From positions 1 to 64,000 of the forward strand of contig DXGM01000027.1 in NCBI GenBank assembly GCA_019113915.1: a DNA stretch of 64,000 bases, written 5' to 3'. Below the pieces are notes generated by a model that saw nothing but the letters and a program-made list of their open reading frames with translations, was not told where the DNA came from and did not search any database. The position numbers and the translations under genes were made by a program. The stretch is from Candidatus Gordonibacter avicola (GTDB taxonomy: Bacteria > Actinomycetota > Coriobacteriia > Coriobacteriales > Eggerthellaceae). Below are positions 1-64,000 of the stretch, one piece after another (position 1 is the stretch's first letter; the number at the start of each line of letters is the position of its first letter).

Positions 1-533
1 ACGAGGCTTTACCTCAGGGGCGATTCACGCGCCCTCCGTCTGTGTGTACGCCCTTTATCTCACATGCAACCTACATTGGAAAGGACGTACTCGCCATAAA
101 TCTGGCGACATAAAGAGTATATGAGGGGCGATTCACGAATCGCCCTTTCGCGCGAAGCGCGAAAACGCAGGCCGTCGTTGTATTCTCCGCCTGCGGCGGA
201 GAGGGCGGTTCGTGAACCGCCCCTACGGTCAACCTGTCTGCCGATACGAACTTTCCAGTCAGTCAGCCCGCGTCATAAGGTTAGGGATGTGGAAATACTT
301 GTGGCGTAGTAGCCAGCGCGTTAGCGCGTCACACTTGTTCGCGCGCAGCGCGAAAAGAGGGAAATCGGTTGTGTTCTCCGCCTACGGCGGAGAGGGCGGT
401 TCGTGAACCGCCCCTACGGTCAACCTGTCTGCCGATACGGCTTTCTGGCGTAGTAGCTCGCGCGTTAGCGCGTCACCCTTTTCCCGCCCTACGTAGTGAG
501 GCCTCCGCGAACGGAGGCCTCACTCATTCTCGG
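1..533. repeat. non-coding cluster of palindromic repeats
   Basis: No gene is supported here. A 66-base unit occurs twice, at 183-248 and 374-439, with one mismatch. Each copy contains two short palindromes (CTCCGCC..GGCGGAG and GGGCGGTTC..GAACCGCCC) and ends CCCTACGG. Related shorter units lie at 16-40 and 122-160 (GGGGCGATTC with GAATCGCCC). A second repeated unit, GTAGTAG followed by GCGCGTTAGCGCGTCAC, appears at about 306-331 and 451-475. The short open frames in this stretch are by-products of the repeats. Confidence 0.8.
495..524 (-). terminator. hairpin after the EF-G-like gene
   Basis: A perfect 13-bp stem (495-507 with 512-524) begins 10 bases past the fusA-like stop codon. On the minus strand the loop reads TTCG, a stable tetraloop. 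No T-tract follows, so termination is inferred from position and stem strength. Confidence 0.6.
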
Positions 534-2606
534 TTAGTTCCCGGCGGCGCGGGCGGCTTGGTAGGCTTCTACCAGCTTCTTCGTCACATCCATCGGGGCG
601 GGCTCGTAGCCTTCCAGTTCGATGGTGTAGGAGCCGCTGCCACGCGTGATGGAGCGCAGGTCCTTCGTGTACGTAACCACCTCAGCGTAGGGCACGCGCA
701 CGATGATGACCGTCTCGCCGGCATCGTTGGAGTCGGTGCCCACAATGCGGCCGCGGCGCGTGGAGATGTCACCCATCACGGCACCGGCGTATTCCTCGCC
801 CACCGTCACGTTCAGGTTAGCCATGGGCTCAAGCAGGATGGGGTCGGCCTTCTCGCAAGCGGCGCGGAAGCCGATGCGGGCTGCCGTCTTGAACGCCATT
901 TCGTTGGAGTCAACCGCGTGATACGAGCCGTCGTACACGGCGCACTTGATGTCCACCATGGGATAGCCCGCCAAAAAGCCCTCGGTCATGGCGTCCTGCA
1001 CGCCCTTGTCCACCGCGGGGATGAAGCCGCGCGGAATCTTGCCGCCCACAATTTCATCCAGGAACTCGTAGCCGCCACCGGGGTTGGGTTCCAAGCGCAG
1101 CCAGCAGTCGCCGAACTGACCGGCGCCACCCGTCTGCTTCTTGTGGCGACCCTGCGCCTCGGCCACCTTGCGGATGGTCTCGCGATACGGAATGCGCACG
1201 GGCACGAGCTTCGCCTCGACGCCCGTCTGCTCCTTCAGGCGCGCAATAAGCGTATCCACCTGAGCGTCACCCATCGCCGTGATCACGGTCTGGTGCGTTT
1301 CCTCGCTGCGGCTCACGCGGATGGTGGGATCGGTTTCCACGGCGCGCGCCAGGAACGTGCCCAGCTTGTCCTCGTCCTTCTTGTTCACGGCCTCAATGGC
1401 CACGGGGTACTGCGGCTCGGGCAGCGGCAGTGGGTCAATGGCCACCTCGCCGCTCTTCGACAGCGTGTCACCCGTGCGCGTTTCGGTCAGCTTCGGCACC
1501 ACGATAATGTCGCCGGCCTTTGCGCTTTTCACGTCGTTGGTTTCCTTGCCCATCATGACGTAGAGGTGACCCAGACGATCTTTCTTCGACGTGCGGGCAT
1601 TCACCAACTCCATGCCGGGCTCCAACACGCCGGAGATCACCTTGAGGAAACTCAGGCGGCCCACAAACGGGTCGGACACGGTCTTGAACACGAACGCCGC
1701 CGGCTCGCCGTTCTCGTCAACGAGGGTTTCCTCGCCGTTGGCCAGGCGGAAGCGGCCATGGTGGCGCGGATGCGGGAAGTAGGTGGCGATATCTTCCATA
1801 ACGCCCTGAATGCCCTGCTCAATAATCGTAGAGCCCACGAACACGGGGATGAACAGTTCCTGCGCGATGGCCTTGTCAAGCAACTGCTCCAACTCGTCCT
1901 GCGTCAGCTGTTCTTCGCCGTCGAGGTACTTCATCATAAGTTCGTCGTCGGCCTCGGCCACAAGATCGCACAGCTTGTCGCGGGCAGCCTGCGCCACGTC
2001 CATGAAGTCCGCGGGGATGTCCTCAATGCGCTCTTCGCCGCCGTTGCCATCGTGGTAGCGCGCCTTCATGCGGATGATGTCGATAACGCCCTTGAAGTCG
2101 ACGTCCTCGCCAATGGGAATGCTCACCGGGCCCAGGCGCGAGCCGAAGCGGGCGTGCAGCGTGGCCATAGCCACGTCGTAGTTCGCATTTTCGCGGTCGA
2201 TATGGTTGATGAACACGGCGCGAGACAGGCGCATGTCCTCGGCCTCGTGCCACAGTTTGGTGGTCATGACCTGCGGGCCCGCCACGGCGTCTACCACAAA
2301 CAGTGCCATCTCGGCCGCCTGCATGGTGGCCAGCGTGTCACCGATGAAGTCCGGGTGGCCGGAGGTGTCCAGCAGGTTGATCTTGTAATCCTTGTACGGA
2401 ATGGGGGCGATGGAGGTGCCGATGGTGAACTTGCGCCGGATCTCCTCCTCGTCGTAATCGAGGTAGGATTTCCCGTCGTGCGTCGTGCCCATGCGGGGCG
2501 TACGGCCGGAGACGTGCAGCATCGCCTCGGCGAGCGATGTCTTGCCGGCGCCGTCTTGGCCGACAAGCACAATGTTTCGCACGTGTTCGGTAGCAGGAGC
2601 TGCCAT
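534..2606 (-). CDS. EF-G-like translational GTPase (FusA2 type)
   Basis: This 690-residue protein has the EF-G layout: an N-terminal GTPase domain followed by the domain II-V region. The P-loop GQDGAGKT is at residues 16-23, and the G3 motif appears as DTSGHPDF. The G4 motif is NHID where canonical EF-G has NKxD. The start was set at 2606 because AGGAAAG lies 12 bases upstream of that ATG and the GTPase homology begins just after it; an upstream ATG at 2669 adds only unconserved residues. No rpsL, rpsG or tuf genes adjoin it, as they do the housekeeping fusA. I therefore read it as the secondary EF-G-like paralogue, which may act in ribosome rescue, recycling or protection rather than ordinary translocation. 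Family membership is secure; the exact role is not. Confidence 0.85.
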   Translation of the reverse strand: MAAPATEHVRNIVLVGQDGAGKTSLAEAMLHVSGRTPRMGTTHDGKSYLDYDEEEIRRKFTIGTSIAPIPYKDYKINLLDTSGHPDFIGDTLATMQAAEMALFVVDAVAGPQVMTTKLWHEAEDMRLSRAVFINHIDRENANYDVAMATLHARFGSRLGPVSIPIGEDVDFKGVIDIIRMKARYHDGNGGEERIEDIPADFMDVAQAARDKLCDLVAEADDELMMKYLDGEEQLTQDELEQLLDKAIAQELFIPVFVGSTIIEQGIQGVMEDIATYFPHPRHHGRFRLANGEETLVDENGEPAAFVFKTVSDPFVGRLSFLKVISGVLEPGMELVNARTSKKDRLGHLYVMMGKETNDVKSAKAGDIIVVPKLTETRTGDTLSKSGEVAIDPLPLPEPQYPVAIEAVNKKDEDKLGTFLARAVETDPTIRVSRSEETHQTVITAMGDAQVDTLIARLKEQTGVEAKLVPVRIPYRETIRKVAEAQGRHKKQTGGAGQFGDCWLRLEPNPGGGYEFLDEIVGGKIPRGFIPAVDKGVQDAMTEGFLAGYPMVDIKCAVYDGSYHAVDSNEMAFKTAARIGFRAACEKADPILLEPMANLNVTVGEEYAGAVMGDISTRRGRIVGTDSNDAGETVIIVRVPYAEVVTYTKDLRSITRGSGSYTIELEGYEPAPMDVTKKLVEAYQAARAAGN

Positions 2607-2787
2607 GTTGACCACCAACTTTCCTGTCGCGTGGTCCTGCGCCGTATGTGTTTCCAAGGCGCGAACCACAGTCGAGCCTTACCTGTCCCTTCGCCGCGCG
2701 CTCGTGTGACCACGCGGCGAAGAGCCGTTGCTAGCTAGTGTATCGCAAGTAGACGGCGCGCAGGTCGTAAACGAGCAATTCCGCGCG

Positions 2788-5028
2788 CTACTCTATGCCG
2801 TATTCTTTGAGTTTGCGATACAGCGTGGCCTTACTAATGCCCAACAGCGTGGAAGCCTCCTTCACGTTGTTGTGGGCAATGCGCATGGCCAGACGAATGG
2901 CGGCGAGTTCCGCCTCGGCGAGCGACAAAGCACCAGTTGACGCCTCGATGGCATCCAGCACTTCCTCAGGCGTGGGTTCGAGCGCCACCGCGGGGCCACC
3001 TGCCGCGCGCCCCTCCGCGGGTACAGCTGGAGTGGACGCATCCGACGCATCGCCGCCGGCGGGCACGGAAGCTGGCGACGTAAGATCAACCTCGTCGTCC
3101 GGTTCGTCACCAGGCACGTAATCAAACGCGCGCAGAATGTAAGTAGAGAAGTCGTCTACGTCGATGACGTCGCCTTCCACGGCGTAGTACATCGAGTACA
3201 CCGCGTTTTTGATTTGGCGCACGTTGCCTAGCCACCGGTAGTTCTCAAACAGACGCTGCGCGCCGGGCGTGATATCGCGCGGCCCACCGGGCGACTTGCA
3301 GCGGCACTCGTTCAGGAAGTACTTCGCAAAGTAGAGCGCATCCCCTTGGCGCGCCCGCAGCGGCGGCAGTTCCACCGTGAGGATGGCCAGGCGATACAGC
3401 AAGTCTTCGCGGAACGTGCCCTCGCGCACCATGGTGCCTAGGTCGCGGTTCGTGGCGGCCACCACGCGGAAGTCCACCTGCTTGTATATTTTGCCACCAA
3501 GGCGCATGACGCGCTTGTTCTCCAGCACGCGCAGAAGCGTGGCTTGCAACTCCAGCGGCATGTCGCCAATCTCGTCGAGGAAGAGCGTGCCGCCGTTGGC
3601 GAGTTCAATCTTGCCCGCCTTGCCGCCCCGCTCGGCGCCGGTGAACGCGCCGCTTTCGTAGCCGAAGAGTTCGCTTTCAATGAGGCGCGGCGGAATGGCG
3701 GCACAGTTGATGGACATAAACGGCCCATCCGGGCGCGATTCGTTGTGAATGGCCTGGGCAAACAGTTCCTTGCCCGTGCCGCTTTCGCCGATGATGAGAA
3801 TGTTTTCGGCCGTGACGGCATAGCGGCGCGCCAGCGCGATGGCCTGGGCAATTTGCGGGCTTTCGCCCAGAATGTCCTTGAACGTGATGCTGGCGCGCTC
3901 GCCCACGGCCCGCGCGCTCGGCTCTTTGCCGCGCGTGCGTTCCTCCAGGCGCACCAGCACCCCTTCCAGCGCGTCGCCCTTCGTCCCCTGAATGCTGGTG
4001 CCGCGCAGCATAAACGTGCGGCCGCGAATACTCGTCTTCGCACTGGCGGTTTTCTTGGTGCCGTCGAGCAACGCACCAAAACTCTGTTGCCAATTCACGT
4101 CAAACAGCGCATCCACGGTGGTGTCCACCACGTCCACCGGCCCGCGCCCAATGATGCGCGCAGCCTCCGGGCTGATTTTCTGCACGACGCCCTGCGTGTC
4201 CACAATCATCACGGGGTCGCTGCTGGTGTCGATGGTGGTGTCCAGCATGCGCCGCATCTTGGCCGACTGCGCCGTGGTGCGCGCGTATTCCTTGCCCATA
4301 TTCTGCAAATCGGCGGACAGATGAATGAAGCTCATCTGGTATTCAATGGCTGAACATACCGAGGTAATAAGCCCCAGCGCATGCATGAGCAGCTTGTGAT
4401 AGGCTGGTGACCAGGGGTCTTCCGGTAGCGGCTGCGTCAGCAGCAGTGCGGCAATAACCACGTCGTCCTCGCCGCGGATGGGGGCGGCATCGGCCGCGAG
4501 GCAGTGCAGCGCTTCGCTGTAGTGCTCGTGGCCCACCACCTGGAACGGCTCCTTGTGCCGCATACACAGCGAGTGTGCGTTCGTGCCCATGGTGGCCTCG
4601 CTGAAGATATCGCGCTCCTTCACGAAGGGGTGCAAGTCCAGGTTACCCACGCGCAGAAGCGAGGCCCCGTTGCGCGCGACCAACTCAAAGATGTAGTCGT
4701 TCGTGATGCCAAGGTCATCCACAATGCCTATCATGGGCCGCGTAATTTCAATAAGCGGCTCGTAGATGTCGAGTATTTTGTCGAATTCCTCGGTGGTGAC
4801 GGGAGAGGACAGCACGCGATTGTGCGGATCCAGCCCAAACGCGCGGCTGCGCACCCACGAGTCGGCAATTTCGGGCCTCACGGCCGGGGAAAGATGCGGG
4901 TCGGTGCCCTCGTGCGTGAACGCGTGCCAGGCACGCTCGATGGCGGGCCCCGTCATATCGTCAGCTGCTGCGTCGGCGGCAATGAAGCCAGCTCCGCTGC
5001 GGCCATCAACCGTGTCGTCGGTATTCAA
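2788..5028 (-). CDS. sigma-54-dependent transcriptional activator (AcoR-like)
   Basis: This is a 746-residue bacterial enhancer-binding protein. The N-terminal third is a GAF-like sensory region typical of AcoR-type activators (ADSWVRSR near residue 50), followed by a PAS-like segment around residues 255-360. The AAA+ domain has Walker A GESGTGKE near residue 411, the sigma-54-contacting GAFTGA loop near 458, and a Walker B region with [10 protein letters not shown] Fis-type helix-turn-helix occupies the last 45 residues. An alanine/proline-rich linker of about 50 residues separates AAA+ from the DNA-binding domain. The start codon is TTG at 5028, preceded by a strong GGGGG Shine-Dalgarno. 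RpoN is encoded at 17100-18479, so the cognate sigma factor is present. The ligand and targets are unknown; the operon at 13050-16673 is one candidate. Confidence 0.92.
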
Positions 5029-5192
5029 GCTAAGCCCCCTTCTTTTCAGCTTGATACGCTTCAGCCCTCACACGCGTTTCGCGTGCGCCCCCCGGAAGCT
5101 GTTTGTTCCACTTTAACATTTAATGCGCCACCTGCGGGGAAGCACTGCATCGAATGCGTAAAAACGATTGATTTCCTCACCATTCTACGCAC

Positions 5193-5223
5193 AAAAAGCG
5201 GGGGCCGAAAGGCACCCCGCTTT
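5193..5223 (-). terminator. terminator of the six-gene operon
   Basis: On the minus strand AAAGCGGGG pairs with CCCCGCTTT (arms 5215-5223 and 5195-5203). A run of five T follows directly, 30 bases past the stop of the last gene of the operon. It is a good intrinsic terminator. Confidence 0.85.
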
Positions 5224-5252
5224 AACTACTCTGCGAACCCTCCGCGCGGGTC

Positions 5253-5837
5253 TTACCACACGGCCGCGCAGTCCACTCCGGTGCGCATTTGGCCCTTGCC
5301 GTTGGCGCGGCGCATGAACTTGTCAATCTCCCACTTTTCGAAGATGAGCGCACGGTTGGTGCGATAGATGTCATACGCGCCGTCCAGCTCCACGCCGCAG
5401 CAGGTATGCTTGCCGTAGATGGAGCAGAACAGATCGGCCGCCTTCTCGTTGAAGCCGTTCTCTTTGAACAGGTAAAGGTCGCAGGAGAGACCACGGCCCG
5501 TCATAGGAATGAGAATCTCGCTGCCGTCACTGCTTTGCAGGAAAATGCCGCGATCGTCGAGCAGTTTGTTGTGGAAGACCTCGTCGGCTTCGAAGCGGTC
5601 GAGCCACTTCTTCTTTTTCATCTTCGCCCACATGGCCCACACGTTGTTGTAGCGGCACGCGTCGTCGTTGTACACCAGCTCGTAGAACTCGTCACACGTG
5701 GACGCCGCCGCCAGGTGTTCGCGCAGCTCAGGCCACACATTGCCCGCCACGCCCGACATGGCCAAAAGCTCGCGGTAGTCCTTCGCCTTCGATCCCGACA
5801 CGGCCGCAATCTGCTCTTTCAATTCCTGATAGTCCAT
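5253..5837 (-). CDS. hypothetical protein, last gene of the LRR-VWA-MoxR operon
   Basis: I do not recognise this 194-residue protein. It is soluble, with no signal peptide or membrane segment. It is rich in aromatic and charged residues and has a paired-cysteine stretch (HTCCGVEL) about 40 residues from the end, plus CDLY earlier. The ATG at 5837 follows a purine-rich AAAGGGGAG site. It lies 33 bases after the methyltransferase and is followed by an intrinsic terminator, so it is the last member of a six-gene transcription unit. Nothing in the sequence allows a functional assignment beyond that association. Confidence 0.8.
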   Translation of the reverse strand: MDYQELKEQIAAVSGSKAKDYRELLAMSGVAGNVWPELREHLAAASTCDEFYELVYNDDACRYNNVWAMWAKMKKKKWLDRFEADEVFHNKLLDDRGIFLQSSDGSEILIPMTGRGLSCDLYLFKENGFNEKAADLFCSIYGKHTCCGVELDGAYDIYRTNRALIFEKWEIDKFMRRANGKGQMRTGVDCAAVW

Positions 5838-5870
5838 GTATCTCCCCTTTTTCGTTTCCTAATCGTGCCG

Positions 5871-6593
5871 CTAACGCGGCTTGCTTACCAGGGCGGTGGT
5901 GCGCGTGAAGCGTACGTTTTCGGTGGTGTCAGCCACCGGCACCGTGTAGTCGTCCACGTAGCCGGTTTCCGGCCGCACCTCAGATTCCTCGTAGTAGTCG
6001 GGCGCGAAGAAACCCGCGTCCTTCACCATGCGCTCGAACTCCGCACGACTCGGCGAGGCTTGGATGGCGTTGCCGAGCGCCCGCGCCTGCTCCACCGTGG
6101 CAACGTCGCGCTCTCCCTCGGCCACCACGCCGTCGAACAAGAACACGCCGCCGGGGCGCAACGCGCGGAAGATCTCATGCACTACGCGCTCGGGGTCGTA
6201 GTCGATGGCAATACTGCTGTTGGCAAACACCGCGTCGAACGAGCCCTCAGCGATGCCGGCCGCCGCCAAGTCCTCGGGATACGCCACAGCGTAGTCCATG
6301 TTGCAGTGAGGCAAGCCGTTTTTGCGCCACGACTCTTCCTTGAACGACTGGGCGATCTCAATCCACTCCGGCGACGGGTCCACGCCCAGCGCGAACCCCT
6401 TCGGCCCCACCGAAGCGGACAGCTTGATAACACCCTTGCCACGCCGACAATCAATATCCAGCACGCGCTTGCCGGTAAGGTCGCCCAGAAGCGTCATTTT
6501 GCACTGGCTCGCAAACCCGTACTCCGAGGGCCGCGCCTCGTAGAAGGCCTTCAACACCTCGTGATCGGGCGCTGCCATCGCGTTGTCGGTCAT
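5871..6593 (-). CDS. class I SAM-dependent methyltransferase
   Basis: The protein is about 240 residues with a Rossmann-type methyltransferase fold. Motif I appears as VLDIDCRRGKG, where the usual form is DxGCGxG, and the acidic residue ending strand 2 is in GVDPSPEW. Later motifs are visible as FDAVFANSS and RALRPGGVFLFDG. The second ATG at 6593 is preferred because AAGGGG lies 8 bases upstream; an in-frame ATG at 6611 is the alternative. It sits 38 bases after the trigger-factor-like gene in the same operon. The substrate cannot be predicted. The altered motif I (Asp and Arg replacing Gly/Gly) may change cofactor affinity. Confidence 0.85.
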   Translation of the reverse strand: MTDNAMAAPDHEVLKAFYEARPSEYGFASQCKMTLLGDLTGKRVLDIDCRRGKGVIKLSASVGPKGFALGVDPSPEWIEIAQSFKEESWRKNGLPHCNMDYAVAYPEDLAAAGIAEGSFDAVFANSSIAIDYDPERVVHEIFRALRPGGVFLFDGVVAEGERDVATVEQARALGNAIQASPSRAEFERMVKDAGFFAPDYYEESEVRPETGYVDDYTVPVADTTENVRFTRTTALVSKPR

Positions 6594-6631
6594 CGAAACC
6601 ACCCCTTGCACGCCGCCTCTTCGCTACTTGT

Positions 6632-7471
6632 CTACTTGTACGACACGCGCGAGCTGTTCACCAGCCACGACAGCGCCGCCTCGCGACGCGCGAATACGCG
6701 TGCTTCATCGGCCAGGCCCTGCTCCTGCAGCTGTGCGAGAATCTTCTCGCGCTGCTCGGCGTCCTCGCCGGGCATCTGCGCCATCACGTCCTCATCGGAA
6801 AGCTCGATGGCCAGATGGTCGGCCAGCGCGTCGATGGCGCACATCGCGCGCAGGGCGTCGGTGGGCATACCCTCCATGCGGTCGGCCTCGTCGGGCTCTT
6901 CCACCAGGCGCTCAGCCAGCTTCTCCAACACGAGGTCGGGGAACTGCGGATCGTTTTTCTGCATGTCCTTCAAGCCGAACTGACTGGCCACACCCTCGCG
7001 GAACTCCGCCACGGTGTTCGCGGGCTGGAAGTGCTCTTTCACCAGTTCATCGGTGAGTTCAGGCTGCACGCAGTAGAGGATTTTCTCAACGGTCACCGTC
7101 ATGGTGAGCGCCGAGGCGTCGCCGTCTTTGGCCAGCGGCAGCTTGATCTTTGCCACCACGTCCTTGGTGGTTCCAGCCTCCATGCCCATGAGTTCGTCGT
7201 CAAACGAACGCGGCATCTCGCCGCCACCGGTGTGATACAGCGAGTGCTGCAGGATGAAGTTCTTCGCCGGGTTGCCGTCGATGCAGGCGTTTTCCGTGGT
7301 CACAACCAGGAAGTCACCCATGATGGCGCCGCGGTCTTCCTCAATTTCGTGATACTCAGCCAAAGGCTCCAACAGCTTTTCAATTTGCGCGTCAACCAAG
7401 CTGTCGGGAACTTGCGGTTTCGGCAGCTCCATGCTGACGGGCTCATAGCTGGTGAGCGTGTACTTTCCCAT
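6632..7471 (-). CDS. trigger-factor-like peptidyl-prolyl isomerase/chaperone
   Basis: This 279-residue protein resembles the middle and C-terminal parts of trigger factor. An FKBP-type segment (EEDRGAIMGDFLVV to TVTVEKILY) is followed by a helical domain starting PELTDELVKEHF. The N-terminal ribosome-docking domain of true trigger factor is missing, so it probably does not act at the ribosomal exit site. The start at 7471 (MGKYTLTSYEP) has GAGAGGA upstream; the extra frame to 7594 looks non-coding. It lies downstream of the MoxR ATPase in a co-directional operon, which suggests it folds or holds a client of that system. The role is inferred from domain and context. Confidence 0.8.
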   Translation of the reverse strand: MGKYTLTSYEPVSMELPKPQVPDSLVDAQIEKLLEPLAEYHEIEEDRGAIMGDFLVVTTENACIDGNPAKNFILQHSLYHTGGGEMPRSFDDELMGMEAGTTKDVVAKIKLPLAKDGDASALTMTVTVEKILYCVQPELTDELVKEHFQPANTVAEFREGVASQFGLKDMQKNDPQFPDLVLEKLAERLVEEPDEADRMEGMPTDALRAMCAIDALADHLAIELSDEDVMAQMPGEDAEQREKILAQLQEQGLADEARVFARREAALSWLVNSSRVSYK

Positions 7472-7574
7472 AGTGGTGAATCCTCTCTTCATGCCTTCGA
7501 TAACTACTTCTACTAGTGCTCGCCCCCACGGGGGCGGTTGTGCCGTTGTGCGCGCATGGCGCGACGAGCTGCGC

Positions 7575-9077
7575 CTACAGGCCCAACTCTTCAATACGGT
7601 GGCGCAAATCGCGCTGCCGCTCCGACAAAATCATGTCCTCATTGTGCGCGAAGTAGGACGGGCTTCCGTATTGGGCCAGGTAGCGCGCCGTTACCGTGCG
7701 CGACGTGAGTTCGGTCGTGAACACCAGCAGCTCCTGCTGGTCGCCGAACGCCGCTTCCACAAACTCAAACGCGCGAGCCAGGCGTTCTTCCACCTTCGCC
7801 GCGTCGTCCTTCAGGCCCTGGGCCTTGTTCGCAAACTCCTTCTCCACGCGTGCAAATGCTTCCCCCGTATCACCCGTGTCCGCAAGCAGAATAAGCTCAT
7901 CCAACGCGTGCAACTCGCGCTCGGCATTCAGGCGCTTCGCCTTCGACAACACGCCCGTGGCAAGCGACATTTCCAGCTTCGATTCCTTGCGCAGGCGCAC
8001 TGCGCGCAGTTCCTCCACCGTGTCCTGCCCCTGCTCCTGAACGGCCACCTTCACGGCGCGCAAATCGTCGCGCACGACCACCAGCACATCGGTGGCGTCC
8101 ATGATGGTTTGCACGTCGCCGCTGATGGCGTCCAGCAACAGCCCCACCAGCGACAATCGCTCGTCGAACTCCGCCGCCTGCGCGCGCTCGACCACGTCTT
8201 CAATAGCGCCGCCTTCCAGGATTTCGTCCACCCGGTAGTCCTCGCGGTACTTGTTGAACAGATCGTAGTACGCGGAAAACTCGCGCGCGATGGGTTCGCT
8301 TTGCACGTACTGCACAATCAGGTCGTAGTCGACGGGCTTATTCAGCTTCTCGAACACCGTAATCATATCAGAAAGGTCGTCCCAGCCACGCGCCGTGACG
8401 AACGCCTTGCCCTCAAGCGACGCCTCCACCGAATAGAACCGATTCTTCTTGATATCGAGGAACGTGAGAATAGCCGGGTGCGTGTCCTTCGAAAGGGCGT
8501 AGGCCTTCCATGCCTCGTAGTCGGGCTCCACGACGATTTTCTTCACGCGGTCAAGCGTGACAATGTCGAACTCGTGCACGCTCTTGTTGTACTCGGGCGG
8601 ATTGCCTGCGCACGCGATGATCCAGCCGTCGGGCACCTTGTGGCGGCCGAACGTTTTGAACTGGAGGAATTGCAGCATGGAGGGGTACAGCGTCTCCGAT
8701 ACGCAGTTGATCTCGTCCAAGAACAGAATGCCGCGCTCCACGCCCGTGGTCTTCATATAGGTGTACACCGACGCGATGATTTCGCTCATGGTGTACTCAG
8801 ACGCCTCGTATTCGAAGTCGCCGTAAGATTCCTTCTCGATGAAAGGCAGGCCGAGCGCGCTTTGACGCGTGTGGTGCGTCATGGAGTAGGACACCAGGCC
8901 AATGCCCAGCTCAGAAGCAATCTGGGCCATGATAGCCGTCTTACCAATGCCGGGCGCGCCCACCAAAAACACCGGGCGCTGCCGCGAGGTGTCCAGCAGG
9001 GGCAGCCCGTGATCGTCGGTGGCCAGGTAGGCCTCGATGGTGTCTTTCACCTGCTGTTTTGCTCGTGCGATATGCAT
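7575..9077 (-). CDS. MoxR-family AAA+ ATPase
   Basis: A 500-residue protein with an N-terminal AAA+ module: Walker A GAPGIGKT near residue 40, Walker B GILFLDEIN, and a sensor-1 asparagine in CAGNPPEYN. The C-terminal half is a long charged helical extension that looks coiled-coil (repeated E/K/R/L around residues 330-440). MoxR ATPases work with von Willebrand A proteins as chaperones in metal insertion or complex assembly, and a VWA protein is encoded immediately upstream, 60 bases away. The start ATG at 9077 has AGAGGAG upstream. The extension is longer than in a minimal MoxR of about 330 residues. Confidence 0.88.
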   Translation of the reverse strand: MHIARAKQQVKDTIEAYLATDDHGLPLLDTSRQRPVFLVGAPGIGKTAIMAQIASELGIGLVSYSMTHHTRQSALGLPFIEKESYGDFEYEASEYTMSEIIASVYTYMKTTGVERGILFLDEINCVSETLYPSMLQFLQFKTFGRHKVPDGWIIACAGNPPEYNKSVHEFDIVTLDRVKKIVVEPDYEAWKAYALSKDTHPAILTFLDIKKNRFYSVEASLEGKAFVTARGWDDLSDMITVFEKLNKPVDYDLIVQYVQSEPIAREFSAYYDLFNKYREDYRVDEILEGGAIEDVVERAQAAEFDERLSLVGLLLDAISGDVQTIMDATDVLVVVRDDLRAVKVAVQEQGQDTVEELRAVRLRKESKLEMSLATGVLSKAKRLNAERELHALDELILLADTGDTGEAFARVEKEFANKAQGLKDDAAKVEERLARAFEFVEAAFGDQQELLVFTTELTSRTVTARYLAQYGSPSYFAHNEDMILSERQRDLRHRIEELGL

Positions 9078-9137
9078 GGTTCGCTCCTCTTTGCGTTGCT
9101 CGAAACCGCTTTAAACGCGTATGCGCCAAGCGGCCGC

Positions 9138-10814
9138 CTATCCCAAGTCCCTCTCGTCCAACAGCACCTTCAACGCCCACGGGGGCACCACGGGGTCGGA
9201 ATATCCATCATCCAGAAACACAAACACCGCGTCGTAGGCGGGTTGCTTGCGCGGGAAGGTACCCTGCCCATCCGTGAAGTACACCAGCCCCTTCAAGTCG
9301 GTGAACTCGCGTTTTTCCACCAGCAGGTTCACGTAGTCGAACACCGGGCGGAAGTCCGTGCCGCCGAAACCCTTCAGCTCCATGGTTTTCAGGTACTCGT
9401 CCAGCTGGTCAAGCGAGGTGATTTTCGTGTCCTCTTGCACGCGTGCGTCGCACTGCACAATGTGGATGTTCACACGGTCGTTGAAACTTTCCACGTGCTT
9501 CAAGATGTTGTACGTCTTGCGCATGAACGCCTGCACCAAGTCGCCCGACACCGACTCCGAGGTATCAATGGCAATAACGAAGTCACGCACCGAGCGGTCT
9601 TCCTTATATTCCAAGGGCTCGATGAGCGGCATGTTGCCGTAGCGATCGAGGCCAAACGTGTAGTAGATGTAGTCGAACTCGTCGGCGTTTACGCGCATGC
9701 GCTCGTGCAGCGTGGCGAAGCGGCGCAGGAACTCCGTGTAGTCGTAGCGCTCGCGGTTGATGGCTTGCAGCGCGGCCACCATGTTGCCGGCTTGGTCGCC
9801 CTGGCGCGCCATCTGGGATTCCAGCTCTATCTGGATGCGACGGCTGATGTCTTCCCAGGCGTCCGACAACTCCTTTTCCGTTTGCTCGGAGGCGCTGTCG
9901 GTGGTGGGGGTGTCGTCGGTATCGGTGTCGCTACCGTCGTCGCGCGTTTCGTCTTCGGCGCGCTGTTGTTCGTCATCTTCGTGCTGCTGCGTTTCGTCGC
10001 CTTCGCCGCCGTCGGTCGAGGGCATCTCGGACATGCCGCGCGTGTCATCAAGCGACTCAGAGCCTTCCGTGTTCGGCATCTGGCCGCCCTCGCGGTCCTC
10101 GGTTTGCTGACGCGCCGCGCCGGTGGCACCGCGCTGGGCATCGCCGTCTGCCTCGCTGTACCACATGCCGTGCGAGTCGTGATAGAACAGCGGCGCCAAC
10201 GAGCGCAAATCCACCTTGTTGCCCTCGTTCGAGAAGAAGCGATACAACCGCTCGGCCGTTATCACGCCACCCACCTGCGCCTTCAACAGCTTCAGCGACT
10301 CGCGCGCACGCCGGTCCATGTTCGAGGGGAAGGCCTCCCCCACTAAATCGAGCAGCAACGCCTCAATGGCGATGTCACACGACACGTCCCACGGCTGGCG
10401 CAGCACCGAGTACAACATAAACGGATGGCGGAAGATGCAGTGGAACAGGCAGTGCACCACGTCGCGCACCACTTCATTCGGCGACAGCTTGAAGCGCGCC
10501 ACCACAAATTCTGGGTCGTAATAGAACTTCACACCATCGCTGGCCAGGCCATACACGTCAAAGCTGGGCACAAGCGGCATGCGCCACAGCGCCCGATCAA
10601 GAAAGCGGAAGCGCACGGCCAGCGCCGAGCGCGCCTCTTCCAAAATGTCATTGGCAATGGGAACGCACAGCTCGTAGCGCGCACGGCGCTCGGCGAGTTT
10701 TTCCTCGCTCAGCACGCTCACGCGCTCCGAAGGCTTCGGCTTGGAGAGCATGCCCAAGCGCTCGCGCTCTTTCAGCGCCACATCGCCTTCCAATATGGGC
10801 GTTAAATCTTTCAA
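9138..10814 (-). CDS. VWA-like domain protein with degenerate metallopeptidase-like N-terminus
   Basis: A 558-residue two-part protein. The N-terminal region resembles the DUF2201-type metallopeptidase-like domain, but the expected HExxH reads HCLFH, so zinc proteolysis is doubtful. A strongly acidic, low-complexity linker (D/E/T/Q rich, about residues 225-310) follows. The C-terminal VWA-like domain keeps the MIDAS motif DTSES, the later threonine in GGTD, and FTDG. It is paired with the MoxR ATPase downstream, the classic MoxR-VWA arrangement. The start is ATG at 10814 after a purine-rich GAAAAGGGGG. It probably acts as the metal-dependent adaptor of the ATPase. Confidence 0.87.
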   Translation of the reverse strand: MKDLTPILEGDVALKERERLGMLSKPKPSERVSVLSEEKLAERRARYELCVPIANDILEEARSALAVRFRFLDRALWRMPLVPSFDVYGLASDGVKFYYDPEFVVARFKLSPNEVVRDVVHCLFHCIFRHPFMLYSVLRQPWDVSCDIAIEALLLDLVGEAFPSNMDRRARESLKLLKAQVGGVITAERLYRFFSNEGNKVDLRSLAPLFYHDSHGMWYSEADGDAQRGATGAARQQTEDREGGQMPNTEGSESLDDTRGMSEMPSTDGGEGDETQQHEDDEQQRAEDETRDDGSDTDTDDTPTTDSASEQTEKELSDAWEDISRRIQIELESQMARQGDQAGNMVAALQAINRERYDYTEFLRRFATLHERMRVNADEFDYIYYTFGLDRYGNMPLIEPLEYKEDRSVRDFVIAIDTSESVSGDLVQAFMRKTYNILKHVESFNDRVNIHIVQCDARVQEDTKITSLDQLDEYLKTMELKGFGGTDFRPVFDYVNLLVEKREFTDLKGLVYFTDGQGTFPRKQPAYDAVFVFLDDGYSDPVVPPWALKVLLDERDLG

Positions 10815-10827
10815 AACCGCCCCCTTT

Positions 10828-12876
10828 TCATAAGCTGAAATCTATTCCCGTGTCGGGCACCCAGCGGTGCTTCAGTTCCAACAAACACCCGGTGGCCTGG
10901 GCTCTTCCCTCACGCACGGCCACGGCAAGCTCCGCTTCCACCGTTTGCTCGTCAAGCAGGCCGCGTTCGCACAATTCTTCCAGCGCCGCAAGGTTGGCAT
11001 GCTCGGCAAAGTAGCGACATACCTGGGCGCTGCGGCGTGCGAAAATACCTTCGTACAGCTCGCGCGTTTCATCCGGCAGGCTCATAGGATGCTGCAGCCG
11101 GTAGAGTGCGGCAGGCGCGAACTCGTTCACGTCGACCGCATGGGTCACCCACGAGTCGTAGTATTCGAAGTCGAACACCGTGCCCTTCGCGTTCGTGGTA
11201 ATAAGGTAGGAAGGCGAGCGGTAGCGCGCCGAGAGGCTGGGCACCTGGAAGTCGCCCGACTCGTAGCCATCAATGGGTTCCGGGAAGCGCACGTGCATCC
11301 ATGGAATGGTGCGCGCGGTGGAAAAGGCACCCATACACACGCTTTGCAGATGGTCGTGAATATAGAGTTCGTCCACGCCACTCGTACCGCAAAACGCCAG
11401 GTTAGCCACCTTTGTTACCTGGTCAGGGATGTGCACAATGTGGTCGGGTCCCACGTACAGAAGGCACGTGTCGCCGCCCGCCTTGTTGCCCTCGCGCTCA
11501 CACAAAAGCCCATTTTCCAGGTAGAACAGCGGGTTGCCCTCGGCCACTTCCACCGAAGAAAGCGGTGTGTTGTGTGTGAGCTGGTTCTGCCCCTGCACCA
11601 GAAGTGCGTCCTCGCCAATCTCGCGCACGCGTTCTGACAACGTGAGCGTAATGAGCGCCGTGTCCAAAAACGCGCGCTCACCAATGCGTTCAAGCGAATG
11701 CGGCAAATCCACGCGCATGAGCTGGCGGCACCCGCGAAACGCTTCGGCCCGCACTTCGAACAGCCCCTCGGGCAACTCCACCGCGCGCACCGTGCGATGG
11801 CGCTTGAACGCCTCGGCACCCACGGCGTGAGTACCCGGACGCACGGCATAGGCCGGAGCGAGGCCGATATACTCAGCAAACACGTCATGGCAATAGAGGC
11901 CACCTTGCGCGTCTAAGTCCATGTGCGGGTTCGCGGAGTCAACCGCAATCGCACCTTCATCCACGCTTCGCTGAGCAGGCGTTTTATCGAACGCACGAAA
12001 ACCCAATTGTTCCACCGAGGCAGGCACCCTCACGCGCTGTATGCCGGACAGCGCAAAGGCCTCTTCGCCGATACTCTTCAAACCGAAGGACAGCGAAACA
12101 CTTGTCAGCTTGGCGCAGTGGTAAAACGCCATGGCATCAATGTGCTCCACCGCCGGGGGAATACGCACAGAACCAAGCGCCGTCTTCGCAAACGCCAGCC
12201 GCCCGATGCTTTTGAGAGAATCGGGCAAGGACACCTCGCGCAAACACGCAACCGAATCGAACGCCCTATCTTCAATAACCTGGCATCCCTCGGCCACCGT
12301 GAACTGTTCACAGGCCACCACCAGGCGATACAGCGCGCTCCCATCCTTGGAGTACAGCGCAAGCCCGTCGGTGCTAAAGCGCTCATTATCCTCATCAACC
12401 GAGATTTCGCGAATCTTGAGAAGTGGCAGCGGCTTGGCCTCAAGCTCGCGCACCAGCGGGCCAAACCGCACACGCGTAATGGGAGAATCGCAAAACGAAT
12501 CGTTTTCCAGCTTCACCGTGGGAGCCGTCAGCACCACTTCGGCAAGCTCTCGGCACCCGGCAAACATCGTGCGATCGATAGCCTCAAGCGAAGCCGAAAG
12601 CCGAGCATAGTGCAGATTGCGACACCCATCAAACACGTGGTGCCCCACGAACTCCACCGTATCGGGAAGTTCCACCCGCTCAAGTTCGGTGTGGTTACGG
12701 AACAAGTTCGAAGCAAGGGAGGTGACCGGCACCTCTTCAATGTGCGAGGGAATGGACACGCACGCATCCGACCCCTCATATCCCACAAGACGGATGGTTC
12801 CAGCAGCACGGCAGCGGAAACGGAAGGCACCGAAGTGGCGCTCCTCTACCTCCTGCTGTCTGCTGTCATCATGCAA
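10828..12876 (-). CDS. BspA-type leucine-rich-repeat protein
   Basis: About 680 residues made largely of BspA/LRR_5-like repeats of the type VELPDTVEFVGHHVFDGC, in which a strand and turn are followed by an aromatic-plus-cysteine step. Repeats cover roughly residues 40-550; the last 130 residues are non-repetitive and acidic. There is no signal peptide, so unlike many BspA proteins it should be cytoplasmic. I set the start at a TTG (12876) because GAGAGGGG lies 5 bases upstream. The open frame runs back to an ATG at 12993, but that stretch consists of two inverted repeats and has no ribosome site. First gene of the six-gene operon, 13 bases before the VWA gene. Probably a protein-binding scaffold. 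Confidence 0.8.
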   Translation of the reverse strand: MHDDSRQQEVEERHFGAFRFRCRAAGTIRLVGYEGSDACVSIPSHIEEVPVTSLASNLFRNHTELERVELPDTVEFVGHHVFDGCRNLHYARLSASLEAIDRTMFAGCRELAEVVLTAPTVKLENDSFCDSPITRVRFGPLVRELEAKPLPLLKIREISVDEDNERFSTDGLALYSKDGSALYRLVVACEQFTVAEGCQVIEDRAFDSVACLREVSLPDSLKSIGRLAFAKTALGSVRIPPAVEHIDAMAFYHCAKLTSVSLSFGLKSIGEEAFALSGIQRVRVPASVEQLGFRAFDKTPAQRSVDEGAIAVDSANPHMDLDAQGGLYCHDVFAEYIGLAPAYAVRPGTHAVGAEAFKRHRTVRAVELPEGLFEVRAEAFRGCRQLMRVDLPHSLERIGERAFLDTALITLTLSERVREIGEDALLVQGQNQLTHNTPLSSVEVAEGNPLFYLENGLLCEREGNKAGGDTCLLYVGPDHIVHIPDQVTKVANLAFCGTSGVDELYIHDHLQSVCMGAFSTARTIPWMHVRFPEPIDGYESGDFQVPSLSARYRSPSYLITTNAKGTVFDFEYYDSWVTHAVDVNEFAPAALYRLQHPMSLPDETRELYEGIFARRSAQVCRYFAEHANLAALEELCERGLLDEQTVEAELAVAVREGRAQATGCLLELKHRWVPDTGIDFSL

Positions 12877-12888
12877 CGATACCCCTCT

Positions 12889-12972
12889 CGCTATCCATTT
12901 CATGACGTGCGCAGCACCCGTGCACACCATGAAATGGATAGCGCTGGGAGGACACGAGGCGCCTCCCAGCGC
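12889..12972. other. two adjacent inverted repeats upstream of the LRR operon
   Basis: A perfect 16-bp inverted repeat (12889-12904 with 12928-12943, CGCTATCCATTTCATG) is followed directly by an 11-bp one (12941-12951 with 12962-12972, GCGCTGGGAGG). They lie between the preceding operon's end and the TTG start of the LRR gene. They could be operators or leader hairpins; they do not look like coding sequence. Confidence 0.7.
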
Positions 12973-13014
12973 TACCGGTATAGTTCTTGCCATGCGGGAG
13001 GCACGGCCTGTCTG

Positions 13015-13044
13015 CCTGTATCGGCTCCCCTAAACCGATACAGG
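13015..13044 (-). terminator. hairpin after the zinc-ribbon gene
   Basis: A perfect 10-bp stem (CCTGTATCGG, 13015-13024 with 13035-13044) starts 6 bases past the stop of the zinc-ribbon gene. It lacks a T-tract, so termination is a positional inference. Confidence 0.5.
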
Positions 13045-13049
13045 TGACA

Positions 13050-13382
13050 TTAGAGTGGGCTGCCGCAGTTTTTGCAATGCGTGCGGGTACCCAGCATGTA
13101 GCTGCCGCATTCGGGGCACACTTTCGTACGTCCCAACTCGACGCATTCGTTGCAAAGCGGCCTCTCGAAGGGCGAGCAGAAGAAACAGGCTTTCTTCACC
13201 TCGTTGTTCAGGTGAGTAACCGCCTTCGAATCGTCATGCTCAATGGTCGCGCCGCATTTTTTGCACACGTCCCGCTCGTACGGGTTATACCATCCGCACT
13301 GTGGACAGGGGACGGGGAATTTCATCTCCGCCTTTTTGTGGCAGCGGTTGCACCACGGGCTGCATGTTCGACAATTCGGCAT
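13050..13382 (-). CDS. multi-zinc-ribbon protein
   Basis: A 110-residue, cysteine-rich protein with at least four zinc-ribbon half-sites: CRTC, CNRC, CPQC/CKKC, CFFC/CNEC and CPEC/CKNC. It has no membrane segment. The ATG at 13382 has only a distant AAGG; ATG 13325 (MKFPVPCPQC) has a better site but would lose the first CxxC pair, so the longer form is kept. It is the last gene of the sigma-54 operon. Zinc ribbons of this type bind protein or nucleic acid. A role in maturation, scaffolding or regulation of the molybdopterin enzyme encoded upstream is inference from position. Confidence 0.8.
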   Translation of the reverse strand: MPNCRTCSPWCNRCHKKAEMKFPVPCPQCGWYNPYERDVCKKCGATIEHDDSKAVTHLNNEVKKACFFCSPFERPLCNECVELGRTKVCPECGSYMLGTRTHCKNCGSPL

Positions 13383-13434
13383 TTGCTTCGCTACGCCTTC
13401 TTACCTGAATCGCGTTCGGAGAATGACGCTCTCG

Positions 13435-13698
13435 TTAGTTCTTCGGGGCGCCGGGAGCCTTCGGGGCAGCAGGAGCCTTGGGGGCGCCGGGAGCCTTGGG
13501 GGCGTCATCGAGACCCTGGGGGGTCAACGAGATTTCGGACGGAGCAGGAGCAGTAGCAGCGATAGCATCCTCTGCAGCCTTGCGAGAAGCAGTCAGGTCG
13601 GTACCGCACTTCTTGCACGTTTCATCCGTGGGCTTGTTAAAGGTACCGCACTCGAGGCACTTAACAATGGTAACGGTAGCCGCCGGTCTGAAGCACAT
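13435..13698 (-). CDS. small zinc-ribbon protein with Ala/Pro-rich tail
   Basis: An 87-residue protein. The N-terminal half has a zinc-ribbon-like pair, CLEC..CKKC, spaced 15 residues apart. The C-terminal third is a repeat of APKAPGAPKAP type that is probably disordered. The start ATG at 13698 has an excellent AAGGAG 6 bases upstream. It lies between the ferredoxin gene and a second zinc-ribbon gene, all co-directional with the molybdopterin enzyme. I do not recognise a named family; the tail may be a flexible tether. Confidence 0.78.
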   Translation of the reverse strand: MCFRPAATVTIVKCLECGTFNKPTDETCKKCGTDLTASRKAAEDAIAATAPAPSEISLTPQGLDDAPKAPGAPKAPAAPKAPGAPKN

Positions 13699-13772
13699 AT
13701 CATTCTCCTTACGTTATCGGTGGTTTCGAATCGGTGCCCTGCGGGGGCAGGGCACCGACTATTACTTAGTTC

Positions 13773-14117
13773 TTACTGCTCGGGCACGTACACCCAGGAG
13801 CGCGGCATTTCCTTGGCCTTCGCAGCCAGCTCGTCAACCGTGCCATACTTCATGCACGCGGCCTGGCAGTGATGCACGCAGGTAGGCAGCTTGCCCATAG
13901 CCGTGCGGTCGGCGCAGAGGTCGCAGAGCGACGTCATGACCGGCAGGTAGGTGTACTCGAACTTACCATTGGGGAACATGCGGGGGCCGTCAGCGAACAG
14001 CATAACGCCGTTGGCCTCGCCAGCCTGCCAACCATGCTCGACCTTGCAGGCCATTTCGCAGGAGTGGCAGCCGGTGCACCACTGGTAATCAATCAGAATA
14101 CCGTACTTTTCAGCCAT
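13773..14117 (-). CDS. two-cluster ferredoxin-like electron-transfer subunit
   Basis: A 114-residue FeS protein. One cluster site is CTGCHSCEMAC (C-x2-C-x2-C-x3-C) near residue 15; the second combines CDLC and CVHHC. It is shorter than the four-cluster DmsB-type subunits elsewhere in this window (207-210 residues). The ATG begins one base after the stop of the molybdopterin subunit and uses a GGAGG site inside its last codons, indicating translational coupling. There is no signal peptide, in keeping with a cytoplasmic partner. Its role is to pass electrons to or from the catalytic subunit. Confidence 0.88.
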   Translation of the reverse strand: MAEKYGILIDYQWCTGCHSCEMACKVEHGWQAGEANGVMLFADGPRMFPNGKFEYTYLPVMTSLCDLCADRTAMGKLPTCVHHCQAACMKYGTVDELAAKAKEMPRSWVYVPEQ

Positions 14118-14118
14118 C

Positions 14119-16458
14119 TTAGAATCCTCCCTCGCGAGTCACGATCTCGCTGGGCGAGCAGTCGTTCTCCTTCGTGACCGGATAAATCTTGCAGATCTGG
14201 TTTGCGTACGGAGCGCCGTACAGCGTAGGACCGGTAACACCCTGGACCGTGAGGTTGTTGATGTTGGAGTCGAACACGCCGAACAGGTTGGGCTCTGCAC
14301 CCTCCTGCTCCGGGAACCACCAGCCGTGCTCAGAACGCACGGTGTCAAGCTTGAGCGAGGCGTTGAAGCGCACGCGCTGCTTGCACTTGCCGCGCATGTT
14401 CTCAACCCAGATCCAGTCGCCCTCGGTCACACCAATCTTGGCAGCCGTCTCGGGATGCAGATCGGTCAGCGGGTCGGGATGCGACTCACGCAGACGCGGA
14501 ACCATGCGCTCCTCAGAGTGGAAGTACTCCCACGTACGGGCGCCGGTGGTCAGAACGTACGGATACTCCTCGAACAGCTCAGGCGTGGAGATCGGGGACT
14601 CTGGCGGCTCCTCGTAGTACGGCAGCGGATCGAAGCCCCACGCGTCAAACAGCGTGTTGAACAGCTCGCACTTGCCGGTGTTCGTGTTGAAGCCGGGCTG
14701 ACCGTCGTCACGCAGCCAACCGAGCTCGTACTTGCGATAGGCCCAGTCATCCGGCCAGTCGATGACCTTCTCGGTGAGGTCAAGGAACGTCTGATCGGTC
14801 TTGTGCGGCCAACCAGCATGGAAGCGGTTACCGGACTGAATCCACCAGGTCATCAGCTCGACGTCCGTCTCCCACGGGAACAGCCTGGGATTGAGCTTCT
14901 TGCCAATCTCAAGGATGATCTGCTCGTCGGACTTGGCCTCGTAGTAGTCGCCAACCTTCACGATGGAGCGCAGCGGCCACCACCACACACGAGCGGAGTT
15001 ACGCTCGCAGCTCATGCCGCAGGGCAGCACGATGTCGGCGCACGCAACAGCCGTCGGGGTCATGAACACGTCGACCACCACGTTGTAGTCAACCGAACGC
15101 ATGGCGCGGTACACGCGCGGAGCCTCGGAGGACATGTTCGCGAAGGTGTTCGTGGACTGGATGAACAGCATGCGAATGGGATACGGCTCGCCCGTCTCGA
15201 TGGCGTTGAGGACGGTGTCGCCGTTGGCCGTCGGGTCGAAGCCGAGAGCGTGCAGCGGAGAGGTCTCCACGCCGAGCATCTTGCCGAGCATCTCGTCAGA
15301 GAGGTTCCACATGCCGCAGCCATAGGAGTCAGGAATGTCGTAAGCGCAACGCGGGATCATCATGCCGCCGGGCACGTCGATGTCGCCGCAGATGGCGCCG
15401 AGGGAGAGCAGAGCCTGGGCCAGCGGAATGCCGCAGACGGTCTGGTCAACCTTGAGGCCCCACTGAATCGTGGAGGGGTTGCCGGAAGCATAGAGGCGAG
15501 CAGCCTTGCGGATGTCCTCAGCGTCAACGCCAGCGATCTCAGCGGCACGCTCGGGCGGGTACTCGCGGCAGCGCTCGGCCAGCTCTTCGAAGCCGTAGCA
15601 CCAGTTCTCAACGAAGTCATGATCGTACAGATCCTCTTCGATGACAACGTTCAGCATAGCGATAACAACAGCAGCGTCGGTACCAGGACGCACCGGCAGC
15701 CACACCTCAGCCTTAGAGGCCAACCACGTGCAGGACGGGTCGAGGACGAGCAGCTTGGTGCCGCCTTCCTTCATGACGTCGACGATCCAGTGACCGAAGA
15801 AGCCGTCGCCGTTGGAGATGAGGGCGTTGTTGCCGACGTTCAGGATGTAGTCGGGGAACACGTACTCGGGGTCAGCGTAGCGCTTCTCGAGGTGCTGCGA
15901 GCAGTCAGCCACGAAGAAGTCGCCCATGAAGCAGTGACCGATGGTCGTACGGGGCAGGTAGCACGCGTCGCCGGAGAGGAAGCCGAGCACGAAGTTCGGG
16001 CTGCCGAACGCGGCATAGCTCAGGTACGGGGTCTGCCAGCAGATGTTACGGCCGGTGCCCTGCATGGACACGATGGACTCGGGGCCGTAGTCTTCCCAGA
16101 TAGCACGCACATGCTCGGCGATGTCGTCGATAGCCTCATCCCACGTGATGCGCTCCCACTTGTTCTCGCCGCGCTCGCCTACGCGCTTCAGGGGGTACTT
16201 CAAACGATCCTTGTGATAGAACGTCTCGACAACGTCGAGGCAACGCATGCACAGACGACCCTGGTTGTAGGGGGACAGCGGGTCGCCCTCAATCTTCTCA
16301 ACCTTGTTGTCCTTGGTGTAATAGAGAACGGAGCAACCGTTGTGGCAACCAGGAGCGGTCCACATGTTGGTGCGGGTAACCGTGTACTCGCCCTCCTGCC
16401 ACTGCCAGTCGGTTTTATAGACGTCTTTGTTGACGCCCTCAAGCTCGTTGGTAAGCAT
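14119..16458 (-). CDS. cytoplasmic molybdopterin oxidoreductase, catalytic subunit
   Basis: A 779-residue member of the DMSO-reductase family. The N-terminus has no Tat signal. Cysteines at CHNGC and at CMRC, about 30 residues on, form an incomplete or variant 4Fe-4S site: the third cysteine of the usual C-x3-C-x3-C set is a leucine. Pterin-binding signatures include GERGENKWERITWDEA and the C-terminal GDWIWVEN/APYANQ region. Absence of Tat plus a small ferredoxin partner recalls the acetylene-hydratase/pyrogallol-transhydroxylase/catechol-dehydroxylase branch; that placement is a guess. The gene is behind a -24/-12 promoter and a 55-residue gene, and followed by the ferredoxin and two zinc-ribbon genes. 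The substrate is unknown. Confidence 0.88.
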   Translation of the reverse strand: MLTNELEGVNKDVYKTDWQWQEGEYTVTRTNMWTAPGCHNGCSVLYYTKDNKVEKIEGDPLSPYNQGRLCMRCLDVVETFYHKDRLKYPLKRVGERGENKWERITWDEAIDDIAEHVRAIWEDYGPESIVSMQGTGRNICWQTPYLSYAAFGSPNFVLGFLSGDACYLPRTTIGHCFMGDFFVADCSQHLEKRYADPEYVFPDYILNVGNNALISNGDGFFGHWIVDVMKEGGTKLLVLDPSCTWLASKAEVWLPVRPGTDAAVVIAMLNVVIEEDLYDHDFVENWCYGFEELAERCREYPPERAAEIAGVDAEDIRKAARLYASGNPSTIQWGLKVDQTVCGIPLAQALLSLGAICGDIDVPGGMMIPRCAYDIPDSYGCGMWNLSDEMLGKMLGVETSPLHALGFDPTANGDTVLNAIETGEPYPIRMLFIQSTNTFANMSSEAPRVYRAMRSVDYNVVVDVFMTPTAVACADIVLPCGMSCERNSARVWWWPLRSIVKVGDYYEAKSDEQIILEIGKKLNPRLFPWETDVELMTWWIQSGNRFHAGWPHKTDQTFLDLTEKVIDWPDDWAYRKYELGWLRDDGQPGFNTNTGKCELFNTLFDAWGFDPLPYYEEPPESPISTPELFEEYPYVLTTGARTWEYFHSEERMVPRLRESHPDPLTDLHPETAAKIGVTEGDWIWVENMRGKCKQRVRFNASLKLDTVRSEHGWWFPEQEGAEPNLFGVFDSNINNLTVQGVTGPTLYGAPYANQICKIYPVTKENDCSPSEIVTREGGF

Positions 16459-16505
16459 ACCTTGAATCCCTTCTGTTCGTCTTTAAGAATCGGTTCTCGA
16501 ATTCT

Positions 16506-16673
16506 TTAGACTTCCCCGTCTTTCAGCTGCGGACGGAACGGTTTCGTCCAGTCGCGCCCGGAAGCATCCTGCGCCTTCTGGTTCCATGCCTGCTTGTTCT
16601 TCTCCGGATCCTTCAGGTGTTCCTTGATACGCTTCTCCTGATACTCTGGATCCTTGTGCTTGTCTTCCGCCAT
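16506..16673 (-). CDS. 55-residue protein leading the sigma-54 operon
   Basis: A short gene with an excellent ribosome site (AGGAGG, 8 bases before ATG at 16673) encodes MAEDKHKDPEYQEKR.. ending KDGEV. It is very hydrophilic, rich in Lys, Asp, Glu and Gln, has no cysteine, and looks helical or disordered. It lies about 100 bases downstream of the -24/-12 promoter and 47 bases before the molybdopterin gene. I do not recognise the family. The strong start signal and clean operon position make it a likely real gene. It might be a chaperone or regulatory peptide of the enzyme. Confidence 0.75.
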   Translation of the reverse strand: MAEDKHKDPEYQEKRIKEHLKDPEKNKQAWNQKAQDASGRDWTKPFRPQLKDGEV

Positions 16674-16780
16674 CTGTAAAGCCTCCTCTCCGTTTTTGAC
16701 TCGCCATGCGACATGGCCTTCTCTGAGATCGTGAACATCCCCCGTTTCTCACGAAACTCGTTCACGCTTGCCCCTATAGA

Positions 16781-16796
16781 TGCATGTACTGTGCCA
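16781..16796 (-). promoter_or_regulatory. sigma-54 (-24/-12) promoter
   Basis: On the minus strand this reads TGGCACAGTACATGCA. The invariant GG and GC are present with 10 bases between them, and TGGCAC is a perfect -24 core. Transcription would begin near 16770, leading into the 55-residue gene and the molybdopterin operon. RpoN is encoded just upstream. Confidence 0.8.
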
Positions 16797-16946
16797 GTTT
16801 TGCCAAAAATATCGAAAAAAGTTTTGTATTCCCTGGTCAATATACCTAACAAGAATTGGGAGAAGAATTTGGAGCACCGATAGCCCGTGGTACGAAATTG
16901 AAAAAGAGACGTTGAATTCTCGTTTTTGAACTGTTTCTTGGCTGAA

Positions 16947-17004
16947 ATGCTCATTTTGAGACAGATTGCTGAGAACGGTTCGGACGGCGGTCAAAAATGA
17001 GCAT
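16947..17004. promoter_or_regulatory. candidate enhancer (UAS) inverted repeat
   Basis: ATGCTCATTTTGA (16947-16959) is mirrored by TCAAAAATGAGCAT (16991-17004), differing by one base of length. It lies about 180-235 bases upstream of the predicted sigma-54 start, the usual distance for an activator site. Which activator binds is not known; the protein at 2788-5028 is one candidate. Confidence 0.5.
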
Positions 17005-17099
17005 CGAGCGGTGAGGCCGTGCGGGGGACGGCAGAAATGGGGGAATGAGCGGTTGGATGGCGGCGCGGGCGCTGGATGAAAATGAGAAAGCGGGGGGCG

Positions 17100-18479
17100 C
17101 TAGCCGCGACGGCGGGCGGCGCGGGCGGGAATGCCCAACTCTCCGCGATACTTATTAACCGTGCGGCGCGACAGCACGATGCCGGTAGCCGCGAGCGCGT
17201 CCACGATGGCTTGGTCGCTCAGCGGGTGCGCGGAATCTTCGGCAGCCACGAGTTCACTTATCTTGTGGCGCACGCTGGTGGAGGACACCGCCGCCTCCGA
17301 CGCATTGCTGGCAGCGGAGCTAAAGAAGAAGCGCAGTTCGAAAGTGCCCACCGGCGTCTGGATGTAGTTGCCGTTCACCAGGCGACTGACGGTGGACTCA
17401 GAGACACCGGTTGCTTGCGCCACCTGGGCCATGGTAAGCGGGCGAAGGTAATCGTAGCCTTTGGCGAAGAAGTCAACCTGCATGTCGGCGATGCAACACG
17501 CTACCTTATATAAGGTAGTCTTGCGATACGTGATGTTGCTCATGAGGGTTTCGGCCTCTTTGAGCTTTTCCTTCAAATAGGTTTGCGTGCCGGGCTCCTT
17601 CACGCTGGACGCGAGCGTGCGGTACTGTTCGTTGATGCGCAAATGCGGCAGGTAGAAATCCTGGAGGTGCACGCGGAAGCCACCTTCTTCTGCCTGTTCT
17701 ATCACCACTTCAGGCCACACGGGTTCAGAGGGGCTACCGAACTGGCCAGCCGGTCGCGGGTTGCAGGCGCGCACGACATCGAGCGCTTCGCTGAGTTCAC
17801 GCAGCGTGATACCCATGTCATGAGCAATAGCTGCGGGCGTACGCGATTCAAATTCGGTGATATGTTCGATGAGCTGCTTCACCAACGGCGTCATGCGACC
17901 GGCAGCTTCCAGCTGGAGCGTGAGGCACTCGGATAAGTTGCGGGCGCCAATTCCCGGAGGGTCAAACTTCTGAATAATGCCAAGGATGTCTAGCACCTCA
18001 TCGACGCTGGCACCCACGGCCTCGGCCACCGACTCCACGGGTGTGCGCAGATAGCCGCTTGAATCGATGTTACCAATAAGGTATTCGCCCACCGCTTGGG
18101 AGCGCTTATCGCTCACCTGCATGTGCAGCTGTTCCAGCAGATATTCTTCCAGCGAAGCATCGTCCACGAGAAAGCGGTCGAACGAGAAGCTGCGCTGCGA
18201 CATGCTGGAGCGCTCGTTGTCGAAGTTTTCCGGACTGCCGTGACCGCGCCTATCCAGCAGCGCATCAGCGCTTTCGGCCCGCTTGAAGCGGTCGACCTCA
18301 TAGGGATGCAGGGGCTCAACCCAGTCATCATCGAAGAAGGGATTTTCCTCAACGCACGTCTTCACGTACTCGCTCAAGTCCGACGCGTTCATTTGCAGCA
18401 CGGAGATACCCTGCTTAATCTCCGTGGTCAAGTGCAAACCGTGATGCTGAGAAAGACCAGGTGCGTGGCCTATTTCCAT
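17100..18479 (-). CDS. rpoN: RNA polymerase sigma-54 factor
   Basis: A 459-residue sigma-54. The glutamine/leucine-rich activator-interacting region I is at the N-terminus (QGISVLQMNASDL). The core-binding domain follows (GYLRTPVESVAEAVG, FDPPGIGARNLSECL). The C-terminal helix-turn-helix includes TMAQVAQATGVSESTVSRL, and the RpoN box reads SRRTVNKYR. The start at 18479 has AGGGGGA upstream. Sigma-54 is uncommon in Actinobacteria outside the Coriobacteriia. The gene lies just upstream of a -24/-12 promoter, and a GAFTGA-type activator is encoded at 2788-5028, so the whole regulatory circuit may be local. Confidence 0.97.
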   Translation of the reverse strand: MEIGHAPGLSQHHGLHLTTEIKQGISVLQMNASDLSEYVKTCVEENPFFDDDWVEPLHPYEVDRFKRAESADALLDRRGHGSPENFDNERSSMSQRSFSFDRFLVDDASLEEYLLEQLHMQVSDKRSQAVGEYLIGNIDSSGYLRTPVESVAEAVGASVDEVLDILGIIQKFDPPGIGARNLSECLTLQLEAAGRMTPLVKQLIEHITEFESRTPAAIAHDMGITLRELSEALDVVRACNPRPAGQFGSPSEPVWPEVVIEQAEEGGFRVHLQDFYLPHLRINEQYRTLASSVKEPGTQTYLKEKLKEAETLMSNITYRKTTLYKVACCIADMQVDFFAKGYDYLRPLTMAQVAQATGVSESTVSRLVNGNYIQTPVGTFELRFFFSSAASNASEAAVSSTSVRHKISELVAAEDSAHPLSDQAIVDALAATGIVLSRRTVNKYRGELGIPARAARRRG

Positions 18480-18789
18480 TTCAGTCCCCCTGTCGACACG
18501 GTTGGGCCTGACACTCCCTTGCCACGCTGTACCGTTGGGTCATGATTATAGCCACTCGCAGGAAGGGCGCAAGCAGAGGGCGCACTCCTTCTGCGTAAAT
18601 TCGCAACCCGTCCGTCTGGCCGCTTTCGGCCGCGGTGCTTCAACGTTTGGAGAAGTCGCGAGGGATTCGTTACCGAACGGTGACGGAATGCACCTGCGGT
18701 GGCGGGAGCGCCAAGGCGGGAGTGGCGGGTCGGTATAATCGAAGAGAGATAGGCACGAGAAGCACACCCCGATAAGCGAGGTAGAAAGC
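18480..18789. promoter_or_regulatory. divergent promoter region between rpoN and the PGPGW protein
   Basis: This 310-base stretch has no gene. A TATAAT hexamer at 18734-18739 sits about 50 bases before the plus-strand ATG at 18790 and is a plausible -10; no good -35 is visible. The minus-strand side should hold the rpoN promoter, which I could not pick out. Confidence 0.5.
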
Positions 18790-19182
18790 ATGAGCAAGCA
18801 CGAGCCACCCATCGACGTTGAACCCCTTGCAAGCGCACGCGACAAGGCAAAGGGTGCCGCGAAGGCGGCTACAAATGCGGCCTCTGAGGCGGGCTTTAGC
18901 GCACCATCTTACGGGCGCAAGGCAGCCAAGGCGGGAGCAGCGGGCGCGGCAGTGGCTGGTGGTGTTGCGAAAAAGGCAGGTGAAGCGGCGAAAGCCACGG
19001 TGGTCGACGGCAAGGGCGGCGGCGCATCTCGCCGCGTGGCGGGTGCGGTGCAGACGGTGGTGGGCGGTGCCATCATGGCGGTAGGAGTACCCATGCTCAT
19101 TCTGCCGGGCCCCGGCCTACTCGCCATCGGCGGCGGAGCCGTGGTAGCCGCAGGCGGCGTAAAGAAGCTGCTGGGTAAGTAG
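18790..19182 (+). CDS. Ala-rich membrane protein with PGPG motif
   Basis: A 130-residue protein. Residues 1-85 are rich in Ala, Lys and Gly and probably extended or helical. Residues 86-125 form one or two hydrophobic segments with the motif LILPGPGLLAIGGG, as in the PGPGW putative transmembrane family, though the tryptophan position differs. The ATG at 18790 has GAGG 8 bases upstream and a TATAAT further up. It stands alone on the plus strand between rpoN and modC. The function is unknown. Confidence 0.75.
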   Translation: MSKHEPPIDVEPLASARDKAKGAAKAATNAASEAGFSAPSYGRKAAKAGAAGAAVAGGVAKKAGEAAKATVVDGKGGGASRRVAGAVQTVVGGAIMAVGVPMLILPGPGLLAIGGGAVVAAGGVKKLLGK

Positions 19183-19194
19183 CATTCGCGCTGG

Positions 19195-19905
19195 TCAAAG
19201 GCCGAGGAAGCGCGCGACTTCCGCATCGTGCATTTGGTCGAAAAGTTCAGCAGCGGGCACCACGGCGCACAAGCGGCCACCGAGGATCACCGCCACTCTA
19301 TCGGCAAGGCGACGAGCTTCCTCGAAATCATGGGTCACGAAAACAATCGTACAGTCAAAGCGCTCGTGCACGTCACGCAAAGTGGCATAGAGACGCTCTT
19401 TCGTAGCGGGATCGAGCGCCGAAAACGGCTCGTCGAGCAAGAGGATATCAGGCTCCAACACCAATGCCCGCGAAAGCGCAACGCGTTGCGATTCGCCCCC
19501 GCTGATAATTCCCGGGTAGCTTTCGGCAATGCGCTCAATGGAGAACAATTCCAAAACCGCGCCAACCCTCTGATCGATTTCCGACGGCGGGCAACCGTTC
19601 ATGCGCAGCCCGTAGGCAACGTTTTCGTACACCGTCATGTGGGGAAACAACGCGTAGTCTTGGTAGACTATTCCCAGGTGCCGCTGTTGAATAGGCAGCG
19701 TTTCCACGTCTTTGCCATCAAGCAAGATGTGCCCAGCACTGAAAGGAAAGGCACCAGCTATTGATTCAAGCAGCACCGTTTTTCCCGCGCCGGTTTCCCC
19801 TAAAATGGCAAACACCTCGCGCGGTTCCACGGACAACTTATCTACTTCCAGCGAGAACGAACCGCGCTTTACACGCAGGCCTTCAACGTCTATGCGTCCA
19901 GCCAC
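19195..19905 (-). CDS. modC: molybdate ABC transporter ATP-binding protein
   Basis: A 236-residue ABC ATPase with Walker A GETGAGKT, Q-loop YQDYALFPHM, signature ISGGESQ, Walker B DILLLDEP and switch histidine VTHD. The GTG start at 19905 is chosen because GGAGG lies 7 bases upstream; it overlaps the end of the permease gene by 23 bases, so translation is coupled. The usual C-terminal molybdate-binding (TOBE/MOP) domain of ModC is absent, since the protein stops soon after the ATPase core. Tungstate is a possible alternative substrate. It energises uptake of oxyanion for the molybdopterin enzymes in this region. Confidence 0.88.
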   Translation of the reverse strand: MAGRIDVEGLRVKRGSFSLEVDKLSVEPREVFAILGETGAGKTVLLESIAGAFPFSAGHILLDGKDVETLPIQQRHLGIVYQDYALFPHMTVYENVAYGLRMNGCPPSEIDQRVGAVLELFSIERIAESYPGIISGGESQRVALSRALVLEPDILLLDEPFSALDPATKERLYATLRDVHERFDCTIVFVTHDFEEARRLADRVAVILGGRLCAVVPAAELFDQMHDAEVARFLGL

Positions 19906-20926
19906 GGAAAGTCCTCCTTCCCCGCTTCGCCTCCGCGCCAACGCGCGAGGCACCCACGGGACGGTTCAGCACATTCGCCACAACGAGCGTGGCGGCCGAC
20001 AGTAGAAGCATAATCATGGCCGTTGCCATGGCGGTGTCGGTGTTGCCGGTAGAGATACTGAGGTAGATGCTGCCTGGCAGCGTCTCGGTTTTCATGCGCG
20101 TGACACCTACCAGCATGAGCGTAGCACCAAACTCGCCCATACCACGCGCCCACGTAAGCACGAAGGTGCTGATGAGCGAGTTGCGACACAGAGGCAAAAT
20201 AACAGTACGAAATACGTCTCCCGGCATGGCCCCCAACGTCTGCGCCACAAACTCCATGCGAGGATTCACCTCGGCAAACGCCGTGCGCACCATGCGTATA
20301 GCGAACGGGAGATTCACGATAAGCTGGGCAAACACGATGCCAGCTGGTTCAAATACCACCGCGAATCCCACGTCCTTGAGCATTTTGCCTACCGGAGAAG
20401 AGAAGATGAGCAAAAGCGCGAACCCCAACAAAATATAAGGAAGCGAAAGGGTGAGCTCCATCAGCACCTCGGCAGCGCGCTTGAAGGGCATAAAGGTACG
20501 CGACAAAGCGTATGCCGTCGGCAGTGCCAAAACCAGACAAAGCGCAGTTGAAATGGTGGAGGTAATCACGCTCATGCGAAGCGAAAACAGCACTTCTGCC
20601 GAGGTGATGGCTTCACCAAAGTGCGTAATACCACCAGCCACAATGGCAACGATGGCGCTTCCCACGAACAAGAGCACCACACCAGCCACGGCAATGGACA
20701 CGCCCGAAAAGACGTCACGCCGTCTGCCGCGGTGCTTACGACGCGCTGCCGCGTCGGTGCGTTTCAGACGAAAGCTGCGCGCCCTGCTACACGGGGCAGC
20801 AGCACAGGGGATGTTTGCTACAGGAGCAGCCCCCTCACCTACTGCCCCGCCCTCGATTTCGCCTTCTTTGGGCGTGGGCCTGTCTAAAACCGTGGCGCCC
20901 GCGTTAACAGGCGCGGTGGTTGTCAT
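19883..20926 (-). CDS. modB: molybdate ABC transporter permease
   Basis: A 347-residue inner-membrane protein. The first 70 residues are an unusual soluble, basic, Pro/Ala-rich extension not seen in typical ModB proteins of about 225 residues. The rest has five to six membrane segments and the ABC-coupling loop (VAQTLGAMPGDVFRTVILPL). The ATG at 20926 follows modA after 2 bases, so modABC is one transcript. The role of the extension is unknown. Confidence 0.9.
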   Translation of the reverse strand: MTTTAPVNAGATVLDRPTPKEGEIEGGAVGEGAAPVANIPCAAAPCSRARSFRLKRTDAAARRKHRGRRRDVFSGVSIAVAGVVLLFVGSAIVAIVAGGITHFGEAITSAEVLFSLRMSVITSTISTALCLVLALPTAYALSRTFMPFKRAAEVLMELTLSLPYILLGFALLLIFSSPVGKMLKDVGFAVVFEPAGIVFAQLIVNLPFAIRMVRTAFAEVNPRMEFVAQTLGAMPGDVFRTVILPLCRNSLISTFVLTWARGMGEFGATLMLVGVTRMKTETLPGSIYLSISTGNTDTAMATAMIMLLLSAATLVVANVLNRPVGASRVGAEAKRGRRTFRGWTHRR

Positions 20927-20928
20927 AC

Positions 20929-21777
20929 TTAAACCTGTTCGTAGCCGAATTCAGCCCAAATGCTCTGAGCGGCATCCGTCAGCAAGAATTCACTGAATGC
21001 TTTCACAGCATCGGCATCGGCCGCGCACGAGAGTTCGGCAGCAGGCACCGTTTTCACGAAATCGTCGAGGTCAGACGTATCGACAATCGCAACGCCAGTA
21101 ACCTTCGCATTTTCTTTCCATACGATACCTGCGTCACCTTCGCCATTGACAAGGGCCGTGGCAATTTGCGGAGCGGTTGTCGTGGTTGTGATGACATTTG
21201 CAGACATAAGTTGATCCCAAAGACCCGCCTGCGAAAGCGCTTTTTGAGCAATCTTGCCGATAGGCGTTGACTCGGGGTCGCCCGTCAGCAGCCGGTCGAC
21301 ACCAGCAAGATCAGCCAAACCAGAAACAGCTTTTGGATTGTCGGAAGGCACCGCCAGCACCGGGATATGCTTCACAAGATCGGTGCTTGAAGCAACATAC
21401 GCTTCGACGGGCTTAAGTTCGTCTGCCGAGCCAGCAATGAAGAAATCACCCTGCTGAGTGGTGTTGATCTGGGTTTGTATTTGGGCGGCATTCGCAAACG
21501 TCACATTCATCTTGCAGCCAGTCTCCTCGGCAAACGCATCGGAGATTTTCTGAAACGGGTCGGTCATGCCAGCACCGCAATAGATGTTGAGTTCCTTACC
21601 CTCAAGCTGGCGTTCGACTGCTGGCTCTGAAGGAGCGGCGTTCTGGTCGGAGGTACTTTCTATCGAAGCTGATGAGCAGCCCGCGAAAAGCGTGCACGCG
21701 AGTGCCGTGGCCAGCGCAAGAGCAGCCAGTCCAACCGCTCGGTGCGCCGTGATCTTGTGCATAAACTGAAGACTCAT
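20929..21777 (-). CDS. modA: molybdate-binding lipoprotein
   Basis: A 282-residue extracytoplasmic binding protein. A lipoprotein signal peptide ends in the lipobox LFAGC near residue 34, followed by a Ser/Glu-rich linker. The mature part has the ModA fold signatures NIYCGAGMTDPFQKI and NAAQIQTQI, and the VNGEGDAGIVWKENA ligand loop. It is tethered to the outer face of the membrane and delivers molybdate to ModB. The upstream 21778-21960 is AT-rich and is the likely promoter region. The start could also be the internal ATG six codons later (MHKITAHR). Confidence 0.92.
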   Translation of the reverse strand: MSLQFMHKITAHRAVGLAALALATALACTLFAGCSSASIESTSDQNAAPSEPAVERQLEGKELNIYCGAGMTDPFQKISDAFAEETGCKMNVTFANAAQIQTQINTTQQGDFFIAGSADELKPVEAYVASSTDLVKHIPVLAVPSDNPKAVSGLADLAGVDRLLTGDPESTPIGKIAQKALSQAGLWDQLMSANVITTTTTAPQIATALVNGEGDAGIVWKENAKVTGVAIVDTSDLDDFVKTVPAAELSCAADADAVKAFSEFLLTDAAQSIWAEFGYEQV

Positions 21778-21960
21778 CGAAATATCCTCCTTCTCTTAGA
21801 TGCGGCGCACTTCTGAGGCGACGCATCAAGCGACATCAATAACAAGGGCTGCCGCTTATTATTCCCATTTAGTAATAATATCATATAGATATATTTCCAC
21901 TTTGCAATATTCTAGAATGAAATATATTTGCAAATGGGTATAAAAGATGGTGGGCTAACG
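21778..21960. promoter_or_regulatory. AT-rich promoter region of modABC
   Basis: This is one of the most AT-rich stretches in the first half of the window. CCCATTT (21865-21871) is mirrored by AAATGGG (21933-21939), with several TTTGCAA and ATATATTT elements between. It may hold a molybdate-responsive operator, but no ModE-type consensus is clear. Confidence 0.35.
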
Positions 21961-22006
21961 CAGGGGTGACGCTGCTGGGGAGGTATAGCAAAGCTGTACT
22001 TGAAGC

Positions 22007-22036
22007 GTGGCGAAAGCCAGGTTAGGCCTTCGCCAC
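22007..22036 (-). terminator. hairpin after modD
   Basis: GTGGCGAA pairs with TTCGCCAC, extended by GCC/GGC around a 6-base loop, 25 bases past the modD stop. No T-tract follows on the minus strand. Confidence 0.45.
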
Positions 22037-22061
22037 AACTGTTTCAACTTCGATGGCCGGC

Positions 22062-22904
22062 TTAGCAAGCGCGCATGCGTACGCTCATGTCGAGGGGCTT
22101 GGCGGCGAAGGGGGCGGTGGTGGCTAGGCCATCTACGCCGGTGGCCGCGTAGGCGGCGGCGTTATTGGGGTTCACCCCACCTGCCGCAATAAGCGTGAGG
22201 TGCGGATAGGTGACGCGCAGTTCCGCCACCAGCGGCGTAAGTTCATCCACCGGTATCTTGTCGAACTGGATACCGTCCACGCCAGCGCGCGCGAGAATGC
22301 GAGCACGCTCAGGATCCGCCTCCACAATCAGCTTCTTTTCGATGCAGCGCGCTTTGATAGCGGGCAGGTTCTCCACGAACGCATCAAAGCCGCCGCAGAA
22401 CGTGAAATGGTGGTCGAACACGAGCACCGTCTCGGACAACCCCAATCGATGCGGGAACGCACCGCCCGCCATAACCGCAAGTGTGAACAGGTCTTTCGCA
22501 CCCGGCTGGCTCTTGCGCGTGGTGAGCACTTCACAATGCGGGTTAACCGCATGTGCCGCATCCACCATGGCGCGCGTCTTCGTGGCCACGGCCGAGCAGT
22601 GGTCGAACACGTTCAGGCACACCTTCCACGCCGCATGCAAATCGGCCGCCGCCCCGCGCAGGCGGAAGAACGTCTCGCCCGCCGCCACACGCTCCCCATC
22701 ACGACGCGCCTCTACCACTTCACAACCAAGCTTGCTCGCCATGCGCCGCGCAACGTCGGTGCCCGCCAGCACACACTCTTCACGCGTGAAGTAGTCCATC
22801 TCCCCTGGCGCATCGCCAATACCCAACACCTCGCACGTCAAGTCTATATAGGGCACGTCTTCAGTAATGAATTCCTCAATACGCGCATCCGAAATCCGCA
22901 ACAT
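22062..22904 (-). CDS. modD: ModD-like phosphoribosyltransferase-family protein
   Basis: A 280-residue paralogue of nicotinate-nucleotide pyrophosphorylase (NadC). The C-terminal barrel ends GVDGIQFDKIPVDEL..LIAAGGVNPNNAAAYAATGVDGLATT. An N-terminal alpha/beta domain precedes it. ModD proteins of this type are encoded with molybdate transporters, and modABC follows directly, so ModD is preferred to NadC. The start at 22904 has GGGGAG just upstream; the ORF extends to 22955 without support. Its biochemical role in molybdenum use is not established. Confidence 0.85.
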   Translation of the reverse strand: MLRISDARIEEFITEDVPYIDLTCEVLGIGDAPGEMDYFTREECVLAGTDVARRMASKLGCEVVEARRDGERVAAGETFFRLRGAAADLHAAWKVCLNVFDHCSAVATKTRAMVDAAHAVNPHCEVLTTRKSQPGAKDLFTLAVMAGGAFPHRLGLSETVLVFDHHFTFCGGFDAFVENLPAIKARCIEKKLIVEADPERARILARAGVDGIQFDKIPVDELTPLVAELRVTYPHLTLIAAGGVNPNNAAAYAATGVDGLATTAPFAAKPLDMSVRMRAC

Positions 22905-22966
22905 GTTCTCCCCTTTTCTTCCTTGATCCCCTGAAAGTTCGCCCAAGTGCAGCAACCCGTGAGCAC

Positions 22967-24271
22967 CTACACCTCAGCGATTATACGTTTCGTACGCGTT
23001 GCTACTTCGGCCTTGGCGCGTTCCACATCCACCGTGGGGAAGGTGCCGTCGCGGTAAACCACCGTGCCGTCGCTCATGGTGAGACAGACATCGGAGCCGT
23101 GACCTGCGTAGACAAGGTTTACCAGCGGGTCGGTCATGGGTGCCCAGGAGGGACCGGACACGTCGAGCACGGCAAGGTCGGCGCGCATGCCTTCCTTCAC
23201 CATGCCGCAATCCTCGCGACCCTGCGACAGCGCACCCATGCGCGTGGCGGCCGAGAAGGCCTGCTTCGGCGTGACCACGGACGGGTCGTTCGTCGAGCCT
23301 TTATATAATAGTGCGAGCAGATACAAATCCTGCATCATGTCGTGGTTGTTGTTCGACGCCATGCCGTCGGTGCCCAGGCACACGTTCACGCCGCGTTCAA
23401 GCATGGCCGGGATGGGCGCGTATCCGCTGCCCAGCTTCATGTTGGAGGCGGGGTTCGCCGCCACAAACACCCCACGCTCGGCAAGGATATCCCAGTCGGC
23501 CGGCTCGCACCACACGCAGTGGGCAGCCGTGGTGGGCGAATCAAGCACGCCGATGCTTTCGAAATACTGGATGGGCGTCATACCGTTGTGGCGCTGCTTG
23601 CATTCCTCGTGTTCGCTTTTCGTCTCCGAAGCGTGCAGGTGCATGCGCAGCCCCTTCTCCTTCGTGACAGCGGCAATGTCGGCGCAGGTCTGCGGGTTGG
23701 ACGTGTACTCGGCGTGGATGTTGTAGTCAATGAGGATGCGCCCGTTCGCGGCACCGTGATACTTCTTCACGTATTCCTCGCACTTGGCGGCGCACGCGTA
23801 CTCGCTGAAGGGCTTCGGCTCGAAGTAGAGTTCGCTCTCGCAGATGTTGGCCTTGAGGCCGCTTTCCACCACGGCGCGCACGCGCTCGTCGGTGTGGTAG
23901 TACATGTCCGAGAAGCTTACCACGCCGTAGCGCGCCATTTCGGCGCAGGCCAGAAGCGTGGCCCAGTAGTTGTCCTCGCCCGTCATCTTCGCCTCAAACG
24001 GCCACACCATGTCGTTCAGCCACGCCTGCAACGGCAGATTCTCGGCGTAGCCGCGCAACAGCGTCATGGGTGCGTGGGCGTGCGCGTTGTAGAACGCGGG
24101 TACCAGCAACTTGCCCGCGCCGTAGTAGGTTTCGCCAAACGCTGCCGCCAGCCCACCCTCCGGCGCGTGGTCGCCCACGTAGGCAATGAGGCCATCCTCG
24201 GTTGTGCCAACCCAGCGATGGGTTTGATAGTCCAGGTTTTCGTCCAGCAGGTTGATATCTGCGAACAGCAT
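22967..24271 (-). CDS. amidohydrolase (MtaD/SAH-deaminase type)
   Basis: A 434-residue metal-dependent hydrolase of the cytosine/adenosine-deaminase superfamily. The metal ligands appear as HAHAP near residue 60, a later histidine in LHASETKSE, AAHCVWC, and the catalytic aspartate region LGTDGMASNNNHDM. This set matches 5-methylthioadenosine/S-adenosylhomocysteine deaminases, and also chlorohydrolase/SsnA relatives. The start at 24271 follows AGAAGGAG; the longer frame to 24388 crosses the promoter region. It lies 62 bases before modD, so it may be co-transcribed. The nearby methyltransferases could generate its substrate; the specificity is inferred. Confidence 0.85.
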   Translation of the reverse strand: MLFADINLLDENLDYQTHRWVGTTEDGLIAYVGDHAPEGGLAAAFGETYYGAGKLLVPAFYNAHAHAPMTLLRGYAENLPLQAWLNDMVWPFEAKMTGEDNYWATLLACAEMARYGVVSFSDMYYHTDERVRAVVESGLKANICESELYFEPKPFSEYACAAKCEEYVKKYHGAANGRILIDYNIHAEYTSNPQTCADIAAVTKEKGLRMHLHASETKSEHEECKQRHNGMTPIQYFESIGVLDSPTTAAHCVWCEPADWDILAERGVFVAANPASNMKLGSGYAPIPAMLERGVNVCLGTDGMASNNNHDMMQDLYLLALLYKGSTNDPSVVTPKQAFSAATRMGALSQGREDCGMVKEGMRADLAVLDVSGPSWAPMTDPLVNLVYAGHGSDVCLTMSDGTVVYRDGTFPTVDVERAKAEVATRTKRIIAEV

Positions 24272-24496
24272 GGTTTCTCCTTCTCTGGCGTTTCTCTGCC
24301 TTCGGCGCGCGGTGTGCGAGGCGCGTGTCATATGCATGTTGGCTATTATAGGACTATATCTAGTAATAGCCAGATGCGATTCTTTCACCCGGCAGCCGTA
24401 TTCGTCTATCTGCCGTCAACATATATGCTATCATGCCGGAGAGACGAGACGACGGGTCGCGCCACGAAGCCGCGGCCCCTCGAGAAAGAAGGAGTC

Positions 24497-25354
24497 ATGG
24501 CTGAAGAAGAATGCACGCACGAGTGCGGCAGCTGCGGCGTCGCCGGATGCGGCGACCGCGCTGACGCGGGTCCGTCCACGTTCCCGGTGAACTCCCGCAC
24601 GAAAATCAAGCACGTCATTGGCGTGGTTTCCGGCAAAGGCGGCGTGGGCAAATCGCTCGTGACCAGCCTGTTGGCCAGCGAAATGCAGAAGAAGGGCCTG
24701 AAGGTGGGCATCCTGGACGCCGACGTGACCGGCCCGTCCATCCCCAAGACGTTCGGCGTGACGAACCCGCTCACGGCCGACGCCGACGGCATTATTCCCG
24801 CCTCCACCCAAAGCGGCATCAAGGTGATGTCGGTCAACCTCATGCTGCCGAAGGATGACATCCCCGTGGCATGGCGTGGCCCGGTGGTAAGTGGCATCAT
24901 CAAGCAGTTCTGGGGCGAAACCAGCTGGGGCGACATCGACTACCTGTTCGTGGACATGCCTCCGGGAACCTCCGACGTGTTCCTGACCGTGTTCCAGTCG
25001 CTTCCGGTGGACGGCATTGTGACCGTGTCGGCACCGCAAGAGCTGGTGGCCATGATTGTGGGCAAGGCCGTGAACCTGGCGCACGACCTTGAAGTGCCGG
25101 TCATTGGCCTGGTGGAGAACATGGCGTACTTCAAGTGCGACGAGTGCGGCAAGGAGCACCACATCTTCGGCGAGCCTCAGGGCGAAGCCGTTGCGAAGAA
25201 ATACGACATCCCCGCATTCGCCACGCTGCCCATCGACCCGTCGTTCGCGCGCCTGTGCGACGAGGGCAAGGTGGAAGAGTACGACGTGGACGGCGCGCTT
25301 GACACCATCATCACCCAGATCGAGGCAAGCGGCAAACCGGAAGCAACCGCCTAG
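24497..25354 (+). CDS. Mrp/NBP35-type iron-sulfur carrier ATPase
   Basis: A 285-residue cytoplasmic P-loop ATPase. The N-terminus has a CTHECGSCGVAGC cluster-binding motif, followed by a deviant Walker A VSGKGGVGKS near residue 45. Later come DMPPGTSD and the MAYFKCDECG pair (CxxC) that binds the transferable 4Fe-4S cluster at the dimer interface. The start is ATG at 24497 with GAAGGAG upstream; the frame extending to 23342 is antisense to the amidohydrolase. It transfers FeS clusters to apo-proteins, which fits a genome full of FeS/Mo enzymes. The gene is monocistronic, with its own terminator. Confidence 0.93.
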   Translation: MAEEECTHECGSCGVAGCGDRADAGPSTFPVNSRTKIKHVIGVVSGKGGVGKSLVTSLLASEMQKKGLKVGILDADVTGPSIPKTFGVTNPLTADADGIIPASTQSGIKVMSVNLMLPKDDIPVAWRGPVVSGIIKQFWGETSWGDIDYLFVDMPPGTSDVFLTVFQSLPVDGIVTVSAPQELVAMIVGKAVNLAHDLEVPVIGLVENMAYFKCDECGKEHHIFGEPQGEAVAKKYDIPAFATLPIDPSFARLCDEGKVEEYDVDGALDTIITQIEASGKPEATA

Positions 25355-25377
25355 GCACAACCGCTGACGTAGCGTGA

Positions 25378-25406
25378 AAGCCTCCGGCAGTGCCCGGGGG
25401 CTTTTC
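25378..25406 (+). terminator. terminator of the Mrp gene
   Basis: AAGCCTCCGG pairs with CCGGGGGCTT (one G-U pair), followed by TTTT, 24 bases after the stop codon. Confidence 0.85.
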
Positions 25407-25495
25407 TATGGGCTTTGAGGCGCCGGTTATCCCGATCACGCGCAACCCCCGTTCGCAAGCGGCACAAAACTTGGTGAATTTCTCAAAAATGGTGC

Positions 25496-25523
25496 TTGAC
25501 CCTTAGCTTGCTTCCGTTATACT
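25496..25523 (+). promoter_or_regulatory. sigma-70-type promoter of tRNA-Ala
   Basis: TTGACC at 25496-25501 and TATACT at 25518-25523 are separated by 16 bases. The tRNA begins 18 bases after the -10. Confidence 0.8.
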
Positions 25524-25540
25524 AGGTTTCGCACTTTTTC

Positions 25541-25616
25541 GGGGCCTTAGCTCAGCTGGGAGAGCGCATGGCTGGCAGCCATGAGGTCAGGGGTTCGATC
25601 CCCCTAGGCTCCACCA
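25541..25616 (+). tRNA. tRNA-Ala (GGC)
   Basis: A 76-base cloverleaf with the 3' CCA encoded. The acceptor GGGGCCT pairs with AGGCTCC (one G-U pair). The D-arm is GCTC/GAGC, the anticodon stem CATGG/CCATG with loop CTGGCAG, giving anticodon GGC, and the T-arm contains GTTCGATC. It reads alanine codons GCC and GCT. Confidence 0.97.
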
Positions 25617-25624
25617 TCTACTTC

Positions 25625-25659
25625 ATAACGAATGCAACACCGCATTCGTTATTTTTTTG
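25625..25659 (+). terminator. terminator after tRNA-Ala
   Basis: AACGAATGC (25627-25635) pairs perfectly with GCATTCGTT (25642-25650), followed by ATTTTTTT. Confidence 0.92.
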
Positions 25660-25695
25660 TCTTAACACCCGTCATTCTCCCTACTTGCCGATCAT

Positions 25696-28600
25696 TTGGC
25701 AGGTGCGCCCGGCTTCTGCAGCAGGCTCCGCACAGGGGGTGGCGTATTGTGGTATGGTGCTGCGTTGTACTGCTGTGCGAGATCAACACACCCGCAGACG
25801 GAGGGCACCATAGCGCCATTCACAACATCTTTCTCTCTTCGAAGACTGAAGGCGGCGCTGTTCGGTGCGCTGCTTATTGTTGCTTTCGCTGTTCTTATGG
25901 GCGGAAGCGCCGTGCCCTCGGCCCTCGCTGAAGATGGCGCTGCGAGTACGGATAAGCGCGTCGTACGCGTGGCCTTTTACGAAAACGGCGACTATCAGTA
26001 CACCAAAAACGAAGGCACCCACGGGGGTTTCACGGTAGACTACCTGAACGAGGTGGGACGCTATGCCGACTGGACCTACAACTTCGTAAGCTATCCGAAT
26101 TGGGAAAGTGCCTTCGCCGCCGTGCAAGCGGGCGAAGCCGACCTGCTGCCCCTCGTGTATTTCTCCGAAGAACGTGCACGTCAGGTGCGCTTCTCGTCGT
26201 CGCCGCTGTGCGATTTGTATTCCACGCTCAACGTGCGCGAAAATGACAAGCGCTTTGCCTACGAAGATTTCGCCGCCTTTACCGGTATGCGCGTGGGCGT
26301 GATAGCGGGCAGCGAGGACGCGCGGTCGTTTACCGCCTACGCTGCGGAGCACGGGTTCACTCCCGAACTTGTATCCTATGAGACAACGGAAGCATTGTTT
26401 GACGCACTCAACAACGGAACGCTTGATGCCATCGCCATGACGCATTTGGGCAGCAACTCGCCCTTTCGCATAGTTGCGCAGTTTGACCCTGCCCCGCTCT
26501 TCGCCATCTTCCCACTCGACCGCGCAGACGTAGCGGCGGAGTTTGACAAGGCCACGGACGAGCTGATGCTGCGCGACCCCGATTTCGCCACGCTGCTGTG
26601 CGACCGCTACTTCGGTATTAACACCGACCAAGACCCCGTGTTCACCGCCGACGAGTATGCCTACCTGGCCTCGGCACCCACGCTGCGTGTGGCCTACGAC
26701 GCACACCGCGCGCCGCTCGCCTACACCGATCCCGAGACCGGCGCGTTTGCCGGCGTGGGCGCGCGACTGTTCGAAGACATCAGCCGCATCACCGGGCTGT
26801 CCTTCGAATTCGTTCCCACTGAAGTGCATGCTGAGGTCATGTCACTGCTCGCAGAGGGTGAGGTTGACATCGGCTGCGGCGTTGCACGCGACCTCGATCA
26901 CGAATCGAAGGGGCTCATCACCACAACGGGACCTTATCTGCGCGACCCGCTGGCCGTTGTGGTGGGGGCAAACTCCGACGGCAACCGCGTGGGGGTTCCG
27001 CAAGGCTTTATGAGCGATGATGTGGCGGGGAACCTGCGCGATACCGACGAGATCACGCGCTTGGACACCCCCAAGGCGTGCTTTGACGCCCTGCTGGCAG
27101 ACGAGGTGGATCGCGTGTACGTTGACACGCACGTAGCGAGTTACCTTATGGCCGAACCGCAGTATTCCCCGCTGAGCATGGCCACGTTGACCAACTACGC
27201 CAACGATTTGAGCCTGGGTGTGACCGCCAGCGCCGACCCGCGGCTTGTGCGCATTCTCGACCGCTGCGTGCAGTACACCTCCGAAAGCAAGATGACCACC
27301 TGGCTTTCGGAAAGTTCGCTCAGCGTGCATCCCACCAGCTTGATGGACATTCTGCGGCAGTATCCGCTGGAGATTATCCTCGGTCTGTTCCTGCTGTTTT
27401 GCTGCGTGAGTGCGGTGGGCTATTACTTGAGCCGCACGAAGGTGCGGACGGCGCGGCGCATTGAGGAACTGTCGTTCACCGACCCTTTGACGGGTGGCTG
27501 GAGCCTTGCGCGCTTCCGTTCGCTGGTGAGCGAGCAGTTGCGCGAAGCGCCTGATGGCCGCTATGCGCTGCTGTACCTGGATATTAAGCGCTTCAAGAGC
27601 TTTAACGCCGCCTTCGGCTACACCGCGGGCGATGAGTTGCTGAAAGACCTCGCCCGCACACTGCACGATCTGTCGCGCGAGGACGAGCATTTCGCCCGCA
27701 TTACCGCAGATGAGTTTGCCGTACTGGTGCGGTGGGATGGTTGGGACGACTTCATCACGCACTTTGCCGAACTTGACCGCCGCTTCAACGAGCTGCCGGT
27801 ACTCACGGAGCTTTCGCACCGGTTGTCGCTGCAGGCGGGTGTGTGCCTGGTCGATCGCACGCATGGGGTGGAGCGCATCGACGCGCAAACCATCATGGAG
27901 TTCATGGATTGCGCCCGCTACGCGCGCGACAGCATTGGTGAGACATCGCAGAGCACAGCGGTGCTGTACAACGATGGCATGAAGGAGCGCGATATTGCCG
28001 AGCGCGCCTTGGTGGCGGCGGCGCACGACGCCCTCGCGGGCGGGGAATTCACGGCGTTTTACCAGCCCAAGGTGGAACTGGCCACGAACCGCATCGTCGG
28101 GTTCGAGGCGCTTGCCCGCTGGGAATCGCCCGAACGGGGGCTCGTGCCGCCCGACGAGTTCATTCCCCTGTTTGAGAAGACGGGCCTGGTGAAGGAGCTC
28201 GATCTGCAAGTGTTCAAGCAGGCCTGCGCCCGCATTCACGAGCGGCTGGAAGCAGGTGCCCCTATGGCGCGCATTGCTTGCAACTTCTCGCGGCTGCATC
28301 TGCTGGACGACGGGTTCCCCGACCACCTGAAGGCGCTCGTCGACAGCTACGGCGTGCCGGTGGAACTGCTTGAGCTGGAACTGACGGAGAACATTGTGAT
28401 GGAGGACCTCGACCGCGCTGAAAGCGTGTGTCGACGCCTGAAGGATTTGGGATTCCGTATTTCCATTGACGACTTCGGCAGCGGGTACTCGTCGCTTGGC
28501 ACGCTGCAGGATTTGCCCATCGACGTGCTGAAACTCGACCGCACGTTCCTCATGAGCAGCGAGAGTGGCGAGCGCAGCAAAACCATTCTTGAAGGCGTGG

Positions 28601-28785
28601 TGGGCATTGCCGAGAGGCTGCACGTCACCATTGTGGTGGAGGGTGTGGAAACCTGCGAGCAGGCGGCCATGCTGTTGCAGCTGGACGATGGGATTATCGC
28701 GCAGGGATTTTTGTACTCGCGGCCGGTGCCGCGCGCCGCGTCTGACCAGCAGATGGACGCGGGGGTGCTGGAGCCGGGGGCGTAG
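25696..28785 (+). CDS. periplasmic-sensor GGDEF/EAL protein (c-di-GMP phosphodiesterase)
   Basis: About 1,000 residues: a signal sequence (LRRLKAALFGALLIVAFAVLM), two tandem extracellular solute-binding (SBP_bac_3) domains of about 225 residues each, one membrane helix (EIILGLFLLFCCVSAVGYYL), then GGDEF and EAL domains. The GGDEF signature is degenerate (ITADEF), so cyclase activity is unlikely. The EAL domain keeps FEALARW, ELTEN, IDDFGSGYSSL, KLDR and EGVET, so it should hydrolyse c-di-GMP in response to an amino-acid-like ligand. The coordinates give the longest frame. The signal peptide begins at codon 39, an ATA at 25810 preceded by GGAGGGCACC; no ATG is nearby. TTG at 25747 is another candidate. 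Confidence 0.9.
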   Translation: MAGAPGFCSRLRTGGGVLWYGAALYCCARSTHPQTEGTIAPFTTSFSLRRLKAALFGALLIVAFAVLMGGSAVPSALAEDGAASTDKRVVRVAFYENGDYQYTKNEGTHGGFTVDYLNEVGRYADWTYNFVSYPNWESAFAAVQAGEADLLPLVYFSEERARQVRFSSSPLCDLYSTLNVRENDKRFAYEDFAAFTGMRVGVIAGSEDARSFTAYAAEHGFTPELVSYETTEALFDALNNGTLDAIAMTHLGSNSPFRIVAQFDPAPLFAIFPLDRADVAAEFDKATDELMLRDPDFATLLCDRYFGINTDQDPVFTADEYAYLASAPTLRVAYDAHRAPLAYTDPETGAFAGVGARLFEDISRITGLSFEFVPTEVHAEVMSLLAEGEVDIGCGVARDLDHESKGLITTTGPYLRDPLAVVVGANSDGNRVGVPQGFMSDDVAGNLRDTDEITRLDTPKACFDALLADEVDRVYVDTHVASYLMAEPQYSPLSMATLTNYANDLSLGVTASADPRLVRILDRCVQYTSESKMTTWLSESSLSVHPTSLMDILRQYPLEIILGLFLLFCCVSAVGYYLSRTKVRTARRIEELSFTDPLTGGWSLARFRSLVSEQLREAPDGRYALLYLDIKRFKSFNAAFGYTAGDELLKDLARTLHDLSREDEHFARITADEFAVLVRWDGWDDFITHFAELDRRFNELPVLTELSHRLSLQAGVCLVDRTHGVERIDAQTIMEFMDCARYARDSIGETSQSTAVLYNDGMKERDIAERALVAAAHDALAGGEFTAFYQPKVELATNRIVGFEALARWESPERGLVPPDEFIPLFEKTGLVKELDLQVFKQACARIHERLEAGAPMARIACNFSRLHLLDDGFPDHLKALVDSYGVPVELLELELTENIVMEDLDRAESVCRRLKDLGFRISIDDFGSGYSSLGTLQDLPIDVLKLDRTFLMSSESGERSKTILEGVVGIAERLHVTIVVEGVETCEQAAMLLQLDDGIIAQGFLYSRPVPRAASDQQMDAGVLEPGA

Positions 28786-28830
28786 GGCGCGGTAGAAGCG
28801 CGTGGCGCGGTGCGGTGCGCGGCGCGGCGC

Positions 28831-29670
28831 CTACTCCTTGGCGTGCGCCTGGCGAAGCGAGGCGATTTCTTCGCCGTAGCCGGCAAGCGTGGGGTTCGGC
28901 GTTTCCAGATAGAACGGCATGTCGCGCAGCTTGGGGTGGTTCGTAACTGCAGCGAGCGCTTCGAAGCCGATTTCGCCTTCGCCGATGCGGGCGTGGCGGT
29001 CTTTGTGCGAGCCGCGCGCGTTTTGGGAGTCATTCAGGTGGATGGCACGCAGGCGATCGAGGCCGAGCACGCGGTCGAACTCGTCGATGACGCCGTCGAG
29101 GTCGCCCACGATGTCGTAACCGGCGTCCCACACGTGGCAGGTGTCCAGGCACACACCCACATGATCGGCCAGGTCAACCTGCGCAATAATAGCGGCAAGT
29201 TCCTCGAACGTGCCGCCGACTTCGCTTCCCTTTCCGGACATGGTTTCCAAAAGCAGCGTGGTGGTTTGCACCGGGAGCAGTGATTCATTCAGCGCCTCAG
29301 CAATTTTGGCTATGGCCGCCTCTTTCGGCTGACCGACGGCGCTGCCGGGATGCATGTTGTACAGCTGGTGCGGCGTTTCCTCCATGCGGCCGAGATCTTC
29401 GGCCAGCACCATGAGCGCGAAGTCGCGCGTCTGCTGCTTGTCGGAAGCCGGGTTCAGCGTGTAGGGCGCGTGCGCGAGGATGCGCGTGATGTTGTGATCG
29501 GCCGCGAAGGCGGTGTAAGCCGCCACGTCTTTCGGGTCAATCTCCTTCGCGCGGCCACCGCGCGGGTTGCGCGTGAAGAACTGGAACGTGTTCGCATCGA
29601 TGGACACGGCGTCCTTCGCCATATGCAGGTAACCCTTAGCGCTTGAGAGGTGGCAGCCGATGGTAAACAT
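28831..29670 (-). CDS. nfo: endonuclease IV
   Basis: A 279-residue AP endonuclease. The zinc-ligand motifs of the family are visible: HAPYTLNPAS, YNMHPGS, LLETMSGKGSEVGG, CLDTCHVWDAGYD, HLNDS and HKDRHARIGEGEIG. It cleaves DNA at abasic sites in base-excision repair. The start at 29670 (MFTIGCHLSSAKG) has GGAAGGA upstream. It is convergent with the GGDEF/EAL gene, 45 bases away, and appears to be monocistronic. Confidence 0.97.
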   Translation of the reverse strand: MFTIGCHLSSAKGYLHMAKDAVSIDANTFQFFTRNPRGGRAKEIDPKDVAAYTAFAADHNITRILAHAPYTLNPASDKQQTRDFALMVLAEDLGRMEETPHQLYNMHPGSAVGQPKEAAIAKIAEALNESLLPVQTTTLLLETMSGKGSEVGGTFEELAAIIAQVDLADHVGVCLDTCHVWDAGYDIVGDLDGVIDEFDRVLGLDRLRAIHLNDSQNARGSHKDRHARIGEGEIGFEALAAVTNHPKLRDMPFYLETPNPTLAGYGEEIASLRQAHAKE

Positions 29671-29788
29671 ATATGCATCCTTCCCAGTAACATTTCGCAA
29701 GATGCCATCATACCAAAGCCCTGCCACCTGCACGCACCGCGCGGCGAACCATCACGAAATTGTTGCCACTGCGTGCTAGGCTGCGATC

Positions 29789-30091
29789 TTACACGCGGTC
29801 GTAGGCTTCGAGTACGGGGGCGAGGGCTTCTACGGCGCGCATGCCAACCAGCGGCAGGCCCACGAGGGTGGCGCTTGCTACCTCGTCGCGCGTGGCACCG
29901 GCCTCCTTCGCCGCTTTCACATGGAAGTCCAGGCCGCCTTCCATGCCTTGCGCCACCAGCACCGAGAGATAGGCCAGCTGATGGGTCTTGTGCTCAAGCG
30001 CGCTTGTCTGCGCGAGCGCCGCCACCATGCCGCCGTACGCCTTTGCCACTTCGGGTGCTTCCTTCATGAAGGTTTCGAATGCCTGCGCCAT
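29789..30091 (-). CDS. carboxymuconolactone decarboxylase-like protein lacking the CxxC
   Basis: A 100-residue helical protein of the AhpD/CMD family. The conserved region around the usual C-x-x-C-x-x-H reads GGLDFHVKAAKEAG: the histidine remains but both cysteines are replaced by glycine and aspartate. Thiol-peroxidase-type activity is therefore not expected; a decarboxylase-like or structural role is possible. The start at 30091 has AGGAGG 6 bases upstream. It appears to stand alone. Confidence 0.8.
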   Translation of the reverse strand: MAQAFETFMKEAPEVAKAYGGMVAALAQTSALEHKTHQLAYLSVLVAQGMEGGLDFHVKAAKEAGATRDEVASATLVGLPLVGMRAVEALAPVLEAYDRV

Positions 30092-30210
30092 GTTTGGCCT
30101 CCTTGTTCTGTGTGCCTGCGTTCCTTGGCGCAAGTATACGCCGCGGCAAGGCCGCAACTGAGCGCAGCCGTCATGGCGCACGGAACTGTTGCCCCCGCCT
30201 TTCGCGCGCG

Positions 30211-30705
30211 CTATGAACGCTTCTTGCGACGAGCGGCTTTGCCGACGATGGACTCGGGTTCAATGACCCACACATCGGTATCGGCAATTTCGCTCTCGAT
30301 GGCGGCGCCGATTTTGTCCTTGTGTTCCGGCAGGTACTTCATGCAGAGCGCCACAAGCGCATGGCGCACCTCGATGTCCTGCTCCACGCGGCGAATGCGC
30401 CCGGTCACAAGCGCCGACCCGTAGCGGCTGGTCATGAACCCATCCTCGTAGCAGGCCTCCACGTCCACCACCGCCACCGCACTCACGCGCGCATCGCGGC
30501 GGAAGTCGTCCAGCTTGCGCCCGTATGTGTTCGTGGTATGCACATACAACTTGCCATCCATCAGCACAAACGACATCGGCACGCCGTAGGGTGCCCCGTC
30601 CGCGTCCACCGTCGATATCACGCAGTACGCAGCCTCTTCAAGAATGCCCAGCGCCTCCTCAAGCGACGTCTCACGATCGGCAACACGCATACGATACTCG
30701 GTCAT
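30211..30705 (-). CDS. pyridoxamine 5'-phosphate oxidase family flavoprotein (NimA-like)
   Basis: A 164-residue FMN-binding split-barrel protein. The signatures are YCVISTVDADGAPYGVPMSF and VHTTNTYGRKLDDFRRDARVS, typical of the NimA/PNPOx-like family that includes nitroimidazole reductases. The C-terminus is basic (RRKKRS). The start at 30705 has GGAAAGGAA upstream; ATG 30726 is a weaker alternative. It is probably a cytoplasmic flavin reductase of unknown substrate. Confidence 0.85.
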   Translation of the reverse strand: MTEYRMRVADRETSLEEALGILEEAAYCVISTVDADGAPYGVPMSFVLMDGKLYVHTTNTYGRKLDDFRRDARVSAVAVVDVEACYEDGFMTSRYGSALVTGRIRRVEQDIEVRHALVALCMKYLPEHKDKIGAAIESEIADTDVWVIEPESIVGKAARRKKRS

Positions 30706-30826
30706 AGTGCATTCCTTTCCGCTCATCAGATACGGTCATTGTATCTCACCGGGCATCCCACTCATCTCTTCGCGAAGGTGACAGAACTTCACTGGCATGA
30801 GGAAGCGGGTGTCACAATACCTTCGC

Positions 30827-31597
30827 TTACAACACCATGCTAAGGGTGATTGCTAGGGCGACGAGTAGGGCGGTGCCGAGTAGAGCGATTATGTCTAACG
30901 GGGTGAAGGGGTATTCTTTGTAGCCGCTGGTGGGGGTGCGGAGGTTGAAGCCGCGGACTTCGGCGGCTATGGCGGCGCTGTTCGTTTTGCGCACCGATGA
31001 CACCAGCAGCGGGACACACAGTGGCACCATAAGGCGCACTTTCTTCACGATGCCTCCCGCGTCGAACTCCACGCCGCGCGCGGTCTGCGCCTCCATGATA
31101 CCGGCCATATCGTTCATGAACACGGGAATGAAATGGATGGTGGAGGTGAACGTGAACGCGTACTTGTACGGCACATGTAGTACCTTGACCACAGCGTTTG
31201 TGATGTCATTCATCTTGGTGACGTAGAACACGAGGAAGAGCGGGATGGCCGCTGCCACGAGGCGCACCACCGTGGTGAGCGCCGCGAGCAGGCCTCCCGT
31301 GCCGATATAGCCCCAGGGCAGCACTACGAGCACGGCACCGCTCGGCGTGGTGAGCACCTGCACAAGGGCCAGGATCAGCGAAAACGCGAACACCGCTTTC
31401 GCCAGCCCGAGGGTTTGACGCACCATGCCACACGATGCTGCCAGCGTGAACGCTGCCACCAACAGCACCGCCAAAAACACCAGATTACTAGAGCAGAAGC
31501 ACGCGATGGCGAAGAGTGCAGCGGCGCCCAACTTGGCCACCGGGTTCATGCGATGGAGCGGACTTGCGCCCGGCACATATTCCAAAAACGCGCTCAT
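30827..31597 (-). CDS. ecfT: ECF transporter transmembrane (T) component
   Basis: A 256-residue integral membrane protein with five to six helices and the two coupling motifs of EcfT (QTARGVEF and AAEVRGF), which contact the ATPases. The ATG at 31597 overlaps the stop of the preceding ATPase (ATGA). It is the last gene of the ECF operon. It links the substrate-binding S component to the ATPase pair. Confidence 0.93.
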   Translation of the reverse strand: MSAFLEYVPGASPLHRMNPVAKLGAAALFAIACFCSSNLVFLAVLLVAAFTLAASCGMVRQTLGLAKAVFAFSLILALVQVLTTPSGAVLVVLPWGYIGTGGLLAALTTVVRLVAAAIPLFLVFYVTKMNDITNAVVKVLHVPYKYAFTFTSTIHFIPVFMNDMAGIMEAQTARGVEFDAGGIVKKVRLMVPLCVPLLVSSVRKTNSAAIAAEVRGFNLRTPTSGYKEYPFTPLDIIALLGTALLVALAITLSMVL

Positions 31598-32424
31598 TGC
31601 GCACTCCTTTCGTCCACGATGGCGGCTGCCATCTCTTCCACCGTGTTGGCGCACCCCACCGGCCTGCTCGCCAGCCGGGGAACGGCGCACGCAAGCTCCA
31701 TCGACACGGCCACAATCTGCGGCGGCACGAGCGAGGCGCGCTCAAGCGTGTCGCTGTTGCGCAACACTTCGAAGGTGGGGCCGTCGTCCACCACCTGGCC
31801 GTCACTCATGACGATGCAGCGGCTTGCGTAATCGGCAACCACCTCCATGTCGTGGCACACCATGATGACCGTAGTGCCGCCCTCGTGCAGCTGGCGCACG
31901 ATGTCCATCACTTTGACGCACTCGCGGTAGTCAAGGCCGGTCGTGGGCTCGTCGAGCACCACCACCGGGGGCGCCAGCACCACGATAGACGCGAGTGCCA
32001 ACAGCTGCCGCGCACCGCGGTTCATGAGGAAGGGGTCCTCGTCGGGGTCAAAGCCGAACTCGCTGATGAGCGCATCCACGCGCGCGTCGGCCTCAGGGCC
32101 TGCCAGGCCAAGCGCCTTAAAGCCAAACAGCAGTTCCTCGCGGACGGTATTGCAGCAAATTTGCCGATCGGGGTTCTGGAAGAGGAAACCCACGGTGCGC
32201 GCGAGCTGACTCGTCTTGAGTTCGGTCGTGGACATCCCGTCGATGAGCACCTCGCCCGCATCGGGCTTCAGCAGGCCGTTCACCAGGCGCATCGTGGTGG
32301 ACTTCCCCGCGCCGTTCGTACCGACGAAGGCCACGAACTCGCCGCGTTCCACGGTGAAACTCACACCCTTCAGGATGGGCAGCGCCTCGTCGTAGGACGC
32401 GTGCACGTCTTTGAACTGAATCAC
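31594..32424 (-). CDS. ecfA2: ECF transporter ATP-binding protein
   Basis: A 276-residue ABC ATPase with Walker A GTNGAGKS, Q-loop FLFQNPDRQI, Walker B PPVVVLDEPTTGLD and switch histidine VCHD. The signature position reads MNRGARQLLALAS, a departure from canonical LSGGQ (R and A for the glycines), suggesting this site is hydrolytically weak and the partner ATPase supplies the active signature. It overlaps the upstream ATPase stop by 4 bases and ecfT by 4, so all are translationally coupled. Confidence 0.9.
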   Translation of the reverse strand: MIQFKDVHASYDEALPILKGVSFTVERGEFVAFVGTNGAGKSTTMRLVNGLLKPDAGEVLIDGMSTTELKTSQLARTVGFLFQNPDRQICCNTVREELLFGFKALGLAGPEADARVDALISEFGFDPDEDPFLMNRGARQLLALASIVVLAPPVVVLDEPTTGLDYRECVKVMDIVRQLHEGGTTVIMVCHDMEVVADYASRCIVMSDGQVVDDGPTFEVLRNSDTLERASLVPPQIVAVSMELACAVPRLASRPVGCANTVEEMAAAIVDERSAQ

Positions 32425-33260
32425 GCGATCACCTCCTTCAGGACTTCACACGCCTCCTGCACGTTGCGCACCGCCGGGCCGCTGTACGCACCCGCGGCGC
32501 GCAAGCGGTTCATGAGCGTGGTCGAACGCGGGCAGTTCACGCCGATGCGCTTGAGTTCGTCAGCGTGTTCAAGCACGACTGCCGGCGCGTCGGCGAAGCG
32601 AATGCGGCCCTCATCCATGATGACCAGCAGGTCAGCGAATTGGGAAAGGAGTGCAATCTTCTGCTCCACCACCACAACGGTGGTGCCGTGTTCGCGCGCG
32701 TAGGCGGCCAAGAGCTCGAACACGTTCGTTGAACTGGCCGGGTCGAGTTCAGCAGTGGGCTCGTCAAGCACGAGCACGCGCGGCTGCATGGCCAGGATGG
32801 ACGCGATGGCCACCTTCTGCTTCTGCCCGCCCGAAAGCGATGAGATCACGCGGTCGCGTAGCTCGGTGATGCCCATATCGGCCAGGGCCTGTGCCACGCG
32901 ACGCTCCATCTGGTCGCGCGGCACGCCGAAGTTCTCCAGGCCGTAGAGCACCTCGTCTTCCACCAGCTCGCACACGAACTGGCTGTCGACGTCCTGACAC
33001 ACGCTTCCCACCAGGCGCGACAAGTCAGTGAGTACCACTTCGCAGGTGTCGAGGCCCTCCACAACCACCGAGCCGTAGAAGTCGCCCGGATAGCAGTGCG
33101 GCACGATGCCGTTCAGCGCGTACGTGAGCGTGGACTTGCCCGACCCCGCCGCGCCCGTGATACCCACGAACACGCCATCAGGAATGGTGAGGCTGATGTC
33201 GCTCACCACCGGCGAGACCCCCTCGCGGTACTGAAACGTGAAGTTGTTGAGTTCGATCAT
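32421..33260 (-). CDS. ecfA1: ECF transporter ATP-binding protein
   Basis: A 279-residue ABC ATPase with Walker A GAAGSGKS, Q-loop CQDVDSQFV, a canonical signature SSLSGGQKQK, and Walker B RVLVLDEPTAELD. The switch position reads VVVEQK, with glutamate-glutamine in place of the usual histidine. Paired with the downstream ATPase, which has a poor signature but a normal histidine, it likely forms a heterodimer with one good composite site. It is 175 bases from the S component; that gap holds a long inverted repeat. Confidence 0.92.
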   Translation of the reverse strand: MIELNNFTFQYREGVSPVVSDISLTIPDGVFVGITGAAGSGKSTLTYALNGIVPHCYPGDFYGSVVVEGLDTCEVVLTDLSRLVGSVCQDVDSQFVCELVEDEVLYGLENFGVPRDQMERRVAQALADMGITELRDRVISSLSGGQKQKVAIASILAMQPRVLVLDEPTAELDPASSTNVFELLAAYAREHGTTVVVVEQKIALLSQFADLLVIMDEGRIRFADAPAVVLEHADELKRIGVNCPRSTTLMNRLRAAGAYSGPAVRNVQEACEVLKEVIA

Positions 33261-33292
33261 GAAAGTGCTTTCTCCCGTATTTCCGAGGGTTT

Positions 33293-33385
33293 CCGTAGGG
33301 CAAGGGCTCTGCCCTTGCCGTCAGTCGCCATCAACTTGCAGGTTTACCTTTGCCGAGCGGCAAGGGTAGAACCCTTGCCCTACGG
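33293..33385. repeat. 28-base inverted repeat within the ECF operon
   Basis: Two copies (33293-33320 and 33358-33385) are reverse complements with two mismatches. Each also forms its own hairpin (GGCAAGGG with CCCTTGCC). The outer ends read CCGTAGGG/CCCTACGG, as in the repeats at 183-248 and 374-439. They may act as a processing or attenuation site between the S component and the ATPases. Confidence 0.8.
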
Positions 33386-33435
33386 ACAACCCGCCAGGCG
33401 AAGCGACATGCGCGGAGTTAACGCACAACCAGCGT

Positions 33436-34071
33436 TTACTTCTTGAGCACTTTTTTCAGCGGAACAGCCAGGACTTGCACGAGGATGGCGTTGAAGGTGG
33501 CGGTGCCGAAAACGATGGCGGCGTAGGTGGCGAGCGCTACCATGACGTCGCCGCCGGTGGACACCACGTTGATGTAGATGGACAGCAGGGCGAACGTGCC
33601 GCCGGACACCACGGTGGAAAGGAAGGTGTTCACAAGCGGGTTCAAGTCAAGCTTGCCGCCGATGCGCATCGGAATCTTGATGAGCAGGCCGCACGCCAGC
33701 GCACCGAGAATCTCCGAAGGAATGTTCAGCAGCGGTGTGGCGTTGAGCAGCGGCACCTGGCAGATAAGCCCCGCCAGAAGGCCAATGATGAGCGCTTGGC
33801 CCACCTTCGGACGCGTGATGATGATAGCCAGACAGTACATGGCAATGATGAAGTTCGGCTTCATACCCATGGACGACAGCAGCGAGCCCACCGTCAACTT
33901 GAGCACCGCGCCTGCCGCCAGCAGCACGGCAATGAGAATGAGATCCTGTGTAGTGAGCCCCGCCTTCTTCTGCGGTGCCGTCACTGCGCGCTTCGCGGCC
34001 CGCGGCGTGGCCTCCCCCGCACCCGCCGTCGCTGCTTGCGTTGCAACCTCGCGCTTGATCTGCTGTTCCAT
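33436..34071 (-). CDS. ECF transporter substrate-binding (S) component, TrpP-like
   Basis: A 211-residue membrane protein. The first 45 residues are a soluble, Ala-rich, basic extension. The rest has five to six helices with GMKPNFIIAMYCLAIII and NIPSEILGALACGLL, resembling the tryptophan transporter TrpP of the ECF class. Substrate is inferred from this and from the upstream T-box, whose specifier is TGG. The start at 34071 has AGAAAGGA upstream. The ATPases and T component follow, so this is a dedicated ECF operon. Confidence 0.82.
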   Translation of the reverse strand: MEQQIKREVATQAATAGAGEATPRAAKRAVTAPQKKAGLTTQDLILIAVLLAAGAVLKLTVGSLLSSMGMKPNFIIAMYCLAIIITRPKVGQALIIGLLAGLICQVPLLNATPLLNIPSEILGALACGLLIKIPMRIGGKLDLNPLVNTFLSTVVSGGTFALLSIYINVVSTGGDVMVALATYAAIVFGTATFNAILVQVLAVPLKKVLKK

Positions 34072-34333
34072 GTTTCTCAATCCTTTCTGTGGCGGAGTTC
34101 CCGCCGGTCGTTGCCCCTCCCGGGGCGTCCAGTCTGCCGGCACGAACTTCGCAGAGAGGATTGCAGACTCGCCGGTCCAACAAGGTCAGCGAGGGAGCTT
34201 GGAGTGCCCAAGATCGTGGGGATGGCGATGGCGAAGCGTACTTTGGTACGCGAGTCATCGGCATCGCCGCGAGATTGGGTGCTCCAAGCTTCCGCAGCGT
34301 CGGCTCATTTCGCTGGCCGTCAGGCCAGCGAAA

Positions 34334-34371
34334 CAAAAAAAGACCTGTCCTTTGAGATAAAGGACAGGTCT
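34334..34371 (-). terminator. T-box regulatory terminator
   Basis: AGACCTGTCCTTT pairs perfectly with AAAGGACAGGTCT around a 5-base loop, followed on the minus strand by seven T. It lies just after the T-box sequence and would be disrupted by the antiterminator. Confidence 0.92.
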
Positions 34372-34615
34372 TGTACCTGCGGTGCCACCTTTATTGATCC
34401 TGCGGATGCAGAACCCTCTCACGAACATGCCAACACATGTTCTGCCCTTAACGCAGGCTCACGGTCCAGATACTCGGTCGCCGCAACGCGGCTTCCTTTC
34501 CCCTTTCCCTCGGCGATCCATTTACCATCCGGCTTCCTGCGGGAATCCCAGCTACGCCCGCTCTCTGTGAGTGCCCATGATGGCTTGACTTTCGCCTCAT
34601 CGGTTTCAAGGTATT
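34337..34615 (-). promoter_or_regulatory. T-box riboswitch, tRNA-Trp specific
   Basis: The minus strand carries the T-box AAAGGTGGCACCGC (34379-34392) followed by an intrinsic terminator. In Stem I, GGCGA (34592-34596) pairs with TCGCC (34512-34516), and CCATC pairs with GATGG above it. The internal loop between them reads TAAATGGA on its 3' side. The codon directly before the closing A is TGG (34518-34520), the tryptophan codon. The UGGC of the T-box matches a tRNA with discriminator G, as bacterial tRNA-Trp has. Uncharged tRNA-Trp would allow read-through into the ECF operon. Confidence 0.9.
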
Positions 34616-34629
34616 AAGTTGTGGCGCAT

Positions 34630-34660
34630 ACTCTAGCACACCGAAGCGGTGGTGTGTCAA
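34630..34660 (-). promoter_or_regulatory. promoter of the T-box/ECF operon
   Basis: TTGACA on the minus strand at 34660-34655 is a perfect -35; a weak -10 (TAGAGT) lies 19 bases further. It overlaps the stop codon of the TetR gene, leaving about 20 bases to the T-box leader. Confidence 0.55.
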
Positions 34661-35340
34661 GAAGAAATTTCTGCCGACGGGCCGCCCGCCTGCTCTCCCG
34701 CAGCAAGGTAGGTCATGACAAGATGGCGAATGTCGGCGGCGGTGGGTTCGCAGTTGCCGCTTACGTGCAGCATCGAACGCGTGCGCGCAAGGCCGATGGC
34801 CGAAGACGACGCCACCAGCACTTCATCGCGCAGCGGACGGTCGCTGAGCAGGCGTTTCTCGGGGTGACGCTCCAAGTAGGCATGCAGCCCACGGGCCATT
34901 GAACGCTGCATTTCTGGCACCTCACGGCGGTTCTGGAAAAACAGCTGCGGCATGGCTTCCAGCGCTTCGCGGCGCAAGCGCGCCAGGTCGTCATCGGGCT
35001 CGGTCACCAGCCGCGCGCCCACCACATCGGTGAGCACGTCCACGTAGCATTCCTCGGAGCGCTCTTCTAAAATCACGGCAAGCTGCTCCGGCTCGGGAAA
35101 GGGTTCAGTGCGCCCGGTGATGGCCGCCGCCTTCGACGAGAAGTAGTTGAAGAACGTCTTCTTGGAAATTTCCGCTCGCGCGCAGATGTCTTCCACGGTT
35201 ACGCCGTCGTATCCCCGCTCGATGACCAGCTCCAATGCCGCTCGCTCGACCGCCATGCGAGCCTTCAGCTTCTTACGGTACCGAAGTCCTTCCACCGGTG
35301 CCTGTCCCTGCTCCACGATTTCGCGCCGCCTCCCGTTCAT
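34657..35340 (-). CDS. TetR/AcrR-family regulator
   Basis: A 227-residue repressor. The N-terminal TetR helix-turn-helix is seen as RMAVERAALELVIERGYDGVTVEDICARAEISKKTFFNYF near residues 28-67. The C-terminal half is a variable ligand domain. The gene is divergent from the MFS-CBS transporter (233 bases apart). A perfect palindrome lies 14 bases before its start. It probably represses itself and the transporter. The ribosome site at 35340 is weak, so a slightly later start is possible. Confidence 0.9.
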   Translation of the reverse strand: MNGRRREIVEQGQAPVEGLRYRKKLKARMAVERAALELVIERGYDGVTVEDICARAEISKKTFFNYFSSKAAAITGRTEPFPEPEQLAVILEERSEECYVDVLTDVVGARLVTEPDDDLARLRREALEAMPQLFFQNRREVPEMQRSMARGLHAYLERHPEKRLLSDRPLRDEVLVASSSAIGLARTRSMLHVSGNCEPTAADIRHLVMTYLAAGEQAGGPSAEISS

Positions 35341-35353
35341 ATGTCACCCGGCT

Positions 35354-35373
35354 GACACTGTCCCCACAGTGTC
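35354..35373. promoter_or_regulatory. TetR operator candidate
   Basis: GACACTGT, four C, ACAGTGTC: a perfect 8-bp inverted repeat in the intergenic space between the divergent tetR and MFS genes, the usual form and place of a TetR-family operator. Confidence 0.7.
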
Positions 35374-35572
35374 GAAGTTGTCATGACGTTGTGCCGATTC
35401 GGTGAGGGTACCACAAGATGCGCCCGCACCACTTCCTTTTACCGAATAAATATTTATACTGAGTGTAAATCACTTCAGCCGCTTGCAAAGGCGTCTTCGA
35501 AGACGGGCCGCGCGCTCGTATCGGGGGCGCCTTTGTGTGCGGTGGCACATCTCGTATCGGAAGGAATGTTGT

Positions 35573-37573
35573 ATGGGTCTTACTCGCAAGCAAATTATCA
35601 TGTTGGCGGTGCTCGTGTTCGGCACGTTTGTCACCGTTTTGAACCAGACTGTTGTGGCGCCGGCGCTGCCGTCCGTCATGGCCGAAATGAGCGTGGATGC
35701 TGCCACGGCGCAGTGGCTCACTACGGGGTTTACGCTGGTCAACGCTATCATGATTCCCATTACGGCGTTTCTTACCGACCGCTTCACCACCAAGCGGCTG
35801 TTCCTCGTGTCCATGGTTATCTTTACGGTGGGCAGCGCGCTGGCCGGTTGGGGGCCGAACTTCGGCGTGCTTTTGCTGGGACGCCTCGTACAGGCGGCGG
35901 GCGCGGGCATTCTTATGCCACTCGTTATGACCGTGCTCATGTGGACCTTCCCCGTGGACAAGCGCGGCACGGCCATGGGACTGTTCGGCGTGGTTATCGC
36001 GTTCGGTCCGGCCATTGGCCCCACGGTGGCGGGCGTCATCATCGACCGCTACACCTGGCACGACATGTTCTACATCATTACGGTGCTGTCGGCGATTGTT
36101 GTGGTCATTGGTGCCGTGGTGCTGCAGAAAGGCGGCGACACGAACAAGGATGTCACGCTTGACGTACCGTCGGTCATACTGTCCTCGCTCGGCTTCGGCG
36201 GGCTTCTGTATGGCTTGTCCACCATTGGCTCGTACGGCCTGCGCGCCGACGCTATCGCGGGTACGCTCGTGGGCGTGGTGGCGCTCGTGTTCTTCTTCCG
36301 CCGTCAGCTGAAGATGGAACATCCCATGCTGCAGGTGCGCGTGCTGGCAAACCGCAAGTTCCTCATTGCTACCATCATCGGCATGCTGGTGCAGGGCGCA
36401 CTTCTGGCCGCCGGCATTTTGGTGCCCATCTACCTGCAGTCGCTCATGGGTTACTCGGCGACGGTGTCGGGCTTGGTGCTGCTGCCGGGTGCCATCATCA
36501 TGGGCGCCATGGGCCCTATCGCGGGTCGTCTGTTCGACAAGCATGGGCCGCGCGTGCTGGCACTGGTGGGCATGGGCGTGCTCACGCTGACAACATTCTG
36601 CTTCGCCTTCCTTGGCACCGAGACGGGACTCATCATGCTGACGGTGCTGTACACGGTGCGCCTGTTCTCGCTGTCACTGGTGAACATGCCTATTACCACG
36701 TGGGGCATGAACGCGCTCGACAACGTGTTGGTGAACCACGGCACCTCGGTGAACAACACGTTTCGCCAGGTGGCGGGCTCGCTGGGCACCGCCATTATCG
36801 TGTCGGCATCCACCATTGCCACCAACACTGGCTCACGCGTGATGACGCCCACCCAGGCGAGCATTTTCGGCATTGACGTGGCGTTTGCGCTGGCGGGCGT
36901 GCTGTGCCTCATCGGCTTTATCATGGTGGTGTTCCTGGTGAAGAACCGCCCGGGCGACTCCGCCGCGAAGGATAAGGACAACGCGCGCCGCACGGTGCTT
37001 GAGTCCATCATGAAGCGCGACGTGTTCACGCTGCCCGCCAACGCCACCGTGGCCGAGGCCATGAAACTGCTGGTGGACAAGCACATCAGCGCCGCACCGC
37101 TGGTGAATGCCGAGGGCAAGGCCGTCGGGTTTGTGTCAGACGGTGACATCATGCGCTACCTGTCGAAGCGCAGCGCCATGGTGATGGACCCGGTAGTCAT
37201 GATCATGCAGACCGTGGACACCGATACCAGCAACTCGGACTTCGCGCGCAAGCTGGACGCGCTCATGGGCATGCCCGCCACCAGCATTGGCGCGAAGGGT
37301 ATCATCGGCGTGGATGTGCACGCCGACTTGCCCGAGGTGTGCCGCGTGCTGGGCGAGAACCACCTGAAGAAGGTGCCCGTGCTGGACGAGGGCCAGATTG
37401 TGGGCGTGATCAACCGCTCCGACATCACGCACTATTCCATGGAGAAGTACCTGGCCGAACGCGGCGAAGAGGCGTTCGTTGGCGGTGGTGGCAACAACGG
37501 CCCGTCGAAGCTTGAGCGTGCCGAAGAGGCCGCCGCCCTGCCGGACGACGAAGCGGTGGCGAGTTCGATTTAG
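35573..37573 (+). CDS. MFS drug transporter (DHA2 type) fused to CBS domains
   Basis: A 666-residue protein. Residues 1-470 are a 14-helix major-facilitator transporter with DHA2 signatures (NQTVVAPALPSVMAEM near the N-terminus, PLVMTVLMWTFP, GLVLLPGAI). Residues about 480-640 are a pair of CBS domains (MKRDVFTLPANATVAEAMKLL and GVDVHADLPEVCRVLGENHLKKVPVLDEGQIVGVI). CBS pairs bind adenine nucleotides, so transport may be gated by energy state. The start at 35573 has GGAAGGA upstream. It is divergent from tetR. The CBS fusion is unusual for this transporter class. Confidence 0.92.
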   Translation: MGLTRKQIIMLAVLVFGTFVTVLNQTVVAPALPSVMAEMSVDAATAQWLTTGFTLVNAIMIPITAFLTDRFTTKRLFLVSMVIFTVGSALAGWGPNFGVLLLGRLVQAAGAGILMPLVMTVLMWTFPVDKRGTAMGLFGVVIAFGPAIGPTVAGVIIDRYTWHDMFYIITVLSAIVVVIGAVVLQKGGDTNKDVTLDVPSVILSSLGFGGLLYGLSTIGSYGLRADAIAGTLVGVVALVFFFRRQLKMEHPMLQVRVLANRKFLIATIIGMLVQGALLAAGILVPIYLQSLMGYSATVSGLVLLPGAIIMGAMGPIAGRLFDKHGPRVLALVGMGVLTLTTFCFAFLGTETGLIMLTVLYTVRLFSLSLVNMPITTWGMNALDNVLVNHGTSVNNTFRQVAGSLGTAIIVSASTIATNTGSRVMTPTQASIFGIDVAFALAGVLCLIGFIMVVFLVKNRPGDSAAKDKDNARRTVLESIMKRDVFTLPANATVAEAMKLLVDKHISAAPLVNAEGKAVGFVSDGDIMRYLSKRSAMVMDPVVMIMQTVDTDTSNSDFARKLDALMGMPATSIGAKGIIGVDVHADLPEVCRVLGENHLKKVPVLDEGQIVGVINRSDITHYSMEKYLAERGEEAFVGGGGNNGPSKLERAEEAAALPDDEAVASSI

Positions 37574-37592
37574 CGCGAGGTTGGTTTTTTTG

Positions 37593-37634
37593 CTGGCAGG
37601 TACGGGGTTGCAACGGTAACCCCGCACCCGCCAG
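37593..37634. terminator. hairpin between convergent genes
   Basis: CTGGC..CGGGGTT pairs with AACCCCG..GCCAG around a short loop. It lies between the convergent MFS-CBS and slipin stop codons and probably ends one or both transcripts. There is no T-tract directly after either side. Confidence 0.5.
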
Positions 37635-37645
37635 AGTCTCTGTGG

Positions 37646-38674
37646 TTAGTTGGTGCTTGAGCTGGGGGTATCGTGCGCGGCAGGCTTTTGTTCGACAAAA
37701 CCTTCGCTGAAGGCGCTCGGAACTACCAGCGTGCCGCCCGAGTGTTTCACGCTTTCGTAGGCCAGGTGCATCGTGCGCAGGCGCAGGGCATCCTGGTCGC
37801 CGTCGTACACCTCTGAGGCGTCTTTCAGCATTTCGGAGATATCCTTTTCGGCCTCGGCCAGCACCATGCGGGCGTTGCGCTCGCGCTCGGCCACCGCCTC
37901 AATAGCCATGGCCTCCTGTAACTCCTTCGGCACCACAATATCGCGTATCTCCACGTCAATGATCGTAATGCCCCAGGGGTTCAGCTTTTCTTCGATAGCT
38001 TCTTTTAGTTCCTCGTCCAGTTGGTCGCGGCGCGTGGCCACCTCGGCTACCGTCGCGCGACCGATAGCCTTGCGCATGGCCGTCTGTGCGATCCACGACA
38101 CGGCTGAGGCGTAATCTTCCACCTCCACGGTGGCGCTTTTCGCACTCCACACCATCCAGAACAGGACGGCATCCACGTTGATGGGCACGAGGTCGGACGT
38201 GAGCGTTTCCTCCGCGCCGAAGTATGTGGCCGAGACGCGCTGGTCGATGCGCAGCGTGTAAAATTCTACGATAGGCCAGGTGAACACCACACCCGGCCCA
38301 GCCACGCGGTTGAATTTGCCGAGGCGCAGCACAACCGCTTTCTCCCACTCCAGCACAATGTGGATGGACGACGAGGCGAGCCACCCCGCCAACGCCGCCA
38401 CAAGAATGGCCGCCAGGCCGATGCCACCCAGCGCAAAGTGTGCGACAGCCAGCACAAGAGTTGCCGCCACCACAAACACCACCAGGGCGAACACCACGGC
38501 GCCGTTGCGCGAGGCGCGCGGGCGGCCGGTGTTCAGGTGCGCTCCGCCCGCCGACCAGGGCATTGTTGCGCCCGTTGCCTGCGCTGGCGCGCCCCCGCCC
38601 GCCGCGGCTGACCCGCCCGCCGCGTGGAAGGCCGAGGCCGCCGTCGAGGCATCTCCGTTCTTGTTGCGCTTCAT
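37646..38674 (-). CDS. SPFH/slipin membrane protein (module 1)
   Basis: A 342-residue stomatin-like protein. An Ala/Gly-rich cytoplasmic N-terminus of 55 residues is followed by two hydrophobic segments (residues 58-105). The SPFH core follows: EWEKAVVLRLGKFNRVAGPGVVFTWP, a DQRVSATYF segment, and a long charged helix from residue 230. Slipins oligomerise in membranes and organise microdomains. It is the last gene of the TorD-NrfD-GntR-slipin unit, 32 bases after the GntR gene. Two close relatives occur at 47440 and 55352, in the same company. Confidence 0.9.
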   Translation of the reverse strand: MKRNKNGDASTAASAFHAAGGSAAAGGGAPAQATGATMPWSAGGAHLNTGRPRASRNGAVVFALVVFVVAATLVLAVAHFALGGIGLAAILVAALAGWLASSSIHIVLEWEKAVVLRLGKFNRVAGPGVVFTWPIVEFYTLRIDQRVSATYFGAEETLTSDLVPINVDAVLFWMVWSAKSATVEVEDYASAVSWIAQTAMRKAIGRATVAEVATRRDQLDEELKEAIEEKLNPWGITIIDVEIRDIVVPKELQEAMAIEAVAERERNARMVLAEAEKDISEMLKDASEVYDGDQDALRLRTMHLAYESVKHSGGTLVVPSAFSEGFVEQKPAAHDTPSSSTN

Positions 38675-38706
38675 GTACCCGCTCCCTTCGCCATCGGGCT
38701 CGCCGG

Positions 38707-39105
38707 TTAGTTGCCGGCGTCCCGCTTGCTTTTCGCTTCCTTCACGCTGCGCGCGAACTGCTCTTCGATGTCTTCCAGCGTCATGCCCAGTTCAAAGCAG
38801 CGTTTGAGGTATTCGCTCGTTACAATTTCGGCCGTCGACGAAATGCTGACACCCGGCTTGTCGCTCACATCCAACACGAACGCGCCCTGGCGGCGCTTTG
38901 ACTGAATGTAGCCGTCCTGCTCCAGGCTCATGTACACCTTGCTGACGGTGTTGTAGTTCACCTCGACGTCGGCGGCCAGGCCGCGCACGGTGGGCAGCTG
39001 GTCACCGGGCTTGTAATACCCCGAGGTGATGAGGTAGATGAACCGGTTTTTCAGCTGCAGCCAAATGGGAATGCTGCTTTTCTCGTTTATCTCGAAGAGG
39101 GCCAC
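38707..39105 (-). CDS. GntR-family regulator, YtrA-like (module 1)
   Basis: A 132-residue protein. The winged helix-turn-helix of GntR type (IPIWLQLKNRFIYLITSGYY, GDQLPTVRGLAADVEVNYNTVSKVY) fills residues 8-80. Only about 50 residues follow, with no ligand-binding fold, as in the YtrA subfamily. The GTG at 39105 is chosen because AGGA lies 8 bases upstream and it falls after the NrfD stop. It probably autoregulates the NrfD-GntR-slipin unit. The short helical tail may be the dimerisation part. Confidence 0.88.
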   Translation of the reverse strand: MALFEINEKSSIPIWLQLKNRFIYLITSGYYKPGDQLPTVRGLAADVEVNYNTVSKVYMSLEQDGYIQSKRRQGAFVLDVSDKPGVSISSTAEIVTSEYLKRCFELGMTLEDIEEQFARSVKEAKSKRDAGN

Positions 39106-39115
39106 GGGGTCTGTC

Positions 39116-40069
39116 CTATTCCAATCGAAGCGTGTGCGCGCTGGGGGTTTCCTGCAGTTCGAGGGCGCGGTGCGTGCCGGCATCCACGAGGGACGCGCGC
39201 AGGCAGAAGCCACCCACCAGCACAAACACCGCCGCCAGGGCGAGCACGGTGCGGGCAGGCGGAAGCGGCAGACGCATGGCGAACACCTCTAGCGCGAGGG
39301 GCACCACAAGCCCACAGGCCGCGAAGCCAATCCACCACAGGGTTGCTTGTGCACCCGCGACCAGGCTTTCGGCCGAGGTTACCGCCGCGGGGTGACTACT
39401 TGCGAGTGAGAGCCCAACAAGGGCCGCCGCGCAGAGAGCTTCTGCCACGATGAGTGCGAGGTCGACGCGCACGAGGGTGCGCACCAGGCGCTCGACCGGC
39501 GGGTCGAGCGGGCCCGCGAAGCGCGCACTTGCCAGCATGGCGGCGATGCCGCACGAGAGCGACGACAGCACGAACAACACCGGGATCAGGGGTGTTTGCC
39601 AGAACGCGACCCCACCCAAACTTTGCAGCAACAAACCCGTGTACAGCATGGCCGCACATCCCGCGACCACGGCCACCCCTTCGACCACGGCTATCACGGT
39701 GCGTGGCACCGCCGGCAGGTACGCGAAGCGCACCGCCGCGAGAAACGCCCCGCACGTAAGAAGCGCCACCAGCACGTAGGCTCCCACCGAGAGGAACGTG
39801 GGAGCGGGGTTCGCCAGCAGCACATCAATGCGGTCGACGCGTCCGAGGTCAAACACGAGGCACAGCACGCCCGCCACCACGGCCGCGAAACCGGCAAGCA
39901 GCGTGAAGGCCACAAGGCGCTCGGCCGGCAGCGCCTCGTCAAGCGACACGCGCGCCGTCACGCCAAACGACTGCTTGAGCCACACGAGGTCAACAAGCGA
40001 GACAAGCGCGAGGGCACCCGCCCCGGCACCGCCGAGGAAGAGGTAAGCCGTCGTCAACGTGCCGAACAT
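39116..40069 (-). CDS. NrfD/DmsC-like membrane subunit (module 1)
   Basis: A 317-residue polytopic protein with about eight membrane helices. It opens MFGTLTTAYLFLGGAGAGAL, a pattern shared by the NrfD proteins at 48958 and 56402. It contains LCLVFDLGRVDRID, the conserved Asp/Arg region of the family. NrfD proteins accept quinol electrons or anchor FeS subunits. No FeS partner is encoded next to it; the nearest is the operon at 42023-46338, which has its own distinct NrfD. It precedes a GntR regulator and a slipin gene, as in the other two modules. Confidence 0.88.
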   Translation of the reverse strand: MFGTLTTAYLFLGGAGAGALALVSLVDLVWLKQSFGVTARVSLDEALPAERLVAFTLLAGFAAVVAGVLCLVFDLGRVDRIDVLLANPAPTFLSVGAYVLVALLTCGAFLAAVRFAYLPAVPRTVIAVVEGVAVVAGCAAMLYTGLLLQSLGGVAFWQTPLIPVLFVLSSLSCGIAAMLASARFAGPLDPPVERLVRTLVRVDLALIVAEALCAAALVGLSLASSHPAAVTSAESLVAGAQATLWWIGFAACGLVVPLALEVFAMRLPLPPARTVLALAAVFVLVGGFCLRASLVDAGTHRALELQETPSAHTLRLE

Positions 40070-40144
40070 GGCCCCTCCCCTCGCGTGTGATGTCCCTGAT
40101 GTGTGCTGCCTTCTGCGGCACTTTTGTCAGTATCCCACAAAAGA

Positions 40145-40169
40145 GACACCGTGCCTATGACACGGTGTC
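40145..40169 (-). terminator. hairpin after the TorD-like gene
   Basis: GACACCGTG pairs perfectly with CACGGTGTC around a 7-base loop, followed on the minus strand by TCTTTT. It sits between the TorD-like gene and the NrfD gene of module 1 and could also act as an operator. Confidence 0.6.
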
Positions 40170-40202
40170 ATATATCTGAGGTTGTTGTATGCCGGATGGC
40201 GC

Positions 40203-40886
40203 TTATGCGACGGCGGCCGCCAGCAGATGGGCGCAGGCGCGGTAGAGAGGCACGCGCGCGTCGGCGGCAAGGTGCTCGGCGAAGGCGGGCATCCAGACGC
40301 GCGCATGTTCGGCGAGGAACGTCTCGTAGGCGGCAGCGGGCGAACCACCAGGCAGATCTTCTGCCGCTGGCGCCGATTCGGGAACAGGCGCACCCGCCGC
40401 GCGCAGGGCGAGGTGTTCCAACAGTTCGCACTCGGTGGCGGCGTGATCGAGCGGCTCGTTCGTGCCCTCGGGTCGGCCCAGGCCACAGGCGCGACAGAAA
40501 CGCTCCACCTCCATGGAGTGCGGGTTCACGAACAGCAGTGGCTGCACGCCCTCTTCCTTGGCGCGCCACACGCCTTCGAAGGGCGGGCAGGCGGGCTCAG
40601 GGGCACCCACAAACAGGCGCGTGGCCTCCACGCGCAGGTCGCTGAGAAGTGCTGCCGGGTCGGGCGGCTCGATGCCCGCGGCGGGCGCGCCCGGCACACC
40701 CTCAAGCCAGCCTTCGGGAAGCGTGAGGTCCAGCACGTCAGCCACCTCGGCGGCCGCCAGCGCCCACTCCCCCGACGCCACCGCGTCAGCAAGCGTCCCA
40801 TCCGGATAGCGCAACGTCAGGGCCAAAAGTTCCCAGGTCGTAGCACGTGCCACCCACATCTGATCAACCATCGTCTCTTCGCCCAT
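40203..40886 (-). CDS. TorD-like molybdoenzyme chaperone
   Basis: A 227-residue soluble helical protein of the TorD/DmsD family. Visible features are LLALTLRYPDGTLADAVASG near residue 25, a RLFVGAPEPACPPFEGVW segment, and the C-terminal helices around AEHARVWMPAFAEHLA. Such chaperones bind the Tat signal of the catalytic subunit until molybdopterin is loaded. The ATG at 40886 follows GAGAGGA by 7 bases. It lies between the cytochrome b gene and the NrfD module; its client is probably the catalytic subunit at 43897. Confidence 0.85.
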   Translation of the reverse strand: MGEETMVDQMWVARATTWELLALTLRYPDGTLADAVASGEWALAAAEVADVLDLTLPEGWLEGVPGAPAAGIEPPDPAALLSDLRVEATRLFVGAPEPACPPFEGVWRAKEEGVQPLLFVNPHSMEVERFCRACGLGRPEGTNEPLDHAATECELLEHLALRAAGAPVPESAPAAEDLPGGSPAAAYETFLAEHARVWMPAFAEHLAADARVPLYRACAHLLAAAVA

Positions 40887-41068
40887 GGCGACGTCCTCTC
40901 TCTTTCCAAGCAAGCGCCCACTAATCCCTAAAATAATACCACGACCCTACCGTTTCCAAGAGCGGAGGGCGCTTTCCCCGGCCGTCGTGATCAAGGAAGT
41001 TTTCGCCTGCGTAGCGCACGTCAAAACGGCCCGCGTTCAGAAAGTTCAAACAAGCGGCAACCTTCGAA

Positions 41069-41518
41069 TTACTGATGACTTTCATCTTTTTTCTTCCCCA
41101 TCAGACTGGCGAACCAACGCCAGTGGACTACCACGTGCACCAGCAGCAACGCGAGCAGTGCCTTCGCGGAAATGGCATGCAGGGGGTCCCAGAAGTAGTA
41201 GTCATCTGCGAAAAAGCCGAAAGCGGGAAGCACGGCGCCGGACACCAGCAATCCCGACACGGTGCACACGACAAAAGCAATCAGGATAAGTGCATCCAGT
41301 ACCAGGTTGCCGAGGTGCGCCCACGAATGCGCAGCGAGCGAGCCCTTGATAGTGTCGACAATCCAGTCGACGTGCACCACCACGTGCACGAAAAAAACCG
41401 CCGCCAGCGCAAGGCCGAGCCACTCATGCAGCGCGATGCCCGTAAGCGCAGGCGTGGCTACCACCAAAAACACCACGAGTGCCACCACATCAATGGCGAG
41501 GTTCTTGCCTTTTTCCAT
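41069..41518 (-). CDS. DUF4405-type cytochrome b membrane protein
   Basis: A 149-residue protein with four membrane helices and membrane histidines positioned for b-haem (TGIALHEWLG, FFVHVVVHVDW, DPLHAISAK, LVHVVVHWRW). The C-terminus is basic. The ATG at 41518 has AAGGGGG 8 bases upstream; an ATG two codons earlier has poor spacing. It directly follows the small c-type cytochrome gene and likely passes electrons between quinol and that protein. DUF4405 assignment is from overall pattern. Confidence 0.8.
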   Translation of the reverse strand: MEKGKNLAIDVVALVVFLVVATPALTGIALHEWLGLALAAVFFVHVVVHVDWIVDTIKGSLAAHSWAHLGNLVLDALILIAFVVCTVSGLLVSGAVLPAFGFFADDYYFWDPLHAISAKALLALLLVHVVVHWRWFASLMGKKKDESHQ

Positions 41519-41531
41519 GGTCATCGCCCCC

Positions 41532-41888
41532 TTACAGTTTCCGCACGAGCAGCACAAGGCCCACAACCAGCGCCACCGGGGCAAGCACCCACAGATTCAA
41601 GCTGGCATCGGAAGGCTGGTAGTAACGCGTGGTCAGCGTGTCCCAGGCGTGGCATTCCACCGAAGCACACGTGGCCTCAGGGCACGACATCTCGTGCGCG
41701 CCGTCGGGCTGGGGCACGGCGTCGAAGCCATGGCACGCCCCACTTGCGCACGCCGTGGCCGGACAGGGCGAGCTGGGCGTGATGCATTGCGGAAGCCCTA
41801 CGCGCTCGTCCGCTAGCGCACCTGCCGCAAACACCACGGCTCCTACCAGCAGAAACGCCACGACGGTGAGCAGTGTTTTTCTGAGCAT
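41532..41888 (-). CDS. membrane-anchored dihaem c-type cytochrome with CX4CH motifs
   Basis: A 118-residue protein with an N-terminal signal or anchor helix and a C-terminal membrane helix (LWVLAPVALVVGLVLLV). The exposed middle has two haem-like motifs of CX4CH form, CASGACH and CASVECH, each preceded by another cysteine six residues before (CPATAC and CPEATC). CX4CH occurs in cytochrome c3-type proteins. It lies in the operon between the NrfD subunit and a cytochrome b, so an electron-transfer role to a periplasmic reductase is likely. No CXXCH is present. Confidence 0.75.
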   Translation of the reverse strand: MLRKTLLTVVAFLLVGAVVFAAGALADERVGLPQCITPSSPCPATACASGACHGFDAVPQPDGAHEMSCPEATCASVECHAWDTLTTRYYQPSDASLNLWVLAPVALVVGLVLLVRKL

Positions 41889-41912
41889 ACGAATACACCG
41901 TCCTCAAGTGAT

Positions 41913-41961
41913 GAAGAGCGCTCACACCGCAGGTGTCAGACGAGGCGGTGGAGCGCTCTTC
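41913..41961 (-). terminator. hairpin after the NrfD gene of Mo cluster 1
   Basis: GAAGAGCGCTC-ACACCGC pairs with GCGGTG-GAGCGCTCTTC. A nearly identical hairpin follows the paralogous NrfD gene at 50101-50147. It may reduce expression of the genes downstream rather than end the operon. Confidence 0.6.
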
Positions 41962-42022
41962 AAGGGAGCGGATGCGCGCCGAACTGGGGAGGGAGTGGCC
42001 CGGCGCGCTCCGAGCGAATAGG

Positions 42023-43255
42023 CTAGCGTACGTCCTCCGAGATAGGCGGGCGCAGGGGCAGGAACTTCAACCCGACAAGCAACAGAAGCACGCCGAGTCC
42101 TATCACGCCAAGCATGACACCGAACTCAAGAGCCGAGGGCGTGTAGACCATGCCCTGGTAAGCACCGGTCATGCCGCCCGTCCAATCGGTGACCGTAAGA
42201 GAGGTCATCGGGCCTGCATAGTCGATATTCGGAATCTGGAAGCCACCGACCAGCAGTTGTACGCGCTTGCAGAGGATGCCGATGATAGCGAGCAGGCTTG
42301 CCACGATGAGCAGCGGGTTTGTGCGCAGCTTGGGCACGAAGCACACCACGGCGGCCAGCGCGCAGCCAATGATTTCAATCCAGAAGAAGGGTGCGAGCGG
42401 GCCAGATACCAGCATAGCCACCTGATCGGCACCACTTCCTGCCGGGAAGGCGCTCGTGAGCAAATCGCAGCCGAAAAAGTAGAGGTCAACGCAGACAAAC
42501 GCCCCGAGCATTTTCGCCATCTTGACGATATTTGTTTGCGCTACGTCCAAGTAGCCCGCCTTACGAAGTGCGATGACCACTACGAGGACGAGCGCGGTGC
42601 CGCACACGAGCGCGGAAGACACAAACCAGGGAGCAAGCAAGGCGGTATACCAGAGTTCATGCGCCTGCTGCAGCCCGAAGATCCAAGCGGTCACACTGTG
42701 CACGAGCACGGCGCATACAAGCGCAAACACGCTGACCACACGCAGAGCGACCTGGGATACTTTGCCTGCCTCGGCGCGCAGGGTGGCCCAGAGATAGACG
42801 ATAGACAAAATGAGGTACACGGCCAGCACAATGATGTCCCACATGAGTGGCGAACCTAAGTTGGAGTACGCGAACAACTCCCACAGGCGAGCGGGTTGGC
42901 CCAGGTCAACAACCACGAATCCAATAGCCAACACGGTGCAGCAGATGGATGTCCACACGGCCACCTTACTGATGCCGCCGAAACCTTCCATGCCGAAAGC
43001 GCGCGGCACCGACGAAATGATGAGGCCACCGGCCGACAAGCCCACCAGGAACATAAACATGGTGATGTAAAGTCCCCACGAATCCAGGTTGCGCATGTTC
43101 GTTTGCACAAGGCCACCCGAAAGCTGCATCACCCATAAACCAATACCTGCAACCGTAACCACCGCTGCCACCACAATGGCGATGTTGAGCCCCTTGCCCC
43201 CGAACGCGGCAGCAGGAGCCTGAGGCGACGTTGTCGCCTGATTATTCTCAGACAT
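42023..43255 (-). CDS. NrfD/PsrC-type membrane subunit of Mo oxidoreductase 1
   Basis: A 410-residue protein with about ten membrane helices. It opens with a short soluble tail, then FGGKGLNIAIVVAAVV and LDSWGLYITMFMFLVGLSAGG, typical of the PsrC/NrfD quinol-binding subunit. It is almost identical over most of its length to the protein at 50212-51441. The start at 43255 is preceded by a clear purine tract and follows the FeS gene by 18 bases. It completes a catalytic/FeS/anchor complex. GC content is ordinary here but drops in the two genes upstream. Confidence 0.92.
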   Translation of the reverse strand: MSENNQATTSPQAPAAAFGGKGLNIAIVVAAVVTVAGIGLWVMQLSGGLVQTNMRNLDSWGLYITMFMFLVGLSAGGLIISSVPRAFGMEGFGGISKVAVWTSICCTVLAIGFVVVDLGQPARLWELFAYSNLGSPLMWDIIVLAVYLILSIVYLWATLRAEAGKVSQVALRVVSVFALVCAVLVHSVTAWIFGLQQAHELWYTALLAPWFVSSALVCGTALVLVVVIALRKAGYLDVAQTNIVKMAKMLGAFVCVDLYFFGCDLLTSAFPAGSGADQVAMLVSGPLAPFFWIEIIGCALAAVVCFVPKLRTNPLLIVASLLAIIGILCKRVQLLVGGFQIPNIDYAGPMTSLTVTDWTGGMTGAYQGMVYTPSALEFGVMLGVIGLGVLLLLVGLKFLPLRPPISEDVR

Positions 43256-43273
43256 AATGTTCTCCTTATCAGC

Positions 43274-43897
43274 CTAGACGAGGTAATACACAGAAGGCTT
43301 CGTCCCCTGCTCCGGCAACAATTGCTGGTACTCACGCTCACGAATAAGCTTCGACACCTCCGAATTCGGGTCATCGAAGTCTCCCCAAAAACGAGCGCGA
43401 CCAATACAAAGTTCCATGCAGGCAGGCTCTTCTCCACGAGCAATACGCTGATAGCAAAACGTGCATTTCTCTACGACATGCTTCTGGTGCTTTGGCACAT
43501 CGGCATCACCTGTCGCGATGTCAATGTGATATTTCGGTTCCTCCCAATTGAACGAACGTACCCCCGTGTAAGGACACGCCGCCATGCACATACGGCATCC
43601 AATACACTTGTCATAGTCCTGACGCACAATGCCCGTTTCCGGATCCTTGTACGTAGCCCCCACGGGACACACCTTCACACAGGCGGGATTTTCGCAGTGC
43701 TGGCAATTTATTGAAATAAAGTCCAAGGTATTATTAGGAAAATCGCCGTCGGGAGTATCTATATCCTCCCCGCCAATTGTCAATACTCTATTCCACCATA
43801 CATCTTTCGGCAAATTATTTTCTTGTTTACAAGCAACTGAACAGTTCATACAGCCAATGCACCGCGCAGTATCTACCACCATTCCGTATCGAGTCAT
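43274..43897 (-). CDS. four-cluster FeS subunit of Mo oxidoreductase 1
   Basis: A 207-residue DmsB/PsrB-type protein with four 4Fe-4S sites: CIGCMNCSVAC, CQHCENPACVKVC, CIGCRMCMAAC, and CTFC with CMELC. It links the catalytic subunit to the NrfD anchor. The ATG at 43897 overlaps the stop of the catalytic gene (TGATG); a GTG three bases earlier is also possible. The C-terminal half is close to the FeS subunit at 51459. Base composition is lower in GC than the neighbouring NrfD gene. Confidence 0.93.
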   Translation of the reverse strand: MTRYGMVVDTARCIGCMNCSVACKQENNLPKDVWWNRVLTIGGEDIDTPDGDFPNNTLDFISINCQHCENPACVKVCPVGATYKDPETGIVRQDYDKCIGCRMCMAACPYTGVRSFNWEEPKYHIDIATGDADVPKHQKHVVEKCTFCYQRIARGEEPACMELCIGRARFWGDFDDPNSEVSKLIREREYQQLLPEQGTKPSVYYLV

Positions 43898-46338
43898 CAC
43901 TTATCACCTTCTTTATAAGATTCCACTTCGACGAGAACATCAAACTGGATGTGATTATCAGATGCCGGAGTGGACGTACGCTGCGTTAACTCTTGAAAAG
44001 AGCCTGGAGCAACGTATTGATCACGCTGCCACCCCTTGGGACAGTTCACAACGCCAGGAGGAAGACCTTTGCTTATCAAGGCCTTCACCACTATCTGCCC
44101 ACGATCGTTGAAGATGCGAATCAGGTCCCCTCGTTTGATGCCTCGCTTTTCTGCATCTTGGGGCGAAAGATAGGCCACTGGCTCGGGGTCGAGTTCGCGC
44201 AGCACCGGATCATACGCCCATTGAGTATGCATACGCCAGCGAGTATGGTCTTGCAAAAAAACTAAGGGATACTTTTGATACAAATCATTTTCGGGCCAAG
44301 CTTCGAGTGGCGGAATAAAATGCGGGAGGTGCTCAATAGATGGATCAAACTTTGGATCTTTGGCAAAAGACGTCGGCTTCTCACAGTAGAACTCAAGCCT
44401 TTTGGTAGGCGTGGGGAAGACTCCACCTTCTGCAAAAATGAAGGGATTGTCATCGTCACCCGGCAAACAACGTACAGCACCTTCTTTACGAAGCCGCTCG
44501 ATCGTAACATTATTCGCGACGGCAGCCTTACTTTTCTTAAGCGCCTCTTCGGTGTATTCAATATCCGACTGCTGAAAATATTCGCCAAGACCCATTTTCT
44601 CAGCTAAAAGATTAATGATTTCGGCGTCTGTTTTACTTTCAAACAAAGGCTCAATGCACTTTTCTTGCATGATCGCGTAGGGGTGAGTGGCGTTCCCGGT
44701 AACATCCTCTTTTTCAAACCAATATGCCGGAGGGAGCACAATGTCAGCAAAACGGACTGTGTCTGTGTAGTGAAAATCTGCCACCACAAACAAATCGATG
44801 CAATCCGGGGTCATCAAAGCATCAATCCAGGCATTCTGGTCTGAGTAATTACCTATAAAGTTACTCGTACATGCGTATATAGCCTTTATTGGGTAATCCT
44901 TGCCTCGATATTTGCCAGTTCGAATGACATCTACTGCCTCACCTGAAGCTATAGCAGTTGCCCTTCCTTTTGTGGGAGTATTAAGCGTGCCTCCACTCAA
45001 GTATGTCCAGAGAACGTGCTCGCCAATGCTTGCACCAGGCTTTCCGATATTGCCAGTAATCCCCGCCATCGCAGCCATAGCATGCGAGAAAAAGTGCCCG
45101 TTGTAAAACCGATCAGGTCCAAAAAGTGTGAAGATAGTATTCGGTCCATCAAGAGCGTACACCTCAGCCAGTTCTTCAATTTTCGCTGCTGGCACGGTAG
45201 ATAGCTTTTCGGCATATTCAGGAGAGAATTCATCAACAACTTCTTTTAGCATGGTCAAAGCCGTCTTTACGTGATAACCTCCCACGTCAAATTCTCCAAA
45301 GAGTTCAGGATCGGAAGCTTCAGCAAGCAACATCTCTTTATGAGTTTTAGCATCAACGACGACGTAATCTTCGCCAGCTCCACCAAGATCACTTTCGCGC
45401 AAGAACAGCCCGTCATTTTTAACCAAGAACGGTGCTACCGTATGGTCGCGACAGAATTCTCGATCAATCCAATCGCGTTCGATGATCAACCTCATCATCG
45501 CCATCATTACAGCAGTATCAGAGCCACACCGCACCGGAATATATTCGTCAGCCTTGGATGCGCCTGTATTGAACTTAGGATCAATAAACCATATCTTCGT
45601 ACCTTGCTCTTGAGCCTCGCGCATAAAATGCCAGTTATGGGGCTGAGAGTCGGGCATGTTCGCACCCCAGATAAAAAGGTTCTTTGCATTCTTAACGTCA
45701 ACGATTTCGTTCTGATTCCAAAAAACACTAAACGCAAAGCCTATCGTCCTTTGAAAACCCGTCACGGCGTTGTAATCGAATACACCCGTTGTTTTCGAAC
45801 CTTCCATTGCATTCATGAACTTCGTGGGGATGCCACTGCAAGTTGAAACCCCCACATTACCTGTTCCGTTAAAAAACAGGATAGATTGCTTACCATACTG
45901 TTCATGAAGCCTTTTCCAGCATTCTGTGATTTCAGAAATCGCATCATCCCATGAAATACGCTCCCATTCTCCCGACCCACGCTCGCCAACGCGCTTCATG
46001 GGATATTTGATCCTGTCAGGATGATAAGTCCTGAACACGTGTGACATACCTTTAAGGCAAATACGCTTGTACTCGTTGTTCGGAAAATCACCCGCAGTAG
46101 CCTTGACAAGTTTTCCGTCACGTACCGTGAGTTTCAATCGACAGGTATTTTCGCAGTTTGGAACACATGCGCTGTGAAAAATTTGATCACCTTTATGCAT
46201 TGGCTGCGTATCCTCTGCAAGCGCCGTGAGCGTTGGCAGAGCGGCACTGCCTGCTACTGCGGCTCCGGCGACGAGGCCGGTGGTTTTGAGAAAGTTCCTG
46301 CGTGTGAGCCCCGGGTGAGGGCTAGTTGCTCCTGACAT
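43897..46338 (-). CDS. Tat-exported molybdopterin oxidoreductase 1, catalytic subunit
   Basis: An 813-residue DMSO-reductase-family enzyme. The Tat signal is TRRNFLK near residue 12, followed by an Ala-rich stretch. The 4Fe-4S site is CVPNCENTC, with the fourth cysteine in ICLKG about 27 residues on. Pterin-binding segments include GERGSGEWERISWDDA and the C-terminal GDLIRIFNDRG. It acts outside the cytoplasmic membrane with the FeS and NrfD subunits encoded next. The start at 46338 has AAAGGAGGGACC. The coding sequence is visibly lower in GC than the rest of the region, suggesting separate acquisition. The substrate is unknown. Confidence 0.93.
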   Translation of the reverse strand: MSGATSPHPGLTRRNFLKTTGLVAGAAVAGSAALPTLTALAEDTQPMHKGDQIFHSACVPNCENTCRLKLTVRDGKLVKATAGDFPNNEYKRICLKGMSHVFRTYHPDRIKYPMKRVGERGSGEWERISWDDAISEITECWKRLHEQYGKQSILFFNGTGNVGVSTCSGIPTKFMNAMEGSKTTGVFDYNAVTGFQRTIGFAFSVFWNQNEIVDVKNAKNLFIWGANMPDSQPHNWHFMREAQEQGTKIWFIDPKFNTGASKADEYIPVRCGSDTAVMMAMMRLIIERDWIDREFCRDHTVAPFLVKNDGLFLRESDLGGAGEDYVVVDAKTHKEMLLAEASDPELFGEFDVGGYHVKTALTMLKEVVDEFSPEYAEKLSTVPAAKIEELAEVYALDGPNTIFTLFGPDRFYNGHFFSHAMAAMAGITGNIGKPGASIGEHVLWTYLSGGTLNTPTKGRATAIASGEAVDVIRTGKYRGKDYPIKAIYACTSNFIGNYSDQNAWIDALMTPDCIDLFVVADFHYTDTVRFADIVLPPAYWFEKEDVTGNATHPYAIMQEKCIEPLFESKTDAEIINLLAEKMGLGEYFQQSDIEYTEEALKKSKAAVANNVTIERLRKEGAVRCLPGDDDNPFIFAEGGVFPTPTKRLEFYCEKPTSFAKDPKFDPSIEHLPHFIPPLEAWPENDLYQKYPLVFLQDHTRWRMHTQWAYDPVLRELDPEPVAYLSPQDAEKRGIKRGDLIRIFNDRGQIVVKALISKGLPPGVVNCPKGWQRDQYVAPGSFQELTQRTSTPASDNHIQFDVLVEVESYKEGDK

Positions 46339-46764
46339 GGTCCCTCCTTTAAGGAATGCCAGGATACCGGTGAGAGTGATTCCCCCGAAGACAGAGCGGC
46401 GCTGTGGCTCTTTGCAGCATCGATCCCATCCAAAGCCGCATCTTCAGCCAAACACCGAGCCATCCGCAAGGCGCAATTCCTCCTGGTATCCCCTTCGATA
46501 CTCCCATGAGAATTGGCCAATTCCACTGGGTTCACCATACCAAATTATCCTATGACAATCAATGATTGTCATAGGATAATTCCCCACACGACTATTCTAT
46601 TTTTAGATAATTTTTCCCGATTATGCAGGTCATAATATGAGCGCGCAAAAAGGCTGCAAGCGCCTGATAACAAAACCAGGAACAAATTTTTCACGTGAAA
46701 CAATGCGAGGATGAAATTAGCGAAATAAAAAATGGGAATATACTACGATCAAAAGCGACAATCA
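46339..46764. promoter_or_regulatory. regulatory region upstream of Mo oxidoreductase 1
   Basis: No gene is supported in these 426 bases. It holds a long perfect inverted repeat (46543-46581) and a GAATTGGCCAATTC palindrome (46510-46523). The part from 46582 to 46764 is AT-rich and shows nothing else I can identify. Confidence 0.7.
46543..46581. promoter_or_regulatory. 18-bp inverted repeat operator
   Basis: AATTATCCTATGACAATC, three bases AAT, then its exact reverse complement. One arm (GATTGTC[A/T]TAGGATAATTT on the minus strand) recurs at 49987-50005 upstream of another NrfD gene. It is probably a dimeric regulator's binding site. Confidence 0.75.
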
Positions 46765-47325
46765 TCAGCTTTCGCGTTCATATGCGAGCACCTTTTCCTT
46801 TTCTATGGCTGCTGCGAGATTTCTATTTTTCAATTGTCGCGCGGATACTACATCGACGCTGCGGCCTGTGGCGCGTTCGATGTGCTTTTCAAAGTGGGCG
46901 AGATCCCGCAGGTTGAACGGTGCCGTTTCGTCAAGTTCAACCCGCACATCAACGTCACTCTGCGCGTCGAAATCGCCGCGAGCGAAGGATCCGAACAAGT
47001 ACGCCCGCTTAATGGCAGGAAACCCCTCAGCCGCCTGTGCAACCGCATCAAAAACGGAATCTCGCACAGTATCCGCAGCCGGACTCGATTCGTGATCGCG
47101 TTTGAGCAGCGCTTTTATTTGTTCAAGCTGGGATTCAATTTCTTCAAGCCGATCTGCCCGCACGGCAGATTCTTCAGCCTCCATGCCCTTCTGCAAGAAG
47201 TGAAGGAATGCGTCCGTCTTGCTTATTCTATTGGAATGAGCGTACTCCCCCACCGTTTCAACCACGTGCGCAGGGAGCCTCAGCGACAAAGGGACACGAG
47301 GAAGCGCGCTATCAGCACTCACCAT
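46765..47325 (-). CDS. ribbon-helix-helix / minimal nucleotidyltransferase fusion
   Basis: A 186-residue protein. Residues 10-50 (VPLSLRLPAHVVETVGEYAHSN) look like a ribbon-helix-helix DNA-binding part, followed by a coiled segment (residues 55-78). Residues 95-180 are a MNT-type nucleotidyltransferase with the catalytic GSFARGDFDAQSDVDV motif. MNT proteins act as antitoxins to HepT by adenylylation, but no HepT gene adjoins. The ATG at 47325 has AAAGGAGG upstream. A perfect palindrome overlapping the predicted -35 suggests self-repression. It lies between two respiratory gene clusters. Confidence 0.8.
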   Translation of the reverse strand: MVSADSALPRVPLSLRLPAHVVETVGEYAHSNRISKTDAFLHFLQKGMEAEESAVRADRLEEIESQLEQIKALLKRDHESSPAADTVRDSVFDAVAQAAEGFPAIKRAYLFGSFARGDFDAQSDVDVRVELDETAPFNLRDLAHFEKHIERATGRSVDVVSARQLKNRNLAAAIEKEKVLAYERES

Positions 47326-47370
47326 GGGAGCCTCCTTTTCGTTCGGTTACCTTGCCAGTATACGGCTTGT

Positions 47371-47390
47371 TGTATTGCAAATGCAATACA
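47371..47390. promoter_or_regulatory. operator palindrome of the RHH-MNT gene
   Basis: TGTATTGCA, two bases, TGCAATACA: perfect 9-bp arms. On the minus strand a TTGCAT/TATACT pair with 18-base spacing places the palindrome over the -35, so binding there would repress the gene. Confidence 0.6.
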
Positions 47391-47439
47391 CTTACATTGC
47401 ATGACAAAAAGCCCGACAATCCGTGCGAGCGTCGTTCGT

Positions 47440-48465
47440 TTAAGACTGCGGAGTTTTGTTGGTAATGTCTTTGGTGTCGCCGAGGACGTCGCTGAAGCCT
47501 TCGCTGAAGCTGCTGGGGACTACTATGGTGCCGCCGGTTTCGCGGACGCTTTCGTAGAGAAGGTGCATGGCGCGCAGGCGCAGGGCGGCATCGTTTCGGG
47601 CGTAGGTGTCGCCGAGGTCTTCCATCATTTCGCAGATGTCCTGTTCAGCCTCCATAAGAATGATGCGCGCCTTCTTGCGCTGCTCTGCTTGAGCTTCAAG
47701 CGACATCACGTCTTGCAGCTCCTTCGGCAGCAGAATGTCGCGCACTTCCACCGACAAAATGGTGATACCCCAGGGGGCCACCTTCTCTTCCAGCACGCGC
47801 TTGAGTTCGCGGTCAAGCTGCTCGCGGCGGATGGCCACCTCGGCCACGCCGGCGCGACCGATGGCATCGCGCAGTGCGGTTTGGGACGCCAGCTCCACGG
47901 CGCGCGTAAAGTCCCCCACCTCGGTGCAGGCGGCTTTCGCATCCCACACGTGCCAAAACAGCACGGCGTTCACGTCGAGGGGCACAAGGTCGGCCGTCAG
48001 CGTTTCCTCGGCACCGAACGTGGTCACACGCACGCGGGTGTCAACCCGCATGGTGTTCTGCTCGATGACGGGCAGCGTCCAGAAGAGGCCGGGGCCGCTC
48101 ACGCGGTTGAACGCGCCGAGTCGCAACACGACCACCTTCTCCCACTGCTGGGCTACGTGTACGGCCATGGTCACCAGCACGGCAGCCACCAACGCGCCAA
48201 CAACCGCGCCCACACCGATGCCGCCGGCAAGTATCTGCACGCCAGCCAGCACCACGCACAGCACCACGATGAACACCACGGCCGAGAACAGCAGCACGCC
48301 CGCATTCGAGGCACGCTCGCCTACAACCTCGGTGTTCGCGTCGGGCACGGTGCGAAACGTGCGGCTCCCGTGCGCCAGTGCGCTTTCCGCCTGCTCGTAT
48401 GCCGCTGCCCTCGCGGCGGATGCTGCGCCGTTTCGCCCGTTGTTTCGGCTGGTCATTGCCCTCAC
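47440..48465 (-). CDS. SPFH/slipin membrane protein (module 2)
   Basis: A 341-residue stomatin-like protein with the same plan as the one at 37646: a variable Ala-rich N-terminus, two hydrophobic segments (residues 50-105), the SPFH core (QWEKVVVLRLGAFNRVSGPGLFWTLP, GAEETLTADLVPL) and a C-terminal charged helix. The GTG at 48465 overlaps the stop of the GntR gene (GTGA); an ATG three codons later is the alternative. It is translationally coupled to the regulator, which argues for joint function. Confidence 0.9.
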   Translation of the reverse strand: MRAMTSRNNGRNGAASAARAAAYEQAESALAHGSRTFRTVPDANTEVVGERASNAGVLLFSAVVFIVVLCVVLAGVQILAGGIGVGAVVGALVAAVLVTMAVHVAQQWEKVVVLRLGAFNRVSGPGLFWTLPVIEQNTMRVDTRVRVTTFGAEETLTADLVPLDVNAVLFWHVWDAKAACTEVGDFTRAVELASQTALRDAIGRAGVAEVAIRREQLDRELKRVLEEKVAPWGITILSVEVRDILLPKELQDVMSLEAQAEQRKKARIILMEAEQDICEMMEDLGDTYARNDAALRLRAMHLLYESVRETGGTIVVPSSFSEGFSDVLGDTKDITNKTPQS

Positions 48466-48944
48466 GCTCCCGTCTGCGAAATGCGTCCAGCCGGCGCCGG
48501 AGCTACGTCAATTTCCACAATGCGTCCGACGCCCGTGGAGGCATCGGCCGAAGCGCCGCCGCGCTCGTGCTTCAATTGCTTAATCTTGCGCGCCATACAC
48601 TTCTGGATGTCGTCAAGCGACAGCCCCAGGTCGCGGCAGGCCGCCACGCAATCTTCCAACACGCCGTCGACCCCCTTGGTATACTCGTCGTCGATCTCCG
48701 CGTCCAGGTCGCGCACGAACACGCCGCGCCCGCGCGTCGACTCCAAGTATCCGTCGGACACCAGGCTGAGGTAGGCTTTGTTCACCGTGTTGTAATTGAT
48801 GGATATCTCGCTGGCCAGCCCGCGTACCGTGGGCAGCTGATCGCCCGGCTTGAAATACCCGGAGTTGATCAGGTAAATCAGCCGCTGCCGCAACTGCACC
48901 CACAGGGGCACGTCGGTTGTGGTATCCACTTCGAAGGGGAACAT
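48462..48944 (-). CDS. GntR-family regulator, YtrA-like (module 2)
   Basis: A 160-residue protein. The GntR winged helix (VPLWVQLRQRLIYLINSGYF, GDQLPTVRGLASEISINYNTVNKAY) fills the first 80 residues. The tail is longer than in the relatives at 38707 and 54844, with an extra 30-residue end rich in Ala, Gly and Pro. The ATG at 48944 follows GAAAGG. It is 13 bases after the NrfD gene and overlaps the slipin gene by 4 bases. Confidence 0.9.
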   Translation of the reverse strand: MFPFEVDTTTDVPLWVQLRQRLIYLINSGYFKPGDQLPTVRGLASEISINYNTVNKAYLSLVSDGYLESTRGRGVFVRDLDAEIDDEYTKGVDGVLEDCVAACRDLGLSLDDIQKCMARKIKQLKHERGGASADASTGVGRIVEIDVAPAPAGRISQTGA

Positions 48945-48957
48945 GGGTCAAGCCTTT

Positions 48958-49932
48958 CTAGCCGGTTGCCATCGCGATGAGCGGGTGCAACCCCGCCTCC
49001 ACCACGCAGTATCTGAGCGCGAAACCACCAACAAGCACGCACGCGGCCGTCGTGAGCGCAAGGGGCGGACACGAACGGCGAATGTAAGCGAACGCGCAGT
49101 CAAGCACCAAGGGAATCACGAGGCCCACCAGCACAAAGCCACCCCAGAACACCCAGGAGCCTTCGCTATACGCGAGCGTCTGGGCCGATGCCGCGAGGGC
49201 GTGAGCCGTGGCGGTGTCGGCAAATTCGCCACCAGTGCCGGAAAGCGCCATAACAAGAAACGTAGCGGTAGTAGCAGCCTCAAGCACAATCACCAGGACA
49301 TCGGCAAGGGCCAAGCGGCGCAGCACGGAGCGAAACGCCTGGGCTGAGCCCGTGAACTGGGATGTTGCGAGCACCAAAGCAACGCCACACGAAAGCGCGG
49401 AAAGCACGAACAGCACGGGCAGCCACGGCGTCGCCCACAGCGGCACGGCGCGCAGGCTCTGCAACAGCAGCCCCGCATATGTCATAACGGCAAGTGCCAC
49501 CAGCGCAAGCACTGCTTCAAGCACCCGCACAAGCGTGAAGCTCAACCCGCGTGCATACCCGCCCCACGCAAGCACACACACCAGCGCAAGCACCGCACAC
49601 ACAACGAGCGCCCACGCGCCAACGGCAAGAAAGGAGAACGAGGGGCTTACCAGCAGCAGCAAAAGCCGATCGGCGCGACCCACATCAGCCAACAGGCACA
49701 CCACCCCCAACACCAGCGCGACCAAAGCCGCCGTGTAGCTGGGAGCGAAAAAACGACGATACGAATGGGGAACGCAAAGAACGGCCCGCCCCTGCCGCGA
49801 TGCGCGCCCCGGTTCCCGGGGCACCGTCACACACACGCGCGGCGCCAGCAACCCCAGCACCGCAAGAACGAAACATGCGCCCGCACCCAAGCCGCCCAGG
49901 AAGAGGTAGCATACGATCAACGGACCAAGCAC
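48958..49932 (-). CDS. NrfD/DmsC-like membrane subunit (module 2)
   Basis: A 324-residue polytopic protein with about eight helices. It begins MLGPLIVCYLFLGGLGAGAC, matching the module-type NrfD proteins at 39116 and 56402 rather than the operon-type anchors at 42023 and 50212. It carries VCLLADVGRADRLL. No FeS partner directly adjoins. A copy of the GATTGTC..GGATAAT element lies 55 bases upstream, so the module may have its own promoter downstream of the Mo operon's hairpin. Confidence 0.87.
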   Translation of the reverse strand: MLGPLIVCYLFLGGLGAGACFVLAVLGLLAPRVCVTVPREPGRASRQGRAVLCVPHSYRRFFAPSYTAALVALVLGVVCLLADVGRADRLLLLLVSPSFSFLAVGAWALVVCAVLALVCVLAWGGYARGLSFTLVRVLEAVLALVALAVMTYAGLLLQSLRAVPLWATPWLPVLFVLSALSCGVALVLATSQFTGSAQAFRSVLRRLALADVLVIVLEAATTATFLVMALSGTGGEFADTATAHALAASAQTLAYSEGSWVFWGGFVLVGLVIPLVLDCAFAYIRRSCPPLALTTAACVLVGGFALRYCVVEAGLHPLIAMATG

Positions 49933-49986
49933 ACTGCCCCCTCTCCGATCGCCAGGCGCGCGTCACCAGGGACACGCGACGCTGCT

Positions 49987-50005
49987 AAATTATCCTAAGA
50001 CAATC
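49987..50005 (-). promoter_or_regulatory. shared regulator-binding element upstream of NrfD module 2
   Basis: On the minus strand GATTGTCTTAGGATAATTT differs by one base from an arm of the inverted repeat at 46543-46581. It is about 55 bases from the NrfD start. It probably binds the same regulator. Confidence 0.6.
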
Positions 50006-50100
50006 TTTCTGCCATTGTAGGACATTTTCCCAAGCAGCGCCATCAACAGTGTGTCAGCGTTCGCGCCACACAGCTTTCAACCCTCGCCCGCACATAGACA

Positions 50101-50147
50101 AAGGGCGCTCACACCGCCGGCATGAAGCACAGCGGTTGAGCGCCCTT
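50101..50147 (-). terminator. hairpin after the NrfD gene of Mo cluster 2
   Basis: AAGGGCGCTCA-ACCGC pairs with GCGGTTGAGCGCCCTT with one bulged base; TTTGTC follows on the minus strand. It is the paralogue of the hairpin at 41913-41961. Confidence 0.65.
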
Positions 50148-50211
50148 CGGCACAACGGAGGCGCGCCTCAAAAAATGGAGGGGATGGGTCGGCGCGTTCC
50201 GAACGAATGGG

Positions 50212-51441
50212 TTAGTGCACGTCCTCAACGGGCGGGCGCAGCGGCAGGAACTTCAAGCCCACGAGCAGCAGAAGCGCGCCCAGGCCCACCACACCCAACA
50301 CCACACCAAACTCAAGCGGCGAAGGCGTATACACCATGCCCTGATAGGCACCCGCCATACCGCCGGTCCAGTCAGTCACTGTCAAGGAACTCATCGGTGC
50401 CGCGTAGTCGATGTTCGGAATTTGGAAGCCGCCGACCAGCAGCTGCACGCGCTTGCAGAGGATGCCCACGATGGCAAGCAGCGACGCAACCACAATGAGC
50501 GGGTTCGTGCGCAGCTTGGGCACAAAGCACACCACCGCAGCCAGCGCGCAGCCCACAATCTCAACCCAGAAGAACGGGGCAAGCGGGCCGGACACCAGCA
50601 TGGTTACCACCTCGGCACCGCTGCCACCCGGAAAGCCAGCGGTCAGCAGATCACAGCCGAAGAAGTACAAGTCTACCAGCACAAACGCGCCCAGCATTTT
50701 CACGAGCTTCACCACATACGCCTGATCGAGCTCAAGGTAACCCACGCGGCGCAGCGCAATAACCACCACCAGCACCAAAGCCGTGCCGCACACGAGAGCG
50801 CTCGACACGAACCACGGGGCCAGAAGCGCCGTGTGCCAAAACTCGTGAGCCTGCTGCAGCCCGAAAATCCAAGCCGTCACACTGTGCACAAGCACGGCAC
50901 ACACAAGCGCAATCACGCTCACCACGCGCAGCGCCGTATTCGACACCTTGCCCGCCTCGGCGCGCAGGGTGGCCCATAAATACACAATGGACAGCACCAA
51001 GTACGTAGCCAGCACAATGATGTCCCACATCAAAGGCGAGCCCAGGTTAGAATACGCGAACAACTCCCACAGGCGCAGCGGCTGCCCCAGGTCAACCACC
51101 ACAAACCCAATAGCCAGCACGGTACAGCAAATGGACGTCCATACGGCCACCTTCGAAATGCCGCCGAACCCCTTCATCCCGAACGCGCGCGGCACACTCG
51201 AAATGATGAGGCCACCGGCCGACAAGCCCACCAGGAACATAAACATGGTGATGTAGAGGCCCCACGAGTCCAGGTTGCGCATGTTCGTCTGCACAAGGCC
51301 GCCGGTCAACTGCATTATCCACAAACCAATACCCGCAACCGTGACCACCGCCGCCACGGCGATACCAAGGTTGAGCCCCTTGCCCCCGAATGTGGCAGCA
51401 GAAGCCTTGGCGGCCTTCGCCGCCTGAGTGTTCTCAGACAT
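50212..51441 (-). CDS. NrfD/PsrC-type membrane subunit of Mo oxidoreductase 2
   Basis: A 409-residue, ten-helix membrane anchor. Side by side with the protein at 42023-43255, long stretches are identical (for example TNMRNLDSWGLYITMFMFLV and CKRVQLLVGGFQIPNIDY), with differences mainly in the first 20 residues and the last few. It binds quinol and holds the FeS subunit. It follows the FeS gene by 17 bases in the catalytic-FeS-anchor order. Confidence 0.92.
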   Translation of the reverse strand: MSENTQAAKAAKASAATFGGKGLNLGIAVAAVVTVAGIGLWIMQLTGGLVQTNMRNLDSWGLYITMFMFLVGLSAGGLIISSVPRAFGMKGFGGISKVAVWTSICCTVLAIGFVVVDLGQPLRLWELFAYSNLGSPLMWDIIVLATYLVLSIVYLWATLRAEAGKVSNTALRVVSVIALVCAVLVHSVTAWIFGLQQAHEFWHTALLAPWFVSSALVCGTALVLVVVIALRRVGYLELDQAYVVKLVKMLGAFVLVDLYFFGCDLLTAGFPGGSGAEVVTMLVSGPLAPFFWVEIVGCALAAVVCFVPKLRTNPLIVVASLLAIVGILCKRVQLLVGGFQIPNIDYAAPMSSLTVTDWTGGMAGAYQGMVYTPSPLEFGVVLGVVGLGALLLLVGLKFLPLRPPVEDVH

Positions 51442-51458
51442 GATTGTCTCCTAATCGC

Positions 51459-52088
51459 CTAGACGAGATAGTACACAGAGGGTTCCGTGCCGCGGTCCTC
51501 AAGCAAGCGCATATGCTCCCGCTCGCGAATAAGCCGCGAAACCTCGGAGTTGGGGTCGTTGAAATCACCCCAGAACCGGGCATAGGCCGGGCACCCGTCA
51601 ACGCACAGCGGGTTCTCCCCTTTCGCCAAGCGGTGCCAGCACATCGTGCACTTCTCTACCACGTGCTTCTGGTGGGCGGGCGCGTCGGCATCCCCCATAG
51701 TGTGATCAACCGAATACTGCGGCTCTTCCCAGTTGAACGAGCGCACACCGGTGTAGGGGCAGGCCGCCATGCACATGCGGCAGCCGATGCACTTGTCGAA
51801 GTCCTGGCGCACAACGCCCGTCTCCGGGTCTTTGTAGGTGGCACCCACCGGGCACACTTTTACACACGCCGGATTGTCGCAGTGCTGGCAAGCCATCGGA
51901 ATGAACGTGCGCGAGGCCGCCTGGTACGAACCGCCGAACGCGTCGATGCTTTCTCCGCCGTCGGTCAGTATGCGGTTCCACCACAGGCCGTCCGGAATGT
52001 TATTCTCACTTTTGCACAGTACCGCGCAGGTGTGACACCCGACGCACTGCTTGGTGTCAATTACGAATCCGAATCTCTGAGCAGCCAT
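51459..52088 (-). CDS. four-cluster FeS subunit of Mo oxidoreductase 2
   Basis: A 209-residue DmsB/PsrB-type subunit. Cluster sites are CVGCHTCAVLC, CQHCDNPACVKVC, CIGCRMCMAAC, and CTMC with CVDGC. The ATG at 52088 overlaps the catalytic gene's stop (TAATG) with GGAGGGAG upstream; a GTG at 52109 is less likely. The C-terminal 130 residues match the subunit at 43274 closely, while the N-terminal part that faces the catalytic subunit differs more. Confidence 0.93.
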   Translation of the reverse strand: MAAQRFGFVIDTKQCVGCHTCAVLCKSENNIPDGLWWNRILTDGGESIDAFGGSYQAASRTFIPMACQHCDNPACVKVCPVGATYKDPETGVVRQDFDKCIGCRMCMAACPYTGVRSFNWEEPQYSVDHTMGDADAPAHQKHVVEKCTMCWHRLAKGENPLCVDGCPAYARFWGDFNDPNSEVSRLIREREHMRLLEDRGTEPSVYYLV

Positions 52089-54559
52089 TATTTGCTCCCT
52101 CCATCCCACTTACGCACTTCGACGCACGTATCGCTGAACGATGAGTTCACCGCAAAGGGATCCATGTGCAACGAACACAGCGATGCGAGGTCCCCCGCTT
52201 TGTACTGACGACCTTGCAGGCCCTTCGGGTACTGCAGCATGCCGGGACGCTTGCCCGCGTCGAGCACCACGCGCGCCACGCCACTGCCGCGATCGTTGAA
52301 CACCTCAACGTCGTCGCCATCCTCGATGCCGCGCGCCTTTGCGTCCTCGATATTCATGCGAACGATGGGGCCTCGTTCAATCTCATTGAGCCACACGCCA
52401 TCGAAACCACCGGTGTGGAAGCGGCCGCGCGAATGCTCGGGAATAAGGATGAGCGGATACTTCTTCATGGTTTCCGTCTCCGGCCACGCCTCGTGGGGCG
52501 GGAAGAAGCGCGGCAGGCGCTCGGGTGCCACGTCCAAGTCAAGTCCCAGGTCAACGCGCGGACGCGGCTTCTCGCAGTAGAACTCAACCTTACCCGTGGG
52601 CGTGTAGTACTTCCCGTCCTTATAGGCCACGCCCGCCGGAATGTAGCGCATGTCCTTCTTCTCGCGCAGCGCATCAAGCGTGATGCCCTGGGCTTTCAGC
52701 GCAGGGAAGTCCAGCTGTGCGCGCAGCCACGACTCGTCGTCGCCCTCGAAGTACTTCCCCACGCCCAAGCCCTCGGCGAGAAGTTTCGCCACCTGCAAGT
52801 CGGGCTTCGCCTCGAACGCCGGCTCGACAATCTTCGGCGCATGCTGCATGTGGTAGGACAGCGGCGAGCCGTACACGTCCTCAACCTCGTAGTAATGCGC
52901 GGCGGGAAGAACGATGTCGGCATAGAGCGCCGAATCGGTGAAGGCGACGTCAAGACACACGATGAATTCCAGCTTGTCGATGATCTCGGCAATGAGCTTA
53001 TTCTTGTCCGGCCTGCCGCCGACGAACGCCGACCCCCTGATGTAGAGCGACTTGAACGGCGGGTACTTCTTACCCTTAAACATACCCGTTTCCATAACCT
53101 CAGGAAGATGAAGCACGGGGATGGTGGTTGTGAACGTACCTGTTGGGAACAGGAATTGGGCATTGCGCATACCCATGAACGCCGTGGCCTGAACACCCGC
53201 ACCGGGCTTGCCCACCATGCCGGTGACCGCAAGCAGCAACCCCAGGCCCGAGCCAAACTGCAAGCCGTTGTCGTAAGCCTGCAATCCAAGGCCGAACATG
53301 TGGGAGACAGGGCCTTCCGTGGCCAAGCGGGCGAGGCGGCGAATGTCCTCGGACGACAACTCAACGATGTCCGCCACCGTCTCGGGCTTGTACTCCTGCA
53401 CGCTTTCCACCATGAGGCTGTAGGCGGTCGTCACCTTGATGCCGGCAACAGTCCACGAGCCCTCAAGCGCAGGGTCGGTCGATTCGGCAGACGACATCTC
53501 CTTGTTGGCCGCCGCATCCCACACCACCGGCGGGTCAATGATGGTGGGCTTACGCGTTTGCGGATTGACGGGACCTTCGGTGGGCGCAACGCCCAGGTCG
53601 CTCATCCGCAAAAATTCTTTCGTGTCCTCGCGCACGAGGAAGGGGCCCACCGTGTCGCGCTTCAAGTACGCCACGTCGTGCAGGTCTTCTTCAATGATTA
53701 CCTGAACCATCGACAAAATGAGCGCCGGGTCCGATCCGGGACGCAAAGCGTACCACTCGTCCGCGTGCGCGGAAACCGTGGTCTCGTTGGGGTCAATCGA
53801 GATAATTTTCGCGCCTTGCTTTTGCGCTTCCATCAGGTAGCGCCAGCGCTGCACGTAGGTTTCGGAAAGGTTGTTACCCCACATGAAAACTGTTTTCGCG
53901 TTGAAAATGTCCTCTTCGAACGGCTCGTTTCCGGGCGCGGTCATGATGCCCGTTGCAGGGTTGCCATACACGCGATGCAAGCCGTGATACACCGCCCAGT
54001 CGGCGCACATTTCCACGTTCGTGAACTGGAGAATGTTCTCTAAACGGCTGGCACCCGACACGGTAAAACGCGCGCCCGACGAGCCGGTGCTCACAAGAAT
54101 GGACTGACCGCCGAATTCATCGATGTAGCCCTTCCACTTCTCCGTGATGGTGGCAATGGCCTCGTCCCACGAGATGCGCTCCCACTTGTTTTCGCCGCGC
54201 TCGCCGACTCGCTTCATGGGGTACTTGATGCGCTCCTGCGAATACATGCGCTGCGGAAGCGAATAGCCCTTGAGACAGGGACGCCTTCCGAACAGGGCAT
54301 CGGGGTCGGGCGACACCTTCACAGCGCGCCCGTCGCGCACCGTCACGTTGTAGTTGCATGAGAAGCAGCCGCCGAAAAAGCACCTGCCTGGCATGACCTT
54401 TTCTCCCGCATCGGCTGCGCTCGCGCCGGAATCTGCCGCCAGTGCCTGCATGGCCGGCAACGCGCCTCCCGCCACCGCAGCCGCGCCTGCTACGGCGCCG
54501 GTTGTTTTGAGAAAACTCCGTCGTGTGAGCCCGGCATGCGGACTTTTCGTTCCTGACAT
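52088..54559 (-). CDS. Tat-exported molybdopterin oxidoreductase 2, catalytic subunit
   Basis: An 823-residue DMSO-reductase-family enzyme. The Tat motif is TRRSFLK. The 4Fe-4S site is CFFGGCFSC plus CLKG about 29 residues on, so the first spacing is C-x4-C rather than C-x3-C. Pterin regions include GERGENKWERISWDEA and GDDVEVFNDRGSG. The start at 54559 has GGAGGAG just upstream; the frame to 54688 crosses the promoter. GC is high and typical of the region, unlike the paralogue at 43897, from which it is clearly diverged. The substrate is unknown. Confidence 0.93.
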   Translation of the reverse strand: MSGTKSPHAGLTRRSFLKTTGAVAGAAAVAGGALPAMQALAADSGASAADAGEKVMPGRCFFGGCFSCNYNVTVRDGRAVKVSPDPDALFGRRPCLKGYSLPQRMYSQERIKYPMKRVGERGENKWERISWDEAIATITEKWKGYIDEFGGQSILVSTGSSGARFTVSGASRLENILQFTNVEMCADWAVYHGLHRVYGNPATGIMTAPGNEPFEEDIFNAKTVFMWGNNLSETYVQRWRYLMEAQKQGAKIISIDPNETTVSAHADEWYALRPGSDPALILSMVQVIIEEDLHDVAYLKRDTVGPFLVREDTKEFLRMSDLGVAPTEGPVNPQTRKPTIIDPPVVWDAAANKEMSSAESTDPALEGSWTVAGIKVTTAYSLMVESVQEYKPETVADIVELSSEDIRRLARLATEGPVSHMFGLGLQAYDNGLQFGSGLGLLLAVTGMVGKPGAGVQATAFMGMRNAQFLFPTGTFTTTIPVLHLPEVMETGMFKGKKYPPFKSLYIRGSAFVGGRPDKNKLIAEIIDKLEFIVCLDVAFTDSALYADIVLPAAHYYEVEDVYGSPLSYHMQHAPKIVEPAFEAKPDLQVAKLLAEGLGVGKYFEGDDESWLRAQLDFPALKAQGITLDALREKKDMRYIPAGVAYKDGKYYTPTGKVEFYCEKPRPRVDLGLDLDVAPERLPRFFPPHEAWPETETMKKYPLILIPEHSRGRFHTGGFDGVWLNEIERGPIVRMNIEDAKARGIEDGDDVEVFNDRGSGVARVVLDAGKRPGMLQYPKGLQGRQYKAGDLASLCSLHMDPFAVNSSFSDTCVEVRKWDGGSK

Positions 54560-54635
54560 TGCTCCTCCTCGAAGATTCGTCAGGATATCCCCTGTTCGCC
54601 ATCCTACAGGAATATCCCCCGTACGTACCTGATAA

Positions 54636-54687
54636 GAATTGGCCAAATCCTTTCTTGTCACATTATCACAATGTCTTGCGACAATCA
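54636..54687 (-). promoter_or_regulatory. conserved promoter block of Mo oxidoreductase 2
   Basis: GAATTGGCCAA begins at 54636 and GACAATCA begins at 54680, 44 bases apart. The Mo oxidoreductase 1 promoter has the same two elements at 46510 and 46554, also exactly 44 apart. The sequence between them is not conserved, so the elements are likely protein-binding or promoter sites. Confidence 0.65.
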
Positions 54688-54766
54688 AACGATCAGACTA
54701 ATCTAGTTTGGGAATAGAGCGAGGGGAAGTTGGCGAAGAGGTCACACAAGCGTGCGAAGATTGTTG

Positions 54767-54811
54767 GCACATTCTCCGCACCATATGCGGAGAATATCGG
54801 CGAGAATGTGC
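54767..54811. other. mutually exclusive hairpins after GntR module 3
   Basis: ATTCTCCGCA (54771-54780) pairs perfectly with TGCGGAGAAT (54786-54795). The overlapping GCACATTCTC (54767-54776) pairs perfectly with GAGAATGTGC (54802-54811). The two stems share bases and cannot coexist in one RNA. Confidence 0.6.
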
Positions 54812-54843
54812 GCGAGATCAGTACGGAAGGACGGGGTGGCGGG

Positions 54844-55248
54844 CTACTTCGCCCCTACCATTTTCCTCAGGGCGAGGCGGGCTTCCACGAAGCTGAGGAT
54901 GTCGTCTTCGCGCATGCCGGAGTTGGCGCAGGCGCGGATGAGGTCGTCTGCCAGCAGTTCGAGGGGGGTGTCGGTGGCGCGGGCGGCTCCCACCTCGTGG
55001 CGCTCGGCGACGAAGGTGCCGCGGCCCTTGCGCGTGGTGATGTAGCCGTCGCGCTCCAAGTCCATATAGGCGCGGTTCACGGTGTTGTAGCTGATGTCCA
55101 AGTCTACCGCCAGCGCGCGCACCGTGGGCAGCCTATCGCCCGCAACGTACTCCCCCGTTCCAATGAGGTAGGCAATGCGGTTCTTCACCTGAATCCATAC
55201 CGGCAGGCCGCTGCTGTAGTCAATTTCGAAGGAATCAAGCGGGGTCAT
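54844..55248 (-). CDS. GntR-family regulator, YtrA-like (module 3)
   Basis: A 134-residue protein with the GntR winged helix (LPVWIQVKNRIAYLIGTGEY, GDRLPTVRALAVDLDISYNTVNRAY) and a 50-residue helical tail, as in the regulators at 38707 and 48462. Here the gene order differs: it follows the slipin gene, with 103 bases between. It is the last gene of the TorD-NrfD-slipin-GntR unit and lies upstream of Mo oxidoreductase 2. Confidence 0.9.
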   Translation of the reverse strand: MTPLDSFEIDYSSGLPVWIQVKNRIAYLIGTGEYVAGDRLPTVRALAVDLDISYNTVNRAYMDLERDGYITTRKGRGTFVAERHEVGAARATDTPLELLADDLIRACANSGMREDDILSFVEARLALRKMVGAK

Positions 55249-55351
55249 AGGGGCTTTCTCTCAGTCGGGCGATTATCATTCCATGATAGCAGACGCACAT
55301 CGTCGCAGATGGCTATCGGGGGCAGGTTCGCGCAATCAACAAGGCTGCGCG

Positions 55352-56338
55352 TCATCGTGGCTCGCCTTCCACCGCGCGGGCGGCCGCGTCGGTGAAGCCG
55401 TCGGACAGCGCGCTTGGCACGGTAACCACCGCACCCTTCGACTTCTTCACAGTGTCGTACTGCATGAGCATGGTGCGCAGCTTGAGCGCGGCGGCGGGGT
55501 CACCGTAGATGTCGGCGGCTTCGCGCAGCATCTCGGCGAGGTCGGCCTCTGCGCCGGCTACGGTCATGCGCGCGTTGCGCTCGCGGTCGGCCTGGGCCTC
55601 CAGCGACATCACTTCTTGCAGCTCATCGGGAATGATGATGTCGCGCACCTTCACCGAAATGATGTCAACGCCCCAGTTCGCGGCCTCTTTCTCGATGTCG
55701 CCCTTAATTTCGGCATCCAGCTGGTCGCGGCGCAGCGCCACCTCGGCCACCGTCGAGCGGCCCACGGCCTCGCGCATGGCCGTCTGCGCGAGAAACGACA
55801 CGGCGGCATAGTAATCTTCCACCTCGGTGCACGCACGCTCGGCGTCGCGCGCCACCCAAAACAGCACCGCGTCCACCGTCACGGGAACAAGGTCGGCCGT
55901 GAGCGTTTTCTCGGCGAAGAACGGCGTGGCGATGGTGCGCTGATCCACGCGGATAGTGCCGTGTTCAATGATGGGAATGGTGAAGTACAGCCCCGGCCCC
56001 ACCACGCGGTTGAGCACGCCGAACCGCAGCACAACCACCTTTTCCCAGGACAGTGCAATGTGCGTGCACGACACCACCAAAAGGGCCACCACCAACATAA
56101 CCGTGAGCGCGCCTGGCCCAATGTGTCCCGTGAGCAAAAACGCTACCGCCAGCACAACAGCGCACGTTGCGATGAACACCGCCATGCTGAAGATGACCGC
56201 GCCGTTGCGCGACGACTTGCGCGGCACATACGACGTGGCGGCGCGAATCTCAGCCTCTTTGTCGGTGAGCTCGTAGGGCGCGTCCTTCGTCACGCGCTCC
56301 GGTTTGCGTGGTTTCATGCCTTCGCCTTTCACTTCCAT
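55352..56338 (-). CDS. SPFH/slipin membrane protein (module 3)
   Basis: A 328-residue stomatin-like protein. The N-terminus is shorter and more charged than in the two relatives. Two hydrophobic segments (residues 45-95) precede the SPFH core (SWEKVVVLRFGVLNRVVGPGLYFTIP, DQRTIATPF, EKTLTADLVPV). ATG 56317 (MKPRKPERV) has a better ribosome site than ATG 56338, so the first seven residues are uncertain. It follows the NrfD gene by about 60 bases. Confidence 0.9.
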   Translation of the reverse strand: MEVKGEGMKPRKPERVTKDAPYELTDKEAEIRAATSYVPRKSSRNGAVIFSMAVFIATCAVVLAVAFLLTGHIGPGALTVMLVVALLVVSCTHIALSWEKVVVLRFGVLNRVVGPGLYFTIPIIEHGTIRVDQRTIATPFFAEKTLTADLVPVTVDAVLFWVARDAERACTEVEDYYAAVSFLAQTAMREAVGRSTVAEVALRRDQLDAEIKGDIEKEAANWGVDIISVKVRDIIIPDELQEVMSLEAQADRERNARMTVAGAEADLAEMLREAADIYGDPAAALKLRTMLMQYDTVKKSKGAVVTVPSALSDGFTDAAARAVEGEPR

Positions 56339-56401
56339 GGCGGCCTTGTGCGCGTGCGCCGGCGCCTCGCTGGTGGCGTGCGCTGCGCGGGCGGGCCGCC
56401 C

Positions 56402-57340
56402 TCATTCCATCATCAGGCCAAACAGTGCCTCCGGCATCTGCGTTACGTCGTAAGCCGCAGCCCCCGTCAGGGCGAAGCGCAGCGCCAGCCCGCCTGCCGC
56501 CAGCAGCGCTGCAATCCAGAGCAGCTGCGTACGGCTGTTGCCGTGCGTGAGAAACCGCTCCAACACGAACGGGCCCACGAGGCCACCTGCCACCACGCCG
56601 CCCCAGAAAAGCCAGCGAAGGTCGCCCGCTATCAGCGCTTTTGCCGCCGGTACCGTGCCTTCCGCCGACAGGCCCCACACAAGGTAGACCACTAAACACA
56701 GCGCCTCCAGCACGATGAGCACCCCATCGACGCGCGCGAGGCGCGCAAGCGGACGGGCGAACGGACGGCGCGCCTCCACGAACACCGCACCCATAAACGC
56801 GCACGCGACACCACACGACAGCGACGAGAGCGAGAACAGCAGCGGTAACAGCGGCGTCTGCCAGAACAGCACCGAGGCCAGCCCCTGCAAAAGCACGCCG
56901 GTGTAAGCAAGCGCCACGAGGCCGGCGGCTGCGCCTAAGGCGGATGCCACAAAGAGGGCCGTCGGTTTGACGCGCGGTCCATCGAGCAGTTCCGTCAGCG
57001 CGAACGCGCCCGCACAGACGAGCGCGGCCGCCAGGGCGTAGGCCCCCACTGCGATGGCCGAAGGGGCCGGCGACATCACCAGGTTCAGCAAGCGGTCGGG
57101 TCGTCCCAGGTCAAAGAGCAGACACAGCACGCCGAGCGCCATCGTGACGAAACACAGCGGCCAGGCGCGGACAAAGAACTCGTCGGGCAATGCGAAGGCG
57201 CGTTCAACGCGTGAGATAACGCGTGGAGGATAGGCGAAGCGACTGCGGGCGTTCGCCGCCTCAAGCGCCGCAAGCACAACGAGCGCCCCCGCGCCTGCGC
57301 CGCCGAGGAAGAGATAGCATGTCGTCAGCACGCCAAACAC
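56402..57340 (-). CDS. NrfD/DmsC-like membrane subunit (module 3)
   Basis: A 312-residue protein of about eight helices, opening MFGVLTTCYLFLGGAGAGAL and carrying LCLLFDLGRPDRLLNL. It belongs with the module-type NrfD proteins at 39116 and 48958. It is preceded by a TorD-like gene, as in module 1, and followed by slipin and GntR genes. With no FeS partner adjoining, it may receive the subunits encoded at 51459-54559, or act with the slipin as a docking platform. Confidence 0.88.
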   Translation of the reverse strand: MFGVLTTCYLFLGGAGAGALVVLAALEAANARSRFAYPPRVISRVERAFALPDEFFVRAWPLCFVTMALGVLCLLFDLGRPDRLLNLVMSPAPSAIAVGAYALAAALVCAGAFALTELLDGPRVKPTALFVASALGAAAGLVALAYTGVLLQGLASVLFWQTPLLPLLFSLSSLSCGVACAFMGAVFVEARRPFARPLARLARVDGVLIVLEALCLVVYLVWGLSAEGTVPAAKALIAGDLRWLFWGGVVAGGLVGPFVLERFLTHGNSRTQLLWIAALLAAGGLALRFALTGAAAYDVTQMPEALFGLMME

Positions 57341-57443
57341 GTCCGCTTTCGCCCCCTGCCCCTTTGCGTTGACCTGCTCGCACCCCTATTGTCGCAATGT
57401 AACAAGTCATAGGTATTATAGCACCGGAAAAGGTGCACAGCGG

Positions 57444-58103
57444 TTAAGACAAAAGGTGCGCTTGGGCATCCAACAGAGCGCTGGCGAGGGCGGTCAGGCC
57501 GTCGTAGTAGCCGCCGGGGCGTTCGGCAGCCACGCGCTCGTGGAAAGTTGCCGCCCAGGAGCGCGGGCGTTCCTCCAGGTAGGCGAGCACTTTCGCCGCA
57601 CCCTCGGCGGCATCGGAGGCGTTCGCGCCCCCTTCGAGCGCTTCCGCCCGACGGCGGCACAACTCGGACAGCAGCAGCAATTCAATGCCCAGGTGGTCCT
57701 CATACTGGCGATTCTCGTTGCACAGCTCTAGGCCCGCTCCGCGCAAGAGCGCGCGCATGGCGAAGGTGGCCTCGCCGAAACCGACGGACGTGCCGCCGTT
57801 GCGATGCATGGTTTCCCAGGGAGGAACGGCCGGCGAGGGCGGGCCAATGAACAGGTGAGTGTGTTCAACCGCCGCGCGCTGGACGGCCTCGTCCTCGGGA
57901 AGCGCGGCAGCTCCGCGCGCGTAAGCGGCACACGTTTCGATGGCGCGGGTCACCTGCACATCGTCGAAGTTGGGGAACTCCTGCCAAAACGCCGGGTCAA
58001 TGCCTACGTGCGGCGTTTGTGTCAGGGGCGTCAACAGCGAGTTTCCCACGAACGCGTATGCCTCGGCAAACGTCTGCCACGCCTGCGCATCTACCTGTGC
58101 CAT
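57444..58103 (-). CDS. TorD-like molybdoenzyme chaperone (module 3)
   Basis: A 219-residue soluble helical protein of the TorD/DmsD family. It shares with the protein at 40203 the segment HTHLFIGPPSPAVPPWETM, which corresponds to the family's conserved central region. The ATG at 58103 has AAGGA 8 bases upstream; the in-frame ATG three codons before is too close to that site. It is the first gene of module 3. The likely client is the Tat-tagged catalytic subunit at 52088. Confidence 0.85.
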   Translation of the reverse strand: MAQVDAQAWQTFAEAYAFVGNSLLTPLTQTPHVGIDPAFWQEFPNFDDVQVTRAIETCAAYARGAAALPEDEAVQRAAVEHTHLFIGPPSPAVPPWETMHRNGGTSVGFGEATFAMRALLRGAGLELCNENRQYEDHLGIELLLLSELCRRRAEALEGGANASDAAEGAAKVLAYLEERPRSWAATFHERVAAERPGGYYDGLTALASALLDAQAHLLS

Positions 58104-58253
58104 CGAGTACATCCTTTCCCACGTCGTCGCCCGCCACCTGCGTGCGCGGTGCGGATTCAGTCCCGCACATAATACCGCACACGCCGAACTCTACTTACCG
58201 CAAAGCTGCCACGCGCTTTCTACGACCGCTTACGGCGCCACCCGTTGCCAAAG

Positions 58254-58290
58254 CGAAAAAACAGTGGCGACCCCGAAAGGTCGCCACTGT
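58254..58290 (-). terminator. terminator of the DEAD-box helicase gene
   Basis: ACAGTGGCGACC (58261-58272) pairs perfectly with GGTCGCCACTGT (58279-58290); six T follow on the minus strand. Confidence 0.92.
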
Positions 58291-58322
58291 TACCTACTAC
58301 TATAAGTGCGCCGGTGAGAGGC

Positions 58323-59894
58323 TTAGTACGTCTCAACCTGCTCGCGCTCGGCCGACTTGGCGAAGCGGCTGTAATCGTAGCCACCCTCGCTCTTCTTGGA
58401 GCGCTGCTTCTTGGCGGTTTGCTTGCCTTCGGCCTTGCGTCCCTGGTCGTAGCGCGCCTCGGCGCTGCGGCCACCCGGCTTGCCAGAGCGGTAACCGCCC
58501 TTACCTGCGCCGGCCGGCTTGCCGGCACCTTCGAAGCGCCTCGTACCCGCGCCCTCGGAACGCTCGCGCGAACCAGCGCTTACACTCGCGCCAGCGCCAG
58601 AACCAGCGCCGCCACGCGCGTGCGCCGGCTTCCCACTGCGGCTCTCGGAAGAACGGTAGCCGCCCTTGCCGGCAGGACGCCCACCCTGCTTCGCGTAATT
58701 CTTGCCGTAACCCTTCGAACCGCCCTGCTTCGCGCCACCCTTCTTCGGCTTGATAACCGCCGGGTCAAGCTCGTAGGTTTCCAGTTCCATGAACGGAATG
58801 TCCTTGCCGATCAGACGCTCAATATCACGCAGCGTGCGGCTGGTCTCGCGCGTCACGAACGAGATGGCGTAGCCCTCTTCGCCCGCGCGGCCCGTGCGGC
58901 CGATGCGGTGGATGTAGTCCTCGGGCATGTCCGGCAGGTCGAAGTTGATGACGTGATCCACGTCGGGCACGTCGATGCCGCGCGCCAGCACGTCGGTCGC
59001 CACCAGGATGGACGTCTTGCCGCGGCGGAAGTTCTCCAGCGCGCGACGGCGAGCACCCTGCGACTTGTCGGAGTGGATGGACTCGGCGCGATAACCGGCA
59101 TCGCACAGCGCCTCGGCGCAGTCCTCAGTGCGGTTCTTCGTGCGGGCGAACACGATAACGCGCTCGGAGCCCTTTTCCTCAAGCACCGCGCGCAGCAGCT
59201 CGGGCTTGTCGTAGTTCTTGATGGGCATCATGTACTGCGCCACCGTTTTCGCCGTTTCGCCGTTGCGGGCAACTTCCACGATGGCCGGGTTGTTCAACAG
59301 CGAACCCAGGTTGCGCTCGATGGAGCGGTCGATGGTGGCCGAAAACAGAAGCGTCTGACGGCAGTCGGGCGTGGCGTCCACAATGGTGGTGACGTCGGGC
59401 AGAAAGCCCATGTCAAGCATGCGGTCGGCCTCGTCCAGCACCAGCACCTGCACGCTGCCCAGGTCCACGACGCCGCGTTTCATGAGGTCCTTCAGGCGGC
59501 CGGGCGTGGCAATGAGCACGTCGGTACCGCCGCGCAGCTCTTTGATCTGCGGGCCGTAGGGCGTGCCGCCGAACACCGTGGTGACGAAGTGGCCGGTCTT
59601 GCGCGAAATCTGCATGCACGTGCGGGCGATTTGCTGGGCGAGTTCGCGGGTGGGGCTTACCACCAGCACGCGCGGGGCGCGGTTGCGGCCCTTGGCGCGC
59701 GGAAGCGTGCTCAGCGTAGGCAGCAGGAAGGCGGCCGTTTTACCGGTGCCGGTGGAGGCGGCGGCAATGAGGTCGCGACCTTCCAAAACCAGCGGAATGG
59801 CCTGCTCCTGCACGGGGGTGGGGGCATCGTAGCCCAGACGCTCAACAGCTGCGAGCGCAGCCGAGGATAAGCCGAGGTCGGCAAAATGAGACAT
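58323..59894 (-). CDS. DEAD-box RNA helicase
   Basis: A 523-residue ATP-dependent RNA helicase. The core (residues 1-375) has the Q motif (GYDAPTPVQEQAIP), Walker A ASTGTGKT, PTRELAQQ, DEAD in VLDEADRML, SAT, and HRIGRTGRAG. The last 130 residues are a Gly/Lys/Arg/Ser-rich tail that should bind RNA non-specifically, as in RhlE/CsdA-type proteins. The start is ATG 59894; the frame extends 180 codons further without homology. It probably acts in ribosome assembly or mRNA turnover. The 350 bases upstream could be a long leader. Confidence 0.95.
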   Translation of the reverse strand: MSHFADLGLSSAALAAVERLGYDAPTPVQEQAIPLVLEGRDLIAAASTGTGKTAAFLLPTLSTLPRAKGRNRAPRVLVVSPTRELAQQIARTCMQISRKTGHFVTTVFGGTPYGPQIKELRGGTDVLIATPGRLKDLMKRGVVDLGSVQVLVLDEADRMLDMGFLPDVTTIVDATPDCRQTLLFSATIDRSIERNLGSLLNNPAIVEVARNGETAKTVAQYMMPIKNYDKPELLRAVLEEKGSERVIVFARTKNRTEDCAEALCDAGYRAESIHSDKSQGARRRALENFRRGKTSILVATDVLARGIDVPDVDHVINFDLPDMPEDYIHRIGRTGRAGEEGYAISFVTRETSRTLRDIERLIGKDIPFMELETYELDPAVIKPKKGGAKQGGSKGYGKNYAKQGGRPAGKGGYRSSESRSGKPAHARGGAGSGAGASVSAGSRERSEGAGTRRFEGAGKPAGAGKGGYRSGKPGGRSAEARYDQGRKAEGKQTAKKQRSKKSEGGYDYSRFAKSAEREQVETY

Positions 59895-60246
59895 AGAGTA
59901 TTCCGTTTCTCTTCGACGGGCGCCCGCACCCTGCGGCTCGCTACCGTGTGTGCACCCGCTCCTGCGGCGTGCGTGTGCGCTTGACTCGAGCCGCTTTCTG
60001 CAATCTGTCGGCGGCATTGGTCGATGCGCGAAGAGAACCGAGAAAGAATTTCGTGTGAAGCGACTGCCTAGTATGGGGGTTTGTGCGGCCGATCGGGTCG
60101 GAAACTTTGCGAAGTGGGGTGGTTGTGCGGGAAACTCCACAACTGGTGGGGCGGGTGAACGGCGTACGCGAGGCGTTGGGGAAAGGGGGCACGAAGCGCC
60201 GAGGGAAAGAGGCGGCACGCGCGGTGCGCAGCCGCCTGCCGCGCGC
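59895..60246. other. gene-free region upstream of the helicase
   Basis: 352 bases with no supported gene. It probably contains the helicase promoter and a long 5' leader, plus the hairpin at 60211-60236. I see no recognisable riboswitch. Confidence 0.5.
60211..60236 (-). terminator. hairpin after the XRE membrane protein gene
   Basis: GGCGGC..GCGC pairs with GCGC..GCCGCC around a 3-base loop; TCTTT follows on the minus strand, 10 bases past the stop codon. Confidence 0.6.
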
Positions 60247-61572
60247 CTACTGACCCGTTGACGAGGGGTTATTCCCCACCGCTTCCGCCTCTGCTTCCAC
60301 CTCAATGGGCGCTGCTGCCGCGGCGTCTTTGGCGCGCTTGCGACGGCGCCACCAGCGAGAGAGGCTGTGCACAAGCCACTCCACCAGCGGAATGGTAAGG
60401 AACGACACCCACGCGGGGTGCCACGCATTCTCAACGAATGCCATGTAGAAGAACCAGGCCGTGACCAGGATGGGATACGCGCCCGCGACGAGCGGTGCCA
60501 GACGCTGCCGCCCGATGGCGTGACCCACCATGTAATACAGCGGAATGGTGAAGAACAAAAACAGCCCTAGGCCCCACGCGTCTTGGAAGATGCCGATCAG
60601 CAGGTAGGCCAAAATCACGATGAGCGGATAGGGGAACTTCACCCACGATTTCTCGAACGCGCGCAGGTAGTGCTTGCGAACGGGGATGCTTTTTCCCACT
60701 TCAGGGCCGTATTTGGCGCGAGCCGCCTCCAGCGTATCGAAGCGCTCGCCGCACACCGTGTAGCCGCAGGGTTCGTCCCAGCGACCCTCGTGGATATGGC
60801 CGTAGCCGTACCGGTCGTGCGCGTCGCGCCAGTCGTCAAAGTGTTCGCCGTTGATAACCACGCCGTCGCCGTCGATGATAACCTCGTTATCGCCGATGCC
60901 TTCCGCGCTGGCCCATTCGTGCCCCTGAGCGTGTTCGCGGGCGCGACGTTCCTGGCGCTCGGCCGCGCGATCTGCCCGGCGCTCCTCGCGCGAACCTTCC
61001 TTCACATGGATGCCATCCCAGCCGACGTGAACCTCGTCACCCTTCTTGCTTTCCTTCACGTGAACGCCGTCGCGCCACGACACGTGCACGTAGTCATCGC
61101 CATCAAGCACGTGGATACCGTCGAAACCGATGTGCACCTTCTGCTTGGCGGGGTCAGACGCGCTGGCGGGCTGGCTTTCTTCTGCGTCCGGCGCCGCGCC
61201 CGCAGGAGCTGTCGCGGCTTCGGTGGCGGAGTCGGTGGCACCGGGAGTCTGAGCCGCAGCGGACGAACCAGCCGCAGCAGCGGGCGCAGCAGCCTGCGGC
61301 CCCGCCTCCCCCGTTGCGCGCTCAGCGGCGCGGTCGGCCGCTTCAAACGTGACATCGTCCTTGATGTCATCGCCCACATACAAAAGCTCATCGAGCGACA
61401 CGCCGTAGAGTTGCGCGAGCGCAATAAGGTTGTCAGTGTCCGGCGACGACTCCGAGCGCTCCCACTTCGACACCGCCTGTCGCGACACACCCAACTGCGC
61501 CGCCAGCGCCTCCTGCGACAACCCCGCCTGCCTGCGCCGCGCCGCCAAGCGCTCAGCAATCTCCACGTTCAT
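60247..61572 (-). CDS. XRE-family regulator with internal repeats and membrane domain
   Basis: A 441-residue protein in four parts. Residues 1-65 are a Cro/CI-type helix-turn-helix (AGLSQEALAAQLGVSRQAVSKWE). Residues 75-150 are an Ala/Pro/Glu-rich linker. Residues about 150-210 hold three copies of a VHxxWDGIHV-like motif, then an arginine-rich stretch. Residues 300-410 have three or four membrane helices (PYPLIVILAYLLIGIFQDAWG). The ATG at 61572 matches the usual XRE start. It looks like a membrane-tethered regulator that senses something through the repeat or membrane domain. No target is evident. Confidence 0.82.
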   Translation of the reverse strand: MNVEIAERLAARRRQAGLSQEALAAQLGVSRQAVSKWERSESSPDTDNLIALAQLYGVSLDELLYVGDDIKDDVTFEAADRAAERATGEAGPQAAAPAAAAGSSAAAQTPGATDSATEAATAPAGAAPDAEESQPASASDPAKQKVHIGFDGIHVLDGDDYVHVSWRDGVHVKESKKGDEVHVGWDGIHVKEGSREERRADRAAERQERRAREHAQGHEWASAEGIGDNEVIIDGDGVVINGEHFDDWRDAHDRYGYGHIHEGRWDEPCGYTVCGERFDTLEAARAKYGPEVGKSIPVRKHYLRAFEKSWVKFPYPLIVILAYLLIGIFQDAWGLGLFLFFTIPLYYMVGHAIGRQRLAPLVAGAYPILVTAWFFYMAFVENAWHPAWVSFLTIPLVEWLVHSLSRWWRRRKRAKDAAAAAPIEVEAEAEAVGNNPSSTGQ

Positions 61573-61993
61573 GATCCGTGCCCTTTCTTCGTTACCTCCA
61601 TCATAGCCTACCCCTAAGCCTACGGTTGCGAAGAAAAGGAAGCGACCACTTCCAGTTGGAATTTTCCGCAACTATTGATTTCCTGAACATATGTTTGCAC
61701 TAGCACACTTGCCTGTGAACTGGGATTTTACTTCTACTTATCTCGGAAATTTCGATATGGAAGACAATATCGGATATTGAAAGGATATAAAAGGGCATCA
61801 GAACCAGACACCGCCAGACTTATCAATTTATATAAATTATGACGTATAGATTAGTTTGATGATCTTTAAATAAAAGTTTAAGATAGGTCAAAATTGCCAA
61901 AGCAAGAGAACCAGTATTTAGCAGAGAAAGCAATGACAACAACAAACTAGCGAGGGATCCCTCTCCCGATACCCGAACAAAGGAAAGGCCACC
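61573..61993. other. AT-rich gene-free region
   Basis: 421 bases. From about 61640 the sequence turns sharply AT-rich, matching the DUF3800 gene that follows. No gene, clear promoter or attachment-site repeat was found. It may mark the left edge of an acquired segment. Confidence 0.6.
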
Positions 61994-62689
61994 ATGGGCG
62001 CACGTTATTACATGTATTTAGATGAAGCAGGCAACTTCGACTTTTCCCAAAAAGGATCGAAGCACTTCATCATGACGTGCGTAGTCATGAGCCGCCCCTT
62101 TAAACACGTACAGGAACTTTCGTCAGTCAAATATGACTGCCTGGAAGATGGCATTGACCCCAAGAAGTGCAGAGACGCTCATAAATTTCACGCCACAGAA
62201 GACAAACAGGCGGTCAGGGATGCCGTGTTCAATGTTATTGAAAAACACTTGAACGACATTTCGGTTTACTCAGTAATTATTCGAAAAAACATGACAAACC
62301 CAGCTATCAGAGATCAGGCGACTCTTTATTTGAAGGTATTTCAGTGGCTTGTAGGATTTGTATTTAACCAAGAAAACCTCGAAGATGCAGACAGCGTAGT
62401 TGTGATTACAGACAGTATCCCTGTAAAGAAAAAGCTAGGTGACCTACGAGGTGCGCTGAAGAAGTATATGAACGGATGTCTTGCAGAGAAGAATATACCT
62501 TACAAACTTTATCATCATAGATCGGAAAGCGATGTAAACCTTCAAGTAGCGGACTACTGCTGCTGGGCTATCCAAAGAAAATGGGAGCGCGGCGATGCAA
62601 GATCATATGAGATCATACAAAGCGCAATCAAGGGCGAAGGCGATCTATTCAAAAATGGAGATACGGTCTATTACCGCTTCGAAAAATGA
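61994..62689 (+). CDS. DUF3800 protein
   Basis: A 231-residue protein with the DUF3800 hallmark YLDEAGNFDF at residues 8-17 and a C-terminal acidic site (DVNLQVADYCCWAI). The fold is related to RNase H-like enzymes, and members often occur in mobile or defence-associated contexts. The ATG at 61994 has AAAGGAAAGG upstream. GC content and codon use are clearly lower than in the neighbours, so lateral transfer is likely. It stands alone. The activity is not known from sequence. Confidence 0.85.
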   Translation: MGARYYMYLDEAGNFDFSQKGSKHFIMTCVVMSRPFKHVQELSSVKYDCLEDGIDPKKCRDAHKFHATEDKQAVRDAVFNVIEKHLNDISVYSVIIRKNMTNPAIRDQATLYLKVFQWLVGFVFNQENLEDADSVVVITDSIPVKKKLGDLRGALKKYMNGCLAEKNIPYKLYHHRSESDVNLQVADYCCWAIQRKWERGDARSYEIIQSAIKGEGDLFKNGDTVYYRFEK

Positions 62690-62890
62690 CCAACCCACCT
62701 ATCCTCTTTCAAGGAAGAACCCAGGGGTTCTTATCAGCGGGCTGGAACGTAATTAAAGTTTAGCAGATCGCAACCACTAATGTGTGAAGATTGGCAGACA
62801 ACTAGATGAAAACGCTGTGCATGCAGCCTCCCTTGAGAAAACATATTGCTTGCATTTGATCCTGCTGATCAGGGAAAACAATGACATACG
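62690..62890. other. AT-rich spacer after the DUF3800 gene
   Basis: AAGAACCC/GGGTTCTT at 62715-62732 forms an 8-bp hairpin about 25 bases past the DUF3800 stop, without a T-tract; a weak terminator candidate. Nothing else is seen. Confidence 0.4.
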
Positions 62891-64000
62891 TTACTTTCGT
62901 CGGGCTATGTCTACTACTACCCAGATGCTCAGGACGGCGGCGCCGAGGTAGCCGAAGAAGGCGAGGACGGGGACGCCTAAAAGGCGCGGCTCCATGCCAG
63001 AGAGGGCCAACATGCTGGAGCCGATGAACAGGCCCGCAATGATGATGCCGATAGTCAACCTATTCACGATGGTGCCCAGGTGCGTGAGCGGGGCCTCGCT
63101 TCCCAGCACCTCGGTGTTCACCTTCAGCTGGCCGCGGGTGAGCATTTTCAGCGCCTCGCCGGAGTACTGCGCCGCGTCGAGCGAACCCTTCGTCGACGAG
63201 CGCAGCGCCAGCGCAAGGTCTTCCATGGCGGACACCAGTTCATCGCGCGGGTCTTTCGTGCGATTGATGTGCGCGTTGATGATGGACACCACGTTTTCGT
63301 TCGGAATGAATGGCGCGATGGTGCCCTCCAGCGTCACGATGCCGCGCGAGACACTGGTGATGGACGAGGGCAGCGTCACCTTGCACGAGCGCGTCAGCAT
63401 GAGAATGTCGTTCAGGAACTGGCCGATGTCGATGTCCCCCACGTCGCACGAGCCGTAATCCTCCAACAGTAAGTCCAGGTCAGCAAGGAAGCGCGTGTGG
63501 TCGATAGCCGCGTTGTCCTTCGCAATGGCAAAGGACATAAGCGCGTCTTTCAGCTCGGTGGAGCTTTGCATACCCACGGCCTGAATGATGTTGCCGAACC
63601 CGGCGCGGTCGCGCGGCGACAGGCGGCCCATGATGCCCAGGTCGATGTAGACTATTTTGCCGTCGCGCACGAGGATGTTGCCCGGATGCGGGTCGGCGTG
63701 GAAGAAGCCGTGGTCGAGAATTTGCGTGGCGTAGTTGTCGAGCACCTTCTCGCCGATTTCCTCCAAGTCGTAGCCGGCGGCTTGCAAACGGCCGGTCGCC
63801 AGGATGGGAATGCCGTCGATGTACTCCATGACCAGCACGTATTCGCCGCACAGCTCCGGATACACCTTCGGGCACTCAATGAATGCCACATTCTCGTTCA
63901 GCCGCGCGAACTCTTGGAGGTTCGCCGCTTCGCGTGCAAAGTCGGTTTCCTCAAGGAAGGTGGCCCAGAGTTCCTCCACCACATCGCGCAGATCGAGCAT
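62891..64000 (-). CDS. UbiB/ABC1-family kinase-like protein (partial)
   Basis: The C-terminal 369 residues of a UbiB-family atypical kinase; the N-terminal part lies beyond the window edge. The kinase-like core shows VEELWATFLEETDFAREAANL, HGFFHADPHPGNIL (catalytic-loop region) and YIDLGIMGRLS (the DFG equivalent reads DLG). Two membrane helices end the protein (LTIGIIIAGLFIGSSMLAL and PVLAFFGYLGAAVLSIWVVV). The family assists quinone or lipid metabolism, which fits a quinone-dependent anaerobe. Confidence 0.92.
   Translation of the reverse strand: MLDLRDVVEELWATFLEETDFAREAANLQEFARLNENVAFIECPKVYPELCGEYVLVMEYIDGIPILATGRLQAAGYDLEEIGEKVLDNYATQILDHGFFHADPHPGNILVRDGKIVYIDLGIMGRLSPRDRAGFGNIIQAVGMQSSTELKDALMSFAIAKDNAAIDHTRFLADLDLLLEDYGSCDVGDIDIGQFLNDILMLTRSCKVTLPSSITSVSRGIVTLEGTIAPFIPNENVVSIINAHINRTKDPRDELVSAMEDLALALRSSTKGSLDAAQYSGEALKMLTRGQLKVNTEVLGSEAPLTHLGTIVNRLTIGIIIAGLFIGSSMLALSGMEPRLLGVPVLAFFGYLGAAVLSIWVVVDIARRK

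What the first reader, a model, noticed from the sequence alone, without database searches (positions are those of the whole stretch)
5253..12876. Six-gene operon: LRR protein, VWA, MoxR ATPase, trigger-factor-like protein, methyltransferase, unknown
All six genes are co-directional with gaps of 13-103 bases and end in a strong terminator. MoxR-VWA pairs are known chaperone machines, but the addition of a cytoplasmic BspA-type repeat scaffold, a trigger-factor-like protein lacking its ribosome-binding domain, and a methyltransferase with an altered motif I makes an unfamiliar set. It could be a protein-assembly or protein-modification system, or a conflict system.
Basis: partly seen in the sequence, partly recalled or inferred. 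Interest (0 to 1): 0.7.

Follow-up and report, generated by a model that had tools for sequence, protein, structure and literature searches.

The report
ATPase–VWA–LRR assembly operon near molybdoenzyme
The six genes are a real, conserved set built around a three-part ATP-driven protein machine; in this gut-bacterial family it sits beside a molybdenum/tungsten enzyme, which it most likely helps to assemble, although that role is inferred and untested.

Summary
In detail: six minus-strand genes (12876-5253), gaps 13-103 nt, then a terminator. The set is not a chance run. Its core, a third protein + VWA + AAA+ ATPase, recurs in Eggerthellaceae and Clostridia. The third protein is defined by an unnamed ~114-residue helical domain at the C-terminus of the window's LRR protein. 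In 119 Eggerthellaceae genomes, 95 of 104 hits to it lie within 6 kb of the VWA gene. Elsewhere the LRR part is exchanged for DUF6273 or a degenerate LRR. The VWA protein has an intact MIDAS and an N-terminal HxxxHxxxxH…D site, invariant in 102 homologues but without the catalytic glutamate of a peptidase. The ATPase motifs are intact. In a related paralogous cluster the methyltransferase is fused to it. Both cluster types usually sit directly downstream of a cytoplasmic MopB enzyme (nearest solved relative acetylene hydratase) and its Fe-S partner; here the neighbourhood also holds a sigma-54 site, rpoN, a sigma-54 activator and a Mo/W transporter. Best reading: an ATP-driven maturation machine for such enzymes, working like NorQD or CoxDE, with the LRR protein as client adaptor. 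The link to the enzyme is strong but not obligatory; the mechanism is inferred. A conflict system is less likely, not excluded.

The parts
10828..12876 (-). LRR (BspA-type, LRR_5) protein, 682 aa, no signal peptide seen; third component of the machine
   Evidence: PF13306 E 1.6e-55; adjacent to VWA-AAA in A- and B-type loci
10834..11175 (-). CTD: ~114-aa helical, possibly ankyrin-like C-terminal domain that defines the third component
   Evidence: Profile A3; 95 of 104 hits in 119 genomes lie within 6 kb of a VWA gene; no Pfam family
9138..10814 (-). VWA protein: DUF2201_N zincin-like domain + linker + C-terminal VWA domain
   Evidence: PF13203 E 9e-15, PF09967 E 4e-13; VWA fold Z about 14 over residues ~405-558
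10374..10454 (-). H121-x3-H125-x4-H130...D147 site of the N-domain: invariant, no catalytic Glu
   Evidence: H, H, H and D are 100% in 102 homologues; position 122 is mostly M/L/C/T, E is not among its common residues
9174..9578 (-). VWA domain with intact MIDAS (D417-T-S-x-S421, T486, D515)
   Evidence: Invariant in 102 homologues
7575..9077 (-). MoxR-like AAA+ ATPase, 500 aa; Walker A GAPGIGKT at 8937-8960
   Evidence: Walker A (K46, T47), Walker B (D121, E122), N159, R177 and R230 invariant in 93 homologues
6632..7471 (-). Trigger-factor-like protein without the ribosome-binding domain (PPIase + part of the C-domain)
   Evidence: TIGR00115 E 6e-26, model 101-287; follows AAA in 12 of 12 A-type loci
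5871..6593 (-). Class I methyltransferase with signature motif I CRRGKGV; fused to the ATPase in B-type clusters
   Evidence: PF13847 E 3.5e-13; motif and fusions
5253..5837 (-). Unknown 194-aa protein: helical N-half, beta-sheet C-half; only in A-type clusters
   Evidence: Model mean pLDDT 84, no PDB match with E <= 0.001; 9 homologues aligned
5201..5218 (-). Intrinsic terminator of the operon
   Evidence: GGGGTGCCTTTCGGCCCC CGCTTTTTGT
14119..16458 (-). MOB: cytoplasmic MopB Mo/W-bisPGD oxidoreductase, 779 aa; proposed client
   Evidence: Closest solved protein acetylene hydratase 2e7z, E 4e-99; 84-95% identical orthologues
13773..14117 (-). Small Fe-S (ferredoxin-like) partner of MOB; 1 nt after it
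   Evidence: DmsB-type partial match E 3e-12; adjacent to MOB in A-type loci
13050..13698 (-). Two small zinc-ribbon-like proteins (13435-13698 and 13050-13382)
   Evidence: Zinc-ribbon matches below cut-off for 13050-13382; conserved order MOB-FeS-ZR2-ZR1
16781..16797 (-). Sigma-54-type site CTGGCACAGTACATGCA upstream of a 55-aa ORF (16506-16673) and MOB
   Evidence: Same place in five other loci (L031, L032, L033, L112, L113) in otherwise diverged DNA; such a pattern is not above chance in the window as a whole
2788..5028 (-). Sigma-54 activator (PrdR/PrpR-like) directly downstream; in relatives divergent from LRR
   Evidence: PF00158 E 3e-65; NCBIfam PrdR E 1e-105, below its cut-off
17100..18497 (-). 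RpoN (sigma-54)
   Evidence: TIGR02395 397 bits, cut-off 277
19195..22904 (-). Mo/W uptake genes: ModC/WtpC-like 19195-19905, ModA/ModB-like in between (read by eye), ModD 22062-22904
   Evidence: WtpC E 2.5e-77 (below its cut-off); ModD 207.8 bits, cut-off 178.9

Best explanation
A dedicated ATP-driven maturation machine for cytoplasmic Mo/W-bisPGD (MopB) enzymes. The AAA+ protein forms a ring. The VWA protein docks on it and uses its MIDAS and its peptidase-like but Glu-less metal site to hold the client and/or a metal. The LRR protein is the client adaptor, bound to the machine through its C-terminal helical domain. The trigger-factor-like protein holds the newly made enzyme away from the ribosome. 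The methyltransferase either modifies client or machine or is a non-catalytic sensor of S-adenosylmethionine. ATP hydrolysis opens the enzyme so that cofactor (Mo/W-bisPGD or Fe-S) can enter, as proposed for NorQD. Shown: the gene set, domain identities, motif conservation, three-component association and recurrent linkage to MopB genes. Inferred: complex formation, client identity, direction of action and each protein's role.
For: MOB-FeS lies directly upstream in all 11 A-type loci with upstream sequence and in 12 B-type loci (some cut by a contig end); C-type and Clostridial copies lack this arrangement. In the ATPase tree A and B (with a few MOB-less loci) form one supported clade, 100/100, while MOB_A and MOB_B are only ~39% identical and each has closer relatives (52-59%) that are not beside a VWA gene. 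MOB_A and the A cassette co-occur in 11 genomes; MOB_A occurs without it in 2, one of them 56% complete with a TFL-AAA remnant; Fisher p 7e-14, not corrected for kinship. In G105 MOB, LRR, VWA and the front of AAA are gone together, leaving an AAA remnant-TFL-MTF-UNK. Trigger-factor-like paralogues lie near listed MOB genes 13 times versus 2.3 expected; B clusters also carry an FKBP and a Trigger_C protein. AAA::MTF fusion. Invariant metal-type site lacking Glu. Mo/W uptake genes, rpoN, a sigma-54 activator and a positionally conserved sigma-54 site nearby. Published: NorQD drives metal insertion (PMC13036017); CoxD is involved in the CuSMo centre of CO dehydrogenase (PMC3471820); catechol dehydroxylases, closest to acetylene hydratase, need dedicated accessory genes and were inactive in E. 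coli (PMC11887054, PMC7028382).
Against: Clostridial LRR-VWA-AAA copies and the Eggerthellaceae C-type have no such MopB neighbour, so the machine's general client is something else. MOB_B occurs without an adjacent cassette in about a third of its genomes, though all but G007 seem to hold another A/B-type cassette or remnant. MOB_A occurs without any cassette in G055, 83% complete. The genome holds about 60 MopB genes (67 Pfam matches), so neighbours are easy to come by. In most A-type loci the two gene blocks are separated by a regulator or transporter genes. There is no structure, interaction or expression evidence.
Confidence: 0.5

Rival explanations
1. A general ATP-driven remodelling machine whose clients vary by lineage and are unknown; the MopB neighbour is a by-stander kept by synteny and common sigma-54 control.
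For: The AAA-VWA-CTD trio is far wider than the MopB link: Clostridia and the C-type near recN have no such MOB. The third component's sensor part is exchanged (LRR, DUF6273, degenerate LRR). MOB_B is often cassette-free.
Against: The same order MOB-FeS-two small genes-LRR-VWA-AAA is kept in two deeply diverged clusters with different MopB enzymes. Trigger-factor-like paralogues are enriched at MopB genes.
Confidence: 0.28
2. A conflict (defence) system: the LRR or DUF6273 part recognises an invader molecule, AAA-VWA transmits the signal, and the methyltransferase or another part acts.
For: MoxR-vWA ternary conflict systems are known (PMC7159879); the third component here has exchangeable recognition-type domains, some in 2-3 tandem copies.
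Against: PADLOC gave only generic ATPase and methyltransferase matches. The VWA protein ends with its VWA domain, with no effector fused. The bpMoxR match is below cut-off. Synteny is stable across genera, C-type copies are kept beside recN across the family, LRR proteins in the A group are moderately conserved (44-63%), not hypervariable, and the context is metabolic.
Confidence: 0.12
3. Two unrelated units placed together: an AAA-VWA-LRR machine, plus TFL-MTF-UNK that belong to another process.
For: MTF and UNK are missing from three A-type loci (L036-L038); UNK is the least conserved gene (40-56%).
Against: AAA::MTF fusion in B-type clusters, MTF next to AAA also in two C-related loci, TFL after AAA in 12 of 12 A-type loci.
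Confidence: 0.1

Closest known systems
NorQ-NorD (MoxR AAA+/VWA pair for FeB insertion into nitric oxide reductase; PMC9976466, PMC13036017)
   Same: Adjacent AAA+ and VWA genes; VWA at the C-terminus with MIDAS and a different N-domain joined by a disordered linker; client gene nearby; metal/cofactor insertion
   Different: N-domain here is DUF2201_N-type with an invariant His/His/His/Asp site; extra LRR/CTD, trigger-factor-like and methyltransferase components; client class differs
CoxD-CoxE of CO dehydrogenase (PMC3471820)
   Same: AAA+ protein (with VWA partner, from general knowledge) in the gene cluster of a molybdenum enzyme and involved in building its metal centre
   Different: CO dehydrogenase is of the xanthine-oxidase class, not MopB; no LRR or trigger-factor-like part; CoxE sequence not compared here
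RavA-ViaA (PMC3893208, PMC9489729)
   Same: MoxR ATPase + VWA protein linked to respiratory enzymes and anaerobic physiology
   Different: No LRR third component, no methyltransferase, no MopB cluster (general knowledge)
MoxR-vWA ternary conflict systems (VMAP, iSTAND, FtsH, beta-propeller; PMC7159879)
   Same: AAA-VWA plus a third component with a conserved core and exchangeable domains
   Different: None of the published third components; CTD-LRR/DUF6273 instead; no effector fused to VWA; metabolic context
Accessory genes of catechol dehydroxylases (DadhD-H in Eggerthella lenta; PMC11887054)
   Same: Dedicated accessory genes next to a MopB enzyme of the acetylene-hydratase-related group in the same bacterial family
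   Different: Those are a helicase, a hypothetical protein, a TorD-like chaperone and ferredoxins; no AAA-VWA-LRR is described in the passages read

Membership tests
MoxR AAA+/VWA chaperone pair | AAA+ protein with intact Walker A, Walker B, sensor and arginine-finger residues | tested here: met
   Invariant in 93 homologues
MoxR AAA+/VWA chaperone pair | ATPase recognised as MoxR by sequence model | tested here: inconclusive
   AAA_5 above cut-off, bpMoxR below cut-off; PF07726 no match in the genome; nearest solved chain midasin, E 1e-5
MoxR AAA+/VWA chaperone pair | Adjacent gene with VWA domain and intact MIDAS | tested here: met
MoxR AAA+/VWA chaperone pair | Ring formation, VWA finger in the pore, ATP-dependent action on a client | not testable with these tools
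   Needs biochemistry or a complex model
MoxR-vWA ternary conflict systems (Kaur et al. 2020) | Third component VMAP, iSTAND, FtsH or beta-propeller protein | tested here: not met
   Third component is LRR_5 + unnamed CTD
MoxR-vWA ternary conflict systems (Kaur et al. [quoted passage not shown]
   VWA domain ends at residue 547 of 558
Trigger factor | N-terminal ribosome-binding domain | tested here: not met
   Match starts at model position 101 of 410 while the protein begins about there
Trigger factor | PPIase (FKBP-like) domain homologous to trigger factor | tested here: met
   tig E 6e-26; 1t11 aligned over residues 6-146, weak, E 0.009
DUF2201_N metallopeptidase | HExxH catalytic motif | tested here: not met
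   HxxxH kept; position of Glu is C here and mostly M/L/C/T in 102 homologues
Acetylene hydratase (for MOB) | Nearest solved relative within the MopB superfamily | tested here: met
   2e7z E 4e-99 over residues 50-724
Acetylene hydratase (for MOB) | N-terminal Fe-S cysteines and active-site Asp of the characterised enzyme | tested here: inconclusive
   The alignment does not cover the motif; by eye the N-terminus reads APGCHNGCSV, one cysteine short of CxxCxxxC
Known defence systems (PADLOC) | Match to system-specific models | tested here: not met
   Only generic AAA/methyltransferase domain matches

The most novel reading that the evidence does not exclude
A new class of three-component AAA-VWA machine, marked by the CTD and exchangeable LRR or DUF6273 recognition parts, of which the Eggerthellaceae form is the missing maturation factor for soluble acetylene-hydratase/catechol-dehydroxylase-like Mo/W enzymes, with a ribosome-free trigger factor and an ATPase-linked methyltransferase as working parts.
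Probability: 0.35. Interest if true: 0.8.

Novelty: new variant of a known kind. Interest (0 to 1): 0.6.

Why it matters
Gut Eggerthellaceae carry dozens of MopB enzymes, some of which transform drugs and plant polyphenols, and several could not be produced actively in E. coli because accessory factors are needed (PMC11887054). A dedicated ATP-driven maturation machine would be a direct candidate, testable in the Gordonibacter expression host that already exists. More generally, the CTD-marked third component gives a handle on a widespread, apparently undescribed AAA-VWA system of gut Clostridia and Coriobacteriia.

Tried and rejected
PF07726 (AAA_3) search of the own genome: no match, so it could not be used to define the ATPase. 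Rfam over 1-32000: only a tRNA, no Moco or other riboswitch. PDB fold search with the unknown protein: nothing with E <= 0.001. PDB second look with the VWA model: only the VWA domain was matched; NorD, ViaA and CbbO were not among the rows shown, and the N-domain was barely tested. Profile of the VWA family against PDB sequences: only a spurious match in the acidic linker. Literature searches for acetylene hydratase + trigger factor, and for MoxR + LRR + von Willebrand + operon, found no description of this set. First gene calling by longest ORF failed in this high-GC DNA (antisense ORFs) and was replaced by a codon-usage caller. A first sigma-54 scan had an indexing error and gave nothing (second part); corrected. 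Similarity to MADS/IetA defence proteins was rejected as generic domain similarity. Phage families phrog_1297 and phrog_1314 match the ATPase and the VWA protein, so the pair also occurs in phages; not pursued.
Full report
What is there. Six minus-strand genes run from 12876 to 5253 with gaps of 13, 60, 103, 38 and 33 nt and a terminator at 5218-5201. They encode a BspA-type LRR protein, a DUF2201_N/VWA protein, an AAA+ ATPase, a trigger-factor-like protein that starts at the PPIase domain, a class I methyltransferase and a protein without any family. The genome shares its genus with Gordonibacter sp. Marseille-P2775 and 28C (contig lengths identify G041 with L031 and G095 with L032).

The core is a conserved three-component machine. 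From 80 genome contigs fetched by VWA homology and further genome stretches, neighbourhoods were called with a codon-usage gene finder and compared. VWA and AAA are nearly always neighbours, in Coriobacteriia and in Clostridia. The third member was not obvious from domain names alone. A profile built from the last part of the LRR protein found the same domain (CTD) within four genes of VWA in 89 of 101 loci. It is joined to LRR_5 in most, to DUF6273 in an Oscillospiraceae group (CTD first, two or three tandem genes), and to a degenerate LRR between VWA and AAA in Oscillibacter. As a check, a CTD profile was run over 119 whole Eggerthellaceae genomes: 95 of 104 hits lie within 6 kb of a VWA gene, and the nine others lie on contigs without a VWA hit (eight of those nine genomes have a VWA elsewhere). 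At genome level CTD and VWA agree in 72 genomes, with one CTD-only and five VWA-only. The CTD has no Pfam family; weak ankyrin-like similarity only.

Motifs. In 102 VWA proteins the MIDAS residues are invariant. So are H121, H125, H130 and D147 of the N-domain, but the position of the glutamate that would make it a peptidase holds mostly M, L, C or T. In 93 ATPases the Walker A lysine, Walker B Asp-Glu, Asn159, Arg177 and Arg230 are invariant. The methyltransferase motif I is [CS]RRG[KR]GV-like throughout the aligned members, so the 'alteration' is a family trait. The MoxR label itself is architectural: AAA_5 matches above cut-off, bpMoxR below, AAA_3 not at all.

Two cluster types with MopB enzymes. 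A-type (the window): MOB-FeS-ZR2-ZR1-[regulator or transporter genes in relatives]-LRR-VWA-AAA-TFL, with MTF-UNK in 8 of 11 informative loci. B-type (a paralogous cluster, in this genome on contig C47): MOB-FeS-two other small genes-LRR-VWA-AAA::MTF fusion, often with a full-length trigger factor paralogue, an FKBP and a Trigger_C protein close by. In an ATPase tree A and B, with a few MOB-less loci, form a fully supported clade apart from C-type and Clostridial copies. MOB_A and MOB_B are only about 39% identical and each has nearer MopB relatives that are not beside a VWA gene, so either two enzymes were recruited to related machines or an old link was kept while the enzymes diverged.

Strength of the link. 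MOB_A orthologues (84-95% identical, next best 59%) and the A cassette coincide in 11 genomes. MOB_A is cassette-free in G055, and in G100 (56% complete), where a TFL-AAA remnant is on another contig. The Fisher p of 7e-14 counted G069 as MOB-positive because a partial MOB at a contig edge was seen; it is not corrected for kinship. G105 has lost MOB, LRR, VWA and most of AAA at this place while TFL, MTF and UNK remain. For B, about 22 of 32 genomes with MOB_B have VWA within about 10 kb, by hand comparison of the lists; most others hold an A-type or displaced B-type cassette, G007 does not. The genome has about 60 MopB genes (67 Pfam matches), one per ~48 kb, so a chance same-strand neighbour within 3.5 kb would be expected for roughly 4% of loci (own estimate). 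Trigger-factor-like paralogues lie within 6.5 kb of a listed MOB gene 13 times against 2.3 expected.

Regulation and supply. Upstream in the window are rpoN, ModD, a ModC/WtpC-like ATPase and, read by eye, ModA/ModB-like genes. A sigma-54-type site precedes the 55-aa ORF and MOB at the same place in the window and in L031, L032, L033, L112 and L113, in otherwise diverged DNA; L035 has a perfect site 83 nt before LRR. Within the window alone such a pattern is not above chance, so only the positional conservation counts. A sigma-54 activator flanks the operon here and is divergent from LRR in several relatives.

The enzyme. MOB's closest solved relative is acetylene hydratase (E 4e-99). No export signal is seen and it has a small Fe-S partner, like the soluble Gordonibacter-type catechol dehydroxylases, which are themselves closest to acetylene hydratase (PMC7028382). 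Its substrate is unknown; by eye its N-terminal Fe-S motif lacks one cysteine and MOB_B lacks them all.

Mechanism. NorQD, CoxD and RavA-ViaA show that AAA-VWA pairs act on metalloenzymes (PMC13036017, PMC9976466, PMC3471820, PMC3893208). The simplest reading is that this machine does so for MopB enzymes, with the LRR-CTD protein as adaptor, the ribosome-free trigger factor as holdase and the metal-type N-domain of VWA at the point of action. Every mechanistic step beyond gene association and motif conservation is inference. The general machine in Clostridia must have other clients. A conflict function is possible in principle because the third component has exchangeable recognition domains, but no effector or defence signature was found.

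Unknown gene. The 194-aa product was modelled with nine sequences (pLDDT 84, helical N-half, beta C-half) and had no significant PDB match. It is A-type only and probably peripheral.

Noticed in passing
window 12878-12960, minus strand: A near-perfect 22-bp inverted repeat right before the Shine-Dalgarno of the LRR gene; folds at -43 kcal/mol (z -4.9), single copy in this genome, not seen upstream of LRR in relatives.
   Followed up: partly
window 13731-13758: 12-bp palindromic hairpin between the Fe-S gene and the zinc-ribbon genes, terminator-like on the plus strand.
   Followed up: no
G000 whole genome: About 60 MopB genes in 3.1 Mb (67 Pfam matches), some apparently broken or split (e.g. 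C16:155010-156321).
   Followed up: no
L069, L075, L077, L079, L081, L103: Two or three tandem genes of CTD + DUF6273 directly upstream of VWA-AAA in Oscillospiraceae; whether DUF6273 is a recognition part or diversified was not tested.
   Followed up: partly
L132 (G105): Remnant cluster: truncated AAA beside intact-looking TFL, MTF and UNK, with MOB, LRR and VWA gone.
   Followed up: partly
L033:12276-15931: TFL and MTF pieces lie on both sides of an inserted 408-aa ORF in Raoultibacter timonensis; insertion or misassembly.
   Followed up: no
phrog_1297 / phrog_1314: Phage protein families match the ATPase (E 3e-40) and the VWA protein over nearly its whole length (E 1e-35), so phages carry this pair too.
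   Followed up: no
C-type loci, e.g. L120, L121, L126: A further VWA-AAA pair with a divergent CTD-LRR gene is kept beside a recN-like gene in many Eggerthellaceae, without a MopB neighbour in this arrangement.
   Followed up: partly
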